Shown here piece by piece: positions 1-64,000 of a stretch of DNA of 64,000 nucleotides. Numbering within the stretch: the first letter of the stretch is position 1; each line of letters starts with the position of its first letter. The stretch is from contig CAMVOC010000001.1 of NCBI GenBank assembly GCA_947169045.1, forward strand, positions 1-64,000, read 5' to 3'. Under the pieces are notes generated by a model that was given only the letters and a program-made list of their open reading frames with translations, was not told where the DNA came from and did no database searches. Both the position numbers and the translations under genes were made by a program. The DNA is from an uncultured bacterium (GTDB lineage: Bacteria > Patescibacteriota > Gracilibacteria > Absconditabacterales > Absconditicoccaceae).

Positions 1-525
1 GAGAAAAAAACGGAGCAAAATCATCTGATTATTTCAGCTACTGGAGTAAATGGAAGAGATGATCGTAGACATGCAGCTCGCGTGATGACGACGATCCTTT
101 GAGGAAATATGTCTTCTAGGTTGTTTCAAAATATCAGAGAAAAACAAGGATTATGCTACTATATTAGAGCGCGTCACGAGTCTGCGCCAGAATATGGAGA
201 TTTTTATATCCGTGCAGGAATCGATAAGGCACGTTTTGATTTTGGAGTCGAAAAAATTTATGCAGAAATCGCAGATATTGCCAATGGAAATATCACTGAG
301 GAAGAATTTCATAATGCGAAAACATGCATCGCAGGTAATTTACAAATGGGAATTGAAACTTCAGATCAAATGGTAAATTTCCTAGGCTCTCAATACCTCC
401 ATTACGGGGAAATTAAGACGCTTGAACAACAATTAGCAGATATTGAAAAAGTAACATTTGATCAGGTTTGTGAAGCAGCAAAAATGCTGAATAAAGAGAA
501 TTTGTACTTATATTGGATTCAGTAA
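1..525 (+). CDS. M16 family zinc peptidase, C-terminal part (5' end outside window)
   Basis: The frame is open from the first base and ends at TAA 523-525. The visible 174 residues match the C-terminal domain of M16 (pitrilysin/insulinase-like) peptidases: a glycine-rich stretch followed by NMSSRLFQNIREKQGL is the family's GGGMSSRLFQ-x-x-REK signature. The first glycine of that GG pair is encoded by TGA at 100-102, so the standard code would break the gene in its most conserved motif. The zinc-binding HxxEH lies upstream of the window. Family members degrade peptides and small proteins. The downstream neighbour is convergent, with its stop adjacent to this one. Confidence 0.85.
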
Positions 526-1149
526 TTATTCTAATCTCATTTTTTTCAATGCTTTCCTAACAGGGGAATACCCTGGATACAATTGGGCAACAAGATCCCA
601 AAAATCTTTTTGATGATGCTGATGAATCAAATGAGCAACTTCATGAGCAATAACATACTGAATATATTTGGTTGGAAGGTGAACAAGCGCTAAATTAAGC
701 ATAATTCTTCCATCGCTTCAGCAAGAACCTCGCCTAGATTTTGCTTTTCTGATCGATAATTTTTCATAAGTAACCCCTAATTGCTGGGTGAATGTCTCAA
801 TCCGTATGGTAGCATATTCATATAATTCAGCTTTTAATCTTTTTTCTAGTAACGACCTTCAATTCTCCTGCTGTAAAAGAGCATATTCAAAGGAGAGAGT
901 ATCCCATGCCACTTTTTCTCCAAAAAGCAAAACTCACTGTTCATCTCGTTTATCTAGTTTTGGACGCAAACTATGGCGTTGATAAAGTTTTTCACCAATC
1001 TCAAAAAGCTGATCAAGAAGGACATTGAGTTCCTTTTGATGATAGCGATACCTTTGAGGGACCGAAAAAAGCAGAGTTCCATCCTCTTGAATCTTCACGT
1101 AAGCGTTGCGATTACGAGTGTAAACTACGGTGTAAGGAAAGCTTTTCAT
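526..1149 (-). CDS. YgjP-type metal-dependent hydrolase (DUF45)
   Basis: This 207-residue protein carries the YgjP/DUF45 core: SRRGSCGSDGRIMLN, then YVIAHEVAHLIHQHH with an HExxH zinc site, then DFWDLVAQLYPGY. Three in-frame TGA codons, including the one in RGSCG, read as Gly. The family is a putative zinc hydrolase related to SprT and WLM proteases, and its substrates are poorly known. I chose the ATG at 1149 because the start region (MKSFPYTVVYTRNRNAYV) fits the family and because the upstream gene overlaps it by 38 bases. A TTG slightly upstream is possible. It is probably translated together with the ValRS-like gene. Confidence 0.85.
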
Positions 1150-3553
1150 AGCAACGATCAATACGGTTTTCTAAAGCTTCAAGTTCTTGTCTTTTTGCTT
1201 GAATTCCAGGAGTATCTCCGAGTCATGCATTAATTGCATTGAGGATAACCATTTTCATAACTTCCCTAGATTCTAGGAGTTTTTGATATTCATCCTCTAA
1301 ATCGGCGAGCAAGGTAGCGGAGGTATCAACTTTAGGTCATTTTGAAGCATCTTTAGGAGGTTTTATCGTCTGAATCCCTAAAGTAATAGTAGAAAATTCA
1401 GTGATAAAATAGTCTTCAGGATGATTTTCATGCATTCTTTGCTCCTGAATTTCTTCAATGTGCAAAAGATTTTTAAGGACGTCTTGATATTTTTCTGCAA
1501 TTTCCAAGGAGTATTTATCGGCCTTGAAGATAAGATTGATAGCCTGATGCTTAGGAATTTCCAAACTATGCTTAAAGGTGGTAAGATGATCAAAAATATC
1601 ATAAATAAGCACTTCTGGAGCGGATTTTTTAAGAAGTTTTTCTGAAAGCGTACCTGCAGGGGCGTCTATCCTTGAGAGGAAACGTAAGGCCTGAATATAC
1701 GTAGGAATCAATGGCTCTAAAAGATCAAAAATCAGAGAAAAGACCAAAAATAACGTAGCAGATCACGCTGGATTTTGCTGAATTTTTTGTACTTCTAAAT
1801 ATCGAGAAAGAACCTTTTTCTGAATAGTTAACTGAAGCTCAGGGAAAAAAGCAAGCATAAGTTGTGGATCTTTAATCGCGTGATATCTTTCAAACACCCC
1901 AGCCATTTCATAAAGAATCCATTGATCACTTTCTCTACCTTCTTTTTCTACTGTTTTACAGGCAGATGCTCGAGTATATACCTCAGGTTTCTGTTGATAA
2001 AAATATCTCACACCATTCCATAACTGATTTAAAAACCTCTTATACATCCACAAGGAAGAGAAATCCTGATTTTTCTGCACGAGTGTAGATAGGATAGTAG
2101 CATCCATACCAAATTGATCAATCGCCTCGAAAATATCTGTATTATGCAGAGTTGTATACGAGATTCTCTCTCATTTCTCATTGTAAGCTGTAGGATAACA
2201 GAGAAGATGCTGATATACCGGAGTTCCTAACACAAGTTTTTGAATTAAGACATGCTTCAAAAAATCAGCAAATTTCCCTTCTTCGCAAATACAAGTAGAA
2301 CTAACAGCTATCCCTTGAGAAATCAAAAAAGGAAGATAAAAATCTGAAACTTTTTCATGATAATTCATATCAATATCGTCAAATGCTTTGAGGAGTTCGT
2401 CCTTTACTTCATGGAAGAGCTCTCCGTTTTCTATTGCTTCTTGGAGCCATTTTTTTTCTTCTTCCACATCAATAAGAAGATCCTCCTTGAGACAAGGGGT
2501 AAGAGGTAATGATCAATAACGGCAGTAAGGAACTTCAACCTCAACTTCAGGAAGCTCTTGAGTAGGGACTCGATTCCTAAAATCTTCTAAGGTCTGAATA
2601 ATATTCTTAGAAAATTCCTCACGAGATTTTCCTTCAAAAAACTCACCTGCATACGACGTATAATTTCCTTTTTCATCTACAACAAAATGATCTAAAGGAA
2701 GATGATATTTCTGAGCCAGCAGAATGCTCTCCTGATCTTCACAGGGGGTAACTCTTTTAATACCATTGTCTTTTGTAGTATTCACGCTTTCATCCCCAAT
2801 GATAGGAATCTTTCTATTAACAAGAGGAATAAGCACCTTTTTACCAATCAGCTTTTTATATCTTTTATCTTTAGGATGTACTAGTAATGCAACATCTCAA
2901 AAAATAAAATCCGGCTCTAAAACAGGGACATGAAGACTATAATTTTTCGTATCTACAAAGTAAGTAAGAGTATAACAAGGCTTTTTTTGCTTCTTCCACA
3001 GAACATCTTTACGAGGGACAACCGTTTGAAGATCGACAGAATAATAAGAAATTTGTCGCTGGTTTTTGAGTTTCCCACGTTTCTGAAGATCAGCATACAC
3101 CTGCTGTAAATAGTTTTGAAAAGGAGTATCGCAAGAAAAGAAACGTGATCCACAGGAATCAGTAGGAGAAATCTGACTTCCTATGTAGGTTTCGATAATT
3201 TTTTGATTCGCTTTGGTCCTTTTAAGAGACTTTGATTGAAGATATTTTTGAAGTTTTTCATCCTTGATATCCAAAAACGACTGCTTTCTCTCAAGAAAAA
3301 ATTCCCATGCTTGATATCTTGCTAAAAGCTCCTTAGTAGACCACAAAAAAGCAATGTCAGCAGGATTCTGAGTATCCCATTTAGACAGGAACTGGTGCCA
3401 CATCAAGGCATGCATATTCCCAGAATGTAAGGTTTGAGAAGTCGGTAGTGAGAAAAGAGAAACTGGAAGGGGAGAATGAGCGTGTTTCTGCTGATATTGA
3501 GCAGAGAATGATGAAAGTTGTTTTTCCTTATATTTTTTTAAAAACTGAGACAT
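1112..3553 (-). CDS. Valyl-tRNA synthetase-like protein with degenerate signature motifs
   Basis: The 813-residue frame crosses five TGA codons read as Gly. Residues about 216-330 resemble the ValRS editing (CP1) domain: DVALLVHPKDKRYK, LIGKKVLIPLVNRKIPII and then TPCEDQESILLAQKY. Later segments resemble the class Ia catalytic half (KRFLNQLWNGVRYFY, SDQWILYEMAGVFERYH), with a C-terminal coiled coil as in ValRS. The HIGH motif position reads LHSGNMHAL (residues 42-50), and the KMSKS position reads ERISYTT (462-468). Both are far from consensus, so aminoacylation is doubtful. It could be a second, non-catalytic or editing-only paralogue, or an unusually diverged sole ValRS. The window does not show whether a normal valS exists elsewhere. 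Confidence 0.75.
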
Positions 3554-3619
3554 TGACGTTTATAGAGAAATTAAAATAATTTTTATTATATAAGGCTGAT
3601 TACTTGTTCATAGAAATCA

Positions 3620-5398
3620 TTATTCACTGTATCTATACAACTTAATTCCTCCATAAATCAGCAAAGAAACGAACACCAAAAGCAAAACATCTTCTACAGG
3701 TCCAACATGTGCTTTCGTAGCTCCGGCAAGATCCAATGTTTGTCCATCATCACAGGTCGCTTCCACTCGAAAATAAGCATAAATATCTTCTTTTGCGTTA
3801 TAGTCGAAAGGATATTCATATTGAGTTTCAGTCGTATCTAATAATTTTCTCTTCGTCGTTGGGTCATCAGTATCTGAAGTATAAATAGTGTAAAACTTAG
3901 CATTTTCTACAGCATCTCGAACAAGATAATGTTTATCTCCTTCTTTCTTAGTAGTCACTCTAATTCATTGAATGACACAAAAGGAAGCTCCACGACTAGA
4001 GGAATCAAGGATAATAATATCAGATGGTAATTCTCCACTAAAACTTAGGATATCCCCAGACGAAACACCAGGCTGATACCAAAATAATTGACTAGGCGTT
4101 CCATGAGGCTGATCTCACAAAGAAAACGAAACAGTTCCCGTACTTACTCCAAGTATTGGCTCTTGAACACCTGTTAATGGACCATAAATAGGCACAATTT
4201 GGAAAAACCAATCTTTCGTAGTATCTAATCCGCTGAAAATAAGTCCAGTTTGAGCGATAGTAACAGATTGAGTTAAATTCATTTTATCCTCCCCATATTT
4301 GATTTGAAATCATGAAGTAGGAATACCAGAAACTTCCCATTTCATAGAAAGTTTTTGAAGATCAAGAGCAAGCATTTGTACGTCAGAAATTAAAGTCTCG
4401 TCTCCAACAACAAGAGAAGCAACTCCTGTCTGGCTAAAGGTTTGATTACCAATAGAAAGGATGAGATCTACAGTAATAGTCCCCGTAGAAATCATCATAA
4501 GCTGCTTGGTAAATTCTCCATCTCTACCAGCCTTTTTAGTCATAGGAACAGCAGGTTGTCCATTACTTAATACAAGAGAGACATCAGTTATAGAATCAGC
4601 TGTTTCTACCTCAAAAGTAATCTGATCACCGAGTCTAATATCTTCTTGAGGTGTTATGGTAATAGTTTTAAAAAGTTCGCCTTGCTCTGCATCGTATACA
4701 AAAACAACCTCTTCAGATCTTCCCACTTCCTGATCAGTAGCATCCGTAACAACAATAAAAACGGTATTTTCTCAAGATAACAGATTAGAAAGAGTATATT
4801 GAATAGTACCATCCTGATCTACAATAGCATTTCCAACAACGCGTCAATTGAGATACACAGAGGCATATCCATTAGGGAGATCAGGTGCAGTAGCGATTAA
4901 GGTAACTGTTGATTTTTCTTCTCTTCCATAGGGAGCAGGAGAGAGAATCGTTACAGATTTGCTGGAGGGAAAAGAGGTTTCTCACACCAATGAAATAGGC
5001 GCAGATCCAACAATAGTTTGCTCAAAATTAGAAACAAAAAACGTGAAATTTCCAACTTTTTTTACAGTAACTCCCTTTGAAAACGTTTTAGTTCATAAAT
5101 CACTAGGAAGGAATTGATATCGTCAGTGAGTTGGGAGAACGCGTTCACTAGGAGCTAACTCATTTTCTCAATCCTTGATAGTTAAGTACACCATTCCTGT
5201 GTAGGCAGTATTCACTTGCCCATTCTTCTTTGCCGTGATGGTCACGTCGACCGACTCATTGATCTGAAAAGAAGAAGGACTCACAATAACCTCAAAGGTC
5301 TCTGTCGGAGTTTGAGCGATGGAGGTTCAACCGATAATCAGTGAAACACATCCAGCAATCATCAATCCAAAGAGGAAAATTAATCAGCTTTTTTTCAT
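3620..5398 (-). CDS. Exported, membrane-anchored protein with Ig-like repeats
   Basis: This 592-residue protein starts MKKSGLIFLFGLMIAG, a signal peptide or N-terminal membrane anchor whose first Gly is TGA. The body is beta-rich with repeated segments typical of bacterial Ig-like or adhesion domains (for example NTAYTGMVYLTIKDGE near the N-terminus and ITFEVETADSITDVSLVLSN in the middle). A C-terminal hydrophobic helix, VLLLVFVSLLIYGGIKLY, precedes a short basic tail. About fifteen TGA codons are read as Gly. The layout suggests an envelope-displayed protein anchored by its C-terminus. No catalytic motif was recognised. It lies just downstream of another small membrane protein in the same orientation. 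Confidence 0.75.
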
Positions 5399-5440
5399 TA
5401 TTTTGAAAGAAATTAAGTAAAATTTGCAGAATATACATAA

Positions 5441-5932
5441 TTAAAGCTTTCCTACCGCTACACCATCACCTCATTGCTCCTTAGGAGAGACAAATTCCAA
5501 GGTCAACTCTTCATCATCTCACTGATACGGAACAATCACAATCCCTTCATCAAGATCGCCAACCTGAAATCCGGTAACTTTCAATAAAAGTTGAGTCGGC
5601 GTCGTCTTAATAATTTCCCATTGATAAGGAGAAGTAATCGCTCAAGTCTCCAAGATTAACTCAGTAGGATTATGCAAAAGAGAAATAAAAAGCTGATCAG
5701 ACGACTGTAATGATTCAGAAATAAAGACTTCCAAGGTATGATCGACTTTTTTGTAAGCTGCATCTCGATGTAAATCGCGCATTCTGGCCTTTTCTTGAAG
5801 CGAAAGAACACTAGTTTCCATCCGGCTTCCGTCATACACAATCCAAGCGAAAACCGAGGCTAAAGCAACCCCCAAAGCAAGAATAATAAGAGACTTGCTA
5901 AGAGAGGGAAGAGACGATGTTGTAGGTTTCAT
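5441..5932 (-). CDS. Small single-pass membrane protein, unknown function
   Basis: This 163-residue protein begins MKPTTSSLPSLSK and has one N-terminal membrane helix (SLIILALGVALASVFAWIVY, residues about 14-33). An extracytoplasmic, mostly beta/alpha domain follows and ends EQGDGVAVGKL. Three TGA codons fall in the C-terminal third. The ATG at 5932 is preferred over an upstream TTG because it places the helix near the N-terminus. It lies 42 bases upstream of the Ig-like protein gene, in the same direction, so the two are probably co-transcribed and may act together in the envelope. I do not recognise a family. Confidence 0.65.
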
Positions 5933-6039
5933 CAGTAAAAATAAAATATTAAATTTCAAGAAGGCACATTGAACGCAGAAGAATTAACAAATCAACACGA
6001 CTAATACATAAAGATAACGAGATAAAAGTCAATGGAAAC

Positions 6040-7221
6040 TTACCCTCCGAGAAAAGGGAGAGGAAGTTGCCAAAAGACGACTAAATCCTTAACAATGATT
6101 ACAAGCCCCAAAGCCATCAATAAATAGAAAACGACCGTATTAACAATCGCTTCTCACTTAAAATATTTCTCAGGCTTAATGGAAAAAATTCTCTGAATAA
6201 TCACTCAAATTCCTCTTCCTCCATCCAACGCGGGAATAGGAAGAAGATTAAAAATAGCCAATGCTAACGAAATAATACCTGCAAACGCAAGATAAGCAAT
6301 CCATCCTCAAGCCTGATAAAACAATTCTCCCATTTTTACCGCTCCAACAGGTCAAGCAAGCATATTGAAAGCATCTGCCATTTTATCTTTATTAAACGAG
6401 AATAATCCACGTCCAAGACTACCAAATGCTTTCAAAGTGAGCGTTCGTTCAGCTCAGATTTCATGCAATCCAGCAAGCATCGCCTTTCAAAGTCAGAATT
6501 TTATATCTACGATTTCTACATCAGCATTCGAAGCTATTGCAACTCAAAGTTTACAAGTTTCAGGGCAAGTAATACTTCTTATCTCATCTCAAAGATCCAA
6601 ATCGAAGGTCTGATTGGACATATCAGAGACTAAAGTAGCAAAATTAGCGATATCTACTTCCTGATCATTGAGACGATAAACTACCATATCTGGCTGAAGG
6701 TCATAAGATTCAGCGAGCGAATCTGGGAAAACTTCAGTAATAAGAATTCCAGACGAGAGGCTTCCTGATAAAAATCCTTCTTGCTTCAAAAAAGTTTGAG
6801 AAGAAATCAGATAACTTTCAGAGGTCTCATCAGAACTAATTCCTAGCGGTTGAACTCCGTGAACAAATAAAATCGTAAAAAACACCCAAGCCGTAAGAAT
6901 ATTCATACTAACACCTCACAAAACAATGATAATTTTTTTCCAAAGTGAAGCTGAAATAAAGCTATCTTTCGCAGAAAAAGTTTCAGGTTTGGAAGGATCT
7001 TCTCCTTCTAAAGCACAGAAACCTCAAAGCGGAATAGCATTAAGGGTATATTTTGTACCAGATTTATCAGTCCATAACGTACAAATTCTCGGAGGAAGAC
7101 CAATTCAGAACTCATTAACTTTTACACCGGTCTTTTTTGCAGCTCGGAAATGACCAAATTCATGCAGAAGGATAAGAATCATAAACATTACGATTCCAAT
7201 GACAATAAGAAGGATAGACAT
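6040..7221 (-). CDS. rseP: Site-2 (RseP-type) intramembrane zinc metalloprotease, M50
   Basis: This 393-residue multi-spanning protein has the HExxH active site in the first membrane helix (LLHEFGHFRAAKK, residues 20-24) and the second zinc-ligand motif NLLPIPALDGGR near residue 330. Between them lies a PDZ-like region (ITEVFPDSLAESYDLQPDMV). Many glycines, including those in IPLGGF and NEFGIGLPP, are TGA. M50B proteases cut membrane-embedded substrates such as anti-sigma factors or signal-peptide remnants. The gene sits between the exported SLH-like protein and small envelope genes, with short gaps, which suggests an envelope-related operon. The symbol is by family only and the substrate is unknown. 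Confidence 0.88.
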
Positions 7222-7260
7222 AATACAACAGTAATAAAAATCTGAAATAAAATCAACGCA

Positions 7261-7971
7261 TTACTTGGTTACACACTTTTTATCCAAAGTAGCGAGCGCA
7301 TCTGCCAATTGGGCTCATGTATACACGATCCTAGCAGTCTGTTTAAGAGCTTCAATATCTGCAGGACAAGGAGTTTTTGAGGTAGAAGAAGTCGCTGTCG
7401 CATCATATTCTTCTGAAGTCAAAAGAAGAAGAGAAAGCAGATTTCATCTCGTGATTGGAGCAAATTTTCCAAGTAGAACACTATTTTGTAGTAAACCACG
7501 TTGTTTTGCAAGTCTGTAATATGGTTCAGACCAATGTACTGCGGTACTCTCCTTCTGGACACCATCTAACACGCGAATCACAGCAGTAATAGCTTCTGAA
7601 TTGGTAAAATACGCATTAGGATAAAATCTTCCATACGTACCTTTAAAGATTTCCATACGACAAGCCGTTTTAATCTGCTGAGCTACTGCGCTAGAGACCG
7701 AACGCGTCCCAATATCCGAAAAGCTACACGCATCATCAGAAGAAGGAAGAGAAATCCCAAGATACGAAGCAAAATTCATTAAAATTTGAGGAGCTTCTCG
7801 TCTCGCAACGGTTTCCTTGGTTCGTGTTTGAGAAGCGGTAGAAAACTCGAGTCATTCCGAAAGAATTCCCATATCCTGAGCAAACTGAAATTCTTCTTTC
7901 GTGAATAAAGCTCCCGCAACACCTCACAAAAAAATACCACTACAGACCCCGAATAAGAGTAATTTTTTCAT
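7261..7971 (-). CDS. Exported protein with SLH-like (S-layer homology) region
   Basis: This 236-residue protein starts MKKLLLFGVCSGIFLGGVAGA, a signal peptide, and continues with helical segments. One of these (AVAQQIKTACRMEIFKGTYG, FYPNAYFTNSEAITAVIRVL) has the TR/G...F.P...T+.E...+l pattern of an S-layer homology repeat. Four TGA codons are read as Gly. SLH domains bind secondary cell-wall polymers. The assignment rests on one recognisable repeat and is therefore moderate. It is the first gene of the leftward block and is divergent from the ferritin/VIT gene across a 203-base spacer. Confidence 0.65.
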
Positions 7972-8174
7972 TTATTAAGGAGAAAAATAAAACTTTTCAA
8001 CAAAGAATATAGAAATATGGGGAGAAAAAGCAAGAAATAAGCCAAAATTTTCCTCTTGACTTTTGGAGAAAAATGTTATATAATACAGGGTATAATGTCG
8101 TAAAAATACTGTACTTGAAATCTAAAGGCATATCTCTAGATTAACATACAGTTTTTTATTTTCTGTTATGGTTC
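7972..8174 (+). promoter_or_regulatory. Divergent intergenic region with sigma70 promoter and leader hairpin
   Basis: Rightward promoter: TTGACT 8056-8061, a 17-base spacer and TATAAT 8079-8084. A leader of roughly 80 bases follows before the ATG at 8175. The leader holds a hairpin: outer arms ACTGTA 8108-8113 and TACAGT 8147-8152, inner arms AATCTA and TAGATT. Six T residues follow immediately, as in an intrinsic terminator, so transcription may be attenuated before the transporter gene. No known riboswitch consensus was recognised. Confidence 0.6.
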
Positions 8175-9074
8175 ATGGACAATCAATCAAAAACACAAGG
8201 AATAACCGATGAAATCAAAGTGTTGCTTCTCAATGCCCAAAAAGACGAAATCAGCAAAGCGACAGTCTATAAATATTTAGCAAAAAAGACAAAAAAAGCT
8301 GAAGACAAAGCTACGTTACTGCAAATAGCAGAGGATGAATTAAAACATGCTCAAATACGAAAAAAATACAGCAAACAGAGTGTACACGTCGATCGTACGT
8401 TCGTACGAAGATACACACGAATCGTAAAGATTTTCGGATATACCTTCGGACTTAAGCTGATGGAAACGAGAGAAGCGAGAGTAATCTTACAACATGAAAA
8501 GATTAAAGCTGTTATCCCTGAAGCCTGAGAAATCGCAAAAGACGAGAAAATCCACGAAAAAAAGTTGCTAGGAATGCTAGACGAGACCTCGTTACATTAT
8601 TTGGGATCTATTGTGCTAGGATTGAATGATGCACTCGTAGAACTGACAGGAGCATTAGCAGGATTTACGTTTGGATTCCAAAACGCACAAATGGTGGCAT
8701 TTAGCGGTCTGATCACAGGAATCGCAGCAGCAATGTCTATGGCAGGAAGCGAATATCTCTCTACATTGACAGAGAAATTACCAAGAGTAAATCCCAAAAA
8801 AGCCAGCTGCGTCACAGGAATCGCCTATATTTCGACAGTAATTTTACTATTAGTACCTTATTTCTTGTGTACTAATGTGTACGTAGCTTTGGGAGTCACG
8901 CTCGTGATAGCAATCAGCATTATTGCTCTTTTTAACTTTTATAGTTCGGTGACGCAATGACATCCGTTCAAAAAAAGGTTTCTCCAGATGACCTGCATCA
9001 GTTTAGGAGTAGCATTCGTAAGTTTTTGTGTTGGCTGGATCGTCAAGCAAGTCTTTTGAATAGAGCTTTGATAA
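8175..9074 (+). CDS. Ferritin-like plus VIT1/CCC1 metal transporter (MbfA-like)
   Basis: The N-terminal ~130 residues form a ferritin/rubrerythrin-like helical bundle (VYKYLAKKTKKAEDKATLL, EDELKHAQ). The remainder is a VIT/CCC1 iron-manganese transporter with about five helices (LGLNDALVELTGALAGFTFG is its first-helix signature). Under the standard code it would stop at TGA 8958. Read as Gly, it continues for 38 codons through MTCISLGVAFVSFCVGWIVK, which matches the family's last helix, to TAA 9072-9074. Such fusions move iron or manganese across the membrane. The last 118 bases overlap the next gene if that gene starts at 8957. Confidence 0.82.
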
Positions 9075-10216
9075 AAGGATACCAAAAGACCCTCTCGCCA
9101 GACCAAGGACGATTTAGTCCGCTATTTAAAGGAAAAATCTGTGCTCACGAACCACATTGCTCCGAATACGCTTTACAATGCCTCCAAAGATACGGATTTG
9201 TACACAGCGTTCCAAAAATCCTCAAAAGAGTTTTATCCTGTACCCCCAAAAAGATGAAAACCTATGATCCAAGCAAGTATCGCGTAATATTCTTTTCGTC
9301 AGCTCCCATTGGAATCCCATTTTTTGAAGAAATAGCTCAAGATAAGAGATTTGAAATCGTAGGCGTAGTAACGCAACCCGATAAACCTGTGGGAAGGGGA
9401 CTACAAATCCAAGAAAACATCGTTAAAACCACCGCTAAAGCATACTTCCAAACCAACGAATCAGACCTAACACAAGACATTCAAACTCCTACTTCCATCA
9501 ATCCAGAGAAATCCGAGGAAGGAAAAGCATTTTACGAACGGTTGCAATCCAAGCAGGCAGATATGTTTATAGTGATTGCCTACGGAAAAATTCTTCCTCA
9601 AAAGATCCTAGAAATGCCGAAATTCTGAGCAATAAACGTCCATGGTTCTCTGCTGCCTAAATATCGCGGAGCATCGCCTTTGCAAAGCGTCTTTCTCCAT
9701 AAAGAAACAAAAAGCTGACTCACTATTATGAAAATGGATGCGGGGATGGATACCTGAGAAATTATTGATCAGCTTTCTTTTCCTCTTCAGTTTCATTGGA
9801 CAGTGAAAGAACTGATAGAAGCGTTCTGCAAAGTGTGACCAAAATTTCTCAATGACACGTTACGAAAATTCGCGAAAGGAGAAATGACTCCAGAAAAGCA
9901 GGACGAGAACCAGGTAATCCTAACAAAAAAGATAGAAAAAGCTGACGGAGCTTTCGAGATAGCAATAGATCCCCTAGAGGAAATATACGCTAAATATCGT
10001 GCCTTCTTCTTACGACCTAAACTATGGTGCACACAACAAGGGAAAAGAGTAGTGATTGAAAAGCTCATCTTAGACGAAAAACTCTTTGAGACACACAAAA
10101 AAGAACCGTTAATAACCGGGAAAACCTTAAATCCTGCAGTCAAAGAAATTGCACTCAAACCCGAAGGGAAAAAAGCAATGGATCGAGCAAGTTTTGCAAA
10201 CGGATACGTGAAGTAA
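8957..10216 (+). CDS. fmt: YidD-Fmt fusion: insertion factor plus methionyl-tRNA formyltransferase
   Basis: One 419-residue frame joins two proteins. Residues about 35-100 are YidD (ALIKGYQKTLSPDQG, PHCSEYALQCLQRYG, ILKRVLSC), the small factor linked to YidC-dependent membrane insertion. From about residue 105 follows Fmt: YRVIFFSSAPIGIPFFEEI, VVTQPDKPVGRG, the formyl-binding NVHGSLLPKYRGASP and DAGMDTGE. There is no stop between them, and the internal ATG at 9254 has no clear ribosome site. Four of about 23 glycines are TGA. Fmt formylates initiator Met-tRNA. The start at 8957 overlaps the VIT gene, and a TTG at 9056 is the main alternative. Confidence 0.82.
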
Positions 10217-10339
10217 TATTAAAAGGAGTTTGTCAAGTGAAAACGTAGGGAAAAAGACATTTTAGCTTGATTATTTTCTGCAATTAGTTATTCAATGTCG
10301 TTGGTTGATAAAGCTTTATTTCTTAATTTTCCTACATTT

Positions 10340-10660
10340 ATGGCTACTAAAAAAAGCACGATTTCTCAGGAAGTGACAGAGGCTTTTGACGAAGTAAAAG
10401 AAACTGCTGCAGACGTAGGCGGACGACGAGAATATGCAGAAACAGAAGAAAAAGTCACAACAATCCTAGGTATTGTATTATTTGCACGAGGACTCTGGTT
10501 TCTCAGAGGATTGATAGGGGGAATTCTCCTGTTGTTAATTGGTGGATTATTGATAGGAGGATTCTTAAATGAACCAATTGCAAATCTCCTAAAACGCTTC
10601 AATAGTCCCAAACAAGCAAAAGCAAAACCAAAAACTACAAAGAAAACCTCCAAAAAATAA
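10340..10660 (+). CDS. Small membrane protein with glycine-rich hydrophobic segment
   Basis: This 106-residue protein starts MATKKSTISQEVTEAFDEV. It has one long Gly/Leu-rich hydrophobic stretch (LRGLIGGILLLLIGGLLIGG, probably one or two helices) and ends with a lysine-rich tail (PKTTKKTSKK). An in-frame start at 10295 would add 15 residues. I prefer 10340 because the sequence from there is hydrophilic and compact. It has no UGA glycine codons. It is followed by a strong hairpin terminator and so forms its own transcription unit or the end of one. No family was recognised. Confidence 0.6.
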   Translation: MATKKSTISQEVTEAFDEVKETAADVGGRREYAETEEKVTTILGIVLFARGLWFLRGLIGGILLLLIGGLLIGGFLNEPIANLLKRFNSPKQAKAKPKTTKKTSKK

Positions 10661-10891
10661 CGCACAAGAGAGTAGTAAAAAAACGATAAATTCCTACGAA
10701 TTTATCGTCCTTTTCTGTCGTTTCCAACAGATGTAAGGTTCTATCACACAGACATATTATAAATATATTTTGTAATTTGTCAAATATTTTAAAAGTTTTT
10801 ATCGAAAGTTTCTTGTATCTGAGGTTTTGTTTGAATAAAATAGTAAAAATACGAATAATAATCAGCTTTTTACCTCTCTTTATCATCACAT
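10661..10891 (+). promoter_or_regulatory. Spacer between terminator and rpoD; promoter not resolved
   Basis: This is AT-rich spacer upstream of rpoD. Apart from the terminator at its left edge, it holds one copy of the AAAAAGCTGA motif (reverse, 10862-10871). I could not assign a convincing -35/-10 pair. No coding signal was seen. Confidence 0.4.
10684..10714 (+). terminator. Rho-independent terminator
   Basis: A perfect 10-base-pair stem, CGATAAATTC 10684-10693 and GAATTTATCG 10698-10707, has a CTAC loop and is followed by a pyrimidine-rich run ending in TTTT. It lies 24 bases past the small membrane protein gene. Confidence 0.8.
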
Positions 10892-12205
10892 ATGGATAAA
10901 GCAAAAAAGAAAATTTGGGAGCAATACAAAGAAGAAATCGGAGAACTCCCCGAAGGACTGCAAAATCTCCTCACGTTAGGAGCTGAAAAAGGGAAGGTGC
11001 GTGAAGAAGATATCATCTCAGAAATTGACGACATGGACGGGAATATGAAATTCTTTGAAAAATTCTTCGATTTGTCCGAAAAATTAGGAATCACGATCAT
11101 TACGATCGAAGAAGTACTAGAAGAGGATGTAAAACAAATGAAAAAGACGTCCAAAATTGGGAAAATCTCGCTCTACAACAGTGATAAAAAGCAGGATGCG
11201 GTCTCCGATATCCAATACAAAGACTTTATTAAGCTATATTTCCACGAAATCTCTTCCATTCCTCTACTCACAGCAGACGAAGAAAAGGAAGTTGCTAGAA
11301 AAATCAAAAAAGGAGACGAAGAAGCCAAAAGAAAGCTGGTTGAAGCCAACTTGAGACTTGTAATTTCTATTGCAAAGCGTTATTTCGGGGGAAGACTTAG
11401 TTTCTCAGATCTTATTCAAGAAGGAAATATTGGACTGATTAAAGCTATCGAAAAATTCGATCCAGACAAGGATTTCAAGTTCTCAACCTATGCTACTCGG
11501 CGAATCAAACAATCTATCACAAAAGCTATTGCCGATATGGGAAAACATGTAAGGATTCCAGTACATCTGATCGACGAAATTGCTAATTATCATAAAACGT
11601 ATCAGCTTCTTTTCCAAAAATTAGGAAGAGAGCCAACGAGTAAAGAAATCTGAGATAAATTAGGATTTCCTCTCAAAAAAATTAAGAAACTTGAAGAGGT
11701 GATTTTCGGAACGGTATCTTTGGATCGCGAAATTGGAGACGAAGGAAGAGACACATTGGCAGATATCATCGAGGATTACAATACGATTAGACCAGATCAT
11801 CTCGCTGAAAGGAATATTCTCAGAGAAAACCTAGACGAAATCCTAGGAATGCTCGAAGAAAGAGAAGCAAAAATCATCAAAATGAGATACGGAATCGATG
11901 GACCAAAATACACACTCGAACAAGTAGGAAAAGAATTTAACGTAACGAGAGAAAGAGTAAGACAAATCGAGCAAAAAGTTATTGTGAAGCTCAAAGATCA
12001 TCCAGGATTGCAACATATGCTAGGTATCAAGGATGAAATCGAAAAGATGGAGCTTCTAGGAAAATCAGCAAAAAAAGAGAAAAAGAAGCCTGAAGTCAAA
12101 GAAGTTTGATATGACGACGAAGATGACTTGTTTTTGTGAGAGTTAGATGATGACGATGAATATCCAGAAAAAGACCCGTATTACTCTCTATACGAAGAAG
12201 AATAA
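10892..12205 (+). CDS. rpoD: Primary sigma factor RpoD with acidic C-terminal tail
   Basis: The 437-residue sigma-70 protein shows region 1.2 ([20 protein letters not shown]), region 2 ([38 protein letters not shown]), region 3 and region 4.2 ([20 protein letters not shown]). TGA codons at 11651-11653, 12107 and 12137 are read as Gly. Without them region 4 would be lost. Two oddities: the near-invariant Trp-Trp pair in region 2.3/2.4 (E. coli W433-W434) is Arg203-Arg204 here, and about 35 strongly acidic residues follow the usual C-terminus. Window promoters still look like TTGACT/TATAAT. It directs RNA polymerase to most promoters. Confidence 0.93.
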
Positions 12206-12874
12206 TTAAAATTCCTCACTAATAGTCCCAAAAAGCCACTGAGTATACCTGATTTCTTCAGCTGTCAAACCAGTGGTTTTTTTCGTAGTGTTCTGCTTCG
12301 TTGTAGTTTGTTGCTTAGAAGTGTGATTTTCCGCAGAAGTTTGCGTAGTATCTTCCTTTGCTTCACGTTGAGCATCAGTATCTTGCTCTGAAGGAATAGA
12401 GGAGTGCGCGATATAGATATCCATCATTTGCATAATAGCAGTAATTTCCGCATCAGAATCTGCAAAGAAAAGAGAAGAAAAACTCTGACCTACATTCTTG
12501 CGAGAAATACTATTCTTAGACGTATTGCTAAGAGAGGTCTCCTTAGGAGAAGAAGTAGAAACTGAAGTTTCACTATCGGAGGTAGTGCTAGTTGAAATAT
12601 GCTTAGTAGTGCGTTCATGATGGGAAGTTCTCTCCTTAGCTGTCTCTTTTTCGATATCATCGTTTCCATGTTGCTCTACGTCAGTATCAACCGTCTCTCC
12701 TCTAGAAAATAATGCCAAAAGAGTCTCTTTTCCATTAGGATTAAAGAAACCATAAATACATACTGCCAATACAAGCAATACAAGAATAAAAATCAGCCTT
12801 TTAATATAGGCTCTAAAGATGGCAAAAAGCAGGAGAATCCCTACTAAAATGAGAATAATAACTTCTAATGACAT
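12206..12874 (-). CDS. Membrane protein with long Ser/Thr/Glu-rich region, unknown
   Basis: Two adjacent N-terminal membrane helices (VIILILVGILLLFAIFRAYI and LIFILVLLVLAVCIYGFF) are followed by about 160 residues that are low complexity and rich in Ser, Thr, Glu and Lys, probably disordered. A short C-terminal segment, TGLTAEEIRYTQWLFGTISE, may be folded. Its stop codon directly abuts the rpoD stop, so the two genes are convergent with no spacer. No family was recognised. It could be a surface-exposed or regulatory membrane protein. Confidence 0.65.
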   Translation of the reverse strand: MSLEVIILILVGILLLFAIFRAYIKRLIFILVLLVLAVCIYGFFNPNGKETLLALFSRGETVDTDVEQHGNDDIEKETAKERTSHHERTTKHISTSTTSDSETSVSTSSPKETSLSNTSKNSISRKNVGQSFSSLFFADSDAEITAIMQMMDIYIAHSSIPSEQDTDAQREAKEDTTQTSAENHTSKQQTTTKQNTTKKTTGLTAEEIRYTQWLFGTISEEF

Positions 12875-12972
12875 AATACTATACTATACATATTTTTGAA
12901 GAAAAATCAAGAGGAATTTTACGAGAAATTACCCTTGCAAATATCCTCCAAAACAATAACCTTGCCAGTACA

Positions 12973-13905
12973 ATGACATTGATCTGAAATACTCAAGCTG
13001 TCCAAACACTAAAAACATTCCTACAATCGACAATCCAAAAGGGGAGCGGTCCTCAGTTTTTTTTGCTAGTTTGACCAGAAGGAATAGGAAAATCTTCCTA
13101 TGCTCAGCAGGTAATTCAGGAAATGCTAGGAAATTTTACCTATAGCGACCTCTTATATCTCAGAGATTACTCATCAGAGATAGGGAAACAGCATGCCATC
13201 CCCGTAGAAATCACTGCTTCCAATCAAACCATTGATTTGCCAGATGGCACCAAACAGCCAAATTATTGAGTTCGCGAGCTAAATCTTCGATTACAACAGT
13301 CGTGATTTTCTCCTCAAAAATTCGTCCTGATTGAAAATATCCATAGAATGTCAATTTCTGCCGTGAACGCCTTCCTAAAAACCGCAGAAGAGCCGCTTCC
13401 TGGACGTTTTATCATCGCAACGACGACGCATCCTTCCCAGCTACTCGATACGATTCTTTCGCGTTCGATTCAGATTTCTTTTTCTCCTTTATCCGAGCAA
13501 GAAATGCTCCAACTTACCACACAATCAAAGGAGAAGACGAGCAAATTAGACCAGACACTGACGGCGTTTCTTCTCAAAATGGCAATGGGAAAACCAGGAG
13601 TTTTTATCAGACTCACTGAAAAGCTCCAAGAAATGCCAGATCTTCAAGAAGAGATAAAAAAGCTGATTCCTTACCCTGCTTCCTTATCAAAAAACGAAAA
13701 AAACGCCATCTCCTCCACTCAAGTCCAAAAATCACTCAAGAAAATAGCTGAAATATGATTGTTAGACGATTTTTTGGACGGATGGATTGCTTACGCGACA
13801 GAACAATGATACACAGATTTTGCACAGCAGCGACTGGAAGTCAAAAGGCTTTCGCAAGCAAACGTGAATTTGGAGAATCTCCTGCGATACGGGATAACTC
13901 ACTAA
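12973..13905 (+). CDS. holB: DNA polymerase III delta' subunit / clamp-loader AAA ATPase
   Basis: This 310-residue protein starts MTLIGNTQAVQTLKTFLQ and has a Walker A motif GPEGIGKSS (residues 34-42). Typical clamp-loader features follow: FVLIENIHRMSISAVNAFLKT, AEEPLPGRFIIATTTHPSQL and the SRS motif (ILSRSIQI). It has no zinc-binding Cys cluster of the DnaX type, so delta' is the better fit. TGA codons occur inside the Walker region and near the C-terminus. It would help load the sliding clamp during replication. A small membrane protein gene follows after 50 bases. Confidence 0.85.
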
Positions 13906-13955
13906 CAAAGAGTCAGTCTTTTTTATCTTTTTTATAAAGAAACTTAGTTAAAACG

Positions 13956-14138
13956 ATGCGTACATTGAGAATGTTTCTGTGAGGAATAATCGGCTTTATC
14001 ATAGGATTTGCAGTGGCATTTCTGATTGCCCGTTGCTCGAGACCCTCTTGAGAAGTACAAGAAGAGCCTTCTTCAGTCTCCACACAAGAGCAAGAGACCT
14101 TATCCCTCAGTGAAATCATTTTAAATAAGATGCATTAG
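13956..14138 (+). CDS. Small single-pass membrane protein (60 aa)
   Basis: The short frame encodes MRTLRMFLGGIIGFIIGFAV and continues to a Cys/Arg boundary (LIARCSRPSGE) and a Glu/Ser-rich tail. Two TGA codons are read as Gly, so it is invisible under the standard code. One membrane helix spans residues about 7-25. It sits between holB and the ATP-grasp gene, in the same direction. It is supported by the coding-like hydrophobic pattern and by position only. No family was recognised. Confidence 0.5.
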
Positions 14139-14166
14139 AACCATTTTATCATATCGCCATATAACC

Positions 14167-15267
14167 ATGAAAACTTATGAACAATTCCGAGAAGAATTAA
14201 AACCTGCGTATCCAATTACCCATTGAGAATTAAAATTGCCAATAGCTGCAGATTTGGAGACGTTTAACATTGATTTCCTCAAAGTATGTAAAAATCTAGA
14301 CCAGATCATGCAACAGCTGTTTGTTAAGAAAGAGCATGCGAAAGAGATATCAAAAACTGCTTTCGCTCCAGGATTCACAGACCTATTTACAGGAGAATTT
14401 ACGGGAATTGTCCGCTTTGATACGATGTTTAATCAGAATGGAGACTTAAAACTGGTTGAAGTGAATACAAAGCGACCGGACTGATTGCTGATGCACGATA
14501 ATACCTATTCTGCACTACTGAATCAATCAAATGAAAGAAATCTAGACGCATTTCTACAACTATTTGATCCGGAAGAGTATATTTTCATTATGTATGAAAA
14601 CGCAGGATTCATTGATTCCCATTTCCTCGAATATGAAAAAGTAAAAACAAAAGGATATAAAGTCTGAATCTGAACGTTTGATGACATAGTTTTCAAAGAG
14701 GGATTTGCATATTACGATGGGAATAAGATTGACGTTCTTCGCTTTTCAGTGAGCCCATGAAGATTAAACGAAAATCAAATTGCACTGTTAAAATCTGCGA
14801 AATTAAAATATATCAACACTCCCGATTTAGCTTCCATGTGAGATAAATCACTGCTTCAATGAGTTGAGAATGAAATGATTATGAAGACCTCAATTCTAGA
14901 TGAAACGATAAAAGAAAAAATAATGCAAAATAAGAATGACTACGTGATTAAGCCAACAAATAAAGATGAATGAAATTGAGTCTATATTTGAGTTGATATC
15001 TCCCAAGAAAAGCGAGAAGCTCTGATTAATGAAAATGTGTGAAAACAGTATTTAGCTCAGGAATATATCAATGTTACTCCAAAAAAGACGCAACTCTATT
15101 TGGATGGAGATATCGTAGAAAAAGAAGTGTATTATGATTTCTGCCCACATATTTTCTATAAAAATGGGAAAATGATTGGATGCGGACAGGTATTAGTAAG
15201 ATATTCTGCGAATAGAATTGTAAATGTGTTAAAATGAGGAGGAATTGGATATTGGAAGCAAGATTAA
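14167..15267 (+). CDS. ATP-grasp / glutathionylspermidine synthase-like ligase
   Basis: The 366-residue frame contains about fourteen TGA glycines. The middle holds LKLVEVNTKRPDGLLMHDNT, reminiscent of the substrate-binding strand of glutathionylspermidine-synthase-fold proteins. The C-terminal half has ATP-grasp features: YVIKPTNKDEGNGVYIGVD as the nucleotide-binding lysine and glycine loop, then VRYSANRIVNVLKGGGIGYW near the end. Such enzymes form amide bonds using ATP. The substrate cannot be told. It starts the rightward AT-rich block and may or may not belong to the polysaccharide locus that follows. Confidence 0.65.
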
Positions 15268-15300
15268 ATGTGATAAGAAAACAAATATAGTATTTTCATA

Positions 15301-15328
15301 TTGCATTTTTCCCCATATTCTGTATAGA
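15301..15328 (+). promoter_or_regulatory. Putative promoter for polysaccharide locus
   Basis: TTGCAT 15301-15306, a 16-base spacer and TATAGA 15323-15328. The surrounding sequence (TTTCATATTGCATTT, then a CCCATAT or CCCTATAT block) is very similar to that at 21645-21677 ahead of gmd, suggesting duplicated promoters in the locus. Confidence 0.5.
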
Positions 15329-15377
15329 GTATAGGAAAAACTAGAACTTGAGATTTATTTTTGTTTTTTTATTTTAT

Positions 15378-15788
15378 ATGAAGATAAATCAATTCATAAT
15401 TAAAAATAAAAAATCTCTTATTCAATTCATCATTTTTTGCTCAATTTGACTTTCATGAGCTATTATTCATTTGGGGGTAACCTATGTTCTAACCGAATTC
15501 TTGAGTCTGTATTACCTCATATCATATTATATTGGGCAGATAATTTGATCTACAAATAATTTTTTATTGAATAAATATTTGAATTTTAAAGATAAAAGCA
15601 AATTAACAGTAAGACAATATGTTATTTCTATGACGCTTTATATAACAACCTGACTTTTGTCTTGATATTGAGTTTATATTTTAACTGATAAATTATGATT
15701 ACGATATATTGTATCTAGTGCTATAATAATTCCATTTGTGGCACTGATAAATTTTATATCGCATAAATATTTTGTTTTTAAAAATTAA
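15378..15788 (+). CDS. GtrA-like membrane protein
   Basis: This 136-residue protein has four membrane helices and fits the GtrA/DPMS family: FIIFCSIGLSGAIIHLGVTY at the start, NNFLLNKYLNFKD in the middle loop and NFISHKYFVFKN at the end. GtrA proteins are thought to help flip lipid-linked sugars (bactoprenol- or dolichol-phosphate glucose and similar) across the membrane. Six TGA codons are read as Gly. A GT2 dolichol-phosphate-mannose-synthase-like gene follows after 10 bases, the usual GtrA-GtrB pairing. Confidence 0.8.
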
Positions 15789-15798
15789 ATAAAGTGAG

Positions 15799-16509
15799 AT
15801 GTATAATTGACAAAAAGTTTCAGTAGTCTTCCCTGCTTATAATGAATGCGAAAATATTTTTGATGCAATAAAAGATTTTAAAAGCACAGGATATGTTGAT
15901 GAAATTATAGTAGTAGATAATAATTCAAAAGATAATACAGCTGAATTAGCAAAAAAAGCCTGAGCTACTGTAATTACAGAGAAGAATCAATGATATGGTT
16001 GGGCTAACAGAAGATGACTCAAAGAAGCATCATGAGATATAATTGTGACTTGCGAACCCGATTGAACCTTCGTTGCAAAAGATATCTTAAAATTGCTAAT
16101 ATATTCGGAGGATTTTGATGCTGTATTTTGAACTAGAACATCAAAGGAATGTATATGGGATTGAGCAAAAATGAATCGATCATTGAGACTCGGGAATGTA
16201 ATCGTGGCTAAATGGTTAGAATGGCTATTTAACGGGCCATGTTTAACAGACGTTTGATGCTCTTTTAAATTAATTAAGAAAGACTCTTTAAAGAAAATCG
16301 AAAATAAATTTACAGTTTGATGATCTCATTTTTCTCCAGAATTTATGTTACTTATCATAAAAAACGGAATCAAATGTGTTGAAATCCCTGTGAATTATAA
16401 AAAAAGGATATGAGAGTCAAAAATAACAAGTGATAATCGAAAAGCCTTCAAACTAGGATGTCGTATGGCATGAATGATTTTTGCTTATAGAATTTGATTA
16501 AAAAAATAG
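15799..16509 (+). CDS. GT2 family glycosyltransferase, DPM1/GtrB-like
   Basis: This 236-residue GT-A glycosyltransferase has the N-terminal nucleotide-sugar-binding strand VSVVFPAYNECENIFDAI, the DxD-equivalent EIIVVDNNSKDNT, and a second acidic motif (DIIVTCEPDGTF). It lacks C-terminal membrane helices, unlike the GtrB at 17550. The start ATG TAT at 15799 places the first strand at residue 5. TGA codons are dense. It probably transfers a sugar to a polyprenyl phosphate or to a growing glycan, and works with the adjacent GtrA-like protein. Confidence 0.82.
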
Positions 16510-16532
16510 TTTTATTTATTGTTTATTTAATA

Positions 16533-17525
16533 ATGACAAAAGTCTTAATTACCTGAGTCGCTGGTTTAGTATGAGCAAATTTCTCAAGGTATCTGTTAAA
16601 TAGAGGATACGAAGTAATTGGGATTGATGATTTTTCTGGATGATATAGAGATTTTGTGGATGAACGTGTAAAATTATATGATATAAATCTGATTGAATAT
16701 GAAAAATTAGAAGAAATTTTTAAAAAGGAAAACATAGATTACGTATACCATTTTGCAGCATATGCAGCTGAATGATTATCACCTTTTATGAGAAGATTCA
16801 ATTATACAAATAATTTGATATGTTCTGTGAACGTTATAAACAACTGTATAAATTATAATGTAAAAAAACTTATATTTACTTCTTCTATGTCTGTTTATTG
16901 ATTTGGAAATCCTCCTTTTGTTGAATCTCAACAGCAAGCACCAATCGATCCATATTGAATAGCAAAATATTCTGTTGAGCAAGACATAAAACAAGCTCAC
17001 GATCAATTTTGATTGAGATATACAATTATTAGACCTCACAATATCATATGAATATATCAAAATATTTGGGATAAATACAGAAACGTTGTATGAATTTGGA
17101 TTAGACAATGCATTAATTGAGAAAAAATATCCATATTTGGAGACGGAGAACAAAAAAGAGCATTTTCTGACATTTATTATTATATGGAGCCATTTGAAAA
17201 AGTGATGACAGTATGAGATTCTGAAATATTTAATCTATGAGCCGATCAAGAATATAGAATTATAGACGTGGCAAATATTGTAAAAAACATAGCAAAAAAG
17301 AAGTGATTTGATGTAGATATCTTACATTATGAAGCAAGGCACGAGGTCAAAATAGCATATTCAGACCACACAAAGGCAAAAACTATGTTAGATTTCAAAG
17401 ATGGAACCGATATTAATATTCTTATAGAGAAGATGTTTGATTGGGCTTTAACTCAACCAAAAAGGGAAGTAAAATACAAAGATTATGAAGTTGAAAAGAA
17501 CATTTATTCTTTTTGGAAGAAATAA
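16533..17525 (+). CDS. NAD-dependent sugar epimerase/dehydratase (extended SDR)
   Basis: This 330-residue extended short-chain dehydrogenase has the NAD-binding motif LITGVAGLVGANF, in which two of the three glycines of the GxxGxxG pattern are TGA. It also has YVYHFAAYAAEG, the Ser of FTSSMSVYG, and the catalytic YxxxK (DPYGIAKYS). It resembles UDP-glucose 4-epimerases and related nucleotide-sugar epimerases. The exact sugar cannot be fixed from sequence alone. It lies between two glycosyltransferase genes with short gaps. Confidence 0.82.
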
Positions 17526-17549
17526 TTTATACTTAAATGATTATCGTTT

Positions 17550-18488
17550 ATGAAGAGAATAAGCATTATAGTACCATGTTACAATGAGTGAGATTCCGTC
17601 CATGAACTCTATAATAAAGTAGTAGATATGTTTTCTACTTCATTAAAAAAATATAATTTTGAAGTGGTGTTTGTTGACGATTTTTCGAAAGATAATACGA
17701 GAGATGAAATCAGAAAATTGTGCGAGCAAGACAAAGAACATGTAAAAGCTGTGTTTAATAGTACTAATTTTTGATTTTCAAGAAATATATTTGCCAGTTT
17801 CAAATATGGTAATGGTGATGCTATATTTTTAGTTTTTTGAGATTTACAAGATCCTCCAGAACTGTTGCCAAAATTTGTAGAAAAACGGGAAACCTGAAAT
17901 AATGTTGTTATTTGAGAAAAAATATGAAGTGAAGAAAATAAAATTATATCATTTTATAGAAGATTATATTATAATTTAATTTGAATTTTATCGGAAACGT
18001 CGCAAATTAAGAATTTTAATGGATTCTGATTATATGATAAATCATTTGTAGAAGTGATTAATGAGATCAACGATATGTCCCCTTATTTAAAGCAAGTAAT
18101 CGCAGAATATTCAAACAATTATGGCATTATAAAATATGAGCATAAAAAATCACATAGGTGAAAATCTAATTTTAATTTCTATCGTAATTATGATTTTGCG
18201 ATGGAATGAATTACATCGTCTACAAAAAAATTAATGAGGTTATCAACATTAATTGGTTCAATACTTATGATATTAAGTATCATCTACGCTTGTTATGTAT
18301 TTATTAAAAAAATTATGTATCGGGATTCATATCCGATTTGAATAGCCTCACTTACGATTTGAATATTTTTATTGTGATCAATTATCTTATTTTTTATTTG
18401 AGTTTTGTGAGAATATGTACTTACCATAAATACAAAAACCTTGAGACGTCCGAGAGTTGTTGTATGAGAAAAAATCAATTTTGATTAA
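17550..18488 (+). CDS. Polyprenyl-phosphate glycosyltransferase (GtrB/ArnC-like GT2)
   Basis: This 312-residue protein has an N-terminal GT2 domain (ISIIVPCYNEGDSVHELY, FEVVFVDDFSKDNT, FLVFGDLQDPPELLPKF) and two C-terminal membrane helices (residues about 235-290), the GtrB/ArnC/PglF-like architecture. Such enzymes charge undecaprenyl phosphate with a sugar on the cytoplasmic side for later flipping. With the GtrA-like gene upstream it would make and move a lipid-linked sugar. TGA encodes most glycines, including those in CYNEGDS and VFGDLQ. Confidence 0.85.
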
Positions 18489-18514
18489 ATTTTAACATTT
18501 AATAGCTAATTAAA

Positions 18515-19180
18515 ATGGATTCTAATGCTTATTTCCAAACCAGATTAAGTCAGGATAAATCACGCCAAGTGCTATGGCCAATAATATGTAATTATGTACA
18601 AAATTTTATTTGAAAAGATAAAAAAATTTTAGAATTGGCCTGTTGATACGGTGATTTTATTAATAACATTTCAGCAAAAGAAAAATACGCTACGGACATA
18701 TGGGAATGATCAACAAAATTTTTAAATAATGACATTAATTTTAAAGTCTGAGATTTATCAAAAATCGGATGGGAACAGACATATAAGACTGATTATTTTG
18801 ATTGTATCTTTATGAGTAATTTTTTAGAGCATCTTGATGATGAACAGATTCAAACATTAATGGATGGAATTAAAAAAATTATTAATAAAAATTGAAAAAT
18901 TGTAATTATACAACCTAATTTTCATTATATGTATAAAGAGTATTTTGATGATTATACTCATAAAAAAATTTTTACACATATTAGCCTATGTGATTACATT
19001 GAATCAAATTGATTCCAAATGATACATTGCGAAAAAAAGTTTTTGCCTTGATCATTTAAGAAAAATAGATTACCGTTGCAACTAAGTAAATTATGATTAA
19101 AAATGTATTTTAAGCAGAATTTTATAAGATTAGGAGGACAAATGTTTTTAGTTTTTGAAAAGAAAAAATGAGAAAAATAA
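18515..19180 (+). CDS. SAM-dependent methyltransferase (class I)
   Basis: This 221-residue protein has motif I ILELACGYGDFINN, the acidic end of strand 2 (ATDIWEG), and MSNFLEHLDDEQIQ as motif II/post-II, all typical of class I methyltransferases. GKIVIIQPNFHYMY follows. Three of the glycines near motif I are TGA. It probably methylates a sugar or another small molecule in the polysaccharide pathway. It overlaps the next gene by 13 bases (ATG at 19168), suggesting coupled translation. Confidence 0.8.
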
Positions 19181-20916
19181 GTAATTTTATTAGGAATAAT
19201 TATGCCATTTTAATAATATTTTTATGATTTTTAGCGACTAGAATCTATAATTTTAGTGATATCATTTGGTATGAGACATCCAGTGAAATATTGCAAATTT
19301 TTCAATTTATAACAATAAAATGACAGATATTTAACCTTATTCCACATTTCCCATTAGCTACAATATTGTATAAAGTTTGAACGGTAGTAGCATGAAATAC
19401 CATAATATGAGTAAAAGCGATGCATATATTTTTAAATATTTTAACATTTTTCTTAATTTATAAAACATCCATTCTGTTTTATAACGATAAAAAAGTTGCC
19501 AATTGGTCAGTGCTACTCTATACAATTTCATTCTACGCCTATGTATGAAATACAATGTGAATTGATCAGGATTTAGCGACAAATCCATTATTTTTTATTT
19601 TGACGTTATATTTATATAAAAAATATTCTGATTTCTCAATAAGGGGTATAGTATTAACAGTGTTAGCGTGCTCTCTACTTACAACTTCTAGACCTATACT
19701 GTGAATTATTGTAATGTGAATAATATTCCTTGATTTGATATCAAAATATGTCGTACAAAATAGTAAAAAAGTGAAATTCTCGTGAATAATGTGAGAGGTC
19801 ATCAGATTTTTAAAACTATTTGTACCATATTTAATCGTTTGATGATTAGTATGTTATGGGATGTTTAAACTATTCCCAAGCTCTGTCGCACAAGATCTGA
19901 ATATATACAAAAATTTATTTAATTGAGCGGGGTGAGGAGGAAATCTATTGACAAAACTTGCATTTTTAGGGCACGTTTTTATGTACGCATCACCTTTAAT
20001 ACTTTCTTTATTCTTTTTGTTTAAAAACTACGCAAAACATCAAACCATCTTGATAGCGTCAATAGTAATGATTCTTTATATGTGTATGTGATTATCTTGA
20101 GGAGACCCTGCAAGATGGATGATGCCAATATTACCAATATTTGTAATTGGACGGTGATACCTGTGTTCTAAATATATAAATAAAAGAGAGATAATTTGAA
20201 TTATAGTCGTTGCAGCTATAATAATTATATTAAATACAACGCTATTAGATTATCATAATTTACCCGCTAATATAAGTGATTATTTATCAAATATTTTTAA
20301 TAGGGTTTTCCTTCTAGAATCTACGGTATTTAATCCGATATTCTTAGATACCAAATTAGTATTTTGAATAGCTTGAGCTGCGCTTATATTCTTTTTACTG
20401 TTTATATTCTCCACAAATAACAAATTAAAATCATTGTTTTTTGTCTTTTCTCTTTGAATTAATATTTGACTAATATCAATTCATTTATTTCAAATAAAGC
20501 AACCTCATATAAGTGATATTTCAAAGAGAATGTATGAGTTTTGCGCTGAAAATTGCGATTGAAATCAAAAAATTTATGCTGATCAAGTATCAAAAGATAC
20601 TATCATGTTATGAGTACGAGAGAAAAATGTTTGAAGTTATTTTAATTTACACCCAGAGAATGATATTATATGAAAGACACAATCCTTGTGAAATAATTTA
20701 ATAAAATTAGAAGGAGTAAACCTATTCACACAAAGAATGAAACAGCAAGATTTCACAGATCTTATTAAAGAAAATTGATCAGGGTTCGCATTTCTAACAA
20801 ACTATTTTAATAATAATGAAGAGATCGAAATTTTAAATAAAAAATGCAAAATCATAGAAAAGTTTGATTGAGGGGTCGAAGAAATCTATTGAATCATATA
20901 TCTATGTGATTTTTAA
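19168..20916 (+). CDS. GT39-like multi-spanning membrane glycosyltransferase
   Basis: The 582-residue protein has about ten to twelve membrane helices and a C-terminal extracytoplasmic domain of about 140 residues. The layout matches GT-C enzymes of the PMT/ArnT/GT39 type, which take sugars from polyprenyl-phosphate donors outside the membrane. It is heavily interrupted by TGA (about 35), with no TAA or TAG until 20914. The early loop IYNFSDIIWYETSSE contains the acidic residues expected for the catalytic loop. It would use the lipid-linked sugar made by the GtrB-like enzyme. Confidence 0.72.
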
Positions 20917-21007
20917 CTTTTCTATTGATAAGTTTTAATATTTTCGTACATTTGAGCCAACATAATAAGATAACAGAATAATTTTTATAACGTATAAAAA
21001 GATAATT

Positions 21008-21553
21008 ATGGAAAACAGTAATGTATCAAAACTAAATTTATGATGTTGATTTGATATTAAACCAGGATATGTTAATGTCGACGGAGTCTCATGAGAATGA
21101 ATTGATGAAGTTTTTGATTTTGAAAAGACTCCATATCCATTTAAAGATAATACTTTTGATGAAGTGTATTGTTCCATGGTTATGGAGCACATTCATAACT
21201 TACCGCAAATGATTGATGAGATTGTTAGGATCTGTAAAAATGGTGCTATCATACAAATCATTGTCCCTTACCAAAGTTCTCCAAATTTACGGTGAGATAT
21301 TACTCATATTAGAGGATTTAATTTGAACTCATTTAATCACTATCATGAGAATTCAATCATATTAAAAAATGGAAAATTTAATGTCGAAAGGCAAAGGATA
21401 CATTTTTTATCCAATGAAACCTTTTTAAAATCAGATGCAATAAATTTGATTCCTGATTTTTTTATAAATTTATTCCCTAAAATATATGAAAGATTCTTTT
21501 CGTATATTATACCAAGTTCAAACATTCATTACGAATTAAAAGTATACAAATAA
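21008..21553 (+). CDS. SAM-dependent methyltransferase, small
   Basis: This 181-residue protein begins KLNLGCGFDIKPGYVNVDGV, methyltransferase motif I with both glycines of GCG read from TGA or nearby codons. YPFKDNTFDEVYCSMVMEHI and RICKNGAIIQIIVPY follow. This is the pattern of methyltransferase domains common in LPS and capsule loci. The target is unknown. There is a gap of 91 bases from the GT39-like gene, with no terminator seen. Confidence 0.75.
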
Positions 21554-21649
21554 AGATTTATTTCCGCGATATGTATAAGACAAACAATCCTTATTTCCAA
21601 AATATCATAGATAAATATCAAAAATAATACTTTTCTAGTCAATTTCATA

Positions 21650-21677
21650 TTGCATTTCCCTATATACTCCATATACT
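21650..21677 (+). promoter_or_regulatory. Putative promoter upstream of gmd
   Basis: TTGCAT 21650-21655, a 16-base spacer and TATACT 21672-21677. It closely resembles the element at 15301-15328. The ATG of gmd is 81 bases downstream of the -10 box. Confidence 0.5.
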
Positions 21678-21757
21678 AAAAAAGCAAAATCACCATACAG
21701 ATCGAATTTGAGCATTTATAACTAGTTCGTCTGTCTTTAATTTTTTGTTTTGAGCTC

Positions 21758-22857
<1,100 letters not shown>

Positions 22858-22858
<1 letters not shown>

Positions 22859-23322
22859 TGTTTATAGATGAGAAAACTTATAAAATCATAGTTGATAATT
22901 GTATTATTCCAACATGTGATATCATTTGCATAACAAAAGACAAGACAATTCTTCTTTGTTTAAGGAATAATGAACCCTTAAAATGAGTATATTATATCCC
23001 CTGATGAAGAAGATATAAAAACGAGAAAATGGTTGACTCTGCAAAGAGGAAAACTTATGAAGAGTTGTGAATAAAAGTCGATATCAATAGATTAACGTTC
23101 CTATGAGTTTATGATGATATGTACGATAATTCAGCATTTGAATGAATATCAACACATTGCGAGGCTGTAACCTTTGTTTATGAAATAAATGATGAAGAAA
23201 TCCAAAATATAAAAATAGATAATCAGCATTCTGATTTCAAATTCTTTAGCATATACGATACTTGATTGCATAAACAAATCTATGAAAGAATAAAAGATAT
23301 TAAAAAACTTTTTAATTTCTAA
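22858..23322 (+). CDS. gmm: GDP-mannose mannosyl hydrolase (Nudix)
   Basis: This 154-residue Nudix protein resembles GDP-mannose hydrolase: CIIPTCDIICITKD, then YYIPGGRRYKNEK and KRKTYEELGIKVD as a divergent Nudix box. It lacks one of the usual Glu residues, as GDPMH enzymes do. GDP-mannose hydrolases release GDP and mannose and are commonly found beside gmd in capsule and colanic-acid loci, where they may tune GDP-mannose supply. Most glycines are TGA, including those in IPGG. Confidence 0.85.
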
Positions 23323-23331
23323 TATGGAGTT

Positions 23332-24501
23332 ATGGGTATAAGACTAATCAAATCTAGTTTCTATCATGAGCAAGAAACCAAAGATAAGCTCTGCGACTTT
23401 ATTCAAAAATCTACACAATTGAGTATATCAGAATATTGTAAAGAGTTTGAAAAAAAATTCTCACAATGGCAGGGGAGAAAATATACAGTTTTTGTAAATA
23501 GTTGAAGCTCAGCGAATCTCATTTTATTACAATCATTATTGAATGTATGAAAAATCAATAAATGAGATAAAATTTGATTTTCCTCATTAACATGGGCAAC
23601 AAATGTAATGCCGATAATTGAATTATGATTAACCCCCATTCCTGTAGATGTTGATTTAAATACATTAAACACTTCCTCTCAAACCCTCCAAGAATGTTTA
23701 AAAGAGAATAACATAAAAGTGCTATTTATAACCAACTTATTATGATTCTGCGATGATATAGATAGTATTAAAGAAATTTGTAATGAAAAATGAATAATTC
23801 TTCTTGAGGATAATTGCGAATCTATGTGAACAGTATACAAAGGAAAAAAACTCTGAAACTATTCACTGGCCTCAACCTTTTCTACGTATGTATGACATCA
23901 TATGTCTACGATCGAATGATGAATGGTTTGCACGGATGATGAAGAATTATATAAAATGCTCTATATGACAAGGGCTCATTGACGAGATAGAAATCTACCA
24001 AAAGAAGAACAAGATAATATTAGAAAAGAATACTGAGTTGATGGAACATTCTATGCGAAATACACATTTTATACTATGGGATTTAATGTGAGACCAAATG
24101 AAATAGCGTGATTTATAGGATGTGAACAAATTGGTTATTTAGATGAGATAGTGCAAAGAAGAGATCAAAATTTCAAACGTTTCATAGAAAAAATAAATCA
24201 GAATGAAGATTTTTATAAAATAAAATATGAACATATAGATTTGTTATCTAATTTTGCAGTGCCAGTTATCTGTAAATCAAAAGATATATTAGAAAAATAT
24301 ATTAAAAAGTTTGGAGAAAAGGATATTGAGATTAGGCCAATTGTTGGTGGAGATATTACTCAACAGATTTTCTGGAAAAAACTCTATTGAGAGAATCAGA
24401 AAGATACAAATGCAAAATTAATTCATGAGCAAGGTTTCTATTTCTGAAATAGCCCAGAGTATACGGAAGAAGAAATATCTTTATTATTAAGTTTAATGTA
24501 A
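23332..24501 (+). CDS. colD: ColD-like PLP-dependent GDP-4-keto-6-deoxymannose 3-dehydratase
   Basis: The 389-residue DegT/DnrJ-fold protein has the PLP-binding features VNSGSSANLILLQSLL and LLEDNCESMG. At the position of the catalytic lysine it has His: STYVGHHMSTIEGGMV, His189-His190. Replacement of that Lys by His marks the 3-dehydratases ColD and RfbH. It has no Fe-S cysteines, so ColD fits better than RfbH, and its length matches ColD. ColD removes the C3 hydroxyl of GDP-4-keto-6-deoxymannose using PLP and glutamate. It lies between gmd/gmm and a ColC/Fcl-like gene, as in colitose clusters. Confidence 0.85.
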
Positions 24502-24502
24502 T

Positions 24503-25429
24503 ATGGAGTTAAATTCTAAAATATATGTTGCATGACATGGATGATTAGTATGAAGTGCAATAGTAAGAAAACTTAGGGATAAATGATATAATAACTTGAT
24601 TTTGAAATCGAAAGATGAATTAAATCTCCTAGATCAAAAAGCAGTTTATGAATTTTACGATAAAGAGAAACCTGAATATGTTATCGATGCTGCAGCTAGA
24701 GTATGAGGGATAAAAGCAAATATGACCTATCCAGCAGATTTCCTTTTCGAGAATCTTCAAATTCAAAATAATGTAATATGGTGAGCTCATCTATATTGAA
24801 TTAAGAAATTACTCTTTTTATGAAGTAGTTGCATATATCCAAGAGAATGTCCACAGCCAATGAAAGAAGAATATTTTATGGATTGAAAAGTAGAACCAAC
24901 CAACGAATGATATGCTTTGGCAAAAATATCATGAATGAAGTTATGCGAAAAAATATATGAACAATATTGAAAACAATTCATATCGTGTATGCCTACGAAT
25001 ATTTATTGACCATGAGATAATTTTAATCCAGAATCTTCGCATGTTATACCGGCATTAATTAGAAGAATGCATGAAGCAAAAATAAACAATATTTATGAAG
25101 TAGTAATTTGGTGAACGTGAGAAAGTAGGAGAGAATTCTTATACGTTGATGATTTATGAGATGCATGTGTTTGGTTGATGAATAATTATTCAGAAAAACA
25201 ATTCTTAAATATCTGAACTTGAAAAGATATTTCCATAAAGGAGTTGGCATATTTAATAAAAGATGTAGTATGATATCAATGAAATTTAGTATTTGACTCT
25301 TCTAAACCGGACGGAATGCCAAAAAAGTTATTGGATGTTTCTAAAATATGAGAACAATGATGGAAATATAGTATTGAGTTGGAAGAATGATTAAAATCAG
25401 AATATGATGATTTTTTAAATAATATTTAA
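24503..25429 (+). CDS. colC: GDP-L-colitose / GDP-L-fucose synthase (ColC/Fcl family)
   Basis: This 308-residue SDR of the GDP-fucose synthase family has [56 protein letters not shown] and NEGYALAKISGMKLC (YxxxK), then MPTNIYGPGDNFNP. All are strongly conserved in Fcl and ColC, which share a fold and a 3,5-epimerase/4-reductase chemistry. The ColD-like gene directly upstream makes ColC (GDP-colitose) more likely than Fcl. Sequence alone cannot prove which. The gap to the preceding stop is one base. Confidence 0.85.
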
Positions 25430-25461
25430 ATTACAATTTACTTCATTATCTTATTCTACCA

Positions 25462-26229
25462 ATGAAAACTGTAATCCTTGCTTGATGACTGTGAACAAGA
25501 TTAGCAGAAGAAACAGTCATTAAACCAAAGCCAATGGTTGAAATTTGATGAAAACCAATCATTTGGCATATTATGAAAATATATTCTCATTATGGATTTA
25601 ATGAATTTATTGTTTGTTTGGGATATAAATGATATTATATCAAAGAACGGTTTGCAAACTATTTTCTCCATAATAGTGATGTGACAATATCTACTAAAGA
25701 TAATTCAATAGAAGTTCATAATTCTCATACCGAAGATTGGAAAGTAACATTAGTCGATACTTGAGATGCAACTATGACTTGAGGAAGAATTAAAAGAGTC
25801 AAAGATTATATAGATGGTGATGAGTTTATGATGACTTATTGAGATTGAGTAAGTGATATAGATATTAAAAAATTAGTTGATTTCCATCATTCTCATTGAA
25901 AATTAGCAACATTGACCGCTGTAGTGCCAGAAGGAAAATTTGGGAAATTATGATTAAGCTGAGATCAAATCACAGAATTTGCTGAAAAAAAAGATAATGA
26001 AGAAACCTGGATTAATGGATGATTTATGGTATTGAATAAAAAAGTATTAGATTACGTAGAATGAGATTCTATGCCTTTTGAAAAAGCTCCACTAGAAAAC
26101 ATAGCTAAAGATTGAGAATTAATGGCTTATAAGCATTTTTGATTTTGGTCTCCCATGGATACAATCAAGCAAAAGAATGATTTAAATAATTTATGGGATA
26201 AATGAGAAGCTAAACGAAAAATTTGGTAG
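25462..26229 (+). CDS. rfbF: Glucose-1-phosphate cytidylyltransferase
   Basis: The 255-residue protein matches RfbF: KTVILAGGLGTRLAEETV, KPKPMVEIGGKPIIWHIMK, CLGYKGYYIKERFANYF, EFMMTYGDGVSDI, INGGFMVLNKKVLDY and FWSPMDTIKQKNDL. Length is within two residues of the family norm. The whole nucleotide-binding GG-G motif is written in TGA codons. It makes CDP-glucose from CTP and glucose-1-phosphate, the entry to CDP-3,6-dideoxyhexoses and yersiniose. RfbG and RfbH follow downstream. Confidence 0.93.
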
Positions 26230-26254
26230 TTTTAATTGTAATCTATTTTTTGCT

Positions 26255-27211
26255 ATGATATGAAAAAATAAGAGAATTCTTATTACTTGATGAAATGGTT
26301 TTGTATGAGCAAATCTAGTTAGAAGACTTGTTAATTTATGATATCAAAATATTTCTCTTATATTGAGAGAATGATCTAATTTCTGGAGAATAAATGATAT
26401 TTTAGATAATGTTAGTGTTAAATATTGATCACTAACTGACAAAGAGTTTTTGGAAAAAATTGTAAAAGAGATAAAGCCAGAAATAATTTATCATTTAGCT
26501 GCAGCCTGAGCTTATATATGAAGAGATTGAAAGTGAGTTAGTGACCTATTTACTACAAATGTATTATGAACAATTAATCTTTTAAATGTATGTAAAGATA
26601 TTTGATTTGAATATTTTGTAAATACATGAAGTAGCTCTGAATATTGAATTAAAAATCATCCAATTAAAGAGGATGATCTATTAGAACCGAACAATGAATA
26701 CTGAATAAGTAAAGCATCAGCAACTATGTATTGTAGTTTTATTTGAAAAAAATTTAGTTTACCAATATATACATTCAGGATTTTTTCTGCTTTTTGACCA
26801 TATGAAGATAAATCTAGATTAATTCCATCATTAATGTTAAAATACATAAATAATGAAGCTCCAGAATTATCTACTCCTAATTCTGTCAGAGATTTTATTT
26901 TTATAGATGACATTGTGAATTACTATTTAAACATTGATTTGATAGATGGAGAATTTTGATGAATATTTAATTTATGAACATGACATCAGCATTCAATTTG
27001 AGAAATAGTTGAAATGGTTAGAAAAATATCTAAATCTGACATTAATCCTAAATATTGAGTGATTTCAATAAAACAAGACGAGCCGAATATACGAGAAGCC
27101 GATATAACTAAAACGAGCAATTCATTTAAAATAAAGACTACGGATACGTACGAATGATTAATACTTAGCTATCATTGGTATCTTGAAAACAAAGCTCTTT
27201 ATCAGCACTAA
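26255..27211 (+). CDS. NAD-dependent nucleotide-sugar reductase/epimerase (SDR)
   Basis: This 318-residue extended SDR has RILITGGNGFVGANLVRRL, IIYHLAAAGAYIG, FVNTGSSSEYG and NNEYGISKASATM (YxxxK). Its position between rfbF and an acetolactate-synthase-like enzyme suggests a CDP-linked 4-keto-sugar as substrate. It could be the final 4-reductase (abequose/paratose-synthase type, or the reductase of yersiniose synthesis). That is inference from context. The start ATG ATA TGA at 26255 gives seven residues before the first strand. The gene is dense in TGA. Confidence 0.78.
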
Positions 27212-27220
27212 ACGACCGTA

Positions 27221-28996
27221 ATGAAAATTAGTGATTATATTATAAAGTTTTTATGCGATATGTGATCTGATACGATTCTCAGTTTTTCATGATGAATGAT
27301 TACTCATCTTGAAGATTCAGCATATCTAAATAAAAAAGTAAAACTAATATCTGTAAGGCATGAACAATGATGAGCTTTTGCAGCTGAATGATTTTCTAGA
27401 TCATCAAATAAAATTTGAATAGCGATGTGAACAAGTTGACCATGAGCAACCAATATGATTACATGAATAGGAAGTGCATATTTTGATTCCGTCCCTGTAA
27501 TATATATTACATGACAAGTTAATACGTATGAGTTAACTAAAAATCAACAAGTTAGGCAAACATGATTTCAAGAAACTGACATTGTCTCAATGGTATCAAA
27601 TATAACAAAGTTTTCTTACCAAATAAAAGATATTTCCGAAGTTAAATACGTTCTAGAGAAAGCTTTTTTCATTTGTAATCATGGAAGAAAATGACCGGTA
27701 TTAATTGATATACCCATGAATATTCAAAGGAGTGAAATTGATGAAAATAGCTTAATCTCATATTATAAGTCTAAGGAATATCAGGAGATAATAAATGAAG
27801 ATAAAAAAAGAGAACAAATATTAGATAACGATGTAGACATTCTCCTTAAAGAACTTAATAATTCAAAAAAACCAATAATTTTAGTTTGATGATGATGTAG
27901 GTTAGGTGGAGGCAAAAAGATTTTATGAAAAATCGTAAAAAAATTAAATATTCCAGTAGTTTCATCATTACAATGATTAGACGTTTTTAATCATAATGAA
28001 AGAAATTACATTTGAATGATTTGAGTACATGGAAATAGATATGCAAATATTACTCTAATGAACGCCGATTTAGTACTTGTGCTATGATCTAGACTAGACA
28101 TTCGTCAAACCTGAGCTTTAAAGGATAAATTCTGTAGTAATGCTAAAATTATACACGTAGATATAGATAGTAATGAGTTGTGATATAATGTTAAACATAC
28201 TTATAAGAGGATTCATCAAGATTTGCACAAATTCTTGGAGATGCTTGCTACAAAAGAACTAAAAAATAATCAATTACGAAACGAATGGTTAGATGAAATT
28301 AATAAAGTAAAATCTTTATTGATTAGTATTGAGACAAAGAAAAAGGATAATTGATATTATAATATGAATTATCTATTTGAAAGATTTTCAGAATATTTAC
28401 CGAAAGAATCAGTAATTGTTAATGATATTTGAGAAAATCAAATGTGGTCTTCTCAATCTTTAAATTTATGAAAAGATCAACAATTGTTAAATTGCTGATG
28501 AATGTGAGCTATGTGATTTTCACTTCCTACAGCCATGGGTGCATATTTCGCCAATCCTAAAAAGAAAATCATATCAGTGAGTTGAGATTGATGATTCCAA
28601 TTGAACATGCAAGAGCTAGAAACGATCTCTCTCCACAAAATACCACTACTTATGATGGTTCTTAATAACAAATCGTTATGAATGGTTAAAGAATTTCAAA
28701 ACGCTTATATGTGAGGGAGAAATATATGAACAGTTATTTGATATTCTTGTCCTAATCTAAAAAAAATTGCAACGGCCTTTTGATTGAAGTATTTTAAGAT
28801 ATGAAAAAATAGTAATTTAGAAAAGATTTTTACTAATGTTTTAAGTCAGAAATTACCGACAATCCTTGAAATTGAAGTATCTAAAGCATCAAAAGTTGTA
28901 CCTAAAATGATGTTTTGAAACTCATTAGATAACCAAGCTCCAGAATTATCAGAAAATATTAAGAATAAAATTTCAGATATTTTACATTCTAATTAG
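27221..28996 (+). CDS. Acetolactate-synthase-like ThDP enzyme (YerE-like candidate)
   Basis: The 591-residue protein has the three domains of the AHAS family. The catalytic Glu lies in SVRHEQGGAFAAEGFSR, and MGTSGPGATNMITGIGSAYF follows. The ThDP motif begins SVSGDGGFQLNMQELETI and ends MMVLNN, the GDG-x25-NN pattern. It is not near ilv genes. Within an rfbF-rfbG-rfbH cluster the known parallel is YerE, which adds a two-carbon branch from pyruvate to CDP-4-keto-3,6-dideoxyglucose in yersiniose A synthesis. The YerE role is inference. Confidence 0.8.
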
Positions 28997-29002
28997 TATA
29001 TA

Positions 29003-30046
29003 ATGCAAAATTTCTACAAAGGGAAAGTAGTTCTAGTAACTGGTTCTACATGATTTAAATGATCATGGTTAAGCTTTTGGTTATCTAAATTATGAGCTAA
29101 AGTTATAGGCTATGCTTTAGAACCCAATACGAATCCCAATTTATTCTCTGTTTTAAACCTAAACAACAAAATTAATCAGATTTTTTGAGATATTTCTGAT
29201 TATAAGAAATTAGAAGAAATAGTAGAGCAAAATAAACCAGAAATGATATTCCATTTAGCAGCACAACCAATTGTTAGAGAAAGTTATGATAATCCAGTAT
29301 ATACGATGAATACTAATGTAATGTGAACGATAAATATAATGGAACTGATAAGGACGAAAGAATATATAAAATGATGAGTGATAATCACAACAGATAAGGT
29401 ATACGAAAATAAAGAATGGTTATGGCCATATAGAGAGAATGATAGATTATGATGATTTGATCCATATAGCAGTTCAAAAGCTATGGCAGAATTAGCAGTA
29501 GAAAGCTATAGAAAGTCGTTTCTACAAAAAACAGATAAAAAAATCTGTATAGGTAGAGCATGAAACGTTATTTGATGATGAGATTGGGCAAAAGATAGGC
29601 TCATTCCTGACATTATTAGATCTTTGCAAAATAATGAAAATGTTGTTTTAAGGAATCCAGATGCTGTTAGACCTTGGCAATATGTGCTAGATGCTCTACA
29701 TTGATATTTAATTGCATGAATGAAAATGTTTGAAGATGATAAATATCAATGAGCTTATAATTTCTGACCAGATATAACTGATACTTTAAAAGTAATAGAC
29801 ATTGTGAAACAATCGATTGAAATTCTTTGAAGATGATGATATGAAATTAAGCCGGAGATGAATCAGTGAAAGCATGAAGCGTGACTATTATTGCTAGATA
29901 ACACGAAATCCAAAACATTACTTGGATGGAATCCCAAGTATAACGTTCATGATGTACTAATTAGAACACTAAATTTCTATAAGGAATATTATGATTGAAA
30001 AAATATGGAAGAATATGCTAATAAAGAAATTGAGACGTACTTATAG
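29003..30046 (+). CDS. rfbG: CDP-glucose 4,6-dehydratase
   Basis: The 347-residue SDR matches RfbG: VVLVTGSTGFKGSWLSFWL, IFHLAAQPIVRESYDNPVY, NVMGTINIMELI, ITTDKVYENKEWLWPYREN, DPYSSSKAMAELAVESY and NVIGGGDWAKDRLIPDI. My hand count gives 23 of 28 glycines as TGA, including three consecutive TGA codons in IGGGDW. It converts CDP-glucose to CDP-4-keto-6-deoxyglucose, the substrate of RfbH encoded next. Confidence 0.93.
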
Positions 30047-30075
30047 TAAATTTTTATTTCACATTATAAATAATA

Positions 30076-31296
30076 ATGTACACAAAGGAAGAATTAAAAG
30101 AATTTATAGATTCTAAAAAGCAGAATTTTATTCCGTGAGAATCAGCAATTCCTGTTTCTGGGAAGGTGTTTGATGAGAATGAATTAAGTAATATGATTGA
30201 GGCGGTAATGGATTGTCATTGGACAGAATGAAGATGGAATGAAAAATTTGAAAAATGATTGTCAGAATTCCTTTGAATAAAATATGCTGCTACAACAAAC
30301 TCTGGAAGCTCAGCTAACCTTTTAGCACTAACTACATTAACATCAAAAGAATTATGAGATAGACAATTATTACCATGAGATGAAGTAATTACAGTTGCAG
30401 CATGATTTCCAACAACAATTACACCTATTATTCAAAATAGATTAATTCCAGTTTTTGTAGACGTGGATTTATGAACATATGAAGTAAATATTGAGGCTCT
30501 TAAACAAGCTATTTCTCCGAAGACTAAATGTATTATGTTAGCTCATACTTTGTGAAATGCATTTAATCTTTGAGAAATTACAAAGATATGTAAAGAGCAT
30601 AATTTATGGCTCATTGAAGATACATGTGATGCATTATGAACTACATATAATGGACAATATATTTGAACATTCGGAGACATTTGAACATTGTCATTTTATC
30701 CAGCACATCATATTACCACAGGAGAATGATGAGCACTAATTACAAACAATCCTTTACTTTATAAATTAATTAAACAGTTTAGAGATTGGTGAAGAGATTG
30801 CCGATGTAAAACTGGACAAGATAATAGTTGTTGAATGAGATTTAAGTGGAAATTATGAAATTTACCAGAAGGTTTTGATCATAAATATATCTATTCAAAA
30901 ATAGGATATAATTTAAAAATAACCGATATGCAGGCATCTATTTGAGTAGCTCAACTAGATAAGCTTCCGAATTTTATCCAAAAAAGGAAGGATAATTTCA
31001 AATATTTGAAAGATAAATTTATTGAAAATTGATTAGACCAATATTTTATTTTACCTGAAGCTACAGAAAATTCAGATCCAAGTTGGTTCGGATTCTGCTT
31101 AAGTTTAAAAGAGGATTCATGAATTAATCGTGAAGAATTATTACAATATTTAAATAATAATAAAATTTGAACTAGATTACTATTCGCATGAAACTTTACT
31201 AAGCAACCAGCTTTTTTAGACTATGTAAAAGATTATAGGATTGCGTGAGAACTTAAAAATACCGATTATATTGTTAGTAATACATTTTGGTTATAA
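30076..31296 (+). CDS. rfbH: CDP-4-keto-6-deoxyglucose 3-dehydrase, C-terminally truncated by nonsense codon
   Basis: The frame matches RfbH (E1): SGSSANLLALTTL, the Lys-to-His substitution FYPAHHITTGEGG (His211-His212) and the [2Fe-2S] cysteines in DCRCKTGQDNSC. It ends early at TAA 31294-31296, after 406 residues, in NTDYIVSNTFWL. Directly downstream, still in frame, the family's missing end continues as VFPGLTNEMLDFSVLKIKKF to TAA 31372-31374. The stop stands where family members have Gly, so TGA (Gly) to TAA is the simplest change. It could be a real truncation, a lineage polymorphism or a sequencing error. The reductase partner RfbI is not in the window. Confidence 0.85.
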
Positions 31297-31360
31297 GTGT
31301 TCCCATGATTAACTAATGAAATGTTAGATTTTTCTGTTTTAAAAATTAAGAAATTTATCG

Positions 31361-32150
31361 ATGAAAGAAAATAACATTTTAATTAGCGTTCTTGTCCCGA
31401 CTTATAATAGAGTAAAATATCTAGGGGAATGTCTCGATAGCATAGTTGAGCAAAAATGATTTAAAAAAGAAGAAATAGAAATATTAATTGGAGATAATTC
31501 TGAATGAGATGAAACAAAAGAATTTATGGAGTCTTACCTAAAAGACCATCAGAAATATGAAATTATATACATAAAAAATAAAACAAATTTATGATGAATC
31601 ACGTTGAGAATATTACATCATCCTATCAGATGATGATAAATTTTATGATAAAAATAGTTTAAAAAATATTTACGATTGATTATTAAAATACAAACTAGAT
31701 GTATGCTACTGAAAGTATAAAGTTTTTAATAGCGATTGATCCAAAACTCGAGAATACAGACCACACGAAAAAATAAAGAATAAAAAGCTGTATATTGATA
31801 CTTTTGATGACCAAATTCTATGACACACTATGACTTTTGGTGGAGTTTTATATAGACAGTTAGGATATCGTTATGACAAAGCATCAAAATGGATGTGTGA
31901 TCGGAATATGAATCTACAATATCTATACCATAAAAAAAGAGTTTGAATGATAAATAACTATACATTCTTATACAGGGTACACGATACAAATGACACATAC
32001 ACAATTCCTAAAGTATTTTTTTGGAAATTCGTTCTGTATTCATATAATTTTTTTAATATTCCTATCTTCAAAAGAGTGTTTTATTTTATTAAAATGATTA
32101 TAAGGGCCATTTTAAGGAGAATAAGACGGTTTATTGAAGATCATTTTTAG
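31361..32150 (+). pseudogene. GT2 glycosyltransferase disrupted by frameshift/deletion
   Basis: The first part (frame of ATG 31361) reads ILISVLVPTYNRVKYLGECL, EILIGDNSEGDETKEF and IIYIKNKTNLGG, a clear GT2 start. It then loses homology and stops at TAA 31637-31639. From about 31605, in another frame, GEYYIILSDDDKFYDKNSL continues the family's second acidic motif and runs to TAG 32148-32150 with a basic, hydrophobic C-terminus. About nine codons that usually lie between the NLG and GEY motifs are missing, so a small deletion plus frameshift is likely, unless it is an assembly error. It overlaps the leftward GT4 gene tail by 20 bases. Confidence 0.7.
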
Positions 32151-33282
32151 TGCTTGTAAGTCCTTTATAAACATTAATAATTTCTGCTGTTATAGTATTC
32201 CATGAATATTTTTCTTTTGCTAATTTTAAAGCATTATCAACTATTATTTGTATATTTTTAGCATTATAGGACAATATTTCTTCAATCTTTTCCGCAAAAG
32301 CTTCTGAATCTTCATTTTCAACCAAGAAACCATTTTTTCAATCAATAATTATATCTTCAGGTCATCAACATTTTGTAGATATAACAGGAATTCAACTAGC
32401 CATAGCTTCAAGTACCATTATACCGAATCATTCTGTTCTCGAAGACACTAACATTATATCCGACTCTGAATATATTTTAGCTAATTCTGTTCATACAATT
32501 TTTCATCTAAAATGTATATAGTTTTCTAATCAAAGGTTTTTAACTTCCTGTTTATATTTTTGTTCATCGTATCAATATCAGATAATATTTAACTCAAAAT
32601 TTTCTAAATGTTTCTCTTTAACTAAAATATCAATCGCTTTTATCAATATATCAACTCATTTTGTCCGTTCTAATCTTCAGACAAATAAAAGCTTTTTTAT
32701 TTTATTTTTTAATACATTTTTATTGATAACAAAATCTTCAAGATTTACTCAATTTCATATAACAACTGGTTTGTTAACATTTTTGTATTTTAAGAAACTG
32801 CTTCAAACGGTTATTTCACAGTCATATTTTATTTTAGTAAGAATCCAATTTTCAAAGTAATACAGAAGATTTTTTTCTCCTTTATCCAAGATATTAGCTC
32901 AATGATTAGTGATGACAATAGGGATTCATTTGAGAGCTGATAACAATTTCCCCATTGGAAATAAAAGTGGAGAATGCACATGGATAATATCATATTTATG
33001 TTTTTTACAATTTCTGAAAAACAAGAGTATAATGGCAAATAAAGAATTAAACCTTCAATACAAGTTAAAAAAATCTGTCTTCCTTCAACATCTAAAAATC
33101 CTTATTTTATTTCAATAGAGATATTGAATTTTTTCAAAATGTTCATTCTCAATTTTTAAATTTCTCGTATAAATATCAATTTCACATCAATAATCTCTTT
33201 GCAAAATTTTACATATATTTTCCACATGGGTTCTTCATCATCACACAATATCCCAAGAATCAAAAAGTATAGCTATTCTCAT
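32131..33282 (-). CDS. GT4 family glycosyltransferase
   Basis: The 383-residue GT-B glycosyltransferase starts MRIAILFDSWDIVGGGRTHV. Mid-protein is LFVGRLERTKGVDILIKAI, and near the C-terminus the GT4 EX7E signature lies in SSRTEGFGIMVLEAMASG, followed by GGPEDIIIDGKNGFLVEN. GT4 enzymes are retaining transferases that commonly act on lipid-linked or polymer glycans in the cytoplasm. Many glycines are TGA. It is the last gene of the leftward half of the polysaccharide locus and is convergent with the broken GT2. Confidence 0.88.
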
Positions 33283-33304
33283 ACAAATGATATAAAAAGC
33301 TAAA

Positions 33305-34282
33305 TTAATTACCAAAAAAATCACTGATTATACTTATGAGATTTTCAGCCCATCATTCACCAAATCGTTCTTTAAATTTAGATTCATCATCCATAAATGT
33401 ATTAATCTCATAGATATATGCGTTATATTCAGATTCTTTCATATTTTCTAAATAACTAGTCAATTTATCAAAATTTTTATCGAATTTTCTGAAATCTATA
33501 AAACATGTTTCAGGGATATAATCAGTTATGTCATTTGCACCTCGATAAATTGGAACAGATCTTGCCTGAAGTGATTCCCAAATTTTCTCTGTTACGTATC
33601 CATCCACCTTACACATATTTTCAAAACAAATATTGAATTTATACTGAGATAATGTCTCTATTTTGTCATCAACAGGTCATTTATAGGACGGATATGATTG
33701 ATATCAGAATATTTTCTGTTTAAAATTAGGTTTATCCCATCAAAATCAATATAAATCAAACTCTTTACCATTCTTTTCATAATATCTAATCGCTTTTTCC
33801 CTTCGGGAATATAATTCATTTCTTACGAAACTATACTTATTTCAGTTGATTAAAGTCAAAAATTTTTTCTCGTTGAACGATCTTGGCTGAATCTTAGGTC
33901 TCTTCATCTCAAAAGGAATGGTTGGTAGCCATTTATAATTATTTTTCTTGAGTAACGATTTATTTCGCGTAAGTATTAAATCAAAATATGTATGTAATTT
34001 TTTACTATACATAAAAGGAGCAACAACTGGCGGTTCCAAAATTACCAGTACTTTCCTGTTATTTGGATATTTTGATATTAAATTTTGAAGTTTTTTTTCA
34101 AAATAATCTTTCGCGCCTACTTGTAGAAATGAAACTATAATGAATTGATCTTTACCTTCTCTACTATCAAGTTTATCTATAGTTAAAAAGTCAGCGTTTC
34201 ATATCTTTTCAACAAAATACTTTAAGGGAGGTTGTAAAACGGTACTAGTATCTAAACCATATGGTATAAGTGCAATTTTCAT
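33305..34282 (-). CDS. GT10-like (alpha-1,3-fucosyltransferase family) glycosyltransferase
   Basis: The 325-residue protein has the GT10 donor-site motif split as YKFNICFENMCKVDGYVTEK and IWESLQARSVPIYRGAND, followed by YIPETCFIDFRKF. GT10 enzymes use GDP-L-fucose to fucosylate glycans. Here the window encodes a GDP-colitose-type pathway. Colitose is 3-deoxy-fucose, so this enzyme could transfer colitose or fucose. That is inference. An Arg-rich segment (NELYSRREKAIRYYEKNG) precedes the donor domain. Only a few TGA codons are used compared with its neighbours. Confidence 0.8.
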
Positions 34283-34300
34283 CGTATTTATGTATATAAT

Positions 34301-35365
34301 TTATAAATTATCTAGTAATATCTGTGCTGTATTTTTCCATTGATATTGATTTATCCAATCCATTCACCTAGTTTGTTGATCTTTATAATAATCAATATCA
34401 TTAAATTTTCTTATTTCATTAATAAATTCTTCAATATCGAAATCTTTTACTTTTATACCTCAACGTCAAACAACTTCATCCATACACGAGTGATCTTTAT
34501 AAATAACAGGAGTCCCATAAAAAATCGACTCTAATGGCGGAAATCAAAATCAATCGTAATCTGAGATATATATGGATAGCTTCGCATTCTGATATAATTC
34601 AATCAATTCTAAACCAGATATTCTATCAGTAATGATTTTAATTTTATTATTTGATAATTCATTCACTTTTCATGTTGGTTTTAATACGATAACGCTATCG
34701 GACAATCAGCTTTCAATAATTTTATTTGTTAATTCCAAATAAAATCAAGTGGGATTATTAGGAAATGGGAATAATATATAATTTTTTTTATTTCATGCAT
34801 ATTGAGAAGTCTCTTGTAAATGATCCATTCATCGATGCATTACTATTATGTTATTTTGATGTATTCATAATTTTTCTATTAAATCTTTTTTAGTGTTTTT
34901 CGAGGGTGTAAATATCTTATCTGCTAAATGGTAAGAATATTCTTCAAAAGGCATAAAATAATAAATAAAATCCTTAAATTTGAGATTTCATACCAAAAGC
35001 TCTTTGAAAAGTTTCCACCTTCAAAGAATTTTAACTAGAATATCATGAGAAACACAATAATATTTGCAAACTTTTCTAAGAGGAAGCTGTTGATCCAAAG
35101 AAATATATAGATCTACATCGTGTTCTTTCAGTATCTTTGTAACTCCAAAAAATTTATAACTAATATAATTGGATTCATAAACAATAAGTTTACCATTTGG
35201 AAAATTATTAAAGTTTTGTAGGTATTGGTCATTTATTTTAACATTCGTTACAAAATAATACGTATTTTTTGTATCGAGTTCCATTAAAGCATCAACGAGA
35301 CCTCTAGTAACAACACCAAATCAAGATAATTTATTATAATGTGAAACATCAATGGCAATTTTCAT
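34301..35365 (-). CDS. GT4 family glycosyltransferase
   Basis: The 354-residue protein begins MKIAIDVSHYNKLSGFGVVT, a GT4-type N-terminal strand and glycine loop. NYILFPFPNNPTGFYLELTN follows, then the donor domain LSIYISDYDGFGFPPLESIF with YGTPVIYKDHSCMDEVVG and GRGIKVKDFDIEEFI. This fits GT4 (mannosyl- or rhamnosyltransferase-like). TGA codons are read as Gly. It is in the same direction as the GT10-like gene, with an 18-base gap, so they are probably co-transcribed. Confidence 0.82.
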
Positions 35366-35398
35366 TATAAATAGGACTTTATAAAATAAAAAACAGCC

Positions 35399-36514
35399 TT
35401 ACACACATTCCAGCACCTCATCAACCTCAATTTTATTAATCGAATACTCCAAATCTTTCTCTCGTCTCCCTAAATGTACCTTAATATAAGCTTCTCATCT
35501 ACCTTTATACAATCAAATATTTCTAGTTAAAGGATAAGGCCCAAATTTTCTCGGAATCTCTGGCCCAAACAGCCCAATAGTCCTCGTTCACATCGCTGCA
35601 GCTAAATGCATCGGCCCAGTATCATTTGAAATCATCAAATCACACCTCTCGAGCAAATACGCAAATCAAAAAATATTAAACATACCACAGATATTAATGA
35701 CTTGAGTATGATACGATGCGGGTAGAGCAGTGTAAATCTCTTGCACAGCACCATATTCTCACTGAGATCACGACAAAAGAATGATAGTATCACGATGTTG
35801 ATCCAATACCTTTTGAATTAAAGCAGTCCATTTAACCTTTGGCCAAGCTCTTTCTTTTACGGTTTCTGCTAATCAGGTATGCATACAAATAAGTCTACCA
35901 TACTTCAATCTTCCCAAAAATTCATCTACTTTAACTTGATCTTTATCCGTATATTTCAATGGCTCCAAAGCTTCAGGAGCCCTATAATCAATTCCAATTA
36001 CCCTAATCAAATCCAAACAAGTGACACAAGCATGCTGCTGATCATTATAAACGATTCCTGTATTATAAGCTAATCATCTGACTTTAATATTTGTATATCA
36101 GCAATTGATTTTTCATAACCAAAAAGACAAAAAAGCTGACACCATAAAATATTCTTCCGTATCAATAACGATATCATAGGTTTTAAAGCTAAAAAGTAAT
36201 TTGAGCATATCTTTAGCAGAGAATAAGTTATACCTATGCTTAAAATATCACTGATTCTTAAAAACTCAAATATTCCTGGTACTAGCAAGCAAATCATATT
36301 GCACTCATGCTCAGTAGTGATCTTCTAATTGCTTAATCATAGGGAAAGTAAGCAAACTACTTCACAACGCCCACAAACGAATAACGAGAATTTTCTTGGG
36401 ATGCTGGAGAATCTTACCTCTCTTTCAAACAAAAAAATATTTCATCCAAAAAAGAAGCAAAACAAAGAATCCAACGAAATACTTATCTATCTGCCTTAAA
36501 ACTTTTACGTTCAT
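35399..36514 (-). CDS. GT9-like (ADP-heptose:LPS heptosyltransferase family) glycosyltransferase
   Basis: The 371-residue protein has an N-terminal hydrophobic segment (FVGFFVLLLFWMKYFF) and then the GT9 start KILVIRLWALGSSLLTFPMI. TYDIVIDTEEYF is followed later by the donor site SNDTGPMHLAAAMGTRTIGL with FGPEIPRKFGPY. Family members add heptose or related sugars using ADP-sugar donors. An RfaE-like nucleotidyltransferase gene lies 32 bases upstream. The organism may lack LPS, so the acceptor is unknown. TGA glycines are common here too. Confidence 0.85.
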
Positions 36515-36546
36515 AAGAATATCTCACACCATAAAACAAGCATCCG

Positions 36547-36993
36547 CTACCCACGGCTTTTTACCCTATAATCACTACTATTATGAGTCTTTTGACCGAG
36601 ACCATCCTTAATCTCTACTCAGAGAGCCTCACACACTGCAACTTCTGGAATATTTCCGCTAAATCTATCTCAACCTTTCCCAAAAATAATTTTTACCTGA
36701 TCACCATACAGCTTTTGAATCTTTTTTACAATTTCTTCAATCGACCTACACACAGACCCATCTTGATCAACAGAAAGAAAAACCTGATCCACCACCTTTA
36801 AAGCACTGACAATCCTCATACGAAAATCCTCATCCTGGAAAATCTCTTGTTTCCCTGTCTTGAGCATCGCCTGATGATCAGAATTAACAATAACCCACAA
36901 TTCGTCGCCAAGCTCCTTACAAAGTTCCAGACATTCCAAATGCCCAGGATGCAGGGGATTAAAATACCCTGAAGTAATGACAACCGTTTTCAT
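36547..36993 (-). CDS. RfaE/HldE-C-like nucleotidyltransferase
   Basis: The 148-residue cytidylyltransferase-fold protein has TVVITSGYFNPLHPGHLECL with the HxGH nucleotide-binding motif (HPGH), then LWVIVNSDHQAMLKTG and IFGKGGDRFSGNIPE, with NSSDYR near the end. It resembles the adenylyltransferase half of HldE/RfaE, which makes ADP-heptose, and also other glycerol-phosphate-type transferases. The adjacent GT9-like gene supports an ADP-sugar role. I chose the ATG at 36993. An upstream TTG would add six residues. Confidence 0.8.
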
Positions 36994-37022
36994 TTCCGCA
37001 AAATGAGCCAACTAAAAAGCAT

Positions 37023-38210
37023 TTAGTGAGAGACAATCATAGCAGTTTCTTTAGCAATCATCAATTCTTCATCCGTAGGTACTACGATCACAGTAACCTT
37101 TGAATCTGCAGTTGAAATCACTCTTTCCTCACCTCTAAAGTCATTTTTACTTTCATCTAATCTGATTCCCAAATATCACAAGTTCTCCATCAAAAGTTTC
37201 CTTTGGAGAGAAGAATTTTCCAAGATTCCAGCAGTGAAAACAATCACGTCAACTCCATTCATATAGGCAACATAAGCACCAAGATATTTCAAAATTCCTT
37301 TTGTATACATCTTCATTACAGTAGTTTCAGGCTCCTTACCAGCCAAAAATCACTCTTCAATCTCCCTATGATCACTAGAAACTCCAGAGATTCCGAGTAA
37401 ACCTGATTTCTTATTCATCATCGTATCGAGATCTTCTAGGCTCATATTAGCATTTTTCGCCAAAAATGGTAAAATAGCACTATCAATATCCCCACAACGA
37501 GTACCCATAATCACTCCTTCGAGTGGCGTAAAACCTAAGGAAGTATCGACAACTTCACCATTTTGAATAGCGGTAACAGAGCCACCATTACCAATATGGC
37601 AAGTAATCATTCTCGTTTTTGCGTAGTCTAGTCCAAGGATTTCACAAGCCCTATGACTCACATAATTATGAGAAGTCCCATGAAAACCATATCTTCTAAT
37701 TCCATACTTTTCATACAGTTCACGTGGCAAAGCATACAAATAATGTTCAGGCTTCATCGTCTGATGGAAAGCCGTATCAAAAACTGCAACATTTGGCACT
37801 CCAGGCAAGATTTCCTCACACGCCTCAATTCCCATAAGATTTGCAGGTTGATGAAGAGGAGCAAGTGGAATCAGCTTTCTCAACTGTTCTTTTACTTCAG
37901 AAGTAATCAAAACAGAAGAAGTAAAAAGCTCACCTCCATGAACGACCCTATGCCCCACAGCATCTATCTTAATTCCAGCAATTAATTCCAAGACTTTTCC
38001 TAGAGCTTCATTATGATTAGCGAGGTTTCCTGCAATTTCAGATTTTTTTCGCTCATTTCCTGCACTTTTATCTAAAGTTTTATGCTTAATCATTCAACCT
38101 TCTATCCCAATTCTCTCAACCAACCCTTTCGCTAGCACTTCTTGATTATCCCAATTAAGGAGCTGATACTTTAACGAGCTACTCCCTGAATTTAATACTA
38201 AAATATTCAT
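37023..38210 (-). CDS. ackA: Acetate kinase
   Basis: The 395-residue protein starts [18 protein letters not shown] and carries [48 protein letters not shown] and [11 protein letters not shown], all diagnostic for AckA. Length is typical. A few TGA glycines occur (for example in EEGFLAG). It interconverts acetyl phosphate plus ADP with acetate plus ATP, giving substrate-level ATP in a fermentative cell. No pta partner is in the window. It marks the return from the AT-rich island to ordinary base composition. Confidence 0.95.
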
Positions 38211-38428
38211 GTAAAACAAAAAAAGAAATAAAAAACTGACATCCTCCAAAGCATAACCAGTCGACTAACGTCACAACGACGAAAATCTAGTTCTGCAAAG
38301 AAAAAGACTACAACAAATGTAGTAAATTATTCCCAAAAATCAAGGGATAAAATTCATAGCCCATTTTTTGCATAAATCATAAAAAATCACTATAATTACC
38401 GTAGAATTTTTATCCTTTCAAAAAACCT
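38211..38428 (+). promoter_or_regulatory. Divergent spacer with rightward promoter
   Basis: This is the spacer between ackA (left) and the Pro/Thr/Glu-rich membrane protein (right). Rightward promoter: TTGCAT 38368-38373, 17-base spacer, TATAAT 38391-38396, about 32 bases before the ATG. No leftward promoter or RNA gene was recognised. Confidence 0.55.
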
Positions 38429-40513
38429 ATGCCAACAACTGACCCAACTACAAACCCAGCAACACCAGCTATAGACCCAACAACGCAGAATCCAGCGACA
38501 CAAGAGCCAGCGACTCCACCAGCAGATCCTGCAGATTTTGTTTTAGATTTTGGGGATACAGTAGCAAAAGCTCCTGTACAAACGCAAGAAGAACCACTTG
38601 CAACAAGAAGCGAAGAAACAGGACAAACCAACGAAAAAGAAGAAACTCCAGAACCAATAGTCGAAGCTCCTACGCCAGAAGAAACAACACAACAGGAAAA
38701 CAAGACTGAACCAGCCAATGAAACAGCCTTAGAAGAGCTAGAAATCCCTCAACAAGAAGGGGATACAAGTACTCCAGCAGAGATTCCAACAGAGCCACTT
38801 GCAGAACCACAAACAGAAGCACCTGCAGAAACAACAATAGAAACGCCCACAGAAACACAAGCCGAAGCGCCAACAGAAACACCAATAGAGACTCCTACAG
38901 AAACTCAAACAGTAGAGCCTAGTATCTCAGAAGAGCCTCAACCAGTAGAAACACAACCAGAGTTTCAGCCAGAAATTCAACCAGAAACTCCAACAGCACC
39001 TGTGAATCCATCTGCAGAAGAACAACCTCAAGAAACTCCTCAAGTAGATCTTGCTCCTTCAGGAATATTTAAACCATTGCAGGGAGACGAAGATCCAAAT
39101 ACATCCACTACGACGCCAACCATTGAGCCTACTGCTGAGATTTCCACCCCATTTAATGATACGCCAGCAGAAACTACACAAGCAGCTCCACAAAGCACCT
39201 ATGAACCAACCGCAGAAGCCTTTAATCAAACCCTAAACGCTCTAAATACAGCAAAGGAAAACGGAGAAAATGTCATAATGTCTGACCAATTAAACGCTTC
39301 CGTATTTGCCGAAGAACCTGCAAAACCTGAAGAAACAGGACCAATGCTTTCTCTAGATGAAATGCTAGCAAAAAAGAATGGAGAGCTCCCAACTAACCCA
39401 GAAAATACCACTACCACAGAAAATACAGAAATGCCAGCACAAGAGCCTTCCATATGAGAAGCACAACCAGCGCCAGAAGGACAAGCTCCTGCCGTTGCAG
39501 ATGCTTTTGAGCCAATGAAACAAGCAATTGAAGAATACGAAAAAAAACAGCTAGAAAAAGATAATATTAATCCCGAAGGAATTCCTCTAGTAATCGACGT
39601 ACCACCAGAAGAAAAGAACATTCCTGAGCCAGCTCAACCAGAAATTCAAATCGAAGAGCCAGCTCCTGCTGAAGTTCCAGCAACCATCTCATTAGATCAG
39701 ATTCAAACACCAGAAATAGCTCCAACTCCAGCCCCAGATCCTATCCCTGAGCAGACACCAGCACCTGCACCCCAGCCAGCACCAACATCTAGCTCACTAA
39801 TTGATAAAATTAAACAACCTAAAACACTGATTCTCATCGGAGCATTAGTTGCTGCAGGGATAGCTGCTTATTTTCTGCTAATGCAATGAACTACATCAGC
39901 CCCTACAATCAATACCCCTACCATTACAACGCCCACTGACACCATAGAGCCTGATCTTACTATCCCAGAAGAGGAATCTGACCTCACACTTACCGGAGAT
40001 ACAACTACTTCTCCAGAATTTTCAGAGGGAGATATGGAGGAAGGATTTTGAGTAGCAGAAGAAATTGGAGAAGGAACAGATCGAGCGACAGGCCAACCAA
40101 GCGAACCGTTTCAACCAGACAGCGAAATAACCGATTCACAAATTTCTTCAGAAGAACTTCCCTCAGCAGAGGAGTTAAGTTTGCTATTTAGTAATTACGC
40201 AGAAATGGGTAATTCTTACCTAGACATTGGGGAATCACAAAATGACATTTTCCTAGTAAAATTTGGAGGATATTTAGCATATCATGGAAATCTTCTTGCA
40301 AATAATCCTCCTTTAGATATACAGGAATATTCCATACTAAAAACACGTATGAATGACATTTTAACTAAATTAAATCAATATCTTGATGGCTCATATGACC
40401 CAACTGCAGCCTCATCCCAGACAGAAACAGCGACCTTCGACCAAGCAGCATACGACGAAGCAGCCTATGAAGAAATCAAAAATTTCGTCGATGCACAAGG
40501 AGGATTGATTTAA
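38429..40513 (+). CDS. Large Pro/Thr/Glu-rich single-pass membrane protein
   Basis: The 694-residue protein has an acidic low-complexity N-terminal region of about 460 residues made of Thr-Pro-Glu-Ala imperfect repeats (such as ETPTETQAEAPTETPIETPT). One membrane helix follows at about residues 467-486 (TLILIGALVAAGIAAYFLL). After another acidic linker, a folded-looking C-terminal domain begins around residue 580 (LSLLFSNYAEMGNSYLDIGE). There are only three in-frame TGA codons. With no signal peptide, the long N-terminal region may be cytoplasmic, as in some cell-division or pilus scaffold proteins. I recognise no family. The C-terminal codons overlap the recombinase start. Confidence 0.75.
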
Positions 40514-41414
40514 TCAATACGAATTTGATAATACACTATCTACCCACCTCGAAAGATTCATAAATCACCTACAATACGCCAAAAATTCCTCTCCCAAAAC
40601 CGTAGAAAATTACTCTTTACGAATCAATAGATTCATCACGTATATTGGAGATATCACAGCAGAAAAGGTTAAAAGTCTGCATATTCAGGACTTTAGAATG
40701 TATCTCATACAGCAAGGACTCTCACCAAAGACCGTCAATTATCATATTGTGGCTCTTAGGTCTTTTTTTAAATTTCTCATCAGAAACGATATCGAAACCA
40801 TTTCTCCAGAAAAACTCGATTTAGCAAAGATTCCTCCTCGTCAAGTAAATTATTTAACAGAGGAAGAAGTAACGAAAATACTGGAGGCTCCGAAATCTAC
40901 ACATCCCGACTCCAATGTTCTAAGCCTCCGCGACACAGCAATCCTTCAAACTCTATATGGGACAGGACTTCGTGTCACCGAACTCATATCACTAAAAATC
41001 AACGATATCCATATCGATCAAAAACAATTTTCCATCATTGGAAAGGGGAGTAAACTACGTTCTGTCTTTATGACTCAGCAAGCCAAGACAGCCATACGTG
41101 AATACCTCTCTGCAAGGACAGACACATCAGATTTTTTATTTATTTCTCTTTCCAAAAACTCTTATGGTAAGCCACTTTCCAGAAATTCAATAGAAGCCAT
41201 CGTCAAACAATATGCCACACACGCAAGAATCAACAAAAAAGTAACTCCTCACACCCTGAGACACAGCTTTGCAACTTCACTACTTCGCAAAGGTGCAGAC
41301 ATCCGTTCAGTGCAGGCACTTCTTGGACATTCTTCTATTACTACCACGCAAATTTATACACACATCGACGATAAATTCTTACAAGAAGTACACAATTTAC
41401 TCGATCAAGAATAA
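40491..41414 (+). CDS. xerC: Tyrosine recombinase XerC/XerD
   Basis: The 307-residue phage-integrase-family recombinase has an N-terminal SAM-like domain (LERFINHLQYAKNSSPKTVE) and the catalytic residues. These are Arg in YGTGLRVTELISLK (about residue 161), then Lys, HTLRHSFATSLLRKG (HxxR), the His of LLGHSSITTTQ and the nucleophile Tyr in IYTHID. It has only one TGA, near the N-terminus. It is the size of chromosome-dimer-resolving XerC/D. No attachment sites were seen nearby, so a housekeeping role is favoured. The ATG at 40491 overlaps the upstream gene by 23 bases. Confidence 0.9.
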
Positions 41415-41424
41415 GTTACGAAAA

Positions 41425-41919
41425 TTACCTCAAAAAGCTTTCATCGCATCTCTGATATTCAAAAAATTCATTTCCAAACCAAAGTTTCAATTCCAACGCA
41501 GCTTCTTCAGTATTCCCACTTGCATGAATCAGATTTGGGATACCTTTTTTGGCCTGATCCCCATAAGCAAAGGTCATATGAGCATAATCACCTCTAATAG
41601 TCCCCGGATTCGCACTAGCAGGTTCAGTCGCTCCAACCATCTGACGAACGACTTTTGCAGCATCTATCCCTTCCAGAGCGACAGCAATCACAGGTCATCT
41701 TTGCATAGCTTCTAGATTGAGATTAAACACTTCTTCCCCACGACGAGAAATCATCGTACCAATCGTTTCATAATGCTGATAAAAGAAATCTCTATCCGGT
41801 TGCATCATCTTCATCCCTACAATTTTCAATCCTCTTTTCTCAAAACGCGAAAGAATCTCCCCACATACTCAGCGTTGTACTGCATCTGGTTTTAAAACAA
41901 TAAGCGTTTTTTCCATCAT
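41425..41919 (-). CDS. ndk: Nucleoside diphosphate kinase
   Basis: The 164-residue protein starts [40 protein letters not shown] and [18 protein letters not shown] follow, then the active-site histidine in [15 protein letters not shown], equivalent to NxxHGSD. It is slightly longer than usual because of a 20-residue C-terminal tail. At least two TGA glycines occur (CGEI, QRGPV). It phosphorylates NDPs to NTPs via a phospho-His intermediate. Two adjacent ATG codons (41919 and 41916) could start it. It is convergent with xerC. Confidence 0.94.
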
Positions 41920-41984
41920 GCCACATAAATAAAAAGATAAAAAAAGCTGATATTCATCGAATGGACCATTTATAACCCACAATC

Positions 41985-42665
41985 TTACTCCTTAAAGTTC
42001 GTTAAAATTCCACACAGTTCAGTCTCACCAGGCGTCCTATTATCCCAAAGCACCTTTACACAATAACGTAATTCCAATGCAGGACAAGAATAACTTTGCA
42101 TAATCATAGGACATTCTTGATTTGTTGAAGCATTTCTTTTATCAAATACTCCAAACACCCTAACAATCCTATAAAACTTCGTACCAGCCAAAGAAATACT
42201 AGACCCCGTAATTTCAAAAAAATCCCTATCCTCTTCAGATTGATCACGAAAATGAGTATACATACGCTCCCAATACTCGGGAGTATTAAGAGAAGCCGAT
42301 GCCCCCGTACGAGATAACAGAAAATAATTTTGGACAACATCCGTCCCAGCATCCTGTTCTAATAACACATATAATCAGGACTGCAAAAGCGCAGAAGAAC
42401 TATCAAAAGGATTACTTCTCAACCAATTTTCATCTCTAGCACTGGAATATTTTTTCCAATTCGTATCCCTAATATTCATCACTCCTTCCATCCCTGATTT
42501 TGCGTAATTAATGGCAATAATCTCCGATCTAGAAAGAATCATCAACTCATAAATCCTAGAAACCGCTACCAAAACCCCAATAATAACAAGAGAAAAAATC
42601 GATAAAGTAACTATCAGTTCAATCAAACTAAAGCCAAGCTTGAGAGCCTGCTTTTTTCTTCTCAT
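41985..42665 (-). CDS. Type IV pilin-like prepilin (PilV/PulJ-like)
   Basis: The 226-residue protein has a short basic leader, then the prepilin-peptidase site and N-methylation helix LKLGFSLIELIVTLSIFSLV with Glu at position +5. The remainder is a hydrophilic globular domain with several Cys (QECPMIMQSYSCPALELRYC). One TGA is at 42369-42371. It is likely a minor pilin or pseudopilin. No pilus assembly genes lie beside it in the window. It may matter for DNA uptake, given the repeated 10-mer described under findings. Confidence 0.82.
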
Positions 42666-42759
42666 GGCTATTTTAATGAAAAATAAATTGAAAAGCTGAC
42701 TAAAGTTTGTATACATAATTGATTTGCCGTTTCAAGTTTTATTTCAGCAATCTCCTCCA

Positions 42760-43368
42760 ATGACGCAACGAATAGGATATATCGTTTTACTCGCCTGTAT
42801 TGGAATCTTAATCTGGGCCATCACAATGGGGACAGAAAAGATGATAAGGCTGATTTTAACCAATTATCTCATTGGAAGCATTTGTTTCGCCTTAGGACAA
42901 TGTATCAATCTCCGAGCAAATCAGCTTGCAACCACACCAGATGCGACATTTTTACGATTTAGCTACCAAGGGCTTGCGAATTTTTTACATGCAGGACAAT
43001 TAACCTTTGAGCTCATAGTATTTGCCCTTTTGGTCATCATCGTATTCACTTCTAGCACCATTTCCATCTCGATGCCCCTAAATCCATCCACAGAAAAACT
43101 CTACAACGTTATTTTCATTCCTCTCACGTTAGTAAGCTTTGTTTTCGCTCTCTATTTTGCCTTAATGGCAGACGGCATCCCTACCTTAGAAGTCATAAAA
43201 ACATCCACAGCAAATACGTTCCCAATAATTCAATCATTCATCGATAATATCTTCTGATGGATGTTCGCCCACGGCTTCCTGGTTATTATGCTTACCAGCA
43301 CTATCAAACTCAAAGTCTCCTTCGCCAAAAAAACAACAGTGCTCCCCTCAGGCCTAGACGGAGTATAA
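42760..43368 (+). CDS. Multi-spanning membrane protein, unknown
   Basis: The 202-residue protein has about five hydrophobic helices (IGYIVLLACIGILIWAITMG, then LTNYLIGSICFALGQCINL, LIVFALLVIIVFTSSTI, LYNVIFIPLTLVSFVFALYF, GFLVIMLTSTIKLKV). One TGA at 43255-43257 is read as Gly, extending the frame for 36 codons through the last helix to TAA 43366-43368. An upstream TTG at 42724 could add 12 residues. No conserved motif was recognised. The next gene encodes an exported protein in the same direction. Confidence 0.65.
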
Positions 43369-43443
43369 AAAGCACAATAACGAAGCTTGAAATTCCAATA
43401 ATAATCAATACGCTCCAATATTTACCCAATAAATCGTGCACAC

Positions 43444-44037
43444 GTGATCAAAAAGTTCCTGCTCACTCTTGTTATCGCTAGTATCATGCTCAGTTCTTGA
43501 GCAACTTTTGCCAGTTTCCAATCTCGTCTATACTGCAAAATCCAAGGAGAGCAGATCGTTGTACTAACCAAAAATGAAAAAGGACTTTATAGATGTGGAG
43601 CCTATTTAAATCATCTCAATATCCTCCTACAAAAAAAATCAGAAGAACTCTTACTTATCTTACAGTACGAAAAAGAAACTAAAGACGAGGATTATCGAAA
43701 CGACGTATACGAAATCAAAAAACAAGAGTTTTCACACCTCATGAGATACAAAAATTCCGTAGTACAAGCCCTTCAGGCCTTTGAAGACAGCTTTTTTACT
43801 CAATACCAGACACTCATAGTCCAGATATTAACCGGATATCTCGACGAATTACAGCAAAGCATAGCACAATCCGAGCATGCAGCACCACAAACTACCCGCG
43901 GAATCACCATATCAAAACGGACAAAACAGCAAATCGAGACCGTACAAAAGATTCTCGACGCTCAAACCCTAGATGAAATCATCATACAAATACCAAAATA
44001 CATTTACCTTAAAAATCAATTAGAAAAATGAAAATAG
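43444..44037 (+). CDS. Exported helical protein, unknown (GTG start)
   Basis: The GTG at 43444 starts MIKKFLLTLVIASIMLSSGATFAS, a clear signal peptide containing one TGA-Gly. The mature part of about 170 residues is mainly helical (KKSEELLLILQYEKETKDED, SKRTKQQIETVQKILDAQ) with two cysteines early on. It ends in code 25 as LEKGK before TAG 44035-44037, overlapping the next gene by ten bases. This is an envelope or periplasm-like protein of unknown role. It may act with the preceding membrane protein and the following cell-wall genes. Confidence 0.65.
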
Positions 44038-44849
44038 GAATCATCAGCTCAGGAAACGAGACGCTCACCCTCCGAAAAGTCCTCACCAAATACAATCACG
44101 AATACCTTGTGTATCACGATCAGACGTTTTTTCCTTTTGGAGAAAAAAATCTCGATTTTATTGTTCAAAACCTGCTATCTTATAGCACATTTCTCCAATC
44201 CCAAGGAGCAGAAGCTATCATTCTCGACCCAATATACGAACTTGCAATAAGTCAAAGAGCAGAGCAGACTGCAAAAAATCTGATTCTCCCGCTCTTTCAG
44301 ACCTATCTTCAAGACGAAGTGCTCCCATATTCTCTCGTAGGAAAAATCGGCCTACTGACTGACAAATGAAGCCTCTCTCAAGCACAAAATATCTTTTCTC
44401 AAACAGTTTCCGACTATCAGCCCACACCCACACAGCAAGCCACCAAAAAATTTCAATTCCCTTTCAACTACCGAATCAAATCTCCTCAGGCTCGACCAGC
44501 AGGAATCATAGATCTCTGAGTTCATAACCCTTATCTCATCAAAACGCTCAAAAACGATCTCAAATACTTTAAAGACGCAAACGTCGACACGGTGATTCCC
44601 CTTCATTACCAATATTTCGCAATGCAACGTACCATAAAATCTTGTTTCAATCACCATAAAACTCGCTTTTTTGATCTCTCCTTCATAGAAAAAAGCTTTA
44701 AAAAGCTGACTACCGAATCGAAATATTCCGTACAACTCCGAACCAATCAATCCCCAGCCTTCCTCACAGAAAAAAAATCTCTCATGCGACTCCTTGAGAG
44801 AGGGAAAACCCAACCAATAACGATCAACACGCTACCTATTACCCATTAA
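44028..44849 (+). CDS. Glutamate-racemase-like (MurI-fold) protein lacking catalytic cysteines
   Basis: The 273-residue protein resembles Asp/Glu racemases by pattern. YLVYHDQTFFPFGEKNLDFI corresponds to the IxYxGDTxxxPYG motif, and SQGAEAIILDPIYELAI corresponds to the segment that normally ends in ACNTA. DTVIPLHYQYF corresponds to LGCTHYP. In both places the catalytic cysteine is missing. It may be a non-enzymatic paralogue or have another function. Its neighbour FtsW supports a cell-wall context. One TGA is at 44367. The assignment is by motif alignment by eye and so is moderate. Confidence 0.55.
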
Positions 44850-44860
44850 TAATTACCAAC

Positions 44861-46102
44861 ATGCCGTTACTAATCAATGGAATTCTCCTCATATTCTTCT
44901 GACTTCTTGCCGTATTTAGCGTAAGTATTTACGAATCTTTTACGCTTTCGCTGTGTAGAGTTGCCGCAACAGCAGCCAACTGTTTAGCAAGATTCCCAGA
45001 ACCAACCAATTATTTTTATTTTTTTCAGCAACTAAAAGCCCTTGCCATAGCAATAGTTGCCGTAATAGTGGTACGAAAATTCCCAGTCCGCGTACTAAAA
45101 ACCCACAAATTCGCATCAGTCGCAATGATTGCAGCATTTATCCTACAGCTTCTCGTATTTACTCAACTTGGAGAGACCTATGGAGGAGCGAGAGGATGGA
45201 TCAGCCTGCCAGGACTAGGGAATCTTCAGCCTTCCGAATTTTTTAAACTTGCATATGTTTTCTTCCTTTCTTCCCGATTACTCAGGAGGAAAGAAATCAT
45301 CAATTCTTCTGAATTCCTCATACAATTCATCGTAACAAGTGCAGCATTATATTGAATTTTTCTTTTCATTCCCGACCTCGGAACAGTACTAATTATCGGA
45401 GTTACTGCGCTAGTAATTGCACGATACGCAGGACTAAGACTGAAAAAAATCCTCTTAGTCTTGGGGATTGGAGTGACCTCGTGATTTATCGTAGGAATGT
45501 CACTGTATATGATCAATCCAAAATTCGATTACATCCACAATAGATTTTCGTATTTCTTAGGAATCAACCAAAACGATCAAGTCAATCAAGACGAACAAAT
45601 CGGACGACAAAATGAGCAAGCTCTCAGAGCAATCGGTGGAGGAGGATTCTTAGGAGAAGGATATGGAAAAGGGCTTCAAAAATTCTGATACATCCCCGAG
45701 GCTCAATCAGATTTCATTTTTGCTGCTTTTTCAGAAGAAATCGGATTCGCCGGAAATCTCATTTTGCTAGGACTGTACTGTCGAATGTTTCGATACGTCC
45801 TTTCTCATCTTCAGAAACTCAGAGACCCTCAGTCAAAAATGATCGGAGTAGGAATCATCTCAATTATCACCATCCAAACTTTCATTCATATCTGCGTAAA
45901 TATTAAAATCCTTCCAAACACAGGGATTACCTTGCCATTTGTCAGTGCATGAGGGACTTCTCTGATGGTATCTTGTATGGAACTCATGTTGCTATACAAA
46001 CTCATCAACTCCGAAGCTCCTCAAAAACTCATCACCAACGAACACAGTGAAACTCCAGCGACCAAAAAGCATTCCTACAGAAAAACGCTCCCAATTAGAT
46101 AG
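44861..46102 (+). CDS. ftsW: FtsW/RodA/SpoVE-type peptidoglycan glycosyltransferase (SEDS)
   Basis: The 413-residue SEDS protein has about ten membrane helices. Typical motifs are GGARGWISLPGLGNLQPSEF followed by KLAYVFFLS, IPDLGTVLIIGVTALVI, EQALRAIGGGGFLGEGYGKG, EAQSDFIFAAFSEEIGFAGN, and the C-terminal NTGITLPFVSAGGTSLMVSC. Several key glycines are TGA. SEDS proteins polymerise lipid II with a class B PBP during division (FtsW) or elongation (RodA). The symbol is by best resemblance. The MurI-like gene upstream is in the same direction. Confidence 0.9.
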
Positions 46103-46176
46103 AGAAAACTTGCATTTTTCTCGAATTTTCAGTATACTTATCATAAGATTTTTATTCTCTAAAAGAGAAAAAGCTG

Positions 46177-46950
46177 ATGCAAAAACAAAACGCATTACTT
46201 CTCAGCACAGACACCCTCGTAAACTATGGTCTCGACCGTATTTTTGCGCTCACAAAGGAAGCATGATTTGATGGAATCGATTTAGCAATGCGAAAAGGAT
46301 TTGATGCTCGAGATGAAGAATATGTTCAGGAGCTTTCAGAAACCTACGAACTTCCTATTGGCGTCATCCAGACTTCCAATAAACTCAACCAAAAAGAAAT
46401 GGATAAAGCTCTTGATCTCTGCGAACTTACAGGAGCCGACACCATTGCAATCAACGCTCCAAAAATTACCGACTTCAAAGTATACGACTTCATAGCAGAC
46501 AACCTTAAAACCTATCAAGACGCTAATCCTCAACTAAAGTTTACCATCATCAATCCTACAGACTCCAAATTATTTGCCCTACCAATACCCGAATTCAGAT
46601 TTGCAAATCTCATTGACATCGTCAAAAAACACTCAGCATACCTCGGATTAGACATCACTCATCTGGATATGGATACATTTGAAGAAAATTTTGTCAGAAA
46701 ACTCGAAGATTATACGCCATATATTTCCGTGCTCTACTTTTCAGACAAAAATAGGAAAGGACGTATGCACTTAGTTCCATGAGATGGAGACCTCAATCTC
46801 GCCAATTTTCTCAAAAAGCTCAAAAAAAGCTGATACACCAACCCAATCAGCATCAAAATCGACTTCAAACCACAAGAACTTGCAAATCGTGAAAAGATAC
46901 TTTCTCAACTCATAAAAATCAGAGAATTTTACGAAAAAAATTTCCAATAA
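46177..46950 (+). CDS. Xylose-isomerase-like TIM-barrel protein
   Basis: The 257-residue protein resembles sugar phosphate isomerase/epimerase TIM barrels (AP endonuclease 2 superfamily). Its opening GLDRIFALTKEAGFDGIDLA is the family's first strand pattern, and LDITHLDMDTFEENFVRKL and VLYFSDKNRKGRMHLVPGDG fit later metal-site strands. TGA codons lie in EAGFDG and VPGDG. The substrate is unknown. The ATG at 46177 overlaps a copy of the AAAAAGCTGA motif. It lies 74 bases past ftsW. Confidence 0.72.
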
Positions 46951-46977
46951 AAGCAGTACTCAACAAAAAAGACTTGA

Positions 46978-47005
46978 CTTTTTGATAAAAATGAATATAC
47001 TAAAG
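46978..47005 (+). promoter_or_regulatory. Promoter of the 70-residue membrane protein gene
   Basis: TTGACTTTTT, a 16-base spacer from TTGACT, and TATACT. It closely matches the promoters of the small-gene array at 54.9-63.3 kb. The ATG follows about 55 bases later. Confidence 0.65.
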
Positions 47006-47060
47006 AATACATTAATGAGAACAAAAACAGAAATAGTAAATAATAGAAACGAGGCAAAAT

Positions 47061-47273
47061 ATGCAAATGTTTAAAAATTTAGTAATGACAATCATATGCT
47101 TAGCTATGATTGTGCTAATATACTGGCTGATGATAGTTAAATATTCTTTCAGTATCTGTGACCTAGTCGCTATCACATTCGGTATCGTAGCAGTTGAAGC
47201 AGCATTTTGTGTAATGGTAGGGTATCTCTTGATTTCCACAGATTCAAAAAATGCGTCTTCAAAGAAAAAATGA
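47061..47273 (+). CDS. Small two-helix membrane protein; apparent UGA stop
   Basis: This 70-residue protein has two membrane helices (LVMTIICLAMIVLIYWLMIV and VAITFGIVAVEAAFCVMVGY) and a tail KNASSKKK. It stops at TGA 47271-47273 under the standard code. If TGA is Gly, the frame continues 37 codons through a strong hairpin terminator (47279-47305) and into the opposing elp3 gene. A UGA stop therefore fits better here, which would be exceptional in this genome. Its promoter is of the small-gene-array type. Function unknown. Confidence 0.55.
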   Translation: MQMFKNLVMTIICLAMIVLIYWLMIVKYSFSICDLVAITFGIVAVEAAFCVMVGYLLISTDSKNASSKKK

Positions 47274-47278
47274 GTAAT

Positions 47279-47305
47279 AAAGCTGGCGCATTCGTCCAGC
47301 TTTTT
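47279..47305 (+). terminator. Bidirectional hairpin terminator
   Basis: Stem AAAGCTGG 47279-47286 and CCAGCTTT 47296-47303 has a nine-base loop and a T run on the + strand (and TTTATTA on the other). It lies between the small membrane protein gene and the convergent elp3 gene. Confidence 0.8.
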
Positions 47306-47307
47306 GT

Positions 47308-49152
47308 TTATAAAGTTTTCACCATATACGTTCACTCCAAATGATATCACAGTTTTGCATAGTACTCTCTCACTCCCACACCACTAATAACCGACAATCT
47401 CTGAAATCCAGCATCACGAGCCTTTTGCTCTGCAGCTTCCAATAATTTCTTACCAAATCACGTATGTTGCATACTCGTTTCATACATAGTACGAGTCTTT
47501 CCAAGGGTTTCTTGCTTCCCATATACATGCAGTTCCCTAATGACCGCTGTATGCTGCCCCAGACCTTCAATATCTGCAATACTTCATTCAGTAGGCAAAA
47601 GTAACCTCGTAAATCCATACAAATACCCAAGCCTATCTTCAAAAGAGAGAAAAAACTCAGATCCCACCGACGAAGCATACTGCCTCTCAACGAGAAATGC
47701 CTCATCATCAGACAAATGCTCCGATAAAGGAGCTCAGCTTTTTCCTGTTTTATTCCTAATCTCTCTAGAACGCGTATCTAAACTCACAAAATTACGAAAG
47801 CTCTTCGTATCAAACCCTTCTCCCAATCTCGCATAAAAACGCTCAATAGCAGTACGAGGGGTATCCATCTCTTGCCCACCGTCATCCTGTACAGAGAGCA
47901 CCTGCTGCTTTGCATCTTTCAGCATCTCTTCGTGAATCAACTGGGACAAATTCGTAATCGAGCTTCCAGCCTCAATTTCCGGAGCTGGAATATCCCTAAT
48001 CAACCTTTTAATCCTCGTATACGGTGGAATAATTTCCTGAAAAACCTTTTTCACAAGCTTCTTAATTTCGTCGGTCGTAATAGGGGAGTAACGTCCCTCT
48101 TGATACAAACGAAACAGCTCCGTATTCGGAATTACACTAGTCGGATAAATCTTCAATTCATCAGGTTGCAAATACGGATCAGAAAAGAGATCTCTAAACG
48201 TCTGCACATCTTTTTCAAAATTCGAACCATACAACCCAGGCATCACATGAAGGGAAATTTTGAATCCAAACATTCTCAAGAGATGCAAAGCTGACCTTAC
48301 CTCACGCATCAAATGACCTCTATGATTGAGATTCAATACTTCATCATCCGTACTTTGTACCCCCATTTCAATCCTCGTAACTCCAAGTTCTCTCAGCCTC
48401 TTACAACGTTCAAAAGTCACCAAATCAGGCCTCGTCTCTATCGTCAAACCAATAATTCTCTGTTTTGCTGTCTCATTCCTCTTGATCGCTTCTTCCAAAC
48501 TATCAGAAAAAGAAATCTGATCTTCATTCAGGATACTAAAGCCATATTTACGTTGTATTCAGCCATCATGTTGCTGTGCTGAAGAAAGAGTACTCGAAGG
48601 TCAGAACGACAAAGAACTAAACGTATTACACGCATCATACAGCCCCTTCATAAAAGCATCTTGATACTCACGATCATAAGCATCCCAGCTTCCACCTAAG
48701 ACAATCATCTCAATCTTTTCTGGCTTATGACCTGTCAAAGTCAGACTTTGTAATCTATTTCGCACTTGTTTCACAGGATCAAACTGATTTAACCACGCCC
48801 TCATCGCCCCAGGTTCAGATTTAATATAGCTTTTAGGCATTTCCGGGTCATTTGGGCAAAAAATACATCTTCCAGGACAAGGCCATGGCTTCGTCAGCAC
48901 CTGCACAGAGACAATCCCACTCGAAGACCTAATCGCCCTCTTTTTCAAAAAAGTTTCAAAAAGCTGATTTTCTGCAACTTCTTTACGTTTCACCAGTTCA
49001 AAATACGTACTAAGAATCTGAGATTTACTAGGTAATGTCTGCATTTTATTTCTTTTTGCAAAATCCCTTTGCAGTTCTTTTAGTCCATCTGCATCCAAAG
49101 AGGGGAGTTGCTCCAAAATTTGGAATACTAGGGGTGAAAAATCAGGATTCAT
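47308..49152 (-). CDS. Elp3-family radical SAM / GNAT tRNA-modifying enzyme
   Basis: The 614-residue protein joins an N-terminal Elp3-type radical-SAM domain to a C-terminal acetyltransferase domain. The cluster motif is WPCPGRCIFCPNDPEMPKSY (Cys92, Cys96, Cys99), with IVLGGSWDAY, GLTIETRPDLVTFERCKRL and GVTRIEMGVQSTDDEVL downstream. The C-terminal domain has ELHVYGKQ, HTGFGKKLLEAAEQKARDAG and GVREYYAKLGYHLEG. Elp3 makes the carboxymethyl-type modification at tRNA wobble U34 from acetyl-CoA. Bacterial single-protein Elp3 enzymes are known. TGA codons sit in both domains, including the GNAT Gly loop. Confidence 0.9.
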
Positions 49153-49197
49153 ACCAATACTTTACGCATTAACCACGTGAATTTCAAGTAAAAATGC

Positions 49198-49225
49198 TTG
49201 AATTTCGAGGAATAATCGCTACACT
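49198..49225 (+). promoter_or_regulatory. Putative promoter of the 177-residue protein gene
   Basis: TTGAAT, a 16-base spacer and TACACT, followed by an AC-rich leader and a GAGG ribosome site before ATG 49271. The arrangement resembles the small-gene-array units. Confidence 0.45.
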
Positions 49226-49270
49226 CGAACCATAAGAAACAAAAATAATCAGTAAAAAAAGAGGTACAAA

Positions 49271-49804
49271 ATGGACATGTTTACCAAAAACATCAGAGAT
49301 GCGTGGGCTCAAACCTTACACATCAAAAATCAAATAAAAAATGAAGAACAAGAAGCCAAAAAAGCTTCAATAAACAAGGAAGATACTATAAATCAAGAGG
49401 AGCACCATCCCACCTTTACGTTCCCAAGCATACACAACATAACGCCAGAAGTACTACAAAAAGAGCAAATTAAGCATTTACTGATAAATGCAAATGATGC
49501 AATCAATGACAAAGTTGCAGCTTGGATACAGCAAATACAAACAGCGGGGATAGACTGTATCGTGATATCAATAAAGCTTCAATATGATGTAATCCAATCC
49601 ACTCATAAACAAGGACTACCTCTATTCATACTCTCCAGTCCTTTCGTTCAAAAGCTCAATACCTTCTTAGGAGAGCAAAAGTGGAAAGAAACCGAAACAG
49701 CTCTAATAAACGAAAAACCTTACGAATATACGTTATGCCAATTTGCAAAACTTACCAAGACAAAATCAATCCTCATTGATAAATCTTCCTCTATAAAGCA
49801 ATGA
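49271..49804 (+). CDS. Hydrophilic protein of unknown function; apparent UGA stop
   Basis: The 177-residue protein has a charged helical N-terminus (TLHIKNQIKNEEQEAKKASI) and a more folded part (DKVAAWIQQIQTAGIDCIVI, FILSSPFVQKLNTFLGEQKW). There are no internal TGA glycines. It ends at TGA 49802-49804. If TGA is Gly, the frame runs 25 codons further to TAA 49879-49881 through a hairpin with eight T residues (49827-49858) and into the convergent mtaB. UGA as a true stop is thus suspected, as at 47271. No family was recognised. Confidence 0.55.
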   Translation: MDMFTKNIRDAWAQTLHIKNQIKNEEQEAKKASINKEDTINQEEHHPTFTFPSIHNITPEVLQKEQIKHLLINANDAINDKVAAWIQQIQTAGIDCIVISIKLQYDVIQSTHKQGLPLFILSSPFVQKLNTFLGEQKWKETETALINEKPYEYTLCQFAKLTKTKSILIDKSSSIKQ

Positions 49805-49826
49805 TGCCTCAATCAAGGGCAAAAAT

Positions 49827-49858
49827 ACTGATGCGGGAATCCCAAATCAGTTTTTTTT
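49827..49858 (+). terminator. Rho-independent terminator
   Basis: Arms ACTGAT 49827-49832 and ATCAGT 49846-49851 have an inner GGG/CCC pair and eight T residues. It lies 22 bases after the TGA of the 177-residue protein gene and inside its code-25 extension. Confidence 0.78.
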
Positions 49859-49874
49859 ACTACTACGAAAGAAA

Positions 49875-51083
49875 CTAATAGGTAAGACGTACAATATCTC
49901 CTCTATGATACATTCAGTCAATTTCAACAGGCAAATAATTTTCAGTTCGTCATTTCCATTTCCCATTTTTTCCACGTTCTTCCAAAAGAACATCATGAAC
50001 AGTTCCCTGATGAGCACGAATAAACTCCGCTCTCACGCGATCTGCCACTTCAATCAGCCTTTTTTCTCTTTCTTTTTTAATCTCCAGAGGCACTTGATCA
50101 AGAAAATAAAAAGCTGGAATCGTTTCTCCTTTTAGATGCGCTGAAAACGGGAAAATATGAGCCTTCGTAATCCCAAATTCCTCGACTCCACGCAAAGTCT
50201 CCAAAAAATCCTCCTCCGTCTCTCACGGAAATCACACAATCAAATCAGCTCACAGAGAAACTCAAGGTCATCACTGCACACGTAACGCTGTAAGGAGAGA
50301 GTGAAGAGTACGTTTATCATATCTCCTTCTCATCAAACCGAGCACATGATCGCTGAAACTTTGAATTGAAAAATGAAAATGAGGCATAATCCTTGGATTC
50401 TGTACCACTTCTAAAAACGCATCATTTGCATATTCCGGTCCAATACTAGAAATTCTAATCCTCGGAATCGTCGTTTGTCTCAAAATCGCCTCTAATAACT
50501 GCGGAAATTTCGTCTCTTCAGCCTTTTTAGTATCTGAACATCCCCATGCAGCCAAATTCACTCCTGTCAAAACGATCTCCTTCCCTCCATTTGCCTCCAC
50601 TTCCTGAATCTCTCTGATAATTTCTTCCAACGGTCTCGACCAGTGTTTTCATCTCTTCATCACCGTCAGACAGAAACTACAATGATTATCGCAGCCATTT
50701 TGAATCATTAAAAAATGTTTCGTGTAGACATTAGTCGCAGGAGTAAACATTGTATGTGCAGCCTGCTCTTCCCCCTCTGGGGCTTCTCACAACAGTAAAA
50801 TCTTATCTTTCCGCTCCAATAATTCAGGATAAAGAGCATAAAAAGCTGATTCTTCAATCAATTTCCCTTGCCTCAAAGTCCCACATCAGGTAATTGCAAC
50901 CCTCATTCAGCTTTTTATCGCTTGTTTTGTCTCTCTCAACCATTTACTTTTTGCCCTATCCGTCACTTCACACGTAGAAATAAGAAAAAGATCGTCCGTA
51001 TTCTCCGTACTTTGTTCAAAAAAACCCAATCGTTGATTGAGATAATATTTATTCACTTTACAACCAAAAATCTTGTATTTCAT
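49875..51083 (-). CDS. mtaB: tRNA t6A37 methylthiotransferase MtaB (radical SAM)
   Basis: The 402-residue methylthiotransferase has an N-terminal MTTase domain with three cysteines (Cys8 in YKIFGCKVN, Cys38 in LISTCEVTD, Cys67 in AITGCGTL). Its radical SAM cluster QNGCDNHCSFC (Cys131, Cys135, Cys138) precedes GGKEIVLTGVNLAAWG, FHFSIQSFSDHVLGLMRRRY and SLGADLIVGFPGETEEDF, and a TRAM-like end closes the protein. The sequence fits MtaB better than MiaB. It would methylthiolate t6A37 in tRNA. About eleven TGA codons are read as Gly. Confidence 0.9.
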
Positions 51084-51172
51084 AAAAAAACTCCGAAGTA
51101 AACATACACCTCAGAGTTATACGGTTTTACCGTGTAAAAACAATGCTTTTAATGAAAGAATGCTCAAATATC

Positions 51173-51670
51173 CTAAGCAATACTAGCATTTACCTTTTCA
51201 ATTCCTGCTTCCAATAGGTGCTTTTGATTCTTATTCAAATCCTTATTTCCGATATTTTTTTCATACATCTCTACAAGCCAAACCTTATCTTCAGCCAAGA
51301 TTTTCTTATCTTTCTTAAATTTATCCAATGCTCAAAGATCATTTCTTCCAACCTTAATAAGTTCTTTTTCGAGAGTCGTTACCAATTCTCTTGTCTGAGA
51401 ACTATGCATAAAATCATCAAAAGAAGAGAACTTTCCTTCGATTCAGAATTTAGAAGAAGCTGATTCCATAACATCTGCAATCTGCATTTCAAGTGCTTTT
51501 CTTTGCAATTCATCTTCATGCTTCATCAAAGCAATTTCTTTTTCATCTTTTACGTATTTTACGTATTCATTAGAGGCATTTGCAGCTGCAGCAAGTTTTT
51601 TCTCAACATCTTTATTCCCTACTTCCTTTGCCTCCACAGCTCTAAAATGTTCAATACCTGCTTTTGCCAT
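51173..51670 (-). CDS. Charged helical protein, unknown function
   Basis: The 165-residue protein starts MAKAGIEHFRAVEAKEVGNK and is almost entirely helical and charged, with coiled-coil potential (YVKYVKDEKEIALMKHEDEL). The C-terminal half is FSSFDDFMHSSQTRELVTTL and LLEAGIEKVNASIA. Two TGA codons are read as Gly, and TAG 51173-51175 ends it. It has no signal peptide or membrane helix. No family was recognised. Codon and base composition match the surrounding core genes rather than the array to the right. Confidence 0.65.
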
Positions 51671-51746
51671 ACGATAAATCAGTTAAAAAGTAAAAAATGC
51701 TGATTACCTAAGTATAATCAGCATCCTTTCATTTGTCAAATTTATA

Positions 51747-52658
51747 CTAAGATTTTAAGCTTGCAGCATATTCCAAAATATCTTTATGCATCCTGGTAAT
51801 AAAGATTCCTTTCGCAGCATTTTCGCAGTCACTAGCAGAGTACTCTTTATCCAAAGACGTTGCCCCTGCAAAATCAGCTACGTTCTTACAATACTGGAAT
51901 CCAGCATCTAAACTCGTGATAAAATACGCAGGAGAATAAGATTTCGTACGATACAATTGAGATAAAGCAGCAGAACTTCCATCCGTTAATGAAATTTTAG
52001 CACTTCCATCCTGAAGAGTACTATCAGCCACATCAAAAAAGAAATAACGCTGATCCTCAGAATTTTTCAGTACTGCAATACCAGAATCCGACTTTTTATA
52101 CCTCAAATCTGACAAAAAGTCCTCCCCATCATAAAAATAAATAGGAGAAGAGGTAGTATTTGAACTTTCCAATGTCATCTCTTGTTTTAAAACTCCTGTC
52201 TGATTAAATGTAAAATCCAGCTCCAAAAAAGTATCTTTTGCAGGAAAGCGATAATATTCCTCATCACCTCGCATCACATGTAACCACTCAAGAGGTGTCT
52301 GATTTTTTAACGTATAGCTATCTCCCGCTTTATTCATAAGCGTGATTCCTTTCCCAGATTTTAACTCATACAAATGCGTTGTCAAAGGATAGAGTTCTGA
52401 CCACTGTTGTAGAGTTTTTTCCGCTTTTAACTGATTACCCACTGCAAGAGCATTGATAATGCTAGACTTTTGCCCTTCATGAATTGTCTGCATCGTAGAC
52501 AGAAGCTTATCTACCGTCGTCTTCCCTTGAGAAATAGCCTGATCAGCAGCTTGCACTCGCGGATTTTCGACAGTCAGTTCCGCGGCAGAACCAGTTCCCA
52601 TCAGCGACATACAGCCAAACAGCATCCCAGCTAGGACGAAACAAGCATGTTTATTCAT
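51747..52658 (-). CDS. Exported protein of unknown function
   Basis: The 303-residue protein begins MNKHACFVLAGMLFGCMSLM and GTGSAAELTVENPR, a signal peptide with a likely cleavage after GSAA. A lipobox is not convincing. The mature protein is mixed alpha/beta with segments such as TPLEWLHVMRGDEEYYRFP and PIYFYDGEDFLSDLRYKKS. It contains no in-frame TGA although it has many glycines. The ATG at 52658 is favoured over an upstream start because it begins the signal peptide. No family was recognised. Confidence 0.68.
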   Translation of the reverse strand: MNKHACFVLAGMLFGCMSLMGTGSAAELTVENPRVQAADQAISQGKTTVDKLLSTMQTIHEGQKSSIINALAVGNQLKAEKTLQQWSELYPLTTHLYELKSGKGITLMNKAGDSYTLKNQTPLEWLHVMRGDEEYYRFPAKDTFLELDFTFNQTGVLKQEMTLESSNTTSSPIYFYDGEDFLSDLRYKKSDSGIAVLKNSEDQRYFFFDVADSTLQDGSAKISLTDGSSAALSQLYRTKSYSPAYFITSLDAGFQYCKNVADFAGATSLDKEYSASDCENAAKGIFITRMHKDILEYAASLKS

Positions 52659-52730
52659 AAATAAGCCAAAATTTAAGAAATAAAAAGTCAATATCAGCCT
52701 AGTAAACCTATTCAGAAAATCAAGAGCAAC

Positions 52731-53153
52731 TTATTCCTCTTCATCCTCATCATCTTCCAAATACGCCGTCGCTTCCTGACATTCTGGGCATTTTAGTACA
52801 AAAGGATCTTCCGAAATAGTCACTTGATAAAGTAATTCTTCCACATCTATAGTCTGATTTTTCTCATCGATCAAAAAGAGCACATCTTCCTCGCTTTCCT
52901 CAAATTCTTTCTTATCGAGTGTATATTTAGCGACATATTCTGGTACTCTAATTTCCCTCATAAACGTCTTTGCACAGCGATCACAGACACTTTCTAGATT
53001 CTTTTCAAAATCTTTCACCTTTACCAAAACGCTTTTCCCATCCAAAGCATACAGTTCCAAAACTCCTTTCATTCCTTGCTCATCAAAAACCACTCTATCA
53101 CTCCCGATATTTTGAAGCAAGTCCGAAATTTTAAGCGTAAAAGTCCCTTTCAT
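52731..53153 (-). CDS. DUF177 / YceD-like protein
   Basis: The 140-residue acidic protein starts MKGTFTLKISDLLQNIGS and has a YceD-like core: KNLESVCDRCAKTFMREI, later LKCPECQEATAYLEDDEDEE, with paired cysteines. YceD/DUF177 proteins are linked to 23S rRNA accumulation and usually precede rpmF. Here no rpmF follows, and lysS is upstream in the same direction. The ATG at 53153 is preferred over one at 53198. It lacks UGA codons. Confidence 0.7.
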   Translation of the reverse strand: MKGTFTLKISDLLQNIGSDRVVFDEQGMKGVLELYALDGKSVLVKVKDFEKNLESVCDRCAKTFMREIRVPEYVAKYTLDKKEFEESEEDVLFLIDEKNQTIDVEELLYQVTISEDPFVLKCPECQEATAYLEDDEDEEE

Positions 53154-53217
53154 CTCTAGAAAAAAGATTAAAAAACTGATAAATATCCCATTCCCCAATA
53201 ACGATAGAGCAAAACTA

Positions 53218-54846
53218 CTATTCTCCTTTCGGTTTCATCAATGGAAACATCACTACATCTCTCAAATTATCCTGCTCCGTCAAAATCGCTAAAATCCTCT
53301 CAATTCCCATTCCAAATCCAGACTGTGGAGGCATTCCATACTCCATAGCTTCGACAAACGCCTCATCACCTGCAGTAGCTTCTTCATCTCCTGAAGCCGC
53401 CTGTTTATCAAAATTTGCTTGTTGCAAAAGAGGATCTACCAATTCAGAATATGCCTTACAGATCTCCCATCCATTCACCAATAGCTGAAATTGCTCCACG
53501 ATGCAGTTATCACGATCAGAAACCCTCGCCAACGGTTGCATAATCAACGGATAATTATAGATAAACGCAGGTCAAACTACCTTTGGACGCAATACCTTTT
53601 TAAATAAATAATCAATAAGAGTCGGAGTTCCCATCTCGTCCATCCTTTCAAATTCTATACCTTTTGCCCTAATATCTGCGCGTAATTGATCAGCGTCTTC
53701 TTCTCAATATTTCGTAATATCTAGTCCAGAAGCCTCATTTACTCCTTTAATGTAATCAATCCTTTCTCGTGGAGTCGTAAAATCTACTTCCTTTTCAATT
53801 CAATCCTTATCTTTCACTCTGATTTTTTTATCTAATCACAAATGTTCAAACAAAAAATCCATCATTTTTTCAGTAAAACGCATATTATCTTCATAGTTCC
53901 AATACGCTGCATAATGTTCCACCTGCGTAAATTCTTGCAAATGTGACGGATCAGAACCTTCATTTCTAAAATCCTGCCCAATTTCAAATACCTTTTCAAA
54001 TCTTCCCACCGTCGCTTTTTTTAACGAAGTTTCAAACGCAATCCTCAAATAAACATCTAAATCAAAATCATTATGATGCGTAATAAACGGCTTAGCTGCA
54101 GCTCATGAAGCGGCATTATCCAAAATCGGAGTCTGAATCTCTACAAATCCTTCCTGCGTATAAAATTCCCTTAATAACTGATAAAACCTCGATTTAAATA
54201 AAAATCTCTTGTACGTTTCAGGATTCATCGTCATATCCAAATATCTCTTACGATAGAGCTCATCTTCATCCACCAATCCATGAAATTTCTCAGGTAGTCA
54301 GCGGATACTTTTAGATAAGAAAGAAAATTCTGATACAAAAATCGTCAATTCCCCTGTATGAGTACGAAAAACTTCACCCTTCACTCCGATAAAATCTCCA
54401 ATATCAACGAGCTTCTCCATAAATTTATACGCCGTACAACCCATTTCATCAGCAGGAGCAGAGGAGGTTGGTTGCAATTCTTGCAAAAGCTTTTCTCCAA
54501 TTCTAATGCTACAATTATCTCTATGAAACATCAATTGAATCTGATCCGTACTATCTAACAATTTAGCAAACGCCAATTTCCCATGACTACGATAGAGCAT
54601 CAACCTACCAGCAGTGGAAACCTGCACTTTCGGCTCAGCAATAATCGTTTCAATCTCCCTAAGCCTCACCCCATGTTCAGGAGCATGTTCCGGATCTAGA
54701 GAGCTTCCTCAATACGCCTTAATAATATCCCCGATCAAATGCGTTTTATCATAACTCTGAGCATAAGGGATAATCCCCAGATTTCTCATCCTCTGAAGTT
54801 TTTGAATACGAACATCTCTTTCAGATTGAGGTAACGATACATTCAT
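53218..54846 (-). CDS. lysS: Lysyl-tRNA synthetase (class II)
   Basis: The 542-residue class II synthetase has an N-terminal OB-fold anticodon domain ([20 protein letters not shown]). Motif 1 surrounds [20 protein letters not shown], motif 2 is [20 protein letters not shown], and motif 3 is [27 protein letters not shown] before motif 3 is typical of LysS. TGA codons read as Gly occur at several family-conserved positions. It charges tRNA-Lys. It is slightly longer than average owing to an insertion near residue 430. Confidence 0.94.
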
Positions 54847-54920
54847 CAATAGTAAAAAAAAGAAAAATAAATCTGACCATTTTTACCGTTTCTTCCTCAA
54901 ATTTCAAGCAGAAAAAGGCC

Positions 54921-54949
54921 TTGACTTTTCAAAGAAAATAACCTATAAT
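54921..54949 (+). promoter_or_regulatory. Array promoter 1
   Basis: TTGACT 54921-54926, 17-base spacer, TATAAT 54944-54949. It drives the gene at 54986. Confidence 0.75.
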
Positions 54950-54985
54950 ACAGAGAAATATGTAAAACAAAAAAGAGAAAAAAAG

Positions 54986-55447
54986 ATGACAAGAGACATA
55001 AATGCTTTAAATAAAACCTCAAGAATCATAGATAATGCTCTCGTTCTTATGAGAATAACGACAGAAATGCTAATCTCAGACCTAGAAAGAGGATATCCAA
55101 AGAAACTCTTGAATTACATCACTGTCCTCAGCGAATGTGAAAAACTAAAGAGCATCCTAGACCAAGATAGAAGCTCATGGATCGACCCAGATATCCTCAT
55201 AGGGGGGAAGTACAAAATCAGCGAGATCACCGACGATCTCAATGATCTAGAAATGTATGCGAGCGCACTATACTACCTCGAAAAAGAGACCCTGCTTCTC
55301 CATATAAATTTACGTCAATATGTAACGGATCTAGCACCATGGACCATCTCCGACTATACGTTTTATATAGACGTCGAAGATCCAGACATGGATATCACAG
55401 TTACATTAAGTCACGATCTCTGCCGAAACTATAACAACGAATCATAA
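54986..55447 (+). CDS. Array protein 1: helical, unknown (153 aa)
   Basis: This is the first member of the small-gene array. The 153-residue protein is mostly helical in its N-terminal two thirds (NKTSRIIDNALVLMRITTEM, KLLNYITVLSECEKLKSIL), with a C-terminal beta-like segment (YTFYIDVEDPDMDITVTLS). It has no signal peptide. It has no in-frame TGA and ends TAA 55445-55447, so it reads identically in both codes. It has its own promoter and terminator. No family was recognised. Confidence 0.7.
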   Translation: MTRDINALNKTSRIIDNALVLMRITTEMLISDLERGYPKKLLNYITVLSECEKLKSILDQDRSSWIDPDILIGGKYKISEITDDLNDLEMYASALYYLEKETLLLHINLRQYVTDLAPWTISDYTFYIDVEDPDMDITVTLSHDLCRNYNNES

Positions 55448-55457
55448 ACAGCAATAC

Positions 55458-55483
55458 AAAGAAGGTATTTTACCTTCTTTTTG
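55458..55483 (+). terminator. Array terminator 1
   Basis: Stem AAAGAAGGTA 55458-55467 and TACCTTCTTT 55471-55480, loop TTT, T run. Confidence 0.85.
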
Positions 55484-55545
55484 TAAACCAAACAAAAAAA
55501 TAAAGCTGACCATATTCTCTTTTATCATTTTTAAACGAAATAACA

Positions 55546-55573
55546 TTGACATTTTAACGGAAAACATTATAAT
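55546..55573 (+). promoter_or_regulatory. Array promoter 2
   Basis: TTGACA 55546-55551, 16-base spacer, TATAAT 55568-55573. Confidence 0.75.
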
Positions 55574-55620
55574 CAAGAAAAACAAATAATAAGTAGTAAA
55601 ACAAAAAAAGAGGAGATCCT

Positions 55621-56187
55621 ATGTCTTTAGAAAAAAAGAGACCAACAATCGCAATTTTTGCATTTTCAAAGCAACCTGCATTAGCGGGAGGCTCAGTACT
55701 AACAAAAAGGGAACTACAAGATCTAGAAAATACCAGATATGAATGGGAAAAAATCTTACGAAAATTTCATGGGAAACTAGAAGCATATTCCAGCACACCA
55801 AACGACATCAAAGAGCAAAAAACATTTCAAGAACAGCTCAAAGAATGTGCAGATGACACCATAGCACTCTGTACCGAACTAGAAAATTTAAAGACAGATA
55901 TGATTCCCATATTCCAAAAAGTCAGTGAATGCGAAGATTCCCCAAGCAATAACGAAAAAGTGTTCCTACAAGAGTTAACAAACATGAGAAAATGCAAAAT
56001 GCAACTTCGAAAAAGAGTAAAAGAAATCAGAAAAAGCAAAACAAGACTCATTCAAAAATCCAGAGAATTGATCAAAGAAGGACTAAGAATCCTTCCAGAT
56101 GAATCAATAAATGGCTCACTAATAGCCATCATTGAAACACACAAACAACTAAAAAAAGTCACAAATGAGTGGCCTATGATAAAATAA
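55621..56187 (+). CDS. Array protein 2: coiled-coil, paralogue of the 57455 gene (188 aa)
   Basis: The 188-residue charged helical protein is preceded by GAGGAG. It is clearly related to the array gene at 57455. Shared blocks include MIPIFQKVSECEDSPSNNEK against IIPIYQKVDKCENDPSKNDK. The blocks QLRKRVKEIRKSKTRLIQKS against QLRRKAKEIHDSKIKLLKKT also match, and both end in TNEWP or TRTWP. The N-terminal ~25 residues are more hydrophobic (TIAIFAFSKQPALAGGSVLT). It has no TGA codons. Its terminator stem overlaps the stop codon. Function unknown. Confidence 0.72.
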   Translation: MSLEKKRPTIAIFAFSKQPALAGGSVLTKRELQDLENTRYEWEKILRKFHGKLEAYSSTPNDIKEQKTFQEQLKECADDTIALCTELENLKTDMIPIFQKVSECEDSPSNNEKVFLQELTNMRKCKMQLRKRVKEIRKSKTRLIQKSRELIKEGLRILPDESINGSLIAIIETHKQLKKVTNEWPMIK

Positions 56188-56211
56188 AGAAGGCGTTTCG
56201 TCTTCTTTTTT
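56186..56211 (+). terminator. Array terminator 2
   Basis: AAAGAAGGCG 56186-56195, loop TTT, CGTCTTCTTT, T run. The 5' arm overlaps the TAA of the gene at 55621. Confidence 0.82.
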
Positions 56212-56230
56212 TACAAAATAAAAAAAGCTC

Positions 56231-56258
56231 TTGACTTTTACAAAAAAATGAGTATAGT
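56231..56258 (+). promoter_or_regulatory. Array promoter 3
   Basis: TTGACT 56231-56236, 16-base spacer, TATAGT 56253-56258. Confidence 0.7.
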
Positions 56259-56317
56259 AAAAAATACAAACAATAAACAAAGATAAAACTAAAGCATAAA
56301 TAAAAGGAGATTAAAAA

Positions 56318-56581
56318 ATGAAAGGTAAAGGATATCTTATCTTTACAGTGATACTAGCTCTTTTCATTATTTCTGGAATGAACTTTGGTATCGTGAATGA
56401 CACAGAAGCTTTCTCAAGAGCTAATGCCAACGCAGAAAAAGGTTGGTACTGCTCCGGATATCATAATGATAACGCAAACCATACTCGTATCGTAGTATTC
56501 AGAGATCGATATGGTAATGAGAAAGATCGCTATGAAGTACAGTGGGAAACTGGTAAAAAAATCTACGACAATTCCTATTAA
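56318..56581 (+). CDS. Array protein 3: small exported protein (87 aa)
   Basis: The 87-residue protein starts MKGKGYLIFTVILALFIISG, a signal peptide or membrane anchor. A short hydrophilic domain of about 55 residues follows (NAEKGWYCSGYHNDNANHTR, RDRYGNEKDRYEVQWETGKK). It is the only array member with an export signal and is glycine-rich (eight Gly, none TGA). A clear AAGGAG site precedes the ATG. Function unknown; it differs from the coiled-coil members although the promoter is shared. Confidence 0.7.
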   Translation: MKGKGYLIFTVILALFIISGMNFGIVNDTEAFSRANANAEKGWYCSGYHNDNANHTRIVVFRDRYGNEKDRYEVQWETGKKIYDNSY

Positions 56582-56608
56582 TAATTGATGAAATAAATGT
56601 TACTAAGG

Positions 56609-56639
56609 ACATCCCGAGGTTTTCCAGGGATGTTTTTTT
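56609..56639 (+). terminator. Array terminator 3 (different stem)
   Basis: ACATCCC 56609-56615 and GGGATGT 56627-56633, followed by T run. It is unlike the AAGAAGG-type stems of the other units. Confidence 0.8.
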
Positions 56640-56699
56640 AAAAAAGATAAAAAAAATCTGATTTTTCATCTCTTTTTTGTAATTTCAAACCATAAAATC

Positions 56700-56727
56700 T
56701 TGACTTTCAAATAAAAAATACTATATT
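56700..56727 (+). promoter_or_regulatory. Array promoter 4
   Basis: TTGACT 56700-56705, 16-base spacer, TATATT 56722-56727. Confidence 0.7.
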
Positions 56728-56764
56728 ATGAAAAAAAATTATTAAAAAAAATAGGAATAAAAAT

Positions 56765-57295
56765 ATGGCAGAACAAAAGCCACAATCTCTAAAAGAAAAA
56801 TTAGAGACATTAAACTCTGTCCTATCTTTATGGGACAAAAGATTAGGAGACGCCAATGAGTATCTCAGATTAGTTGCTGTAAATCTGTTCAATGCAGAGA
56901 AATTAAGCAAGTTTCTAGATGAGTTAAAAGAACGACTCTCCGACACGAAAACACTTAATGACAAAGTAGCATTGCTACGACAAGGGACCATAGCATCTCT
57001 CCTCGAAACCATACAGCAATGTCACGAATCAATGACGAGCAAAGCATTCGAACTAGACGAAGAATTCCCTAAAAAACTAAAGGAACTCCAAAAAGGGAAA
57101 GAACAGCTCATCAAAGAAATAAAAAGTTTTCAATGGGATAGAGACATCCTAATCGGAGATACGAAAGAGCTGCAAAAAAAGGTAAAAGAATTCTTACCTG
57201 AGAAATACCAAAATGGTATTGACTTCGATAAGGAAATAAAAGACCTTGTCTGGCAATCTTTCGAAATAGAAAACAAATTCACCAATGAAAAGTAA
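56765..57295 (+). CDS. Array protein 4: coiled-coil (176 aa)
   Basis: The 176-residue highly charged helical protein (SLKEKLETLNSVLSLWDKRL, KKLKELQKGKEQLIKEIKSF) ends FEIENKFTNEK. It contains no signal peptide, no TGA codons and no recognised domain. Hydrophobic residues repeat at heptad-like spacing, which suggests coiled coils. Its own promoter and AAGAAGGCG-type terminator flank it. Function unknown. Confidence 0.7.
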   Translation: MAEQKPQSLKEKLETLNSVLSLWDKRLGDANEYLRLVAVNLFNAEKLSKFLDELKERLSDTKTLNDKVALLRQGTIASLLETIQQCHESMTSKAFELDEEFPKKLKELQKGKEQLIKEIKSFQWDRDILIGDTKELQKKVKEFLPEKYQNGIDFDKEIKDLVWQSFEIENKFTNEK

Positions 57296-57303
57296 ACAAC
57301 ACA

Positions 57304-57331
57304 AAAGAAGGCGTTTCGTCTTCTTTTTTTT
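57304..57331 (+). terminator. Array terminator 4
   Basis: AAAGAAGGCG 57304-57313, loop TTT, CGTCTTCTTT and T run. Confidence 0.82.
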
Positions 57332-57394
57332 AACAAAAGCAAAAAAATCTGATTTTTATCTCTTTGCCCTCTTAAACTACCAACCAAACTGACA

Positions 57395-57422
57395 TTGACT
57401 TTTAATAAAGAATAATTATAAT
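57395..57422 (+). promoter_or_regulatory. Array promoter 5
   Basis: TTGACT 57395-57400, 16-base spacer, TATAAT 57417-57422. Confidence 0.75.
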
Positions 57423-57454
57423 CAAGCATTGATAATAAAAAAACAGGAGAAATT

Positions 57455-57961
57455 ATGTTAACAAAAGGGCGATTATTAACAAAATGGGAGCTGTTTGATC
57501 TAAATTTTGCAGGCGTTAAATGGGATGAAGCTTTTGAAAAATTAAGTAGTGACGTATTACAACCATGCATCGTGCAACTACATGCTACGAAAAAATTAGA
57601 AGAAGAAACCCAAAAAAAAGTCAAAGAATGCCAAACTGATGCAACAGAAATTCGCAAGAAGCTAAACGAGTTAAGAGAAAACATAATACCGATCTACCAA
57701 AAAGTAGATAAATGCGAAAACGATCCCAGCAAAAACGATAAAGAATTCTTAAAAGAGCTAGAAAGAATCGGAAGAGACAAAGTACAGCTCCGAAGAAAAG
57801 CAAAAGAAATACACGACAGCAAAATCAAACTCCTCAAAAAAACCAAAGAATTTATGGAAACAACGGGAAAGTTACTACCAGACGAATTCAAAAACACCGC
57901 AGTTGAAGTACAAAAAGAAATACGAAAAACAACAAGAACATGGCCATTATTACAATTATAA
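57455..57961 (+). CDS. Array protein 5: coiled-coil, paralogue of the 55621 gene (168 aa)
   Basis: The 168-residue helical protein starts MLTKGRLLTKWELFDLNFAG and is related to array protein 2 along its length. Compare LTKREL with LTKWEL and the shared IP-QKV---E/C block. It lacks the hydrophobic start of protein 2. It has no TGA codons. Ribosome site GGAG. The paralogy shows that the array grew at least partly by duplication. Function unknown. Confidence 0.72.
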   Translation: MLTKGRLLTKWELFDLNFAGVKWDEAFEKLSSDVLQPCIVQLHATKKLEEETQKKVKECQTDATEIRKKLNELRENIIPIYQKVDKCENDPSKNDKEFLKELERIGRDKVQLRRKAKEIHDSKIKLLKKTKEFMETTGKLLPDEFKNTAVEVQKEIRKTTRTWPLLQL

Positions 57962-57979
57962 ACCTCCAAAAATTTTTTC

Positions 57980-58007
57980 AAAGAAGATGTTTCATCTTCT
58001 TTTTTTA
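57980..58007 (+). terminator. Array terminator 5
   Basis: AAAGAAGATG 57980-57989, loop TTT, CATCTTCTTT 57993-58002, T run. Confidence 0.85.
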
Positions 58008-58070
58008 CAAAAGAAAAAAAGCTGACAGCCAATTTACACATTTTCTAGAACTTTCAGCCAAAAAAAGCTA

Positions 58071-58098
58071 TTGACTTTTTATTAAAAATAATTATAAT
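58071..58098 (+). promoter_or_regulatory. Array promoter 6
   Basis: TTGACT 58071-58076, 16-base spacer, TATAAT 58093-58098. Confidence 0.75.
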
Positions 58099-58151
58099 AA
58101 AGAATATAAGCAAACCACAAAATCATTATAAACAAAAAAAAGAGGAATGTT

Positions 58152-58562
58152 ATGAGAATAACAGATGAAAGCTCATTTCAGCAAGAAATAGCAGAAGAAA
58201 AAACAAAAATTAGAGAGATTCAAGCAAAGTTAGATGATCTCACCACAGAAATAGAAGATCTCAAAGCAGAAATAAGAGATCATATAGCAGATATAGAGGG
58301 AGACACCGAGGATTATTCCGAGACACTCCTAGATCTCATGAATATGTTAGAGAAACTAGAAGATGAAGAGAAATCCCTCATCAATACTATCAATCTCCTA
58401 AAAGAGATAGAAAAAGAACTCGAAAAAATACTACACAGCTACACCAAAGAAGCACAAGCATCTCTAAAAGAGATAAAAAAAACTATTAAAAACGCAAAAA
58501 GTTCAACAAAAAAATTTGAGACACGCCTAACGAAAACTCAAGAGCGTATCGAAACAGTGTAA
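58152..58562 (+). CDS. Array protein 6: long coiled-coil (136 aa)
   Basis: The 136-residue protein is nearly one continuous coiled coil with strong heptads (KIREIQAKLDDLTTEIEDLK, EDEEKSLINTINLLKEIEKE). It has a single glycine and no TGA codons. It shows the general spectrin-like look of laminin- or SMC-type coils but no specific family. Ribosome site GAGG. Function unknown. Confidence 0.7.
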   Translation: MRITDESSFQQEIAEEKTKIREIQAKLDDLTTEIEDLKAEIRDHIADIEGDTEDYSETLLDLMNMLEKLEDEEKSLINTINLLKEIEKELEKILHSYTKEAQASLKEIKKTIKNAKSSTKKFETRLTKTQERIETV

Positions 58563-58590
58563 AGCGCAGAAAATATGATAAAATCCATAA

Positions 58591-58617
58591 AAAGAAGGTT
58601 ATTTACCTTCTTTTTTT
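58591..58617 (+). terminator. Array terminator 6
   Basis: AAAGAAGGT 58591-58599 and ACCTTCTTT with a five-base loop, T run. Confidence 0.85.
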
Positions 58618-58627
58618 AATATTTACA

Positions 58628-58655
58628 TTGACTTTAGACAAAAAATTATTATAAT
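58628..58655 (+). promoter_or_regulatory. Array promoter 7
   Basis: TTGACT 58628-58633, 16-base spacer, TATAAT 58650-58655, only 11 bases after the preceding terminator. Confidence 0.75.
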
Positions 58656-58703
58656 AAAAAAATAAACAAAATCATTAATAAACCACTTAAAGGAAAGGTA
58701 ATT

Positions 58704-59033
58704 ATGACAAAAGAAAAAGCACAAAACGAACAATGGATAGCATCCGACTCCATACAATTAATTGAAACAAAAATCTACAAATTAGCGAGTCTAAGAGAAT
58801 ACGAGACAATGTTATGGAATTTCTTAATGTGCATAAAAAATGCACAAATCATAGAAACAAGACTAAAAAATGAGACAATTCTGTACGACGACACAAAGTT
58901 TTGGGAGGTCCTCGACTCTACACTCTGTAAAACCGAGAAAGACATCCTAGAAAAAATCAAAAGGGCTGCAAATAGCCAAAAAGAAGAGAGAAAGACAATA
59001 CACGAACTATTATGCGAAATTCAAAAACTGTAA
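58704..59033 (+). CDS. Array protein 7: helical, related to the 61626 gene (109 aa)
   Basis: The 109-residue helical protein contains LREYETMLWNFLMCIKNAQ, which lines up with LREYQRMLNDLIERIKATQ of the array gene at 61626 (LREY, ML, IK and Q identical in position). It has two Cys and contains no glycine at all. Ribosome site GGAAAGG. No TGA codons. Function unknown. Confidence 0.68.
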   Translation: MTKEKAQNEQWIASDSIQLIETKIYKLASLREYETMLWNFLMCIKNAQIIETRLKNETILYDDTKFWEVLDSTLCKTEKDILEKIKRAANSQKEERKTIHELLCEIQKL

Positions 59034-59046
59034 ATTTCCATATGAC

Positions 59047-59077
59047 AAAGAGGGAGAAACACTCCTTCTTTTTTTTA
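59047..59077 (+). terminator. Array terminator 7
   Basis: AAAGAGGGAG and CTCCTTCTTT with a five-base loop (one mismatch), long T run. Confidence 0.78.
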
Positions 59078-59136
59078 ATAAAAGTAAAAAAATCAGATTT
59101 TTATCTCTTTCCCCCTTAAATCAAGAGCAAAAAGGC

Positions 59137-59164
59137 TTGACTCTACATAAAAAATACATATAAA
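59137..59164 (+). promoter_or_regulatory. Array promoter 8
   Basis: TTGACT 59137-59142, 16-base spacer, TATAAA 59159-59164. It serves two genes (59208 and 59717). Confidence 0.68.
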
Positions 59165-59207
59165 CAATGAATAATAATAAAATGTTAAACTAACAGAAAC
59201 AAAACAT

Positions 59208-59702
59208 ATGAAAAAAATAGCAATACAGCAGATAAAGACCCTGCAACAAGTGTATAATGAGCTAATAGAAAGGTTTGTTCTCATAAAAGATGCAGCAGAC
59301 CTTATCTTATTAAGATCCAAAGAGGACCTAAAGCTCTGCTGGGCTCTCAGGCAAGAGGGATTAAGACTTCTAAATGAGAATGGATTACTAATGAATGAAG
59401 TCATCGACCTTGAAAAGGACTCCAATCAACTTCTCATTGAATCAAAAGAATATGCCGAATACGTAGAAAAAGGAGATTACGCCAAAAAACAGCACGAAGA
59501 ATTCAAAGAGGAGCTCAATCACTTCTCAATAGAAGTAGAAATCGCTCAAAAAGATACGGAAAAATTCATCAAAAAAGCAGATGATTTCCTAATCAAAATA
59601 ACGAACGCCATAAAAAACACCGACGAAATCGGAAAGCAAAGATGGGAAGCTTTCCAAGAAAAATGGAATTTCTTAAAAACAAAAATAGAAAAAGAATCAT
59701 AA
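59208..59702 (+). CDS. Array protein 8: coiled-coil (164 aa)
   Basis: The 164-residue helical protein (KIAIQQIKTLQQVYNELIER, LIESKEYAEYVEKGDYAKKQ, IEVEIAQKDTEKFIKKADDF) has no TGA codons and no clear Shine-Dalgarno sequence. It ends 14 bases before the next gene with no terminator between, so the two form a bicistron, one of two exceptions to the one-gene-one-promoter rule in the array. Function unknown. Confidence 0.68.
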   Translation: MKKIAIQQIKTLQQVYNELIERFVLIKDAADLILLRSKEDLKLCWALRQEGLRLLNENGLLMNEVIDLEKDSNQLLIESKEYAEYVEKGDYAKKQHEEFKEELNHFSIEVEIAQKDTEKFIKKADDFLIKITNAIKNTDEIGKQRWEAFQEKWNFLKTKIEKES

Positions 59703-59716
59703 AGATAGGAGTATAT

Positions 59717-60109
59717 ATGACCAAAAAAGAAACATATTTGTTAGAAATAGGCAATCTCTTAACAGAAGTCGAAGAATTTCGAAAAAACGTACGAAATGTA
59801 CTCATCGACGTGATAGAATACACCCATACAGGACCAGGAATCGGAGAAAAAGAATGCGCTCTCAGGATGAAATCCATGCTCTTAGGAGACATAGAAATGG
59901 AATTACACAACGTGGAGAAACGCTTAATTCAAAAGATAATAGCTCTAATAAATATGTCAGAGCAGGAAGTTCTCTCAATGAGCTACACGACAGAAATAAC
60001 AATTTTCTTAGAGGGGGTAAAAGAATATAAAAAATTCAGAGAAGCCACTCTCGAAGAAATAAAAGAAACCGTTGAAAAATTCAAAAATACGGAAACAAGT
60101 AAAGAATAA
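59717..60109 (+). CDS. Array protein 9: helical (130 aa), second gene of a bicistron
   Basis: The 130-residue protein starts MTKKETYLLEIGNLLTEVEE after an AGGAG site. It is helical with a short loop THTGPGIGEKE and ends EKFKNTETSKE. The frame is open upstream, but the ATG at 59717 has the ribosome site and lies just after the previous stop. No TGA codons. Function unknown. Confidence 0.68.
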   Translation: MTKKETYLLEIGNLLTEVEEFRKNVRNVLIDVIEYTHTGPGIGEKECALRMKSMLLGDIEMELHNVEKRLIQKIIALINMSEQEVLSMSYTTEITIFLEGVKEYKKFREATLEEIKETVEKFKNTETSKE

Positions 60110-60114
60110 AAACG

Positions 60115-60142
60115 AAAGAAGGTATTTTTACCTTCTTTTTTT
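60115..60142 (+). terminator. Array terminator 9
   Basis: AAAGAAGGTA 60115-60124, TTTT loop, TACCTTCTTT, T run. Confidence 0.85.
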
Positions 60143-60152
60143 GAAATATCTA

Positions 60153-60180
60153 TTGACTTTTGAATAAAAATAAATATAAT
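60153..60180 (+). promoter_or_regulatory. Array promoter 10
   Basis: TTGACT 60153-60158, 16-base spacer, TATAAT 60175-60180. Confidence 0.75.
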
Positions 60181-60216
60181 AAAAAATATTAATAAAAAAC
60201 AAAGAGGCTAAAGCAT

Positions 60217-60573
60217 ATGGAAAAAAAAGAAGAACTACAAGAAAAAATTACAAAATACTTGATGCAGATCAGAGCAACAGAAAACAAATTCTTCGACTGC
60301 ATAGATCAAATACAAAAATACATGGAAAGACAAGTCGAACCAAATGAAGAAGAGCTTCTACGAGGAATAATAGCACTGCTAAACGACGAAATAGAACATC
60401 TACAAGGAAGAGAATCGGAATTGGAAGACAAAGACGATCTCTTATCCCAAAAAGAAGAACCTCCTATCGCGTGGCTAGCAGATGCAAAAGAAACACTAAA
60501 ACTAGCAGACAAAGACATACAAGAAGCAGAAACATTCCTTAAAAAAATAGAAGAATCTCCCATCAAACACTAA
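60217..60573 (+). CDS. Array protein 10: charged helical (118 aa)
   Basis: The 118-residue acidic helical protein (MEKKEELQEKITKYLMQIRA, IALLNDEIEHLQGRESELED, ADKDIQEAETFLKKIEESP) has no export signal, no TGA codons and no recognised domain. No terminator follows, so the gene at 60622 is probably co-transcribed. Function unknown. Confidence 0.68.
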   Translation: MEKKEELQEKITKYLMQIRATENKFFDCIDQIQKYMERQVEPNEEELLRGIIALLNDEIEHLQGRESELEDKDDLLSQKEEPPIAWLADAKETLKLADKDIQEAETFLKKIEESPIKH

Positions 60574-60621
60574 AACATAAGACAAAAATTACTATTACAA
60601 ATAATAAATTGGAGAAAAAAA

Positions 60622-61026
60622 ATGGAAAAGCAAAACACTCACAAAACAAGAAGACACGAATCCAGAAATCTTGCCCCAAACGGCAAACCTAAAGACAAAG
60701 TACTAAAAGACCCAAAAAGTATAAAAAAAGCAACAAACTTTCTAAACAGAACATATGTAAACTTCACAGAGACAAAAGCTCTGCTAAAAGAAAAGAATCA
60801 GCTTCTAAAGTGCGAAAACAAACTACCAGAAGAAGCTATAACATTATTAAAGAATCTCAATGAATATATGGTATGTTTAGATTTCTGTTTGCCTGTACTC
60901 CAAGAGGATCTCGAAAAGAGAAAAACTTCAGAACAATCATTAAATATCTTAAGAGAAGCGTTGATACATTTACCAACAGCTAAAAAATGCCTTCTGAAGG
61001 ATCTACCTGAAGTACCAAAGAAATAA
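60622..61026 (+). CDS. Array protein 11: basic helical (134 aa)
   Basis: The 134-residue protein has a basic, probably flexible N-terminus (KTRRHESRNLAPNGKPKDKV) and a helical remainder (FTETKALLKEKNQLLKCENK, NEYMVCLDFCLPVLQEDLEK) with four Cys. GGAG site before ATG. There is no own promoter of the TTGACT type, so it is probably read from the promoter at 60153. No TGA codons. Function unknown. Confidence 0.66.
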   Translation: MEKQNTHKTRRHESRNLAPNGKPKDKVLKDPKSIKKATNFLNRTYVNFTETKALLKEKNQLLKCENKLPEEAITLLKNLNEYMVCLDFCLPVLQEDLEKRKTSEQSLNILREALIHLPTAKKCLLKDLPEVPKK

Positions 61027-61038
61027 AAAAACGCAGCA

Positions 61039-61067
61039 AAAAGGAGGTATTTTTACCTTCTTTTTTT
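61039..61067 (+). terminator. Array terminator 11
   Basis: AAGGAGGTA and TACCTTCTT (one wobble or mismatch) with short T loop, T run. Confidence 0.8.
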
Positions 61068-61071
61068 AATA

Positions 61072-61099
61072 TTGACTTTACGTCAAAAATAGATACAAT
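61072..61099 (+). promoter_or_regulatory. Array promoter 12
   Basis: TTGACT 61072-61077, 16-base spacer, TACAAT 61094-61099. Confidence 0.7.
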
Positions 61100-61141
61100 C
61101 AAGCAGTTAAACTACTACTCACCAATAAAAGGAACAAAATT

Positions 61142-61513
61142 ATGATACAAAAATTATCAGAATTAGAAAAACAAAGTGAAGAAAAAAATAGCCTTATCAT
61201 AGCAAAAGAAACGATTCTCGTAGAGACCTATCATCATCTCAAGCATTTCCACTCTTCACCAGGAGGCACCTCCAAAAGAGAGAAATTATTGCTAGATTTT
61301 ACAGATAAAGTCATCAATGATACAGAGCGACTCGAAAAAGAGACGAAGGAATTCCTACGCAACATCGAAGAAGATATCAGCAAAATAGAAAATCCTTTAA
61401 ACGAAGTAAAACACACAAGAGATGAGATCAAAACAGGACTACAAAAATTAAAGAATCTAAAAGAAATCGTAAAAAAAGCCAAAAAAGAAATGACAGAGCA
61501 GAGGATAGGCTAA
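61142..61513 (+). CDS. Array protein 12: coiled-coil (123 aa)
   Basis: The 123-residue protein (MIQKLSELEKQSEEKNSLII, DTERLEKETKEFLRNIEEDI, KLKNLKEIVKKAKKEMTEQR) is coiled-coil apart from a short loop SSPGGTSKREK near residue 40. No TGA codons. Site AAGGA before ATG. Function unknown. Confidence 0.68.
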   Translation: MIQKLSELEKQSEEKNSLIIAKETILVETYHHLKHFHSSPGGTSKREKLLLDFTDKVINDTERLEKETKEFLRNIEEDISKIENPLNEVKHTRDEIKTGLQKLKNLKEIVKKAKKEMTEQRIG

Positions 61514-61526
61514 GAAACTAACACAC

Positions 61527-61554
61527 AAAGAAGGTTATCTACCTTCTTTTTTTT
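61527..61554 (+). terminator. Array terminator 12
   Basis: AAAGAAGGT 61527-61535 and ACCTTCTTT 61541-61549, loop TATCT, T run. Confidence 0.85.
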
Positions 61555-61566
61555 CATGTTTTAGTA

Positions 61567-61594
61567 TTGATTTTGAGCAAAAAATACGTATGAA
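61567..61594 (+). promoter_or_regulatory. Array promoter 13 (weakest match)
   Basis: TTGATT 61567-61572, 16-base spacer, TATGAA 61589-61594. Confidence 0.5.
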
Positions 61595-61625
61595 GAAGCT
61601 AATAATAAACAAAAGGAATAACAAT

Positions 61626-62045
61626 ATGGATGAAACATTAGCCAAAATATCAACAAAAAGTAGAGAAAAACTTGATATCCTAATCAATAGAGAAGTCAAT
61701 TTAAGAGAATATCAACGTATGCTAAACGATCTCATAGAACGGATCAAAGCTACACAAACGGCGACAGAAAGAGACAAAAGCCTACTAAAGCATATAAAAG
61801 AACGCATCAATGAGACCGAAGAAGTCATAGAATATTCAAAAGAATACGTAAATCTCACCAAAAAAGAAATCAATACTATCAAGGCTTCCGCACTAGGATT
61901 CATCAGACAAATGGAAATAGAAAAAATCGTCAAAAACATCAAAAAGACGCTAAAAGAAATAAAAGAAGAAATAAAAGAAATCCTACCAATAAAAATGCAG
62001 GTAACTAACACGCTAAACCGCGTTTTAGCTCAAATGAATATCTAA
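61626..62045 (+). CDS. Array protein 13: helical, related to the 58704 gene (139 aa)
   Basis: The 139-residue helical protein contains LREYQRMLNDLIERIKATQ, aligned with the same region of array protein 7. A second amphipathic coil follows (ERINETEEVIEYSKEYVNLT) and a lysine-rich part (VKNIKKTLKEIKEEIKEILP). I chose ATG 61626 (with AAGGA) over the in-frame ATG at 61590. No TGA codons. Function unknown. Confidence 0.68.
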   Translation: MDETLAKISTKSREKLDILINREVNLREYQRMLNDLIERIKATQTATERDKSLLKHIKERINETEEVIEYSKEYVNLTKKEINTIKASALGFIRQMEIEKIVKNIKKTLKEIKEEIKEILPIKMQVTNTLNRVLAQMNI

Positions 62046-62053
62046 AAAAATAA

Positions 62054-62080
62054 AAGGAGGTCGTTTCGCCTTCTTTTTTA
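62054..62080 (+). terminator. Array terminator 13
   Basis: AAGGAGGTCG, loop TTT, CGCCTTCTT (imperfect), T run. Confidence 0.75.
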
Positions 62081-62082
62081 TA

Positions 62083-62111
62083 TTGACTTTTAGCTAAAAA
62101 ATAACTATAGT
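62083..62111 (+). promoter_or_regulatory. Array promoter 14
   Basis: TTGACT 62083-62088, 17-base spacer, TATAGT 62106-62111. Confidence 0.7.
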
Positions 62112-62142
62112 AATCAAATCACACATATAGGGTAAAACACAA

Positions 62143-62589
62143 ATGAACAAAAGCAGAAAAACAATGAAAATACTGGAGATCCTCACAGAAGCGAGAGAAA
62201 TCCTAAGAAGTGCCGAAGAACCTCTAAATAAGGTGAAACAACCAAGAGATCTTGCAGAAAAAGCCGTACAACTCCTAAACGACAAAGGAATCCTCGAAAA
62301 AAGAGGATTAGACCTCAAAATGAAACACCTTACATATATGGAGGAATTTGTTAAGGCTCTACGCCAACCTCAACCTACAGAGGAGCAAGCAGAGGAGCTA
62401 CTAAACAAACAAAAGGCACTCGGAAAGGGTACACAGGAACTCTTAACTCAAATCATTATGTTTCTAAACAACACTTGGGACCTTTTAAACAAAACTCGCG
62501 AATTAAACAGAGAAAGAAGCATCATAAAACACTCTCTCAATAAAACAGAGCTCCTTCTCTACGAAATCACTATAATACAAGGTGAATAA
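62143..62589 (+). CDS. Array protein 14: helical (148 aa)
   Basis: The 148-residue helical protein (MKILEILTEAREILRSAEEP, QPTEEQAEELLNKQKALGKG, TWDLLNKTRELNRERSIIKH) has no TGA codons, no export signal and no recognised family. It shares the SAEEPLNKVKQPRD-type short linker with the ENPLNEVKHTRD segment of array protein 12, suggesting distant relationship. Function unknown. Confidence 0.68.
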   Translation: MNKSRKTMKILEILTEAREILRSAEEPLNKVKQPRDLAEKAVQLLNDKGILEKRGLDLKMKHLTYMEEFVKALRQPQPTEEQAEELLNKQKALGKGTQELLTQIIMFLNNTWDLLNKTRELNRERSIIKHSLNKTELLLYEITIIQGE

Positions 62590-62604
62590 CAACAAATCAG
62601 ATGC

Positions 62605-62630
62605 AAAGAAGGCGTTTCGTCTTCTTTTTT
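62605..62630 (+). terminator. Array terminator 14
   Basis: AAAGAAGGCG 62605-62614, loop TTT, CGTCTTCTTT, T run. Identical in stem to terminators 2 and 4. Confidence 0.83.
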
Positions 62631-62695
62631 AATAAAAAAACAAAAAAAATCTGATTTTTATCTCTTTTTTTTATGAAAGCTACACACAAAAAGCA

Positions 62696-62724
62696 TTGAC
62701 TTTTGATAAACCAAAACATATAAA
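62696..62724 (+). promoter_or_regulatory. Array promoter 15
   Basis: TTGACT 62696-62701, 17-base spacer, TATAAA 62719-62724. Confidence 0.68.
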
Positions 62725-62768
62725 GAACACATAAACAAAAAATCTTCAAACAAAAAACAAAGAGAAAT

Positions 62769-63278
62769 ATGATAAAATTAGAACAACAAATAAGGCTTCT
62801 CCTAGAAACCAACAGATGCCTTATGAAAGCGTGGACGTACCTAAAAGACACAGGGAATCTTCTCTTATTCGCGAAAAAGCTGGATCCAGAACAAAGGAAT
62901 AAACTCAAAAAAGAAGGATGCGAGCTCAAAGAAGAAGTAACCACCTTCTTAGATAGAGCTGAAGAGTTAATACATCAAGCAAAAAAAATCCAAGAAAAAA
63001 TAGATGAATTCTCAGCATGGGAACCAACACAGACAGAGAAAAAAGATGAATTCTTAAAGCAAGCAGGAGAATTTTTCAAAGATGCAGGTGTATTCCTGAG
63101 AGAAACTGGGGATTTTATCAGAGAAATGGGAGAATTCGTAGAAGAGACCGGAGAATTCATTGAAGAAGCTGAAGAATTCATAGAAAAAGCCGAAGAATTC
63201 CTTAAAAAAACAGAGGAAATCCTACACGACGAAGAAGAATTACCAACAGAAGCAGAAAGTACTTCAAAAAAAGAATAA
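62769..63278 (+). CDS. Array protein 15: helical with perfect heptad repeats (169 aa)
   Basis: The 169-residue protein has a normal helical first half (LEQQIRLLLETNRCLMKAWT). From about residue 99 to 154 it has eight consecutive seven-residue repeats of the form AGEFFKD, AGVFLRE, TGDFIRE, MGEFVEE, TGEFIEE, AEEFIEK, AEEFLKK, TEEILHD. This is reminiscent of LEA-like or apolipoprotein-like amphipathic helices. It ends with a Glu/Ser-rich tail. No TGA codons although seven glycines occur. Function unknown. Confidence 0.7.
   Translation: MIKLEQQIRLLLETNRCLMKAWTYLKDTGNLLLFAKKLDPEQRNKLKKEGCELKEEVTTFLDRAEELIHQAKKIQEKIDEFSAWEPTQTEKKDEFLKQAGEFFKDAGVFLRETGDFIREMGEFVEETGEFIEEAEEFIEKAEEFLKKTEEILHDEEELPTEAESTSKKE
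63063..63230 (+). repeat. Eight 21-base coding repeats (heptads) in array protein 15
   Basis: Each unit encodes [A/T/M]-[G/E]-E-F-[F/L/I/V]-x-x. GAATTC recurs at the Glu-Phe position in several units, indicating DNA-level duplication rather than only protein-level selection. Confidence 0.75.
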
Positions 63279-63300
63279 AGAGTAAAAATTTTACTTTAGG

Positions 63301-63328
63301 AAAGAAGGTTATCTACCTTCTTTTTTTT
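63301..63328 (+). terminator. Array terminator 15 (right end of array)
   Basis: AAAGAAGGT 63301-63309 and ACCTTCTTT, loop TATCT, eight T residues. Same stem and loop as terminator 12. Confidence 0.85.
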
Positions 63329-63374
63329 GAGAAATCTCTTTCATTTCTCAAGGAAATACCTATCATAAACACCG

Positions 63375-64000
63375 ATGAATCACCTCAATACCATGATAAA
63401 AGTACAAAAAGCTGATCTTCCTCAACGGAGTATTTCCGAGGTTTTTCCAATTTTTCAAGCACATCTCACCTCAGAGCATCAGCTTTTTATCGCTGTTTCT
63501 ACAGGAGCAGACAGTATGACACTGGCTTGCCTCACCGCCCGACGACGAAACAATCAAAATTTCCCACTTCAAAACTTGCATTTTCTCCATTGTAACCATA
63601 AAATTAGACCAGAAAGCGAAGAGGAATCAGCTTTTTTCGCTTCCTTTTTTCAGTGATTTGATACACAACGTTTTGAAAAACCTGATACAGTAAAAACAGA
63701 CGAAAACGCTCTCAGAAACCGAAGATACGCTTGTTTTAATGACGCCATAACAAGCAAAACAAAACAACCTACAGACAAAGTATTCCTTCTTACCTGACAT
63801 AATCTCAACGACCGCATCGAAACAACATTTCTCAACGTACTGCGCGGATGCTCATTGGACGGATTTCTCAATATGCACGTCCTCTCCCAGCAAAAATCCA
63901 CAACATACCTACGTCCACTCCTGACTACGACAAAATCTCAAATCCTAGAAGCTTGCCAAACGTTACAAATCCCATACTTCACAGATTCCACCAATCTTGA
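63375..64000 (+). CDS. tilS: tRNA(Ile)-lysidine synthetase, N-terminal part (3' end outside window)
   Basis: The visible 208 residues match TilS: a PP-loop ATPase motif LFIAVSTGADSMTLACL (the SGGxDS equivalent), LHFLHCNHKIRPESEEE, ENALRNRRYACF, then LLTGHNLNDRIETTFLNVLR and GCSLDGFL. TGA at 63656, in TGHN and in other places is read as Gly. TilS converts C34 of tRNA-Ile(CAU) to lysidine so that it reads AUA. An ATG 18 bases downstream could also start it. The array ends just before it, and its own promoter was not identified. Confidence 0.88.

What the first reader, a model, noticed from the sequence alone, without database searches (positions are those of the whole stretch)
31291..31374. rfbH stopped by TAA exactly where family members have glycine
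Seen: ...NTFWL-TAA, then in the same frame VFPGLTNEMLDF..., which is the expected continuation of RfbH (FW-G-xxPG). Glycine here would be TGA in this locus, so a single G-to-A change (TGA to TAA) creates the stop. This is a failure mode special to UGA-Gly genomes: every TGA glycine is one transition from a stop.
Basis: partly seen in the sequence, partly recalled or inferred. Interest (0 to 1): 0.6.

Follow-up and report, generated by a model that had tools for sequence, protein, structure and literature searches.

The report
Sugar-enzyme gene cut by glycine-to-stop mutation
In a bacterium that reads UGA as glycine, a surface-sugar enzyme gene (rfbH) has picked up a stop codon where all its relatives have glycine, and the next gene is broken too, so this is most likely an ordinary decaying gene cluster, although the route (glycine UGA to stop UAA) exists only in such recoded genomes.

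Summary
Confirmed. rfbH (30076-31296) ends at TAA 31294-31296, and its frame stays open for 25 more conserved residues to 31374. All eight fetched homologues (50-77% identical) have glycine at this invariant column and continue past it. The closest one, from another Absconditabacteria genome, has TGA there. The genome has RF1, no separate RF2 and a tRNA-Gly(UCA). The truncation removes a well-predicted C-terminal helix. The overlapping next gene, a glycosyltransferase, is also broken, by a small frameshifting deletion, so the end of this CDP-dideoxysugar operon is probably decaying. The operon lies in an AT-rich, TGA-rich island unlike the rest of the genome.

The "special failure mode" idea is half right. 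TGA-Gly codons supply about 25-44% of possible nonsense mutations in this gene, and all three other confident nonsense lesions found in two TGA-rich relatives are also TAA at TGA-Gly. But total exposure to nonsense mutation is not higher than under the standard code, because UGA no longer terminates. This genome shows no other nonsense lesion in 150,213 compared codons. Reads were unavailable, so assembly or strain-mixture error remains possible. An ordinary pseudogene with an instructive mutational route.

The parts
30076..31296 (+). rfbH/ddhC (CDP-4-keto-6-deoxy-D-glucose 3-dehydrase), truncated to 406 aa; 24 of its 33 Gly codons are TGA
31294..31296 (+). premature TAA at an invariant glycine column; TGA at this codon in the closest relative
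31297..31374 (+). orphaned in-frame 3' end of rfbH (25 conserved codons plus the ancestral stop), encoding the C-terminal helix
31361..32150 (+). family 2 glycosyltransferase overlapping the old rfbH end; broken by a small frameshifting deletion near 31595-31600
   Evidence: N-terminal part matches PF00535 profile positions 1-66, the rest matches 78-150 in another frame
29003..30046 (+). rfbG/ddhB, CDP-glucose 4,6-dehydratase, intact
   Evidence: TIGR02622 E 7e-140
27221..28996 (+). acetolactate-synthase-like ThDP enzyme, YerE-like, intact
26255..27211 (+). NAD-dependent epimerase/reductase, intact
25462..26229 (+). rfbF/ddhA, glucose-1-phosphate cytidylyltransferase, intact
   Evidence: TIGR02623 E 3e-121
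15799..36532 (.). AT-rich, TGA-rich polysaccharide island (gene GC 24-35%; TGA share of Gly mostly 0.55-1.0, genome median 0.16)

Best explanation
The TAA is a real, recent nonsense mutation of a TGA glycine codon (G to A) in rfbH of an Absconditabacteria genome where UGA means glycine and only UAA/UAG terminate. It truncates the enzyme by 26 residues, cutting at the end of the last strand and removing the C-terminal helix, and probably inactivates it. The CDP-3,6-dideoxysugar pathway that depends on it, and the now frameshifted glycosyltransferase behind it, are probably out of use: a decaying cassette within a horizontally variable polysaccharide island. Shown: stop, open tail, invariant glycine, TGA in the nearest relative, the neighbour's lesion, RF1-only and tRNA-Gly(UCA). 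Inferred: direction and recency of the mutation, loss of function, reality of the base.
For: Glycine is invariant at this column and TGA in the closest relative. The tail is still in frame and conserved. RF1 is present and no separate RF2 was found. A tRNA with anticodon UCA has the acceptor end G1:C72, C2:G71, G3:C70, U73, the glycine criterion used in PMC8629427. Residues 411-430 are predicted at pLDDT 93-97, spanning helix 414-430. The glycosyltransferase is independently broken, while its counterparts in relatives are intact. No second RfbH-type copy exists: the only other match in this genome is 30% identical. Across 441 shared genes and 150,213 codons no other nonsense lesion was seen, so the assembly is not full of false stops.
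Against: No reads or sister strains were available. The gene is known here from one draft assembly, and two lesions within about 310 bases could also come from a badly resolved strain-variable spot. All recognised catalytic residues lie upstream of the stop, so some activity of the short protein cannot be excluded.
Confidence: 0.78

Rival explanations
1. The TAA, and perhaps the glycosyltransferase deletion, is an assembly or sequencing error, or a consensus of mixed strains at a strain-variable polysaccharide locus.
For: Multi-contig draft genome (13 contigs); two lesions lie about 310 bases apart; polysaccharide loci vary between strains.
Against: No false-looking nonsense codon in 150,213 codons shared with a relative, and the island is otherwise clean: every other gene checked is open and near full length.
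Confidence: 0.14
2. The 406-aa protein is still functional, and the stop is a tolerated C-terminal trimming.
For: The RfbH active-site His pair (211/212) and the cysteines 184, 242, 244, 252 are all upstream of the stop and intact.
Against: The stop replaces an invariant glycine, all homologues keep the tail, and the lost segment contains a confidently predicted helix. The neighbouring glycosyltransferase is also lost.
Confidence: 0.06
3. UAA at former UGA-glycine sites is still read as glycine at some rate, so the gene is not broken.
For: Two of the three other TAA-at-TGA-Gly cases have no other lesion visible in the stretch inspected.
Against: RF1 is present and UAA is the usual stop. TAA at glycine positions is very rare (3 among about 7,660 compared TGA codons). 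tRNA-Gly(UCA) would need a second-position mismatch to read UAA.
Confidence: 0.02

Closest known systems
RfbH / DdhC / E1, CDP-6-deoxy-L-threo-D-glycero-4-hexulose-3-dehydrase (PDB 3bcx, 3bb8)
   Same: Full-length family match up to the stop; the paired His and the four cysteines are conserved
   Different: Ends 26 residues before the family's C-terminus
CDP-yersiniose-type branched dideoxysugar operon (DdhABC + YerE-like ThDP enzyme + reductase); YerE acts on CDP-3,6-dideoxy-4-keto-D-glucose (PMC12247030)
   Same: Same set of enzymes side by side in the window
   Different: rfbH is truncated. The two UGA-Gly relatives carry a two-subunit transketolase instead of the YerE-like enzyme. Product not tested.
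Nonsense-mutation pseudogenes in general
   Same: A single-base change to a stop with the downstream frame still intact
   Different: The parent codon, TGA-Gly, exists only under NCBI code 25 (Absconditabacteria and Gracilibacteria)
UGA = glycine recoding (code 25), with CGA/CGG = Trp in Absconditabacteria (PMC4032931, PMC8629427)
   Same: Both features seen here
   Different: Nothing new about the code itself

Membership tests
RfbH (NCBIfam NF011936) | score above the curated cut-off | tested here: met
   646.7 bits against 423
RfbH (NCBIfam NF011936) | His in place of the usual PLP-binding Lys (FYPAHH motif) and four cysteines spaced C-X57-C-X1-C-X7-C (motif recalled from knowledge) | tested here: met
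   H211/H212 and C184, C242, C244, C252 invariant
RfbH (NCBIfam NF011936) | complete C-terminus | tested here: not met
   match stops at profile position 414 of 440; TAA at 31294
RfbH (NCBIfam NF011936) | dehydrase activity | not testable with these tools
   needs an enzyme assay
UGA-glycine genetic code (table 25) | TGA aligned with glycine in homologues | tested here: met
   974 of 1227 TGA codons align with Gly in G007 (counting TGA as Gly there too); in rfbH they align with GGN Gly of standard-code relatives
UGA-glycine genetic code (table 25) | no RF2; tRNA with UCA anticodon and glycine identity | tested here: met
   the prfB model finds only the prfA gene; tRNA. The genome is 93% complete, so absence of RF2 is not absolute.
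Pseudogene by nonsense mutation | stop inside a conserved domain, with homology continuing in frame behind it | tested here: met
Pseudogene by nonsense mutation | the base is supported by reads or sister strains | not testable with these tools
   no reads and no second strain held

The most novel reading that the evidence does not exclude
In UGA-Gly bacteria, TGA-glycine to TAA is the dominant nonsense route of gene loss, more than codon numbers and mutation bias predict. All three other confident nonsense lesions found in two TGA-rich relatives are of this kind.
Probability: 0.25. Interest if true: 0.4.

Novelty: new member of a known kind. Interest (0 to 1): 0.22.

Why it matters
It is a clean example of a mutational consequence of recoding: freeing UGA removes some routes to a stop (from TGG, CGA, AGA and others) and opens one new one (TGA-Gly to TAA), with roughly no net change in exposure. 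It also warns annotators that in UGA-Gly genomes a stop at a conserved glycine is a likely sign of a recent pseudogene, and that table 25 alone mistranslates Trp here.

Tried and rejected
Homologues naturally ending at this place: none. A spare rfbH copy: none; the second hit is a different DegT enzyme at 23332-24501. Viral copies: none. A homology-free scan for broken genes gave, in this genome, only what look like neighbouring gene starts. The TAA flagged in prfA of G005 turned out to be the gene's end. The TAA flagged in a DegT gene of G034 (L008) was not pursued as a glycine-to-stop case: its frame is open over about 400 residues. Most raw in-frame stops were shadow reading frames and were removed by a coding-frame test. 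No reads, strain variants or metagenome scans were available.

Full report
What is there. Under UGA = glycine the gene at 30076 reads as RfbH (DdhC) for 406 residues, meets TAA at 31294-31296, and continues in the same frame for 25 residues to a second TAA at 31372-31374. NCBIfam places it in RfbH with E 1.5e-194, matching up to profile position 414 of 440. The closest solved structures are 3bcx and 3bb8, aligned up to the residue before the stop.

What relatives have. In eight fetched homologues, from two UGA-Gly genomes and six standard-code ones, the position is always glycine and the protein runs on for another 23-35 residues. The solved 3bcx/3bb8 protein (437 aa) also extends 26 residues past the last aligned residue. 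The nearest homologue, in an Absconditabacteria assembly (L003/L032), has TGA at this very codon; the next, L004/L033, has GGG. No homologue ends here. A G-to-A change of TGA is therefore the simplest history, although direction rests on two near relatives.

The decoding machinery. The genome has prfA (RF1), and the prfB model finds only that same gene. A tRNA with anticodon UCA has the acceptor-stem and discriminator bases that PMC8629427 used for glycine identity. UGA-Gly translation was shown by proteomics in a related lineage (PMC4032931). In addition, CGA and CGG codons of this genome align with TGG Trp codons of a relative and not with the other Arg codons, matching the Trp reassignment reported for Absconditabacteria in PMC8629427, so table 25 is incomplete here. 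This does not affect the stop.

Consequence. The structure predicted for the read-through protein (mean pLDDT 81) puts residue 407 at the end of a strand (403-407), followed by a helix at 414-430; pLDDT is 93-97 over residues 411-430. Truncation removes this helix. The active-site His pair and the four cysteines are upstream and conserved. Loss of function is likely but inferred.

Surroundings. The gene sits in an operon of glucose-1-phosphate cytidylyltransferase, an epimerase/reductase, an acetolactate-synthase-like ThDP enzyme, CDP-glucose 4,6-dehydratase and RfbH. YerE, a ThDP enzyme of this type, acts on CDP-3,6-dideoxy-4-keto-D-glucose in yersiniose synthesis (PMC12247030), and RfbH belongs to the route that supplies that sugar (established pathway knowledge), so the product may be a branched dideoxysugar (inference). 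The next gene, a family 2 glycosyltransferase starting at 31361 inside the old rfbH end, is also broken: its first part matches profile positions 1-66, the remainder matches 78-150 in another frame, consistent with a deletion of roughly 30-36 bases. In the two UGA-Gly relatives the corresponding glycosyltransferases are intact and overlap rfbH in the same way. Two lesions in a row suggest decay of the operon's end, and the early stop may also have uncoupled translation of the glycosyltransferase (inference).

Island. Genes from 15.8 to 36.5 kb have 24-35% GC and mostly use TGA for 55-100% of glycines (one intact gene 47%). The genome median is 16% and genome GC is 36.5%. TGA share falls with GC across the genome (r = -0.68). 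The island looks like the TGA-rich relatives (medians 0.65-0.67), which fits acquisition from such a donor, though AT-richness alone could produce it.

Is this a special failure mode? I estimated substitution rates from fourfold sites of 139 orthologue pairs between two TGA-rich relatives and combined them with codon usage. TGA-Gly contributes about 25% of possible nonsense changes in rfbH, 21% in the TGA-rich relatives and 7% in this genome overall. Raising the G-to-A rate up to fivefold, to allow for saturation, gives 44%, 40% and 15%. The total nonsense target is similar to, or slightly smaller than, that of the same genes in the standard code. Searching for in-frame stops flanked by homology and passing a coding-frame test left three confident cases in relatives: a flavodoxin-like gene and a small membrane protein in G003, and a TfoX-N-like gene in G007. 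All three are TAA at a TGA glycine. The gene names are by eye, and the small-membrane-protein case has a weak downstream coding score; two further stops that passed the frame test, at Lys codons in G007, and the stops in G000 that passed it (one over a tRNA gene, two in front of a gene start) were set aside by eye because coding signal lies on one side only. Three of three has probability 0.009-0.06 under shares of 0.21-0.40. Counted only against the other transition-accessible codons (about 7,660 TGA versus 13,900 CAA/CAG/TGG compared) it is about 0.045. The index case is excluded from these figures. In this genome, 150,213 codons in 441 genes compared with G007 showed no confident nonsense lesion, so rfbH stands alone here.

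Verdict. A real-looking, ordinary pseudogene with a mutational route that only UGA-Gly genomes offer. Reads are needed to exclude error or strain mixture.

Noticed in passing
whole genome G000; rfbH codon 243 (CGA): CGA and CGG are read as tryptophan in this genome and in G007, besides UGA = glycine; table 25 mistranslates these as Arg.
   Followed up: yes
31361-32150: Glycosyltransferase directly downstream is broken by a roughly 30-36 base frameshifting deletion near 31595-31600.
   Followed up: yes
15799-36532: AT-rich island where TGA encodes most glycines, against about 16% in the rest of the genome; similar TGA-rich blocks lie on contig C7 around 15-40 kb and elsewhere.
   Followed up: partly
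25462-31296; L032 and L033: Apparent CDP-branched-dideoxysugar operon; the window has a YerE-like ThDP enzyme where two relatives have a two-subunit transketolase, suggesting exchange of the branching enzyme.
   Followed up: partly
G003:C2:28312, G003:C9:2084, G007:C6:48047: Three other in-frame TAA codons at positions where a relative has TGA glycine.
   Followed up: partly
56765-63278: Series of short ORFs (about 110-190 aa) on the + strand with few glycines and no TGA; function not examined.
   Followed up: no

What the first reader, a model, noticed from the sequence alone, without database searches (positions are those of the whole stretch)
54905..63328. Tandem array of ~15 small helical genes, nearly all with a clone-like promoter and terminator
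Seen: from 54986 to 63278, fifteen short same-strand ORFs (87-188 aa), thirteen of which have an upstream TTGACT(TTT)-16/17-TATAAT promoter. Most are followed by a hairpin built on AAGAAGG...CCTTCTT plus T run. Only two adjacent pairs (59208/59717 and 60217/60622) lack an internal promoter. Proteins are mostly coiled coil; pairs 55621/57455 and 58704/61626 are visibly homologous, others have diverged beyond recognition. Inference: this looks like a duplicating, rapidly diverging gene family where each copy is independently and strongly transcribed, possibly effector, surface-variation or structural cargo proteins of an epibiont. No known system of this layout comes to mind.
Basis: partly seen in the sequence, partly recalled or inferred. 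Interest (0 to 1): 0.85.

Follow-up and report, generated by a model that had tools for sequence, protein, structure and literature searches.

The report
Island of self-contained small helical genes
A tiny bacterium that reads TGA as glycine carries a row of fifteen small genes of unknown function, nearly all separated by copies of the same stop-and-start transcription signal; similar rows are known from viruses of bacteria, and finding one in a bacterial chromosome, seen so far in one species, is unusual but not without precedent in design.

Summary
In detail: 15 plus-strand ORFs (54986-63278) lie between lysS and tilS of a TGA=Gly genome, in 13 transcription units, 12 of which end in variants of one hairpin. 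One claim fails: 58704/61626 are not visibly homologous. Supported protein groups are g02/g04/g05, g08/g10/g14/g15 and g12/g13. The strict hairpin occurs nowhere else in the genome; the promoter is the genome's general consensus. The ORFs have 0 TGA among 56 Gly codons (same-strand neighbours 26 of 161), without ribosomal-type codon preference overall. Searches with two of the three groups found no convincing relative; the strict unit pattern occurs in 1 of 353 class genomes. The layout has precedents in phages (PeSL cassettes; viral contig L157). Best reading: a species-specific island of mostly soluble helical proteins whose repeated junctions let units duplicate and shuffle; mobile or in-situ origin is unresolved. 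Function is inferred, not shown.

The parts
54986..55447 (+). g01, 153 aa ORF, third-position use like local plus-strand genes
55621..56187 (+). g02, 188 aa, helical bundle, group A
56318..56581 (+). g03, 87 aa, odd one out: N-terminal hydrophobic segment, own unrelated terminator, T-rich third positions
56765..57295 (+). g04, 176 aa, group A
57455..57961 (+). g05, 168 aa, group A
58152..58562 (+). g06, 136 aa, coiled coil
58704..59033 (+). g07, 109 aa
59208..59702 (+). g08, 164 aa, group B, first gene of a two-gene unit
59717..60109 (+). g09, 130 aa, second gene of the g08 unit
60217..60573 (+). g10, 118 aa, group B (weak link, z 4.9 to g15), first gene of a two-gene unit
60622..61026 (+). 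g11, 134 aa, second gene of the g10 unit
61142..61513 (+). g12, 123 aa, group C
61626..62045 (+). g13, 139 aa, group C
62143..62589 (+). g14, 148 aa, group B
62769..63278 (+). g15, 169 aa, group B
54921..54949 (+). promoter of g01
55546..55573 (+). promoter of g02
56231..56258 (+). promoter of g03
56700..56727 (+). promoter of g04
57395..57422 (+). promoter of g05
58071..58098 (+). promoter of g06
58628..58655 (+). promoter of g07
59137..59164 (+). promoter of g08-g09, loose match
60153..60180 (+). promoter of g10-g11
61072..61099 (+). promoter of g12
61567..61594 (+). promoter of g13, weak match
62083..62111 (+). promoter of g14
62696..62724 (+). promoter of g15, loose match
55458..55482 (+). 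terminator after g01
56186..56210 (+). terminator after g02
56609..56633 (+). terminator after g03, unrelated hairpin
   Evidence: by eye
57304..57328 (+). terminator after g04, same hairpin sequence as after g02 and g14
57980..58004 (+). terminator after g05
58591..58615 (+). terminator after g06
59047..59071 (+). terminator after g07, variant
60115..60139 (+). terminator after g09
61038..61065 (+). terminator after g11
61527..61551 (+). terminator after g12, 28 of 28 bases as after g15
62052..62077 (+). terminator after g13
62605..62629 (+). terminator after g14
63301..63325 (+). terminator after g15, right end of the island
57345..57365 (+). spacer element between terminator and promoter (g04|g05 junction)
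59090..59110 (+). spacer element (g07|g08 junction)
62647..62667 (+). spacer element (g14|g15 junction)
56651..56678 (+). spacer element, variant (g03|g04 junction)

Best explanation
A species-specific cassette island. Each unit is promoter, one or two short ORFs, and a hairpin terminator; the composite junction (terminator, optional spacer with a 21-base element, promoter) is repeated between units and is the conserved part, while the ORFs differ. Shown: homologous junctions, ORF pieces without comparable similarity, strict hairpin restricted to the array, three paralogue groups, no in-frame TGA. Inferred: the repeated junctions serve as homology for recombination, so units duplicate, are lost or exchange ORFs, and every ORF that lands there is transcribed on its own and insulated from its neighbours. 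Most products look like soluble helical-bundle or coiled-coil proteins without a membrane segment. I infer that they act by binding partner proteins (of the bacterium, its bacterial host or its phages) and that the island is kept as a store of such binders. It works like phage PeSL cassettes; it is not shown to be one.
For: Junction pairs: 91, median z 6.3, 34 at z>=8; length-matched ORF ends: 0 of 210 at z>=8. Examples: J05/J08 97 of 117 aligned bases (5 gaps), J05/J15 90 of 103 (6 gaps), J13/J16 28 of 28; no pair among g05, g08 and g15 is in the printed top 8 of whole-ORF DNA comparisons (z 3.2 or more). Strict hairpin found only in the array. Protein groups A, B, C: 7 of 78 core pairs above the highest of 783 controls. 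g02 model: helices at 29-57, 64-106, 112-157 and 160-181, mean pLDDT 81, residues 1-23 unreliable. Same design in viral contig L157: 17 junctions, median z 14.8; 18 ORFs, median z 0.2.
Against: Similarity sits in terminator, element and promoter; 5' leaders are not alike (median z 0.8, 0 of 55 pairs at z>=8; 11 of 14 junctions tested), so selection on signals alone could explain much of it. No relative with the array was found to show actual shuffling. Unlike the phage contig, 13 of 15 ORFs here are of one helical type, which favours plain duplication, and g02/g05 keep DNA similarity over their ORFs (z 18.9). Function rests on helix content only; the g02 model matches nothing beyond generic bundles and the g08 model is poor (pLDDT 57).
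Confidence: 0.45

Rival explanations
1. Captured early or accessory region of a phage or other mobile element, carried into the chromosome whole and now domesticated or decaying.
For: 0 of 56 Gly codons are TGA against 26 of 161 in same-strand neighbours (Fisher 4.7e-4); TGA occurs 34 and 52 times in the other two frames. TGA is the most depleted codon and codon use does not follow ribosomal genes (rho -0.01). Predicted code-11-compatible phages of these bacteria lack in-frame TGA (PMC10746230, passages). Layout as in viral contig L157. The strict unit pattern is in no other genome of 353 in the class.
Against: No PHROG match for 10 of 15 ORFs scanned except weak hits of the coiled coil g06; no tblastn match in phage records for 2 of 15; no viral relative for two profiles. 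Prophages reported in these bacteria are TGA-dense. TGA use does not differ significantly from that of ribosomal-type genes (p 0.22). Spacers between -35 and -10 resemble those of other chromosomal promoters (by eye). Third positions lean the same way as plus-strand neighbours.
Confidence: 0.25
2. Ordinary tandem duplication of one helical gene with its signals, followed by fast divergence of the proteins under diversifying selection; junctions look conserved only because promoter and terminator are constrained.
For: Groups A, B, C; shift of all remaining core pairs over controls; hairpin variants differ by paired changes (by eye); 5' leaders not conserved.
Against: Parts of the spacers outside hairpin and promoter are alike too (median z 4.5, 5 of 21 pairs at z>=8, 7 spacers), though this includes the 21-base element; such spacers would hardly survive divergence that erases the ORFs unless constrained. 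g01 and g03 are of other types. Profiles of the three groups do not match each other.
Confidence: 0.22
3. Integron-like cassette array moved by a site-specific recombinase.
For: Many short same-strand ORFs with a repeated inverted repeat between them. The genome's one tyrosine recombinase passes the cut-off of NF040815, which NCBI describes as 'site-specific tyrosine recombinase/integron integrase' (XerA type; 246 against 220 bits).
Against: That recombinase lies about 13.5 kb away and is under the cut-offs of both integron-integrase models (TIGR02249 150 of 265 bits, NF011946 93 of 435) and also of XerC and XerD, its best match by E-value being XerD. Each unit has its own promoter and a plain terminator hairpin.
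Confidence: 0.04

Closest known systems
PeSLs (promoter early stem-loops) of T4-type phages, Arbiol et al. 2010 and Comeau et al. 2014 (originals not held; cited in PMC4503421, of which I read passages; details partly from recall)
   Same: Composite promoter plus stem-loop repeated between small orphan genes; junctions conserved, ORFs not.
   Different: Here in a bacterial chromosome; host-type promoter; most ORFs are one helical type; shuffling between relatives not observable.
SPO1 host-takeover module (PMC6873191, passages read)
   Same: Cluster of mostly small genes with promoters characteristic of highly expressed genes, in a 12.4 kb terminal region.
   Different: A phage module acting on its host; no homology tested or claimed; toxicity of the array proteins unknown.
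IMG/VR contig IMGVR_UViG_3300031994_000440 (L157)
   Same: 18 small ORFs by my selection, 21 promoters by a loose pattern, strongly alike junctions, unrelated ORFs.
   Different: Different stem-loop and promoter sequence; ORFs of varied type; assigned viral by IMG/VR, not tested here.
Integron cassette arrays (general knowledge)
   Same: Tandem same-strand small ORFs with inverted repeats between them.
   Different: Own promoters, no recombinase next to the array.

Membership tests
PeSL cassette region (T4-type phages) | stem-loop and promoter combined in one repeated intergenic element | tested here: met
PeSL cassette region (T4-type phages) | intergenic elements more alike than the ORFs between them | tested here: met
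   34 of 91 junction pairs at z>=8, 0 of 210 ORF-end pairs
PeSL cassette region (T4-type phages) | lies in a phage genome | tested here: not met
   lies between lysS and tilS in a 198 kb contig; no phage family match beyond coiled-coil noise for the 10 of 15 ORFs scanned
PeSL cassette region (T4-type phages) | different ORF sets between the same elements in close relatives | not testable with these tools
   no relative with the strict unit pattern in 353 class genomes
SPO1-type host-takeover module | products inhibit growth of a bacterial host | not testable with these tools
   needs expression
Integron | integron integrase next to the array | tested here: not met
   one tyrosine recombinase in the genome, about 13.5 kb away, under both integron-integrase cut-offs though over that of NF040815 (XerA type, described as 'site-specific tyrosine recombinase/integron integrase')
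Integron | attC sites | not tested
   no attC model was run
One paralogous gene family | all members homologous | tested here: inconclusive
   three groups above controls; g01, g03, g06, g07, g09, g11 ungrouped
Known protein families (Pfam, NCBIfam) | score over the family's curated cut-off | tested here: not met
   Pfam: 0 of 15 ORFs; NCBIfam: 0 of the 10 scanned
Known phage or defence families (PHROGs, PADLOC) | clear match (these libraries carry no cut-off) | tested here: inconclusive
   10 of 15 ORFs scanned in each; only weak matches of the coiled-coil kind, best E 0.0016 (PHROGs) and 9.8e-5 (PADLOC, g02 to PbeC, 19.5 bits)

The most novel reading that the evidence does not exclude
A chromosomal gene-shuffling island in an epibiont bacterium, built like phage PeSL regions, that assembles an arsenal of small helical binding proteins and whose ORFs read the same in the standard code and in the TGA=Gly code, so that units could move between the epibiont, its standard-code host and their shared phages.
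Probability: 0.12. Interest if true: 0.85.

Novelty: new variant of a known kind. Interest (0 to 1): 0.52.

Why it matters
PeSL-type cassettes are described from phages; a bacterial chromosome using the same device would be a route for making lineage-specific genes in very reduced genomes. The code-neutral ORFs bear on how genes cross the barrier of a changed genetic code. The proteins are candidates for the unknown factors by which such epibionts deal with host cells or phages.

Tried and rejected
Synteny: lysS was found in 21 of 21 chosen family genomes and tilS in 21 of 21, but no tilS lay in any of the 20 stretches upstream of lysS that I fetched, so no empty site could be compared; several stretches are short or end at a contig edge. 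In G144, whose lysS is closest (81%), tilS is on the same contig about 7.6 kb beyond the other end of lysS, with other genes between.

High expression as the cause of TGA avoidance: the ribosomal-type set also uses little TGA (10 of 279 Gly codons) and the array prefers AGA as it does, but over all codons there is no correlation with ribosomal preference. Not excluded for TGA alone (array against this set p 0.22). That set had 16 ORFs. Ten were checked by Pfam: nine are ribosomal proteins, and the 618-aa one had no match at 1e-8, so it was wrongly included; it gives 0 of 56 of the Gly codons. One search left it out. I took the other six by sequence from recall.

Regulon idea: the 21-base spacer element has 24 sites genome-wide, 3 in the array. 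Of 20 other contexts fetched, 7 lie within about 65 bases before a start codon and 13 fall in an ORF of my rough caller, two counted in both. No functional hint.

Searches covered only part of the array. Whole-genome and viral searches used the group A profile and the group B profile without g10; group C and g01, g03, g06, g07, g09, g10, g11 were not searched there. Weak hits of profile A in 8 other genomes (E 2.8e-4 to 0.0097) and of profile B in 2 (E 0.004 and 0.005) were taken as coiled-coil chance matches and not followed. Weak T7SS-associated Pfam hits (DUF5344, DUF5081, YwqH-like; the link is from recall) are below cut-off and were not pursued. Rfam: one sub-threshold match. Fold searches against the PDB and BFVD gave no match at E<=0.001; the best VIA-align rows are de novo bundles at Z 12.9 to 13.4, below the typical best of 14 that the tool quotes for helical models.

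Same-layout loci: 74 genome contigs (once each) and 16 viral contigs matched the unit pattern. A rough promoter and hairpin count over all loci then held led me to inspect only L157, L161 and L162; L102 and L090, with 2 or 3 hairpins, were not looked at.

In one search, 3 of 14 junctions dropped out of the spacer and leader comparison because my promoter pattern missed them or they have none (g02|g03, g13|g14 and the last).

Papers: PMC6873191, PMC10746230, PMC4503421, PMC8080830 and PMC5348500 were seen as passages only (PMC5348500 gave only a reference entry). The PeSL originals (PMC4122927, PMC2839356) are not held; I first knew of PeSLs from recall. Searches for reports of such arrays; nothing in the listings was such a report in these bacteria, but beyond the five papers only listings were read.


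Full report
Setting. The window is the start of a 198 kb contig of an 873 kb genome, 93% complete. lysS (53218-54849, minus) reads through seven TGA codons as Gly, so the genome uses code 25 (SR1/Absconditabacteria or Gracilibacteria; which one was not settled). The array lies between lysS and a tilS-like ORF at 63375 (the names lysS and tilS are from recall of the sequences, not from a family search).

Anatomy. Fifteen ORFs of 87-188 aa run on the plus strand. There are 13 units, because g08-g09 and g10-g11 share a promoter. Ten promoters pass a strict scan, three only a looser one. The promoter is the genome's own consensus: 50 exact sites, 5 in the array where 0.44 would be expected at the genome rate. 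Twelve of 13 units end in one family of hairpins. The strict form of that hairpin was found nowhere else in the genome. g03 stands out with a hydrophobic N-terminus, a different terminator and T-rich third positions.

Junctions against genes. I compared the 14 longer intergenic junctions with each other and, at matched length, the two ends of the 15 ORFs. Of 91 junction pairs 34 reach z>=8 (median 6.3). Of 210 ORF-end pairs none does (medians 0.2 and 0.4, maxima 5.9 and 7.6). In a whole-ORF DNA comparison g02/g05 stands out (z 18.9), followed by g10/g15 (6.6) and g14/g15 (5.2); the median is 0.7. The shared part runs from hairpin to -10 box. Leaders after the promoter are not alike (0 of 55 pairs at z>=8; 11 of 14 junctions), and the seven longer spacers outside hairpin and promoter are partly alike (5 of 21 pairs at z>=8), which includes a 21-base element. 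That element has 24 sites genome-wide.

Proteins. BLASTP links g02, g04 and g05. With window-shuffled scores and 29 own-genome control segments, 7 of 78 core pairs exceed all 783 controls, giving groups g02/g04/g05, g08/g10/g14/g15 and g12/g13; g05/g15 lies at the threshold. A smaller control set (7 segments) gave the same picture. The other core pairs are shifted upward (p 2e-16), but pairs are not independent and heptad repeats are a confound; a coiled-coil control from SMC was sought in this genome and not found, the only match being g06 itself. Profile-profile comparison between groups finds nothing convincing. No Pfam family reaches its cut-off for any of 15 ORFs, and no NCBIfam family for the 10 scanned. 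PHROGs and PADLOC gave weak coiled-coil matches among 10 scanned in each. g02 is predicted as a helical bundle, pLDDT 81; g08 poorly, 57.

Codons. The array has 0 TGA in 56 Gly codons; same-strand neighbours 26 of 161 (p 4.7e-4); a ribosomal-type set 10 of 279, of which 56 come from one ORF that proved not identifiable. TGA occurs 34 and 52 times in the other frames, so it is not avoided as a word. Apart from g01 and g03 the array is A-rich at third positions (0.47-0.63) compared with most plus-strand neighbours (0.34-0.47; one at 0.51). The plus strand here is C-rich and so probably lagging (inference). Codon preference does not follow ribosomal genes (rho -0.01). This fits code-neutral or foreign ORFs somewhat better than plain high expression, but expression is not excluded for TGA itself (p 0.22).

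Distribution. Group A profile: 9 of 288 class genomes at E<=0.01, but only the own genome is convincing (the rest E 2.8e-4 to 0.0097). Group B profile: 3 of 49 family genomes, again only the own genome convincing. Group C and seven further ORFs were not searched. Strict unit pattern: 1 of 353 class genomes; it matches only 2 junctions of the own array, so it would miss diverged arrays. In seven same-genus relatives the exact promoter shows no such cluster in the rows printed; the rows were cut before the last genome's were complete, and six of the seven have few such sites (3 to 22, G144 has 83), so this is a weak test except for G144. No confirmed relative in genome contigs or viral contigs for group A, or in viral contigs for group B.

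Comparison. Viral contig L157 carries 18 short ORFs (my selection) with 17 junctions that are strongly alike (median z 14.8) and ORFs that are not (median 0.2, maximum 4.8). A second viral contig, L161, has nearly the same stem-loop sequence as L157. This is the design described for PeSL cassettes of T4-type phages (cited in PMC4503421, passages). SPO1's host-takeover module also has mostly small genes with strong promoters (PMC6873191, passages). Predicted phages of these bacteria that lack in-frame TGA are reported, while their prophages are TGA-dense (PMC10746230, passages).

Verdict. I favour a cassette island with junctions as recombination homology, working like PeSLs without being shown to be one; capture from a phage and plain tandem duplication remain open. 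What the proteins do is inference.

Noticed in passing
window 57345-57365 and contexts L170-L189: A 21-base element (AAATCTGATTTTTATCTCTTT, up to 3 mismatches) has 24 sites genome-wide against 1 for the reversed pattern; of 20 contexts outside the array 7 lie within about 65 bases before start codons of unrelated genes, one rpoA-like (name from recall).
   Followed up: partly
IMG/VR contigs L157 and L161: Two viral contigs carry repeated TTTAGATGTTNAACATCTAA stem-loops with promoters beside them, in L157 between unrelated small ORFs: PeSL-like cassettes.
   Followed up: partly
window 14167-36532: A low-GC cluster (0.25-0.34 for the genes measured) rich in TGA glycine codons, in contrast to the rest of the window; looks like a surface-polysaccharide cluster (from recall).
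   Followed up: no
whole genome G000: A search with the SMC_prok_B model gave one match only, g06 of the array by coiled-coil chance; no SMC protein was seen in this 93% complete genome.
   Followed up: no
window 40383-41414: The only tyrosine recombinase found in the genome, Xer type.
   Followed up: partly
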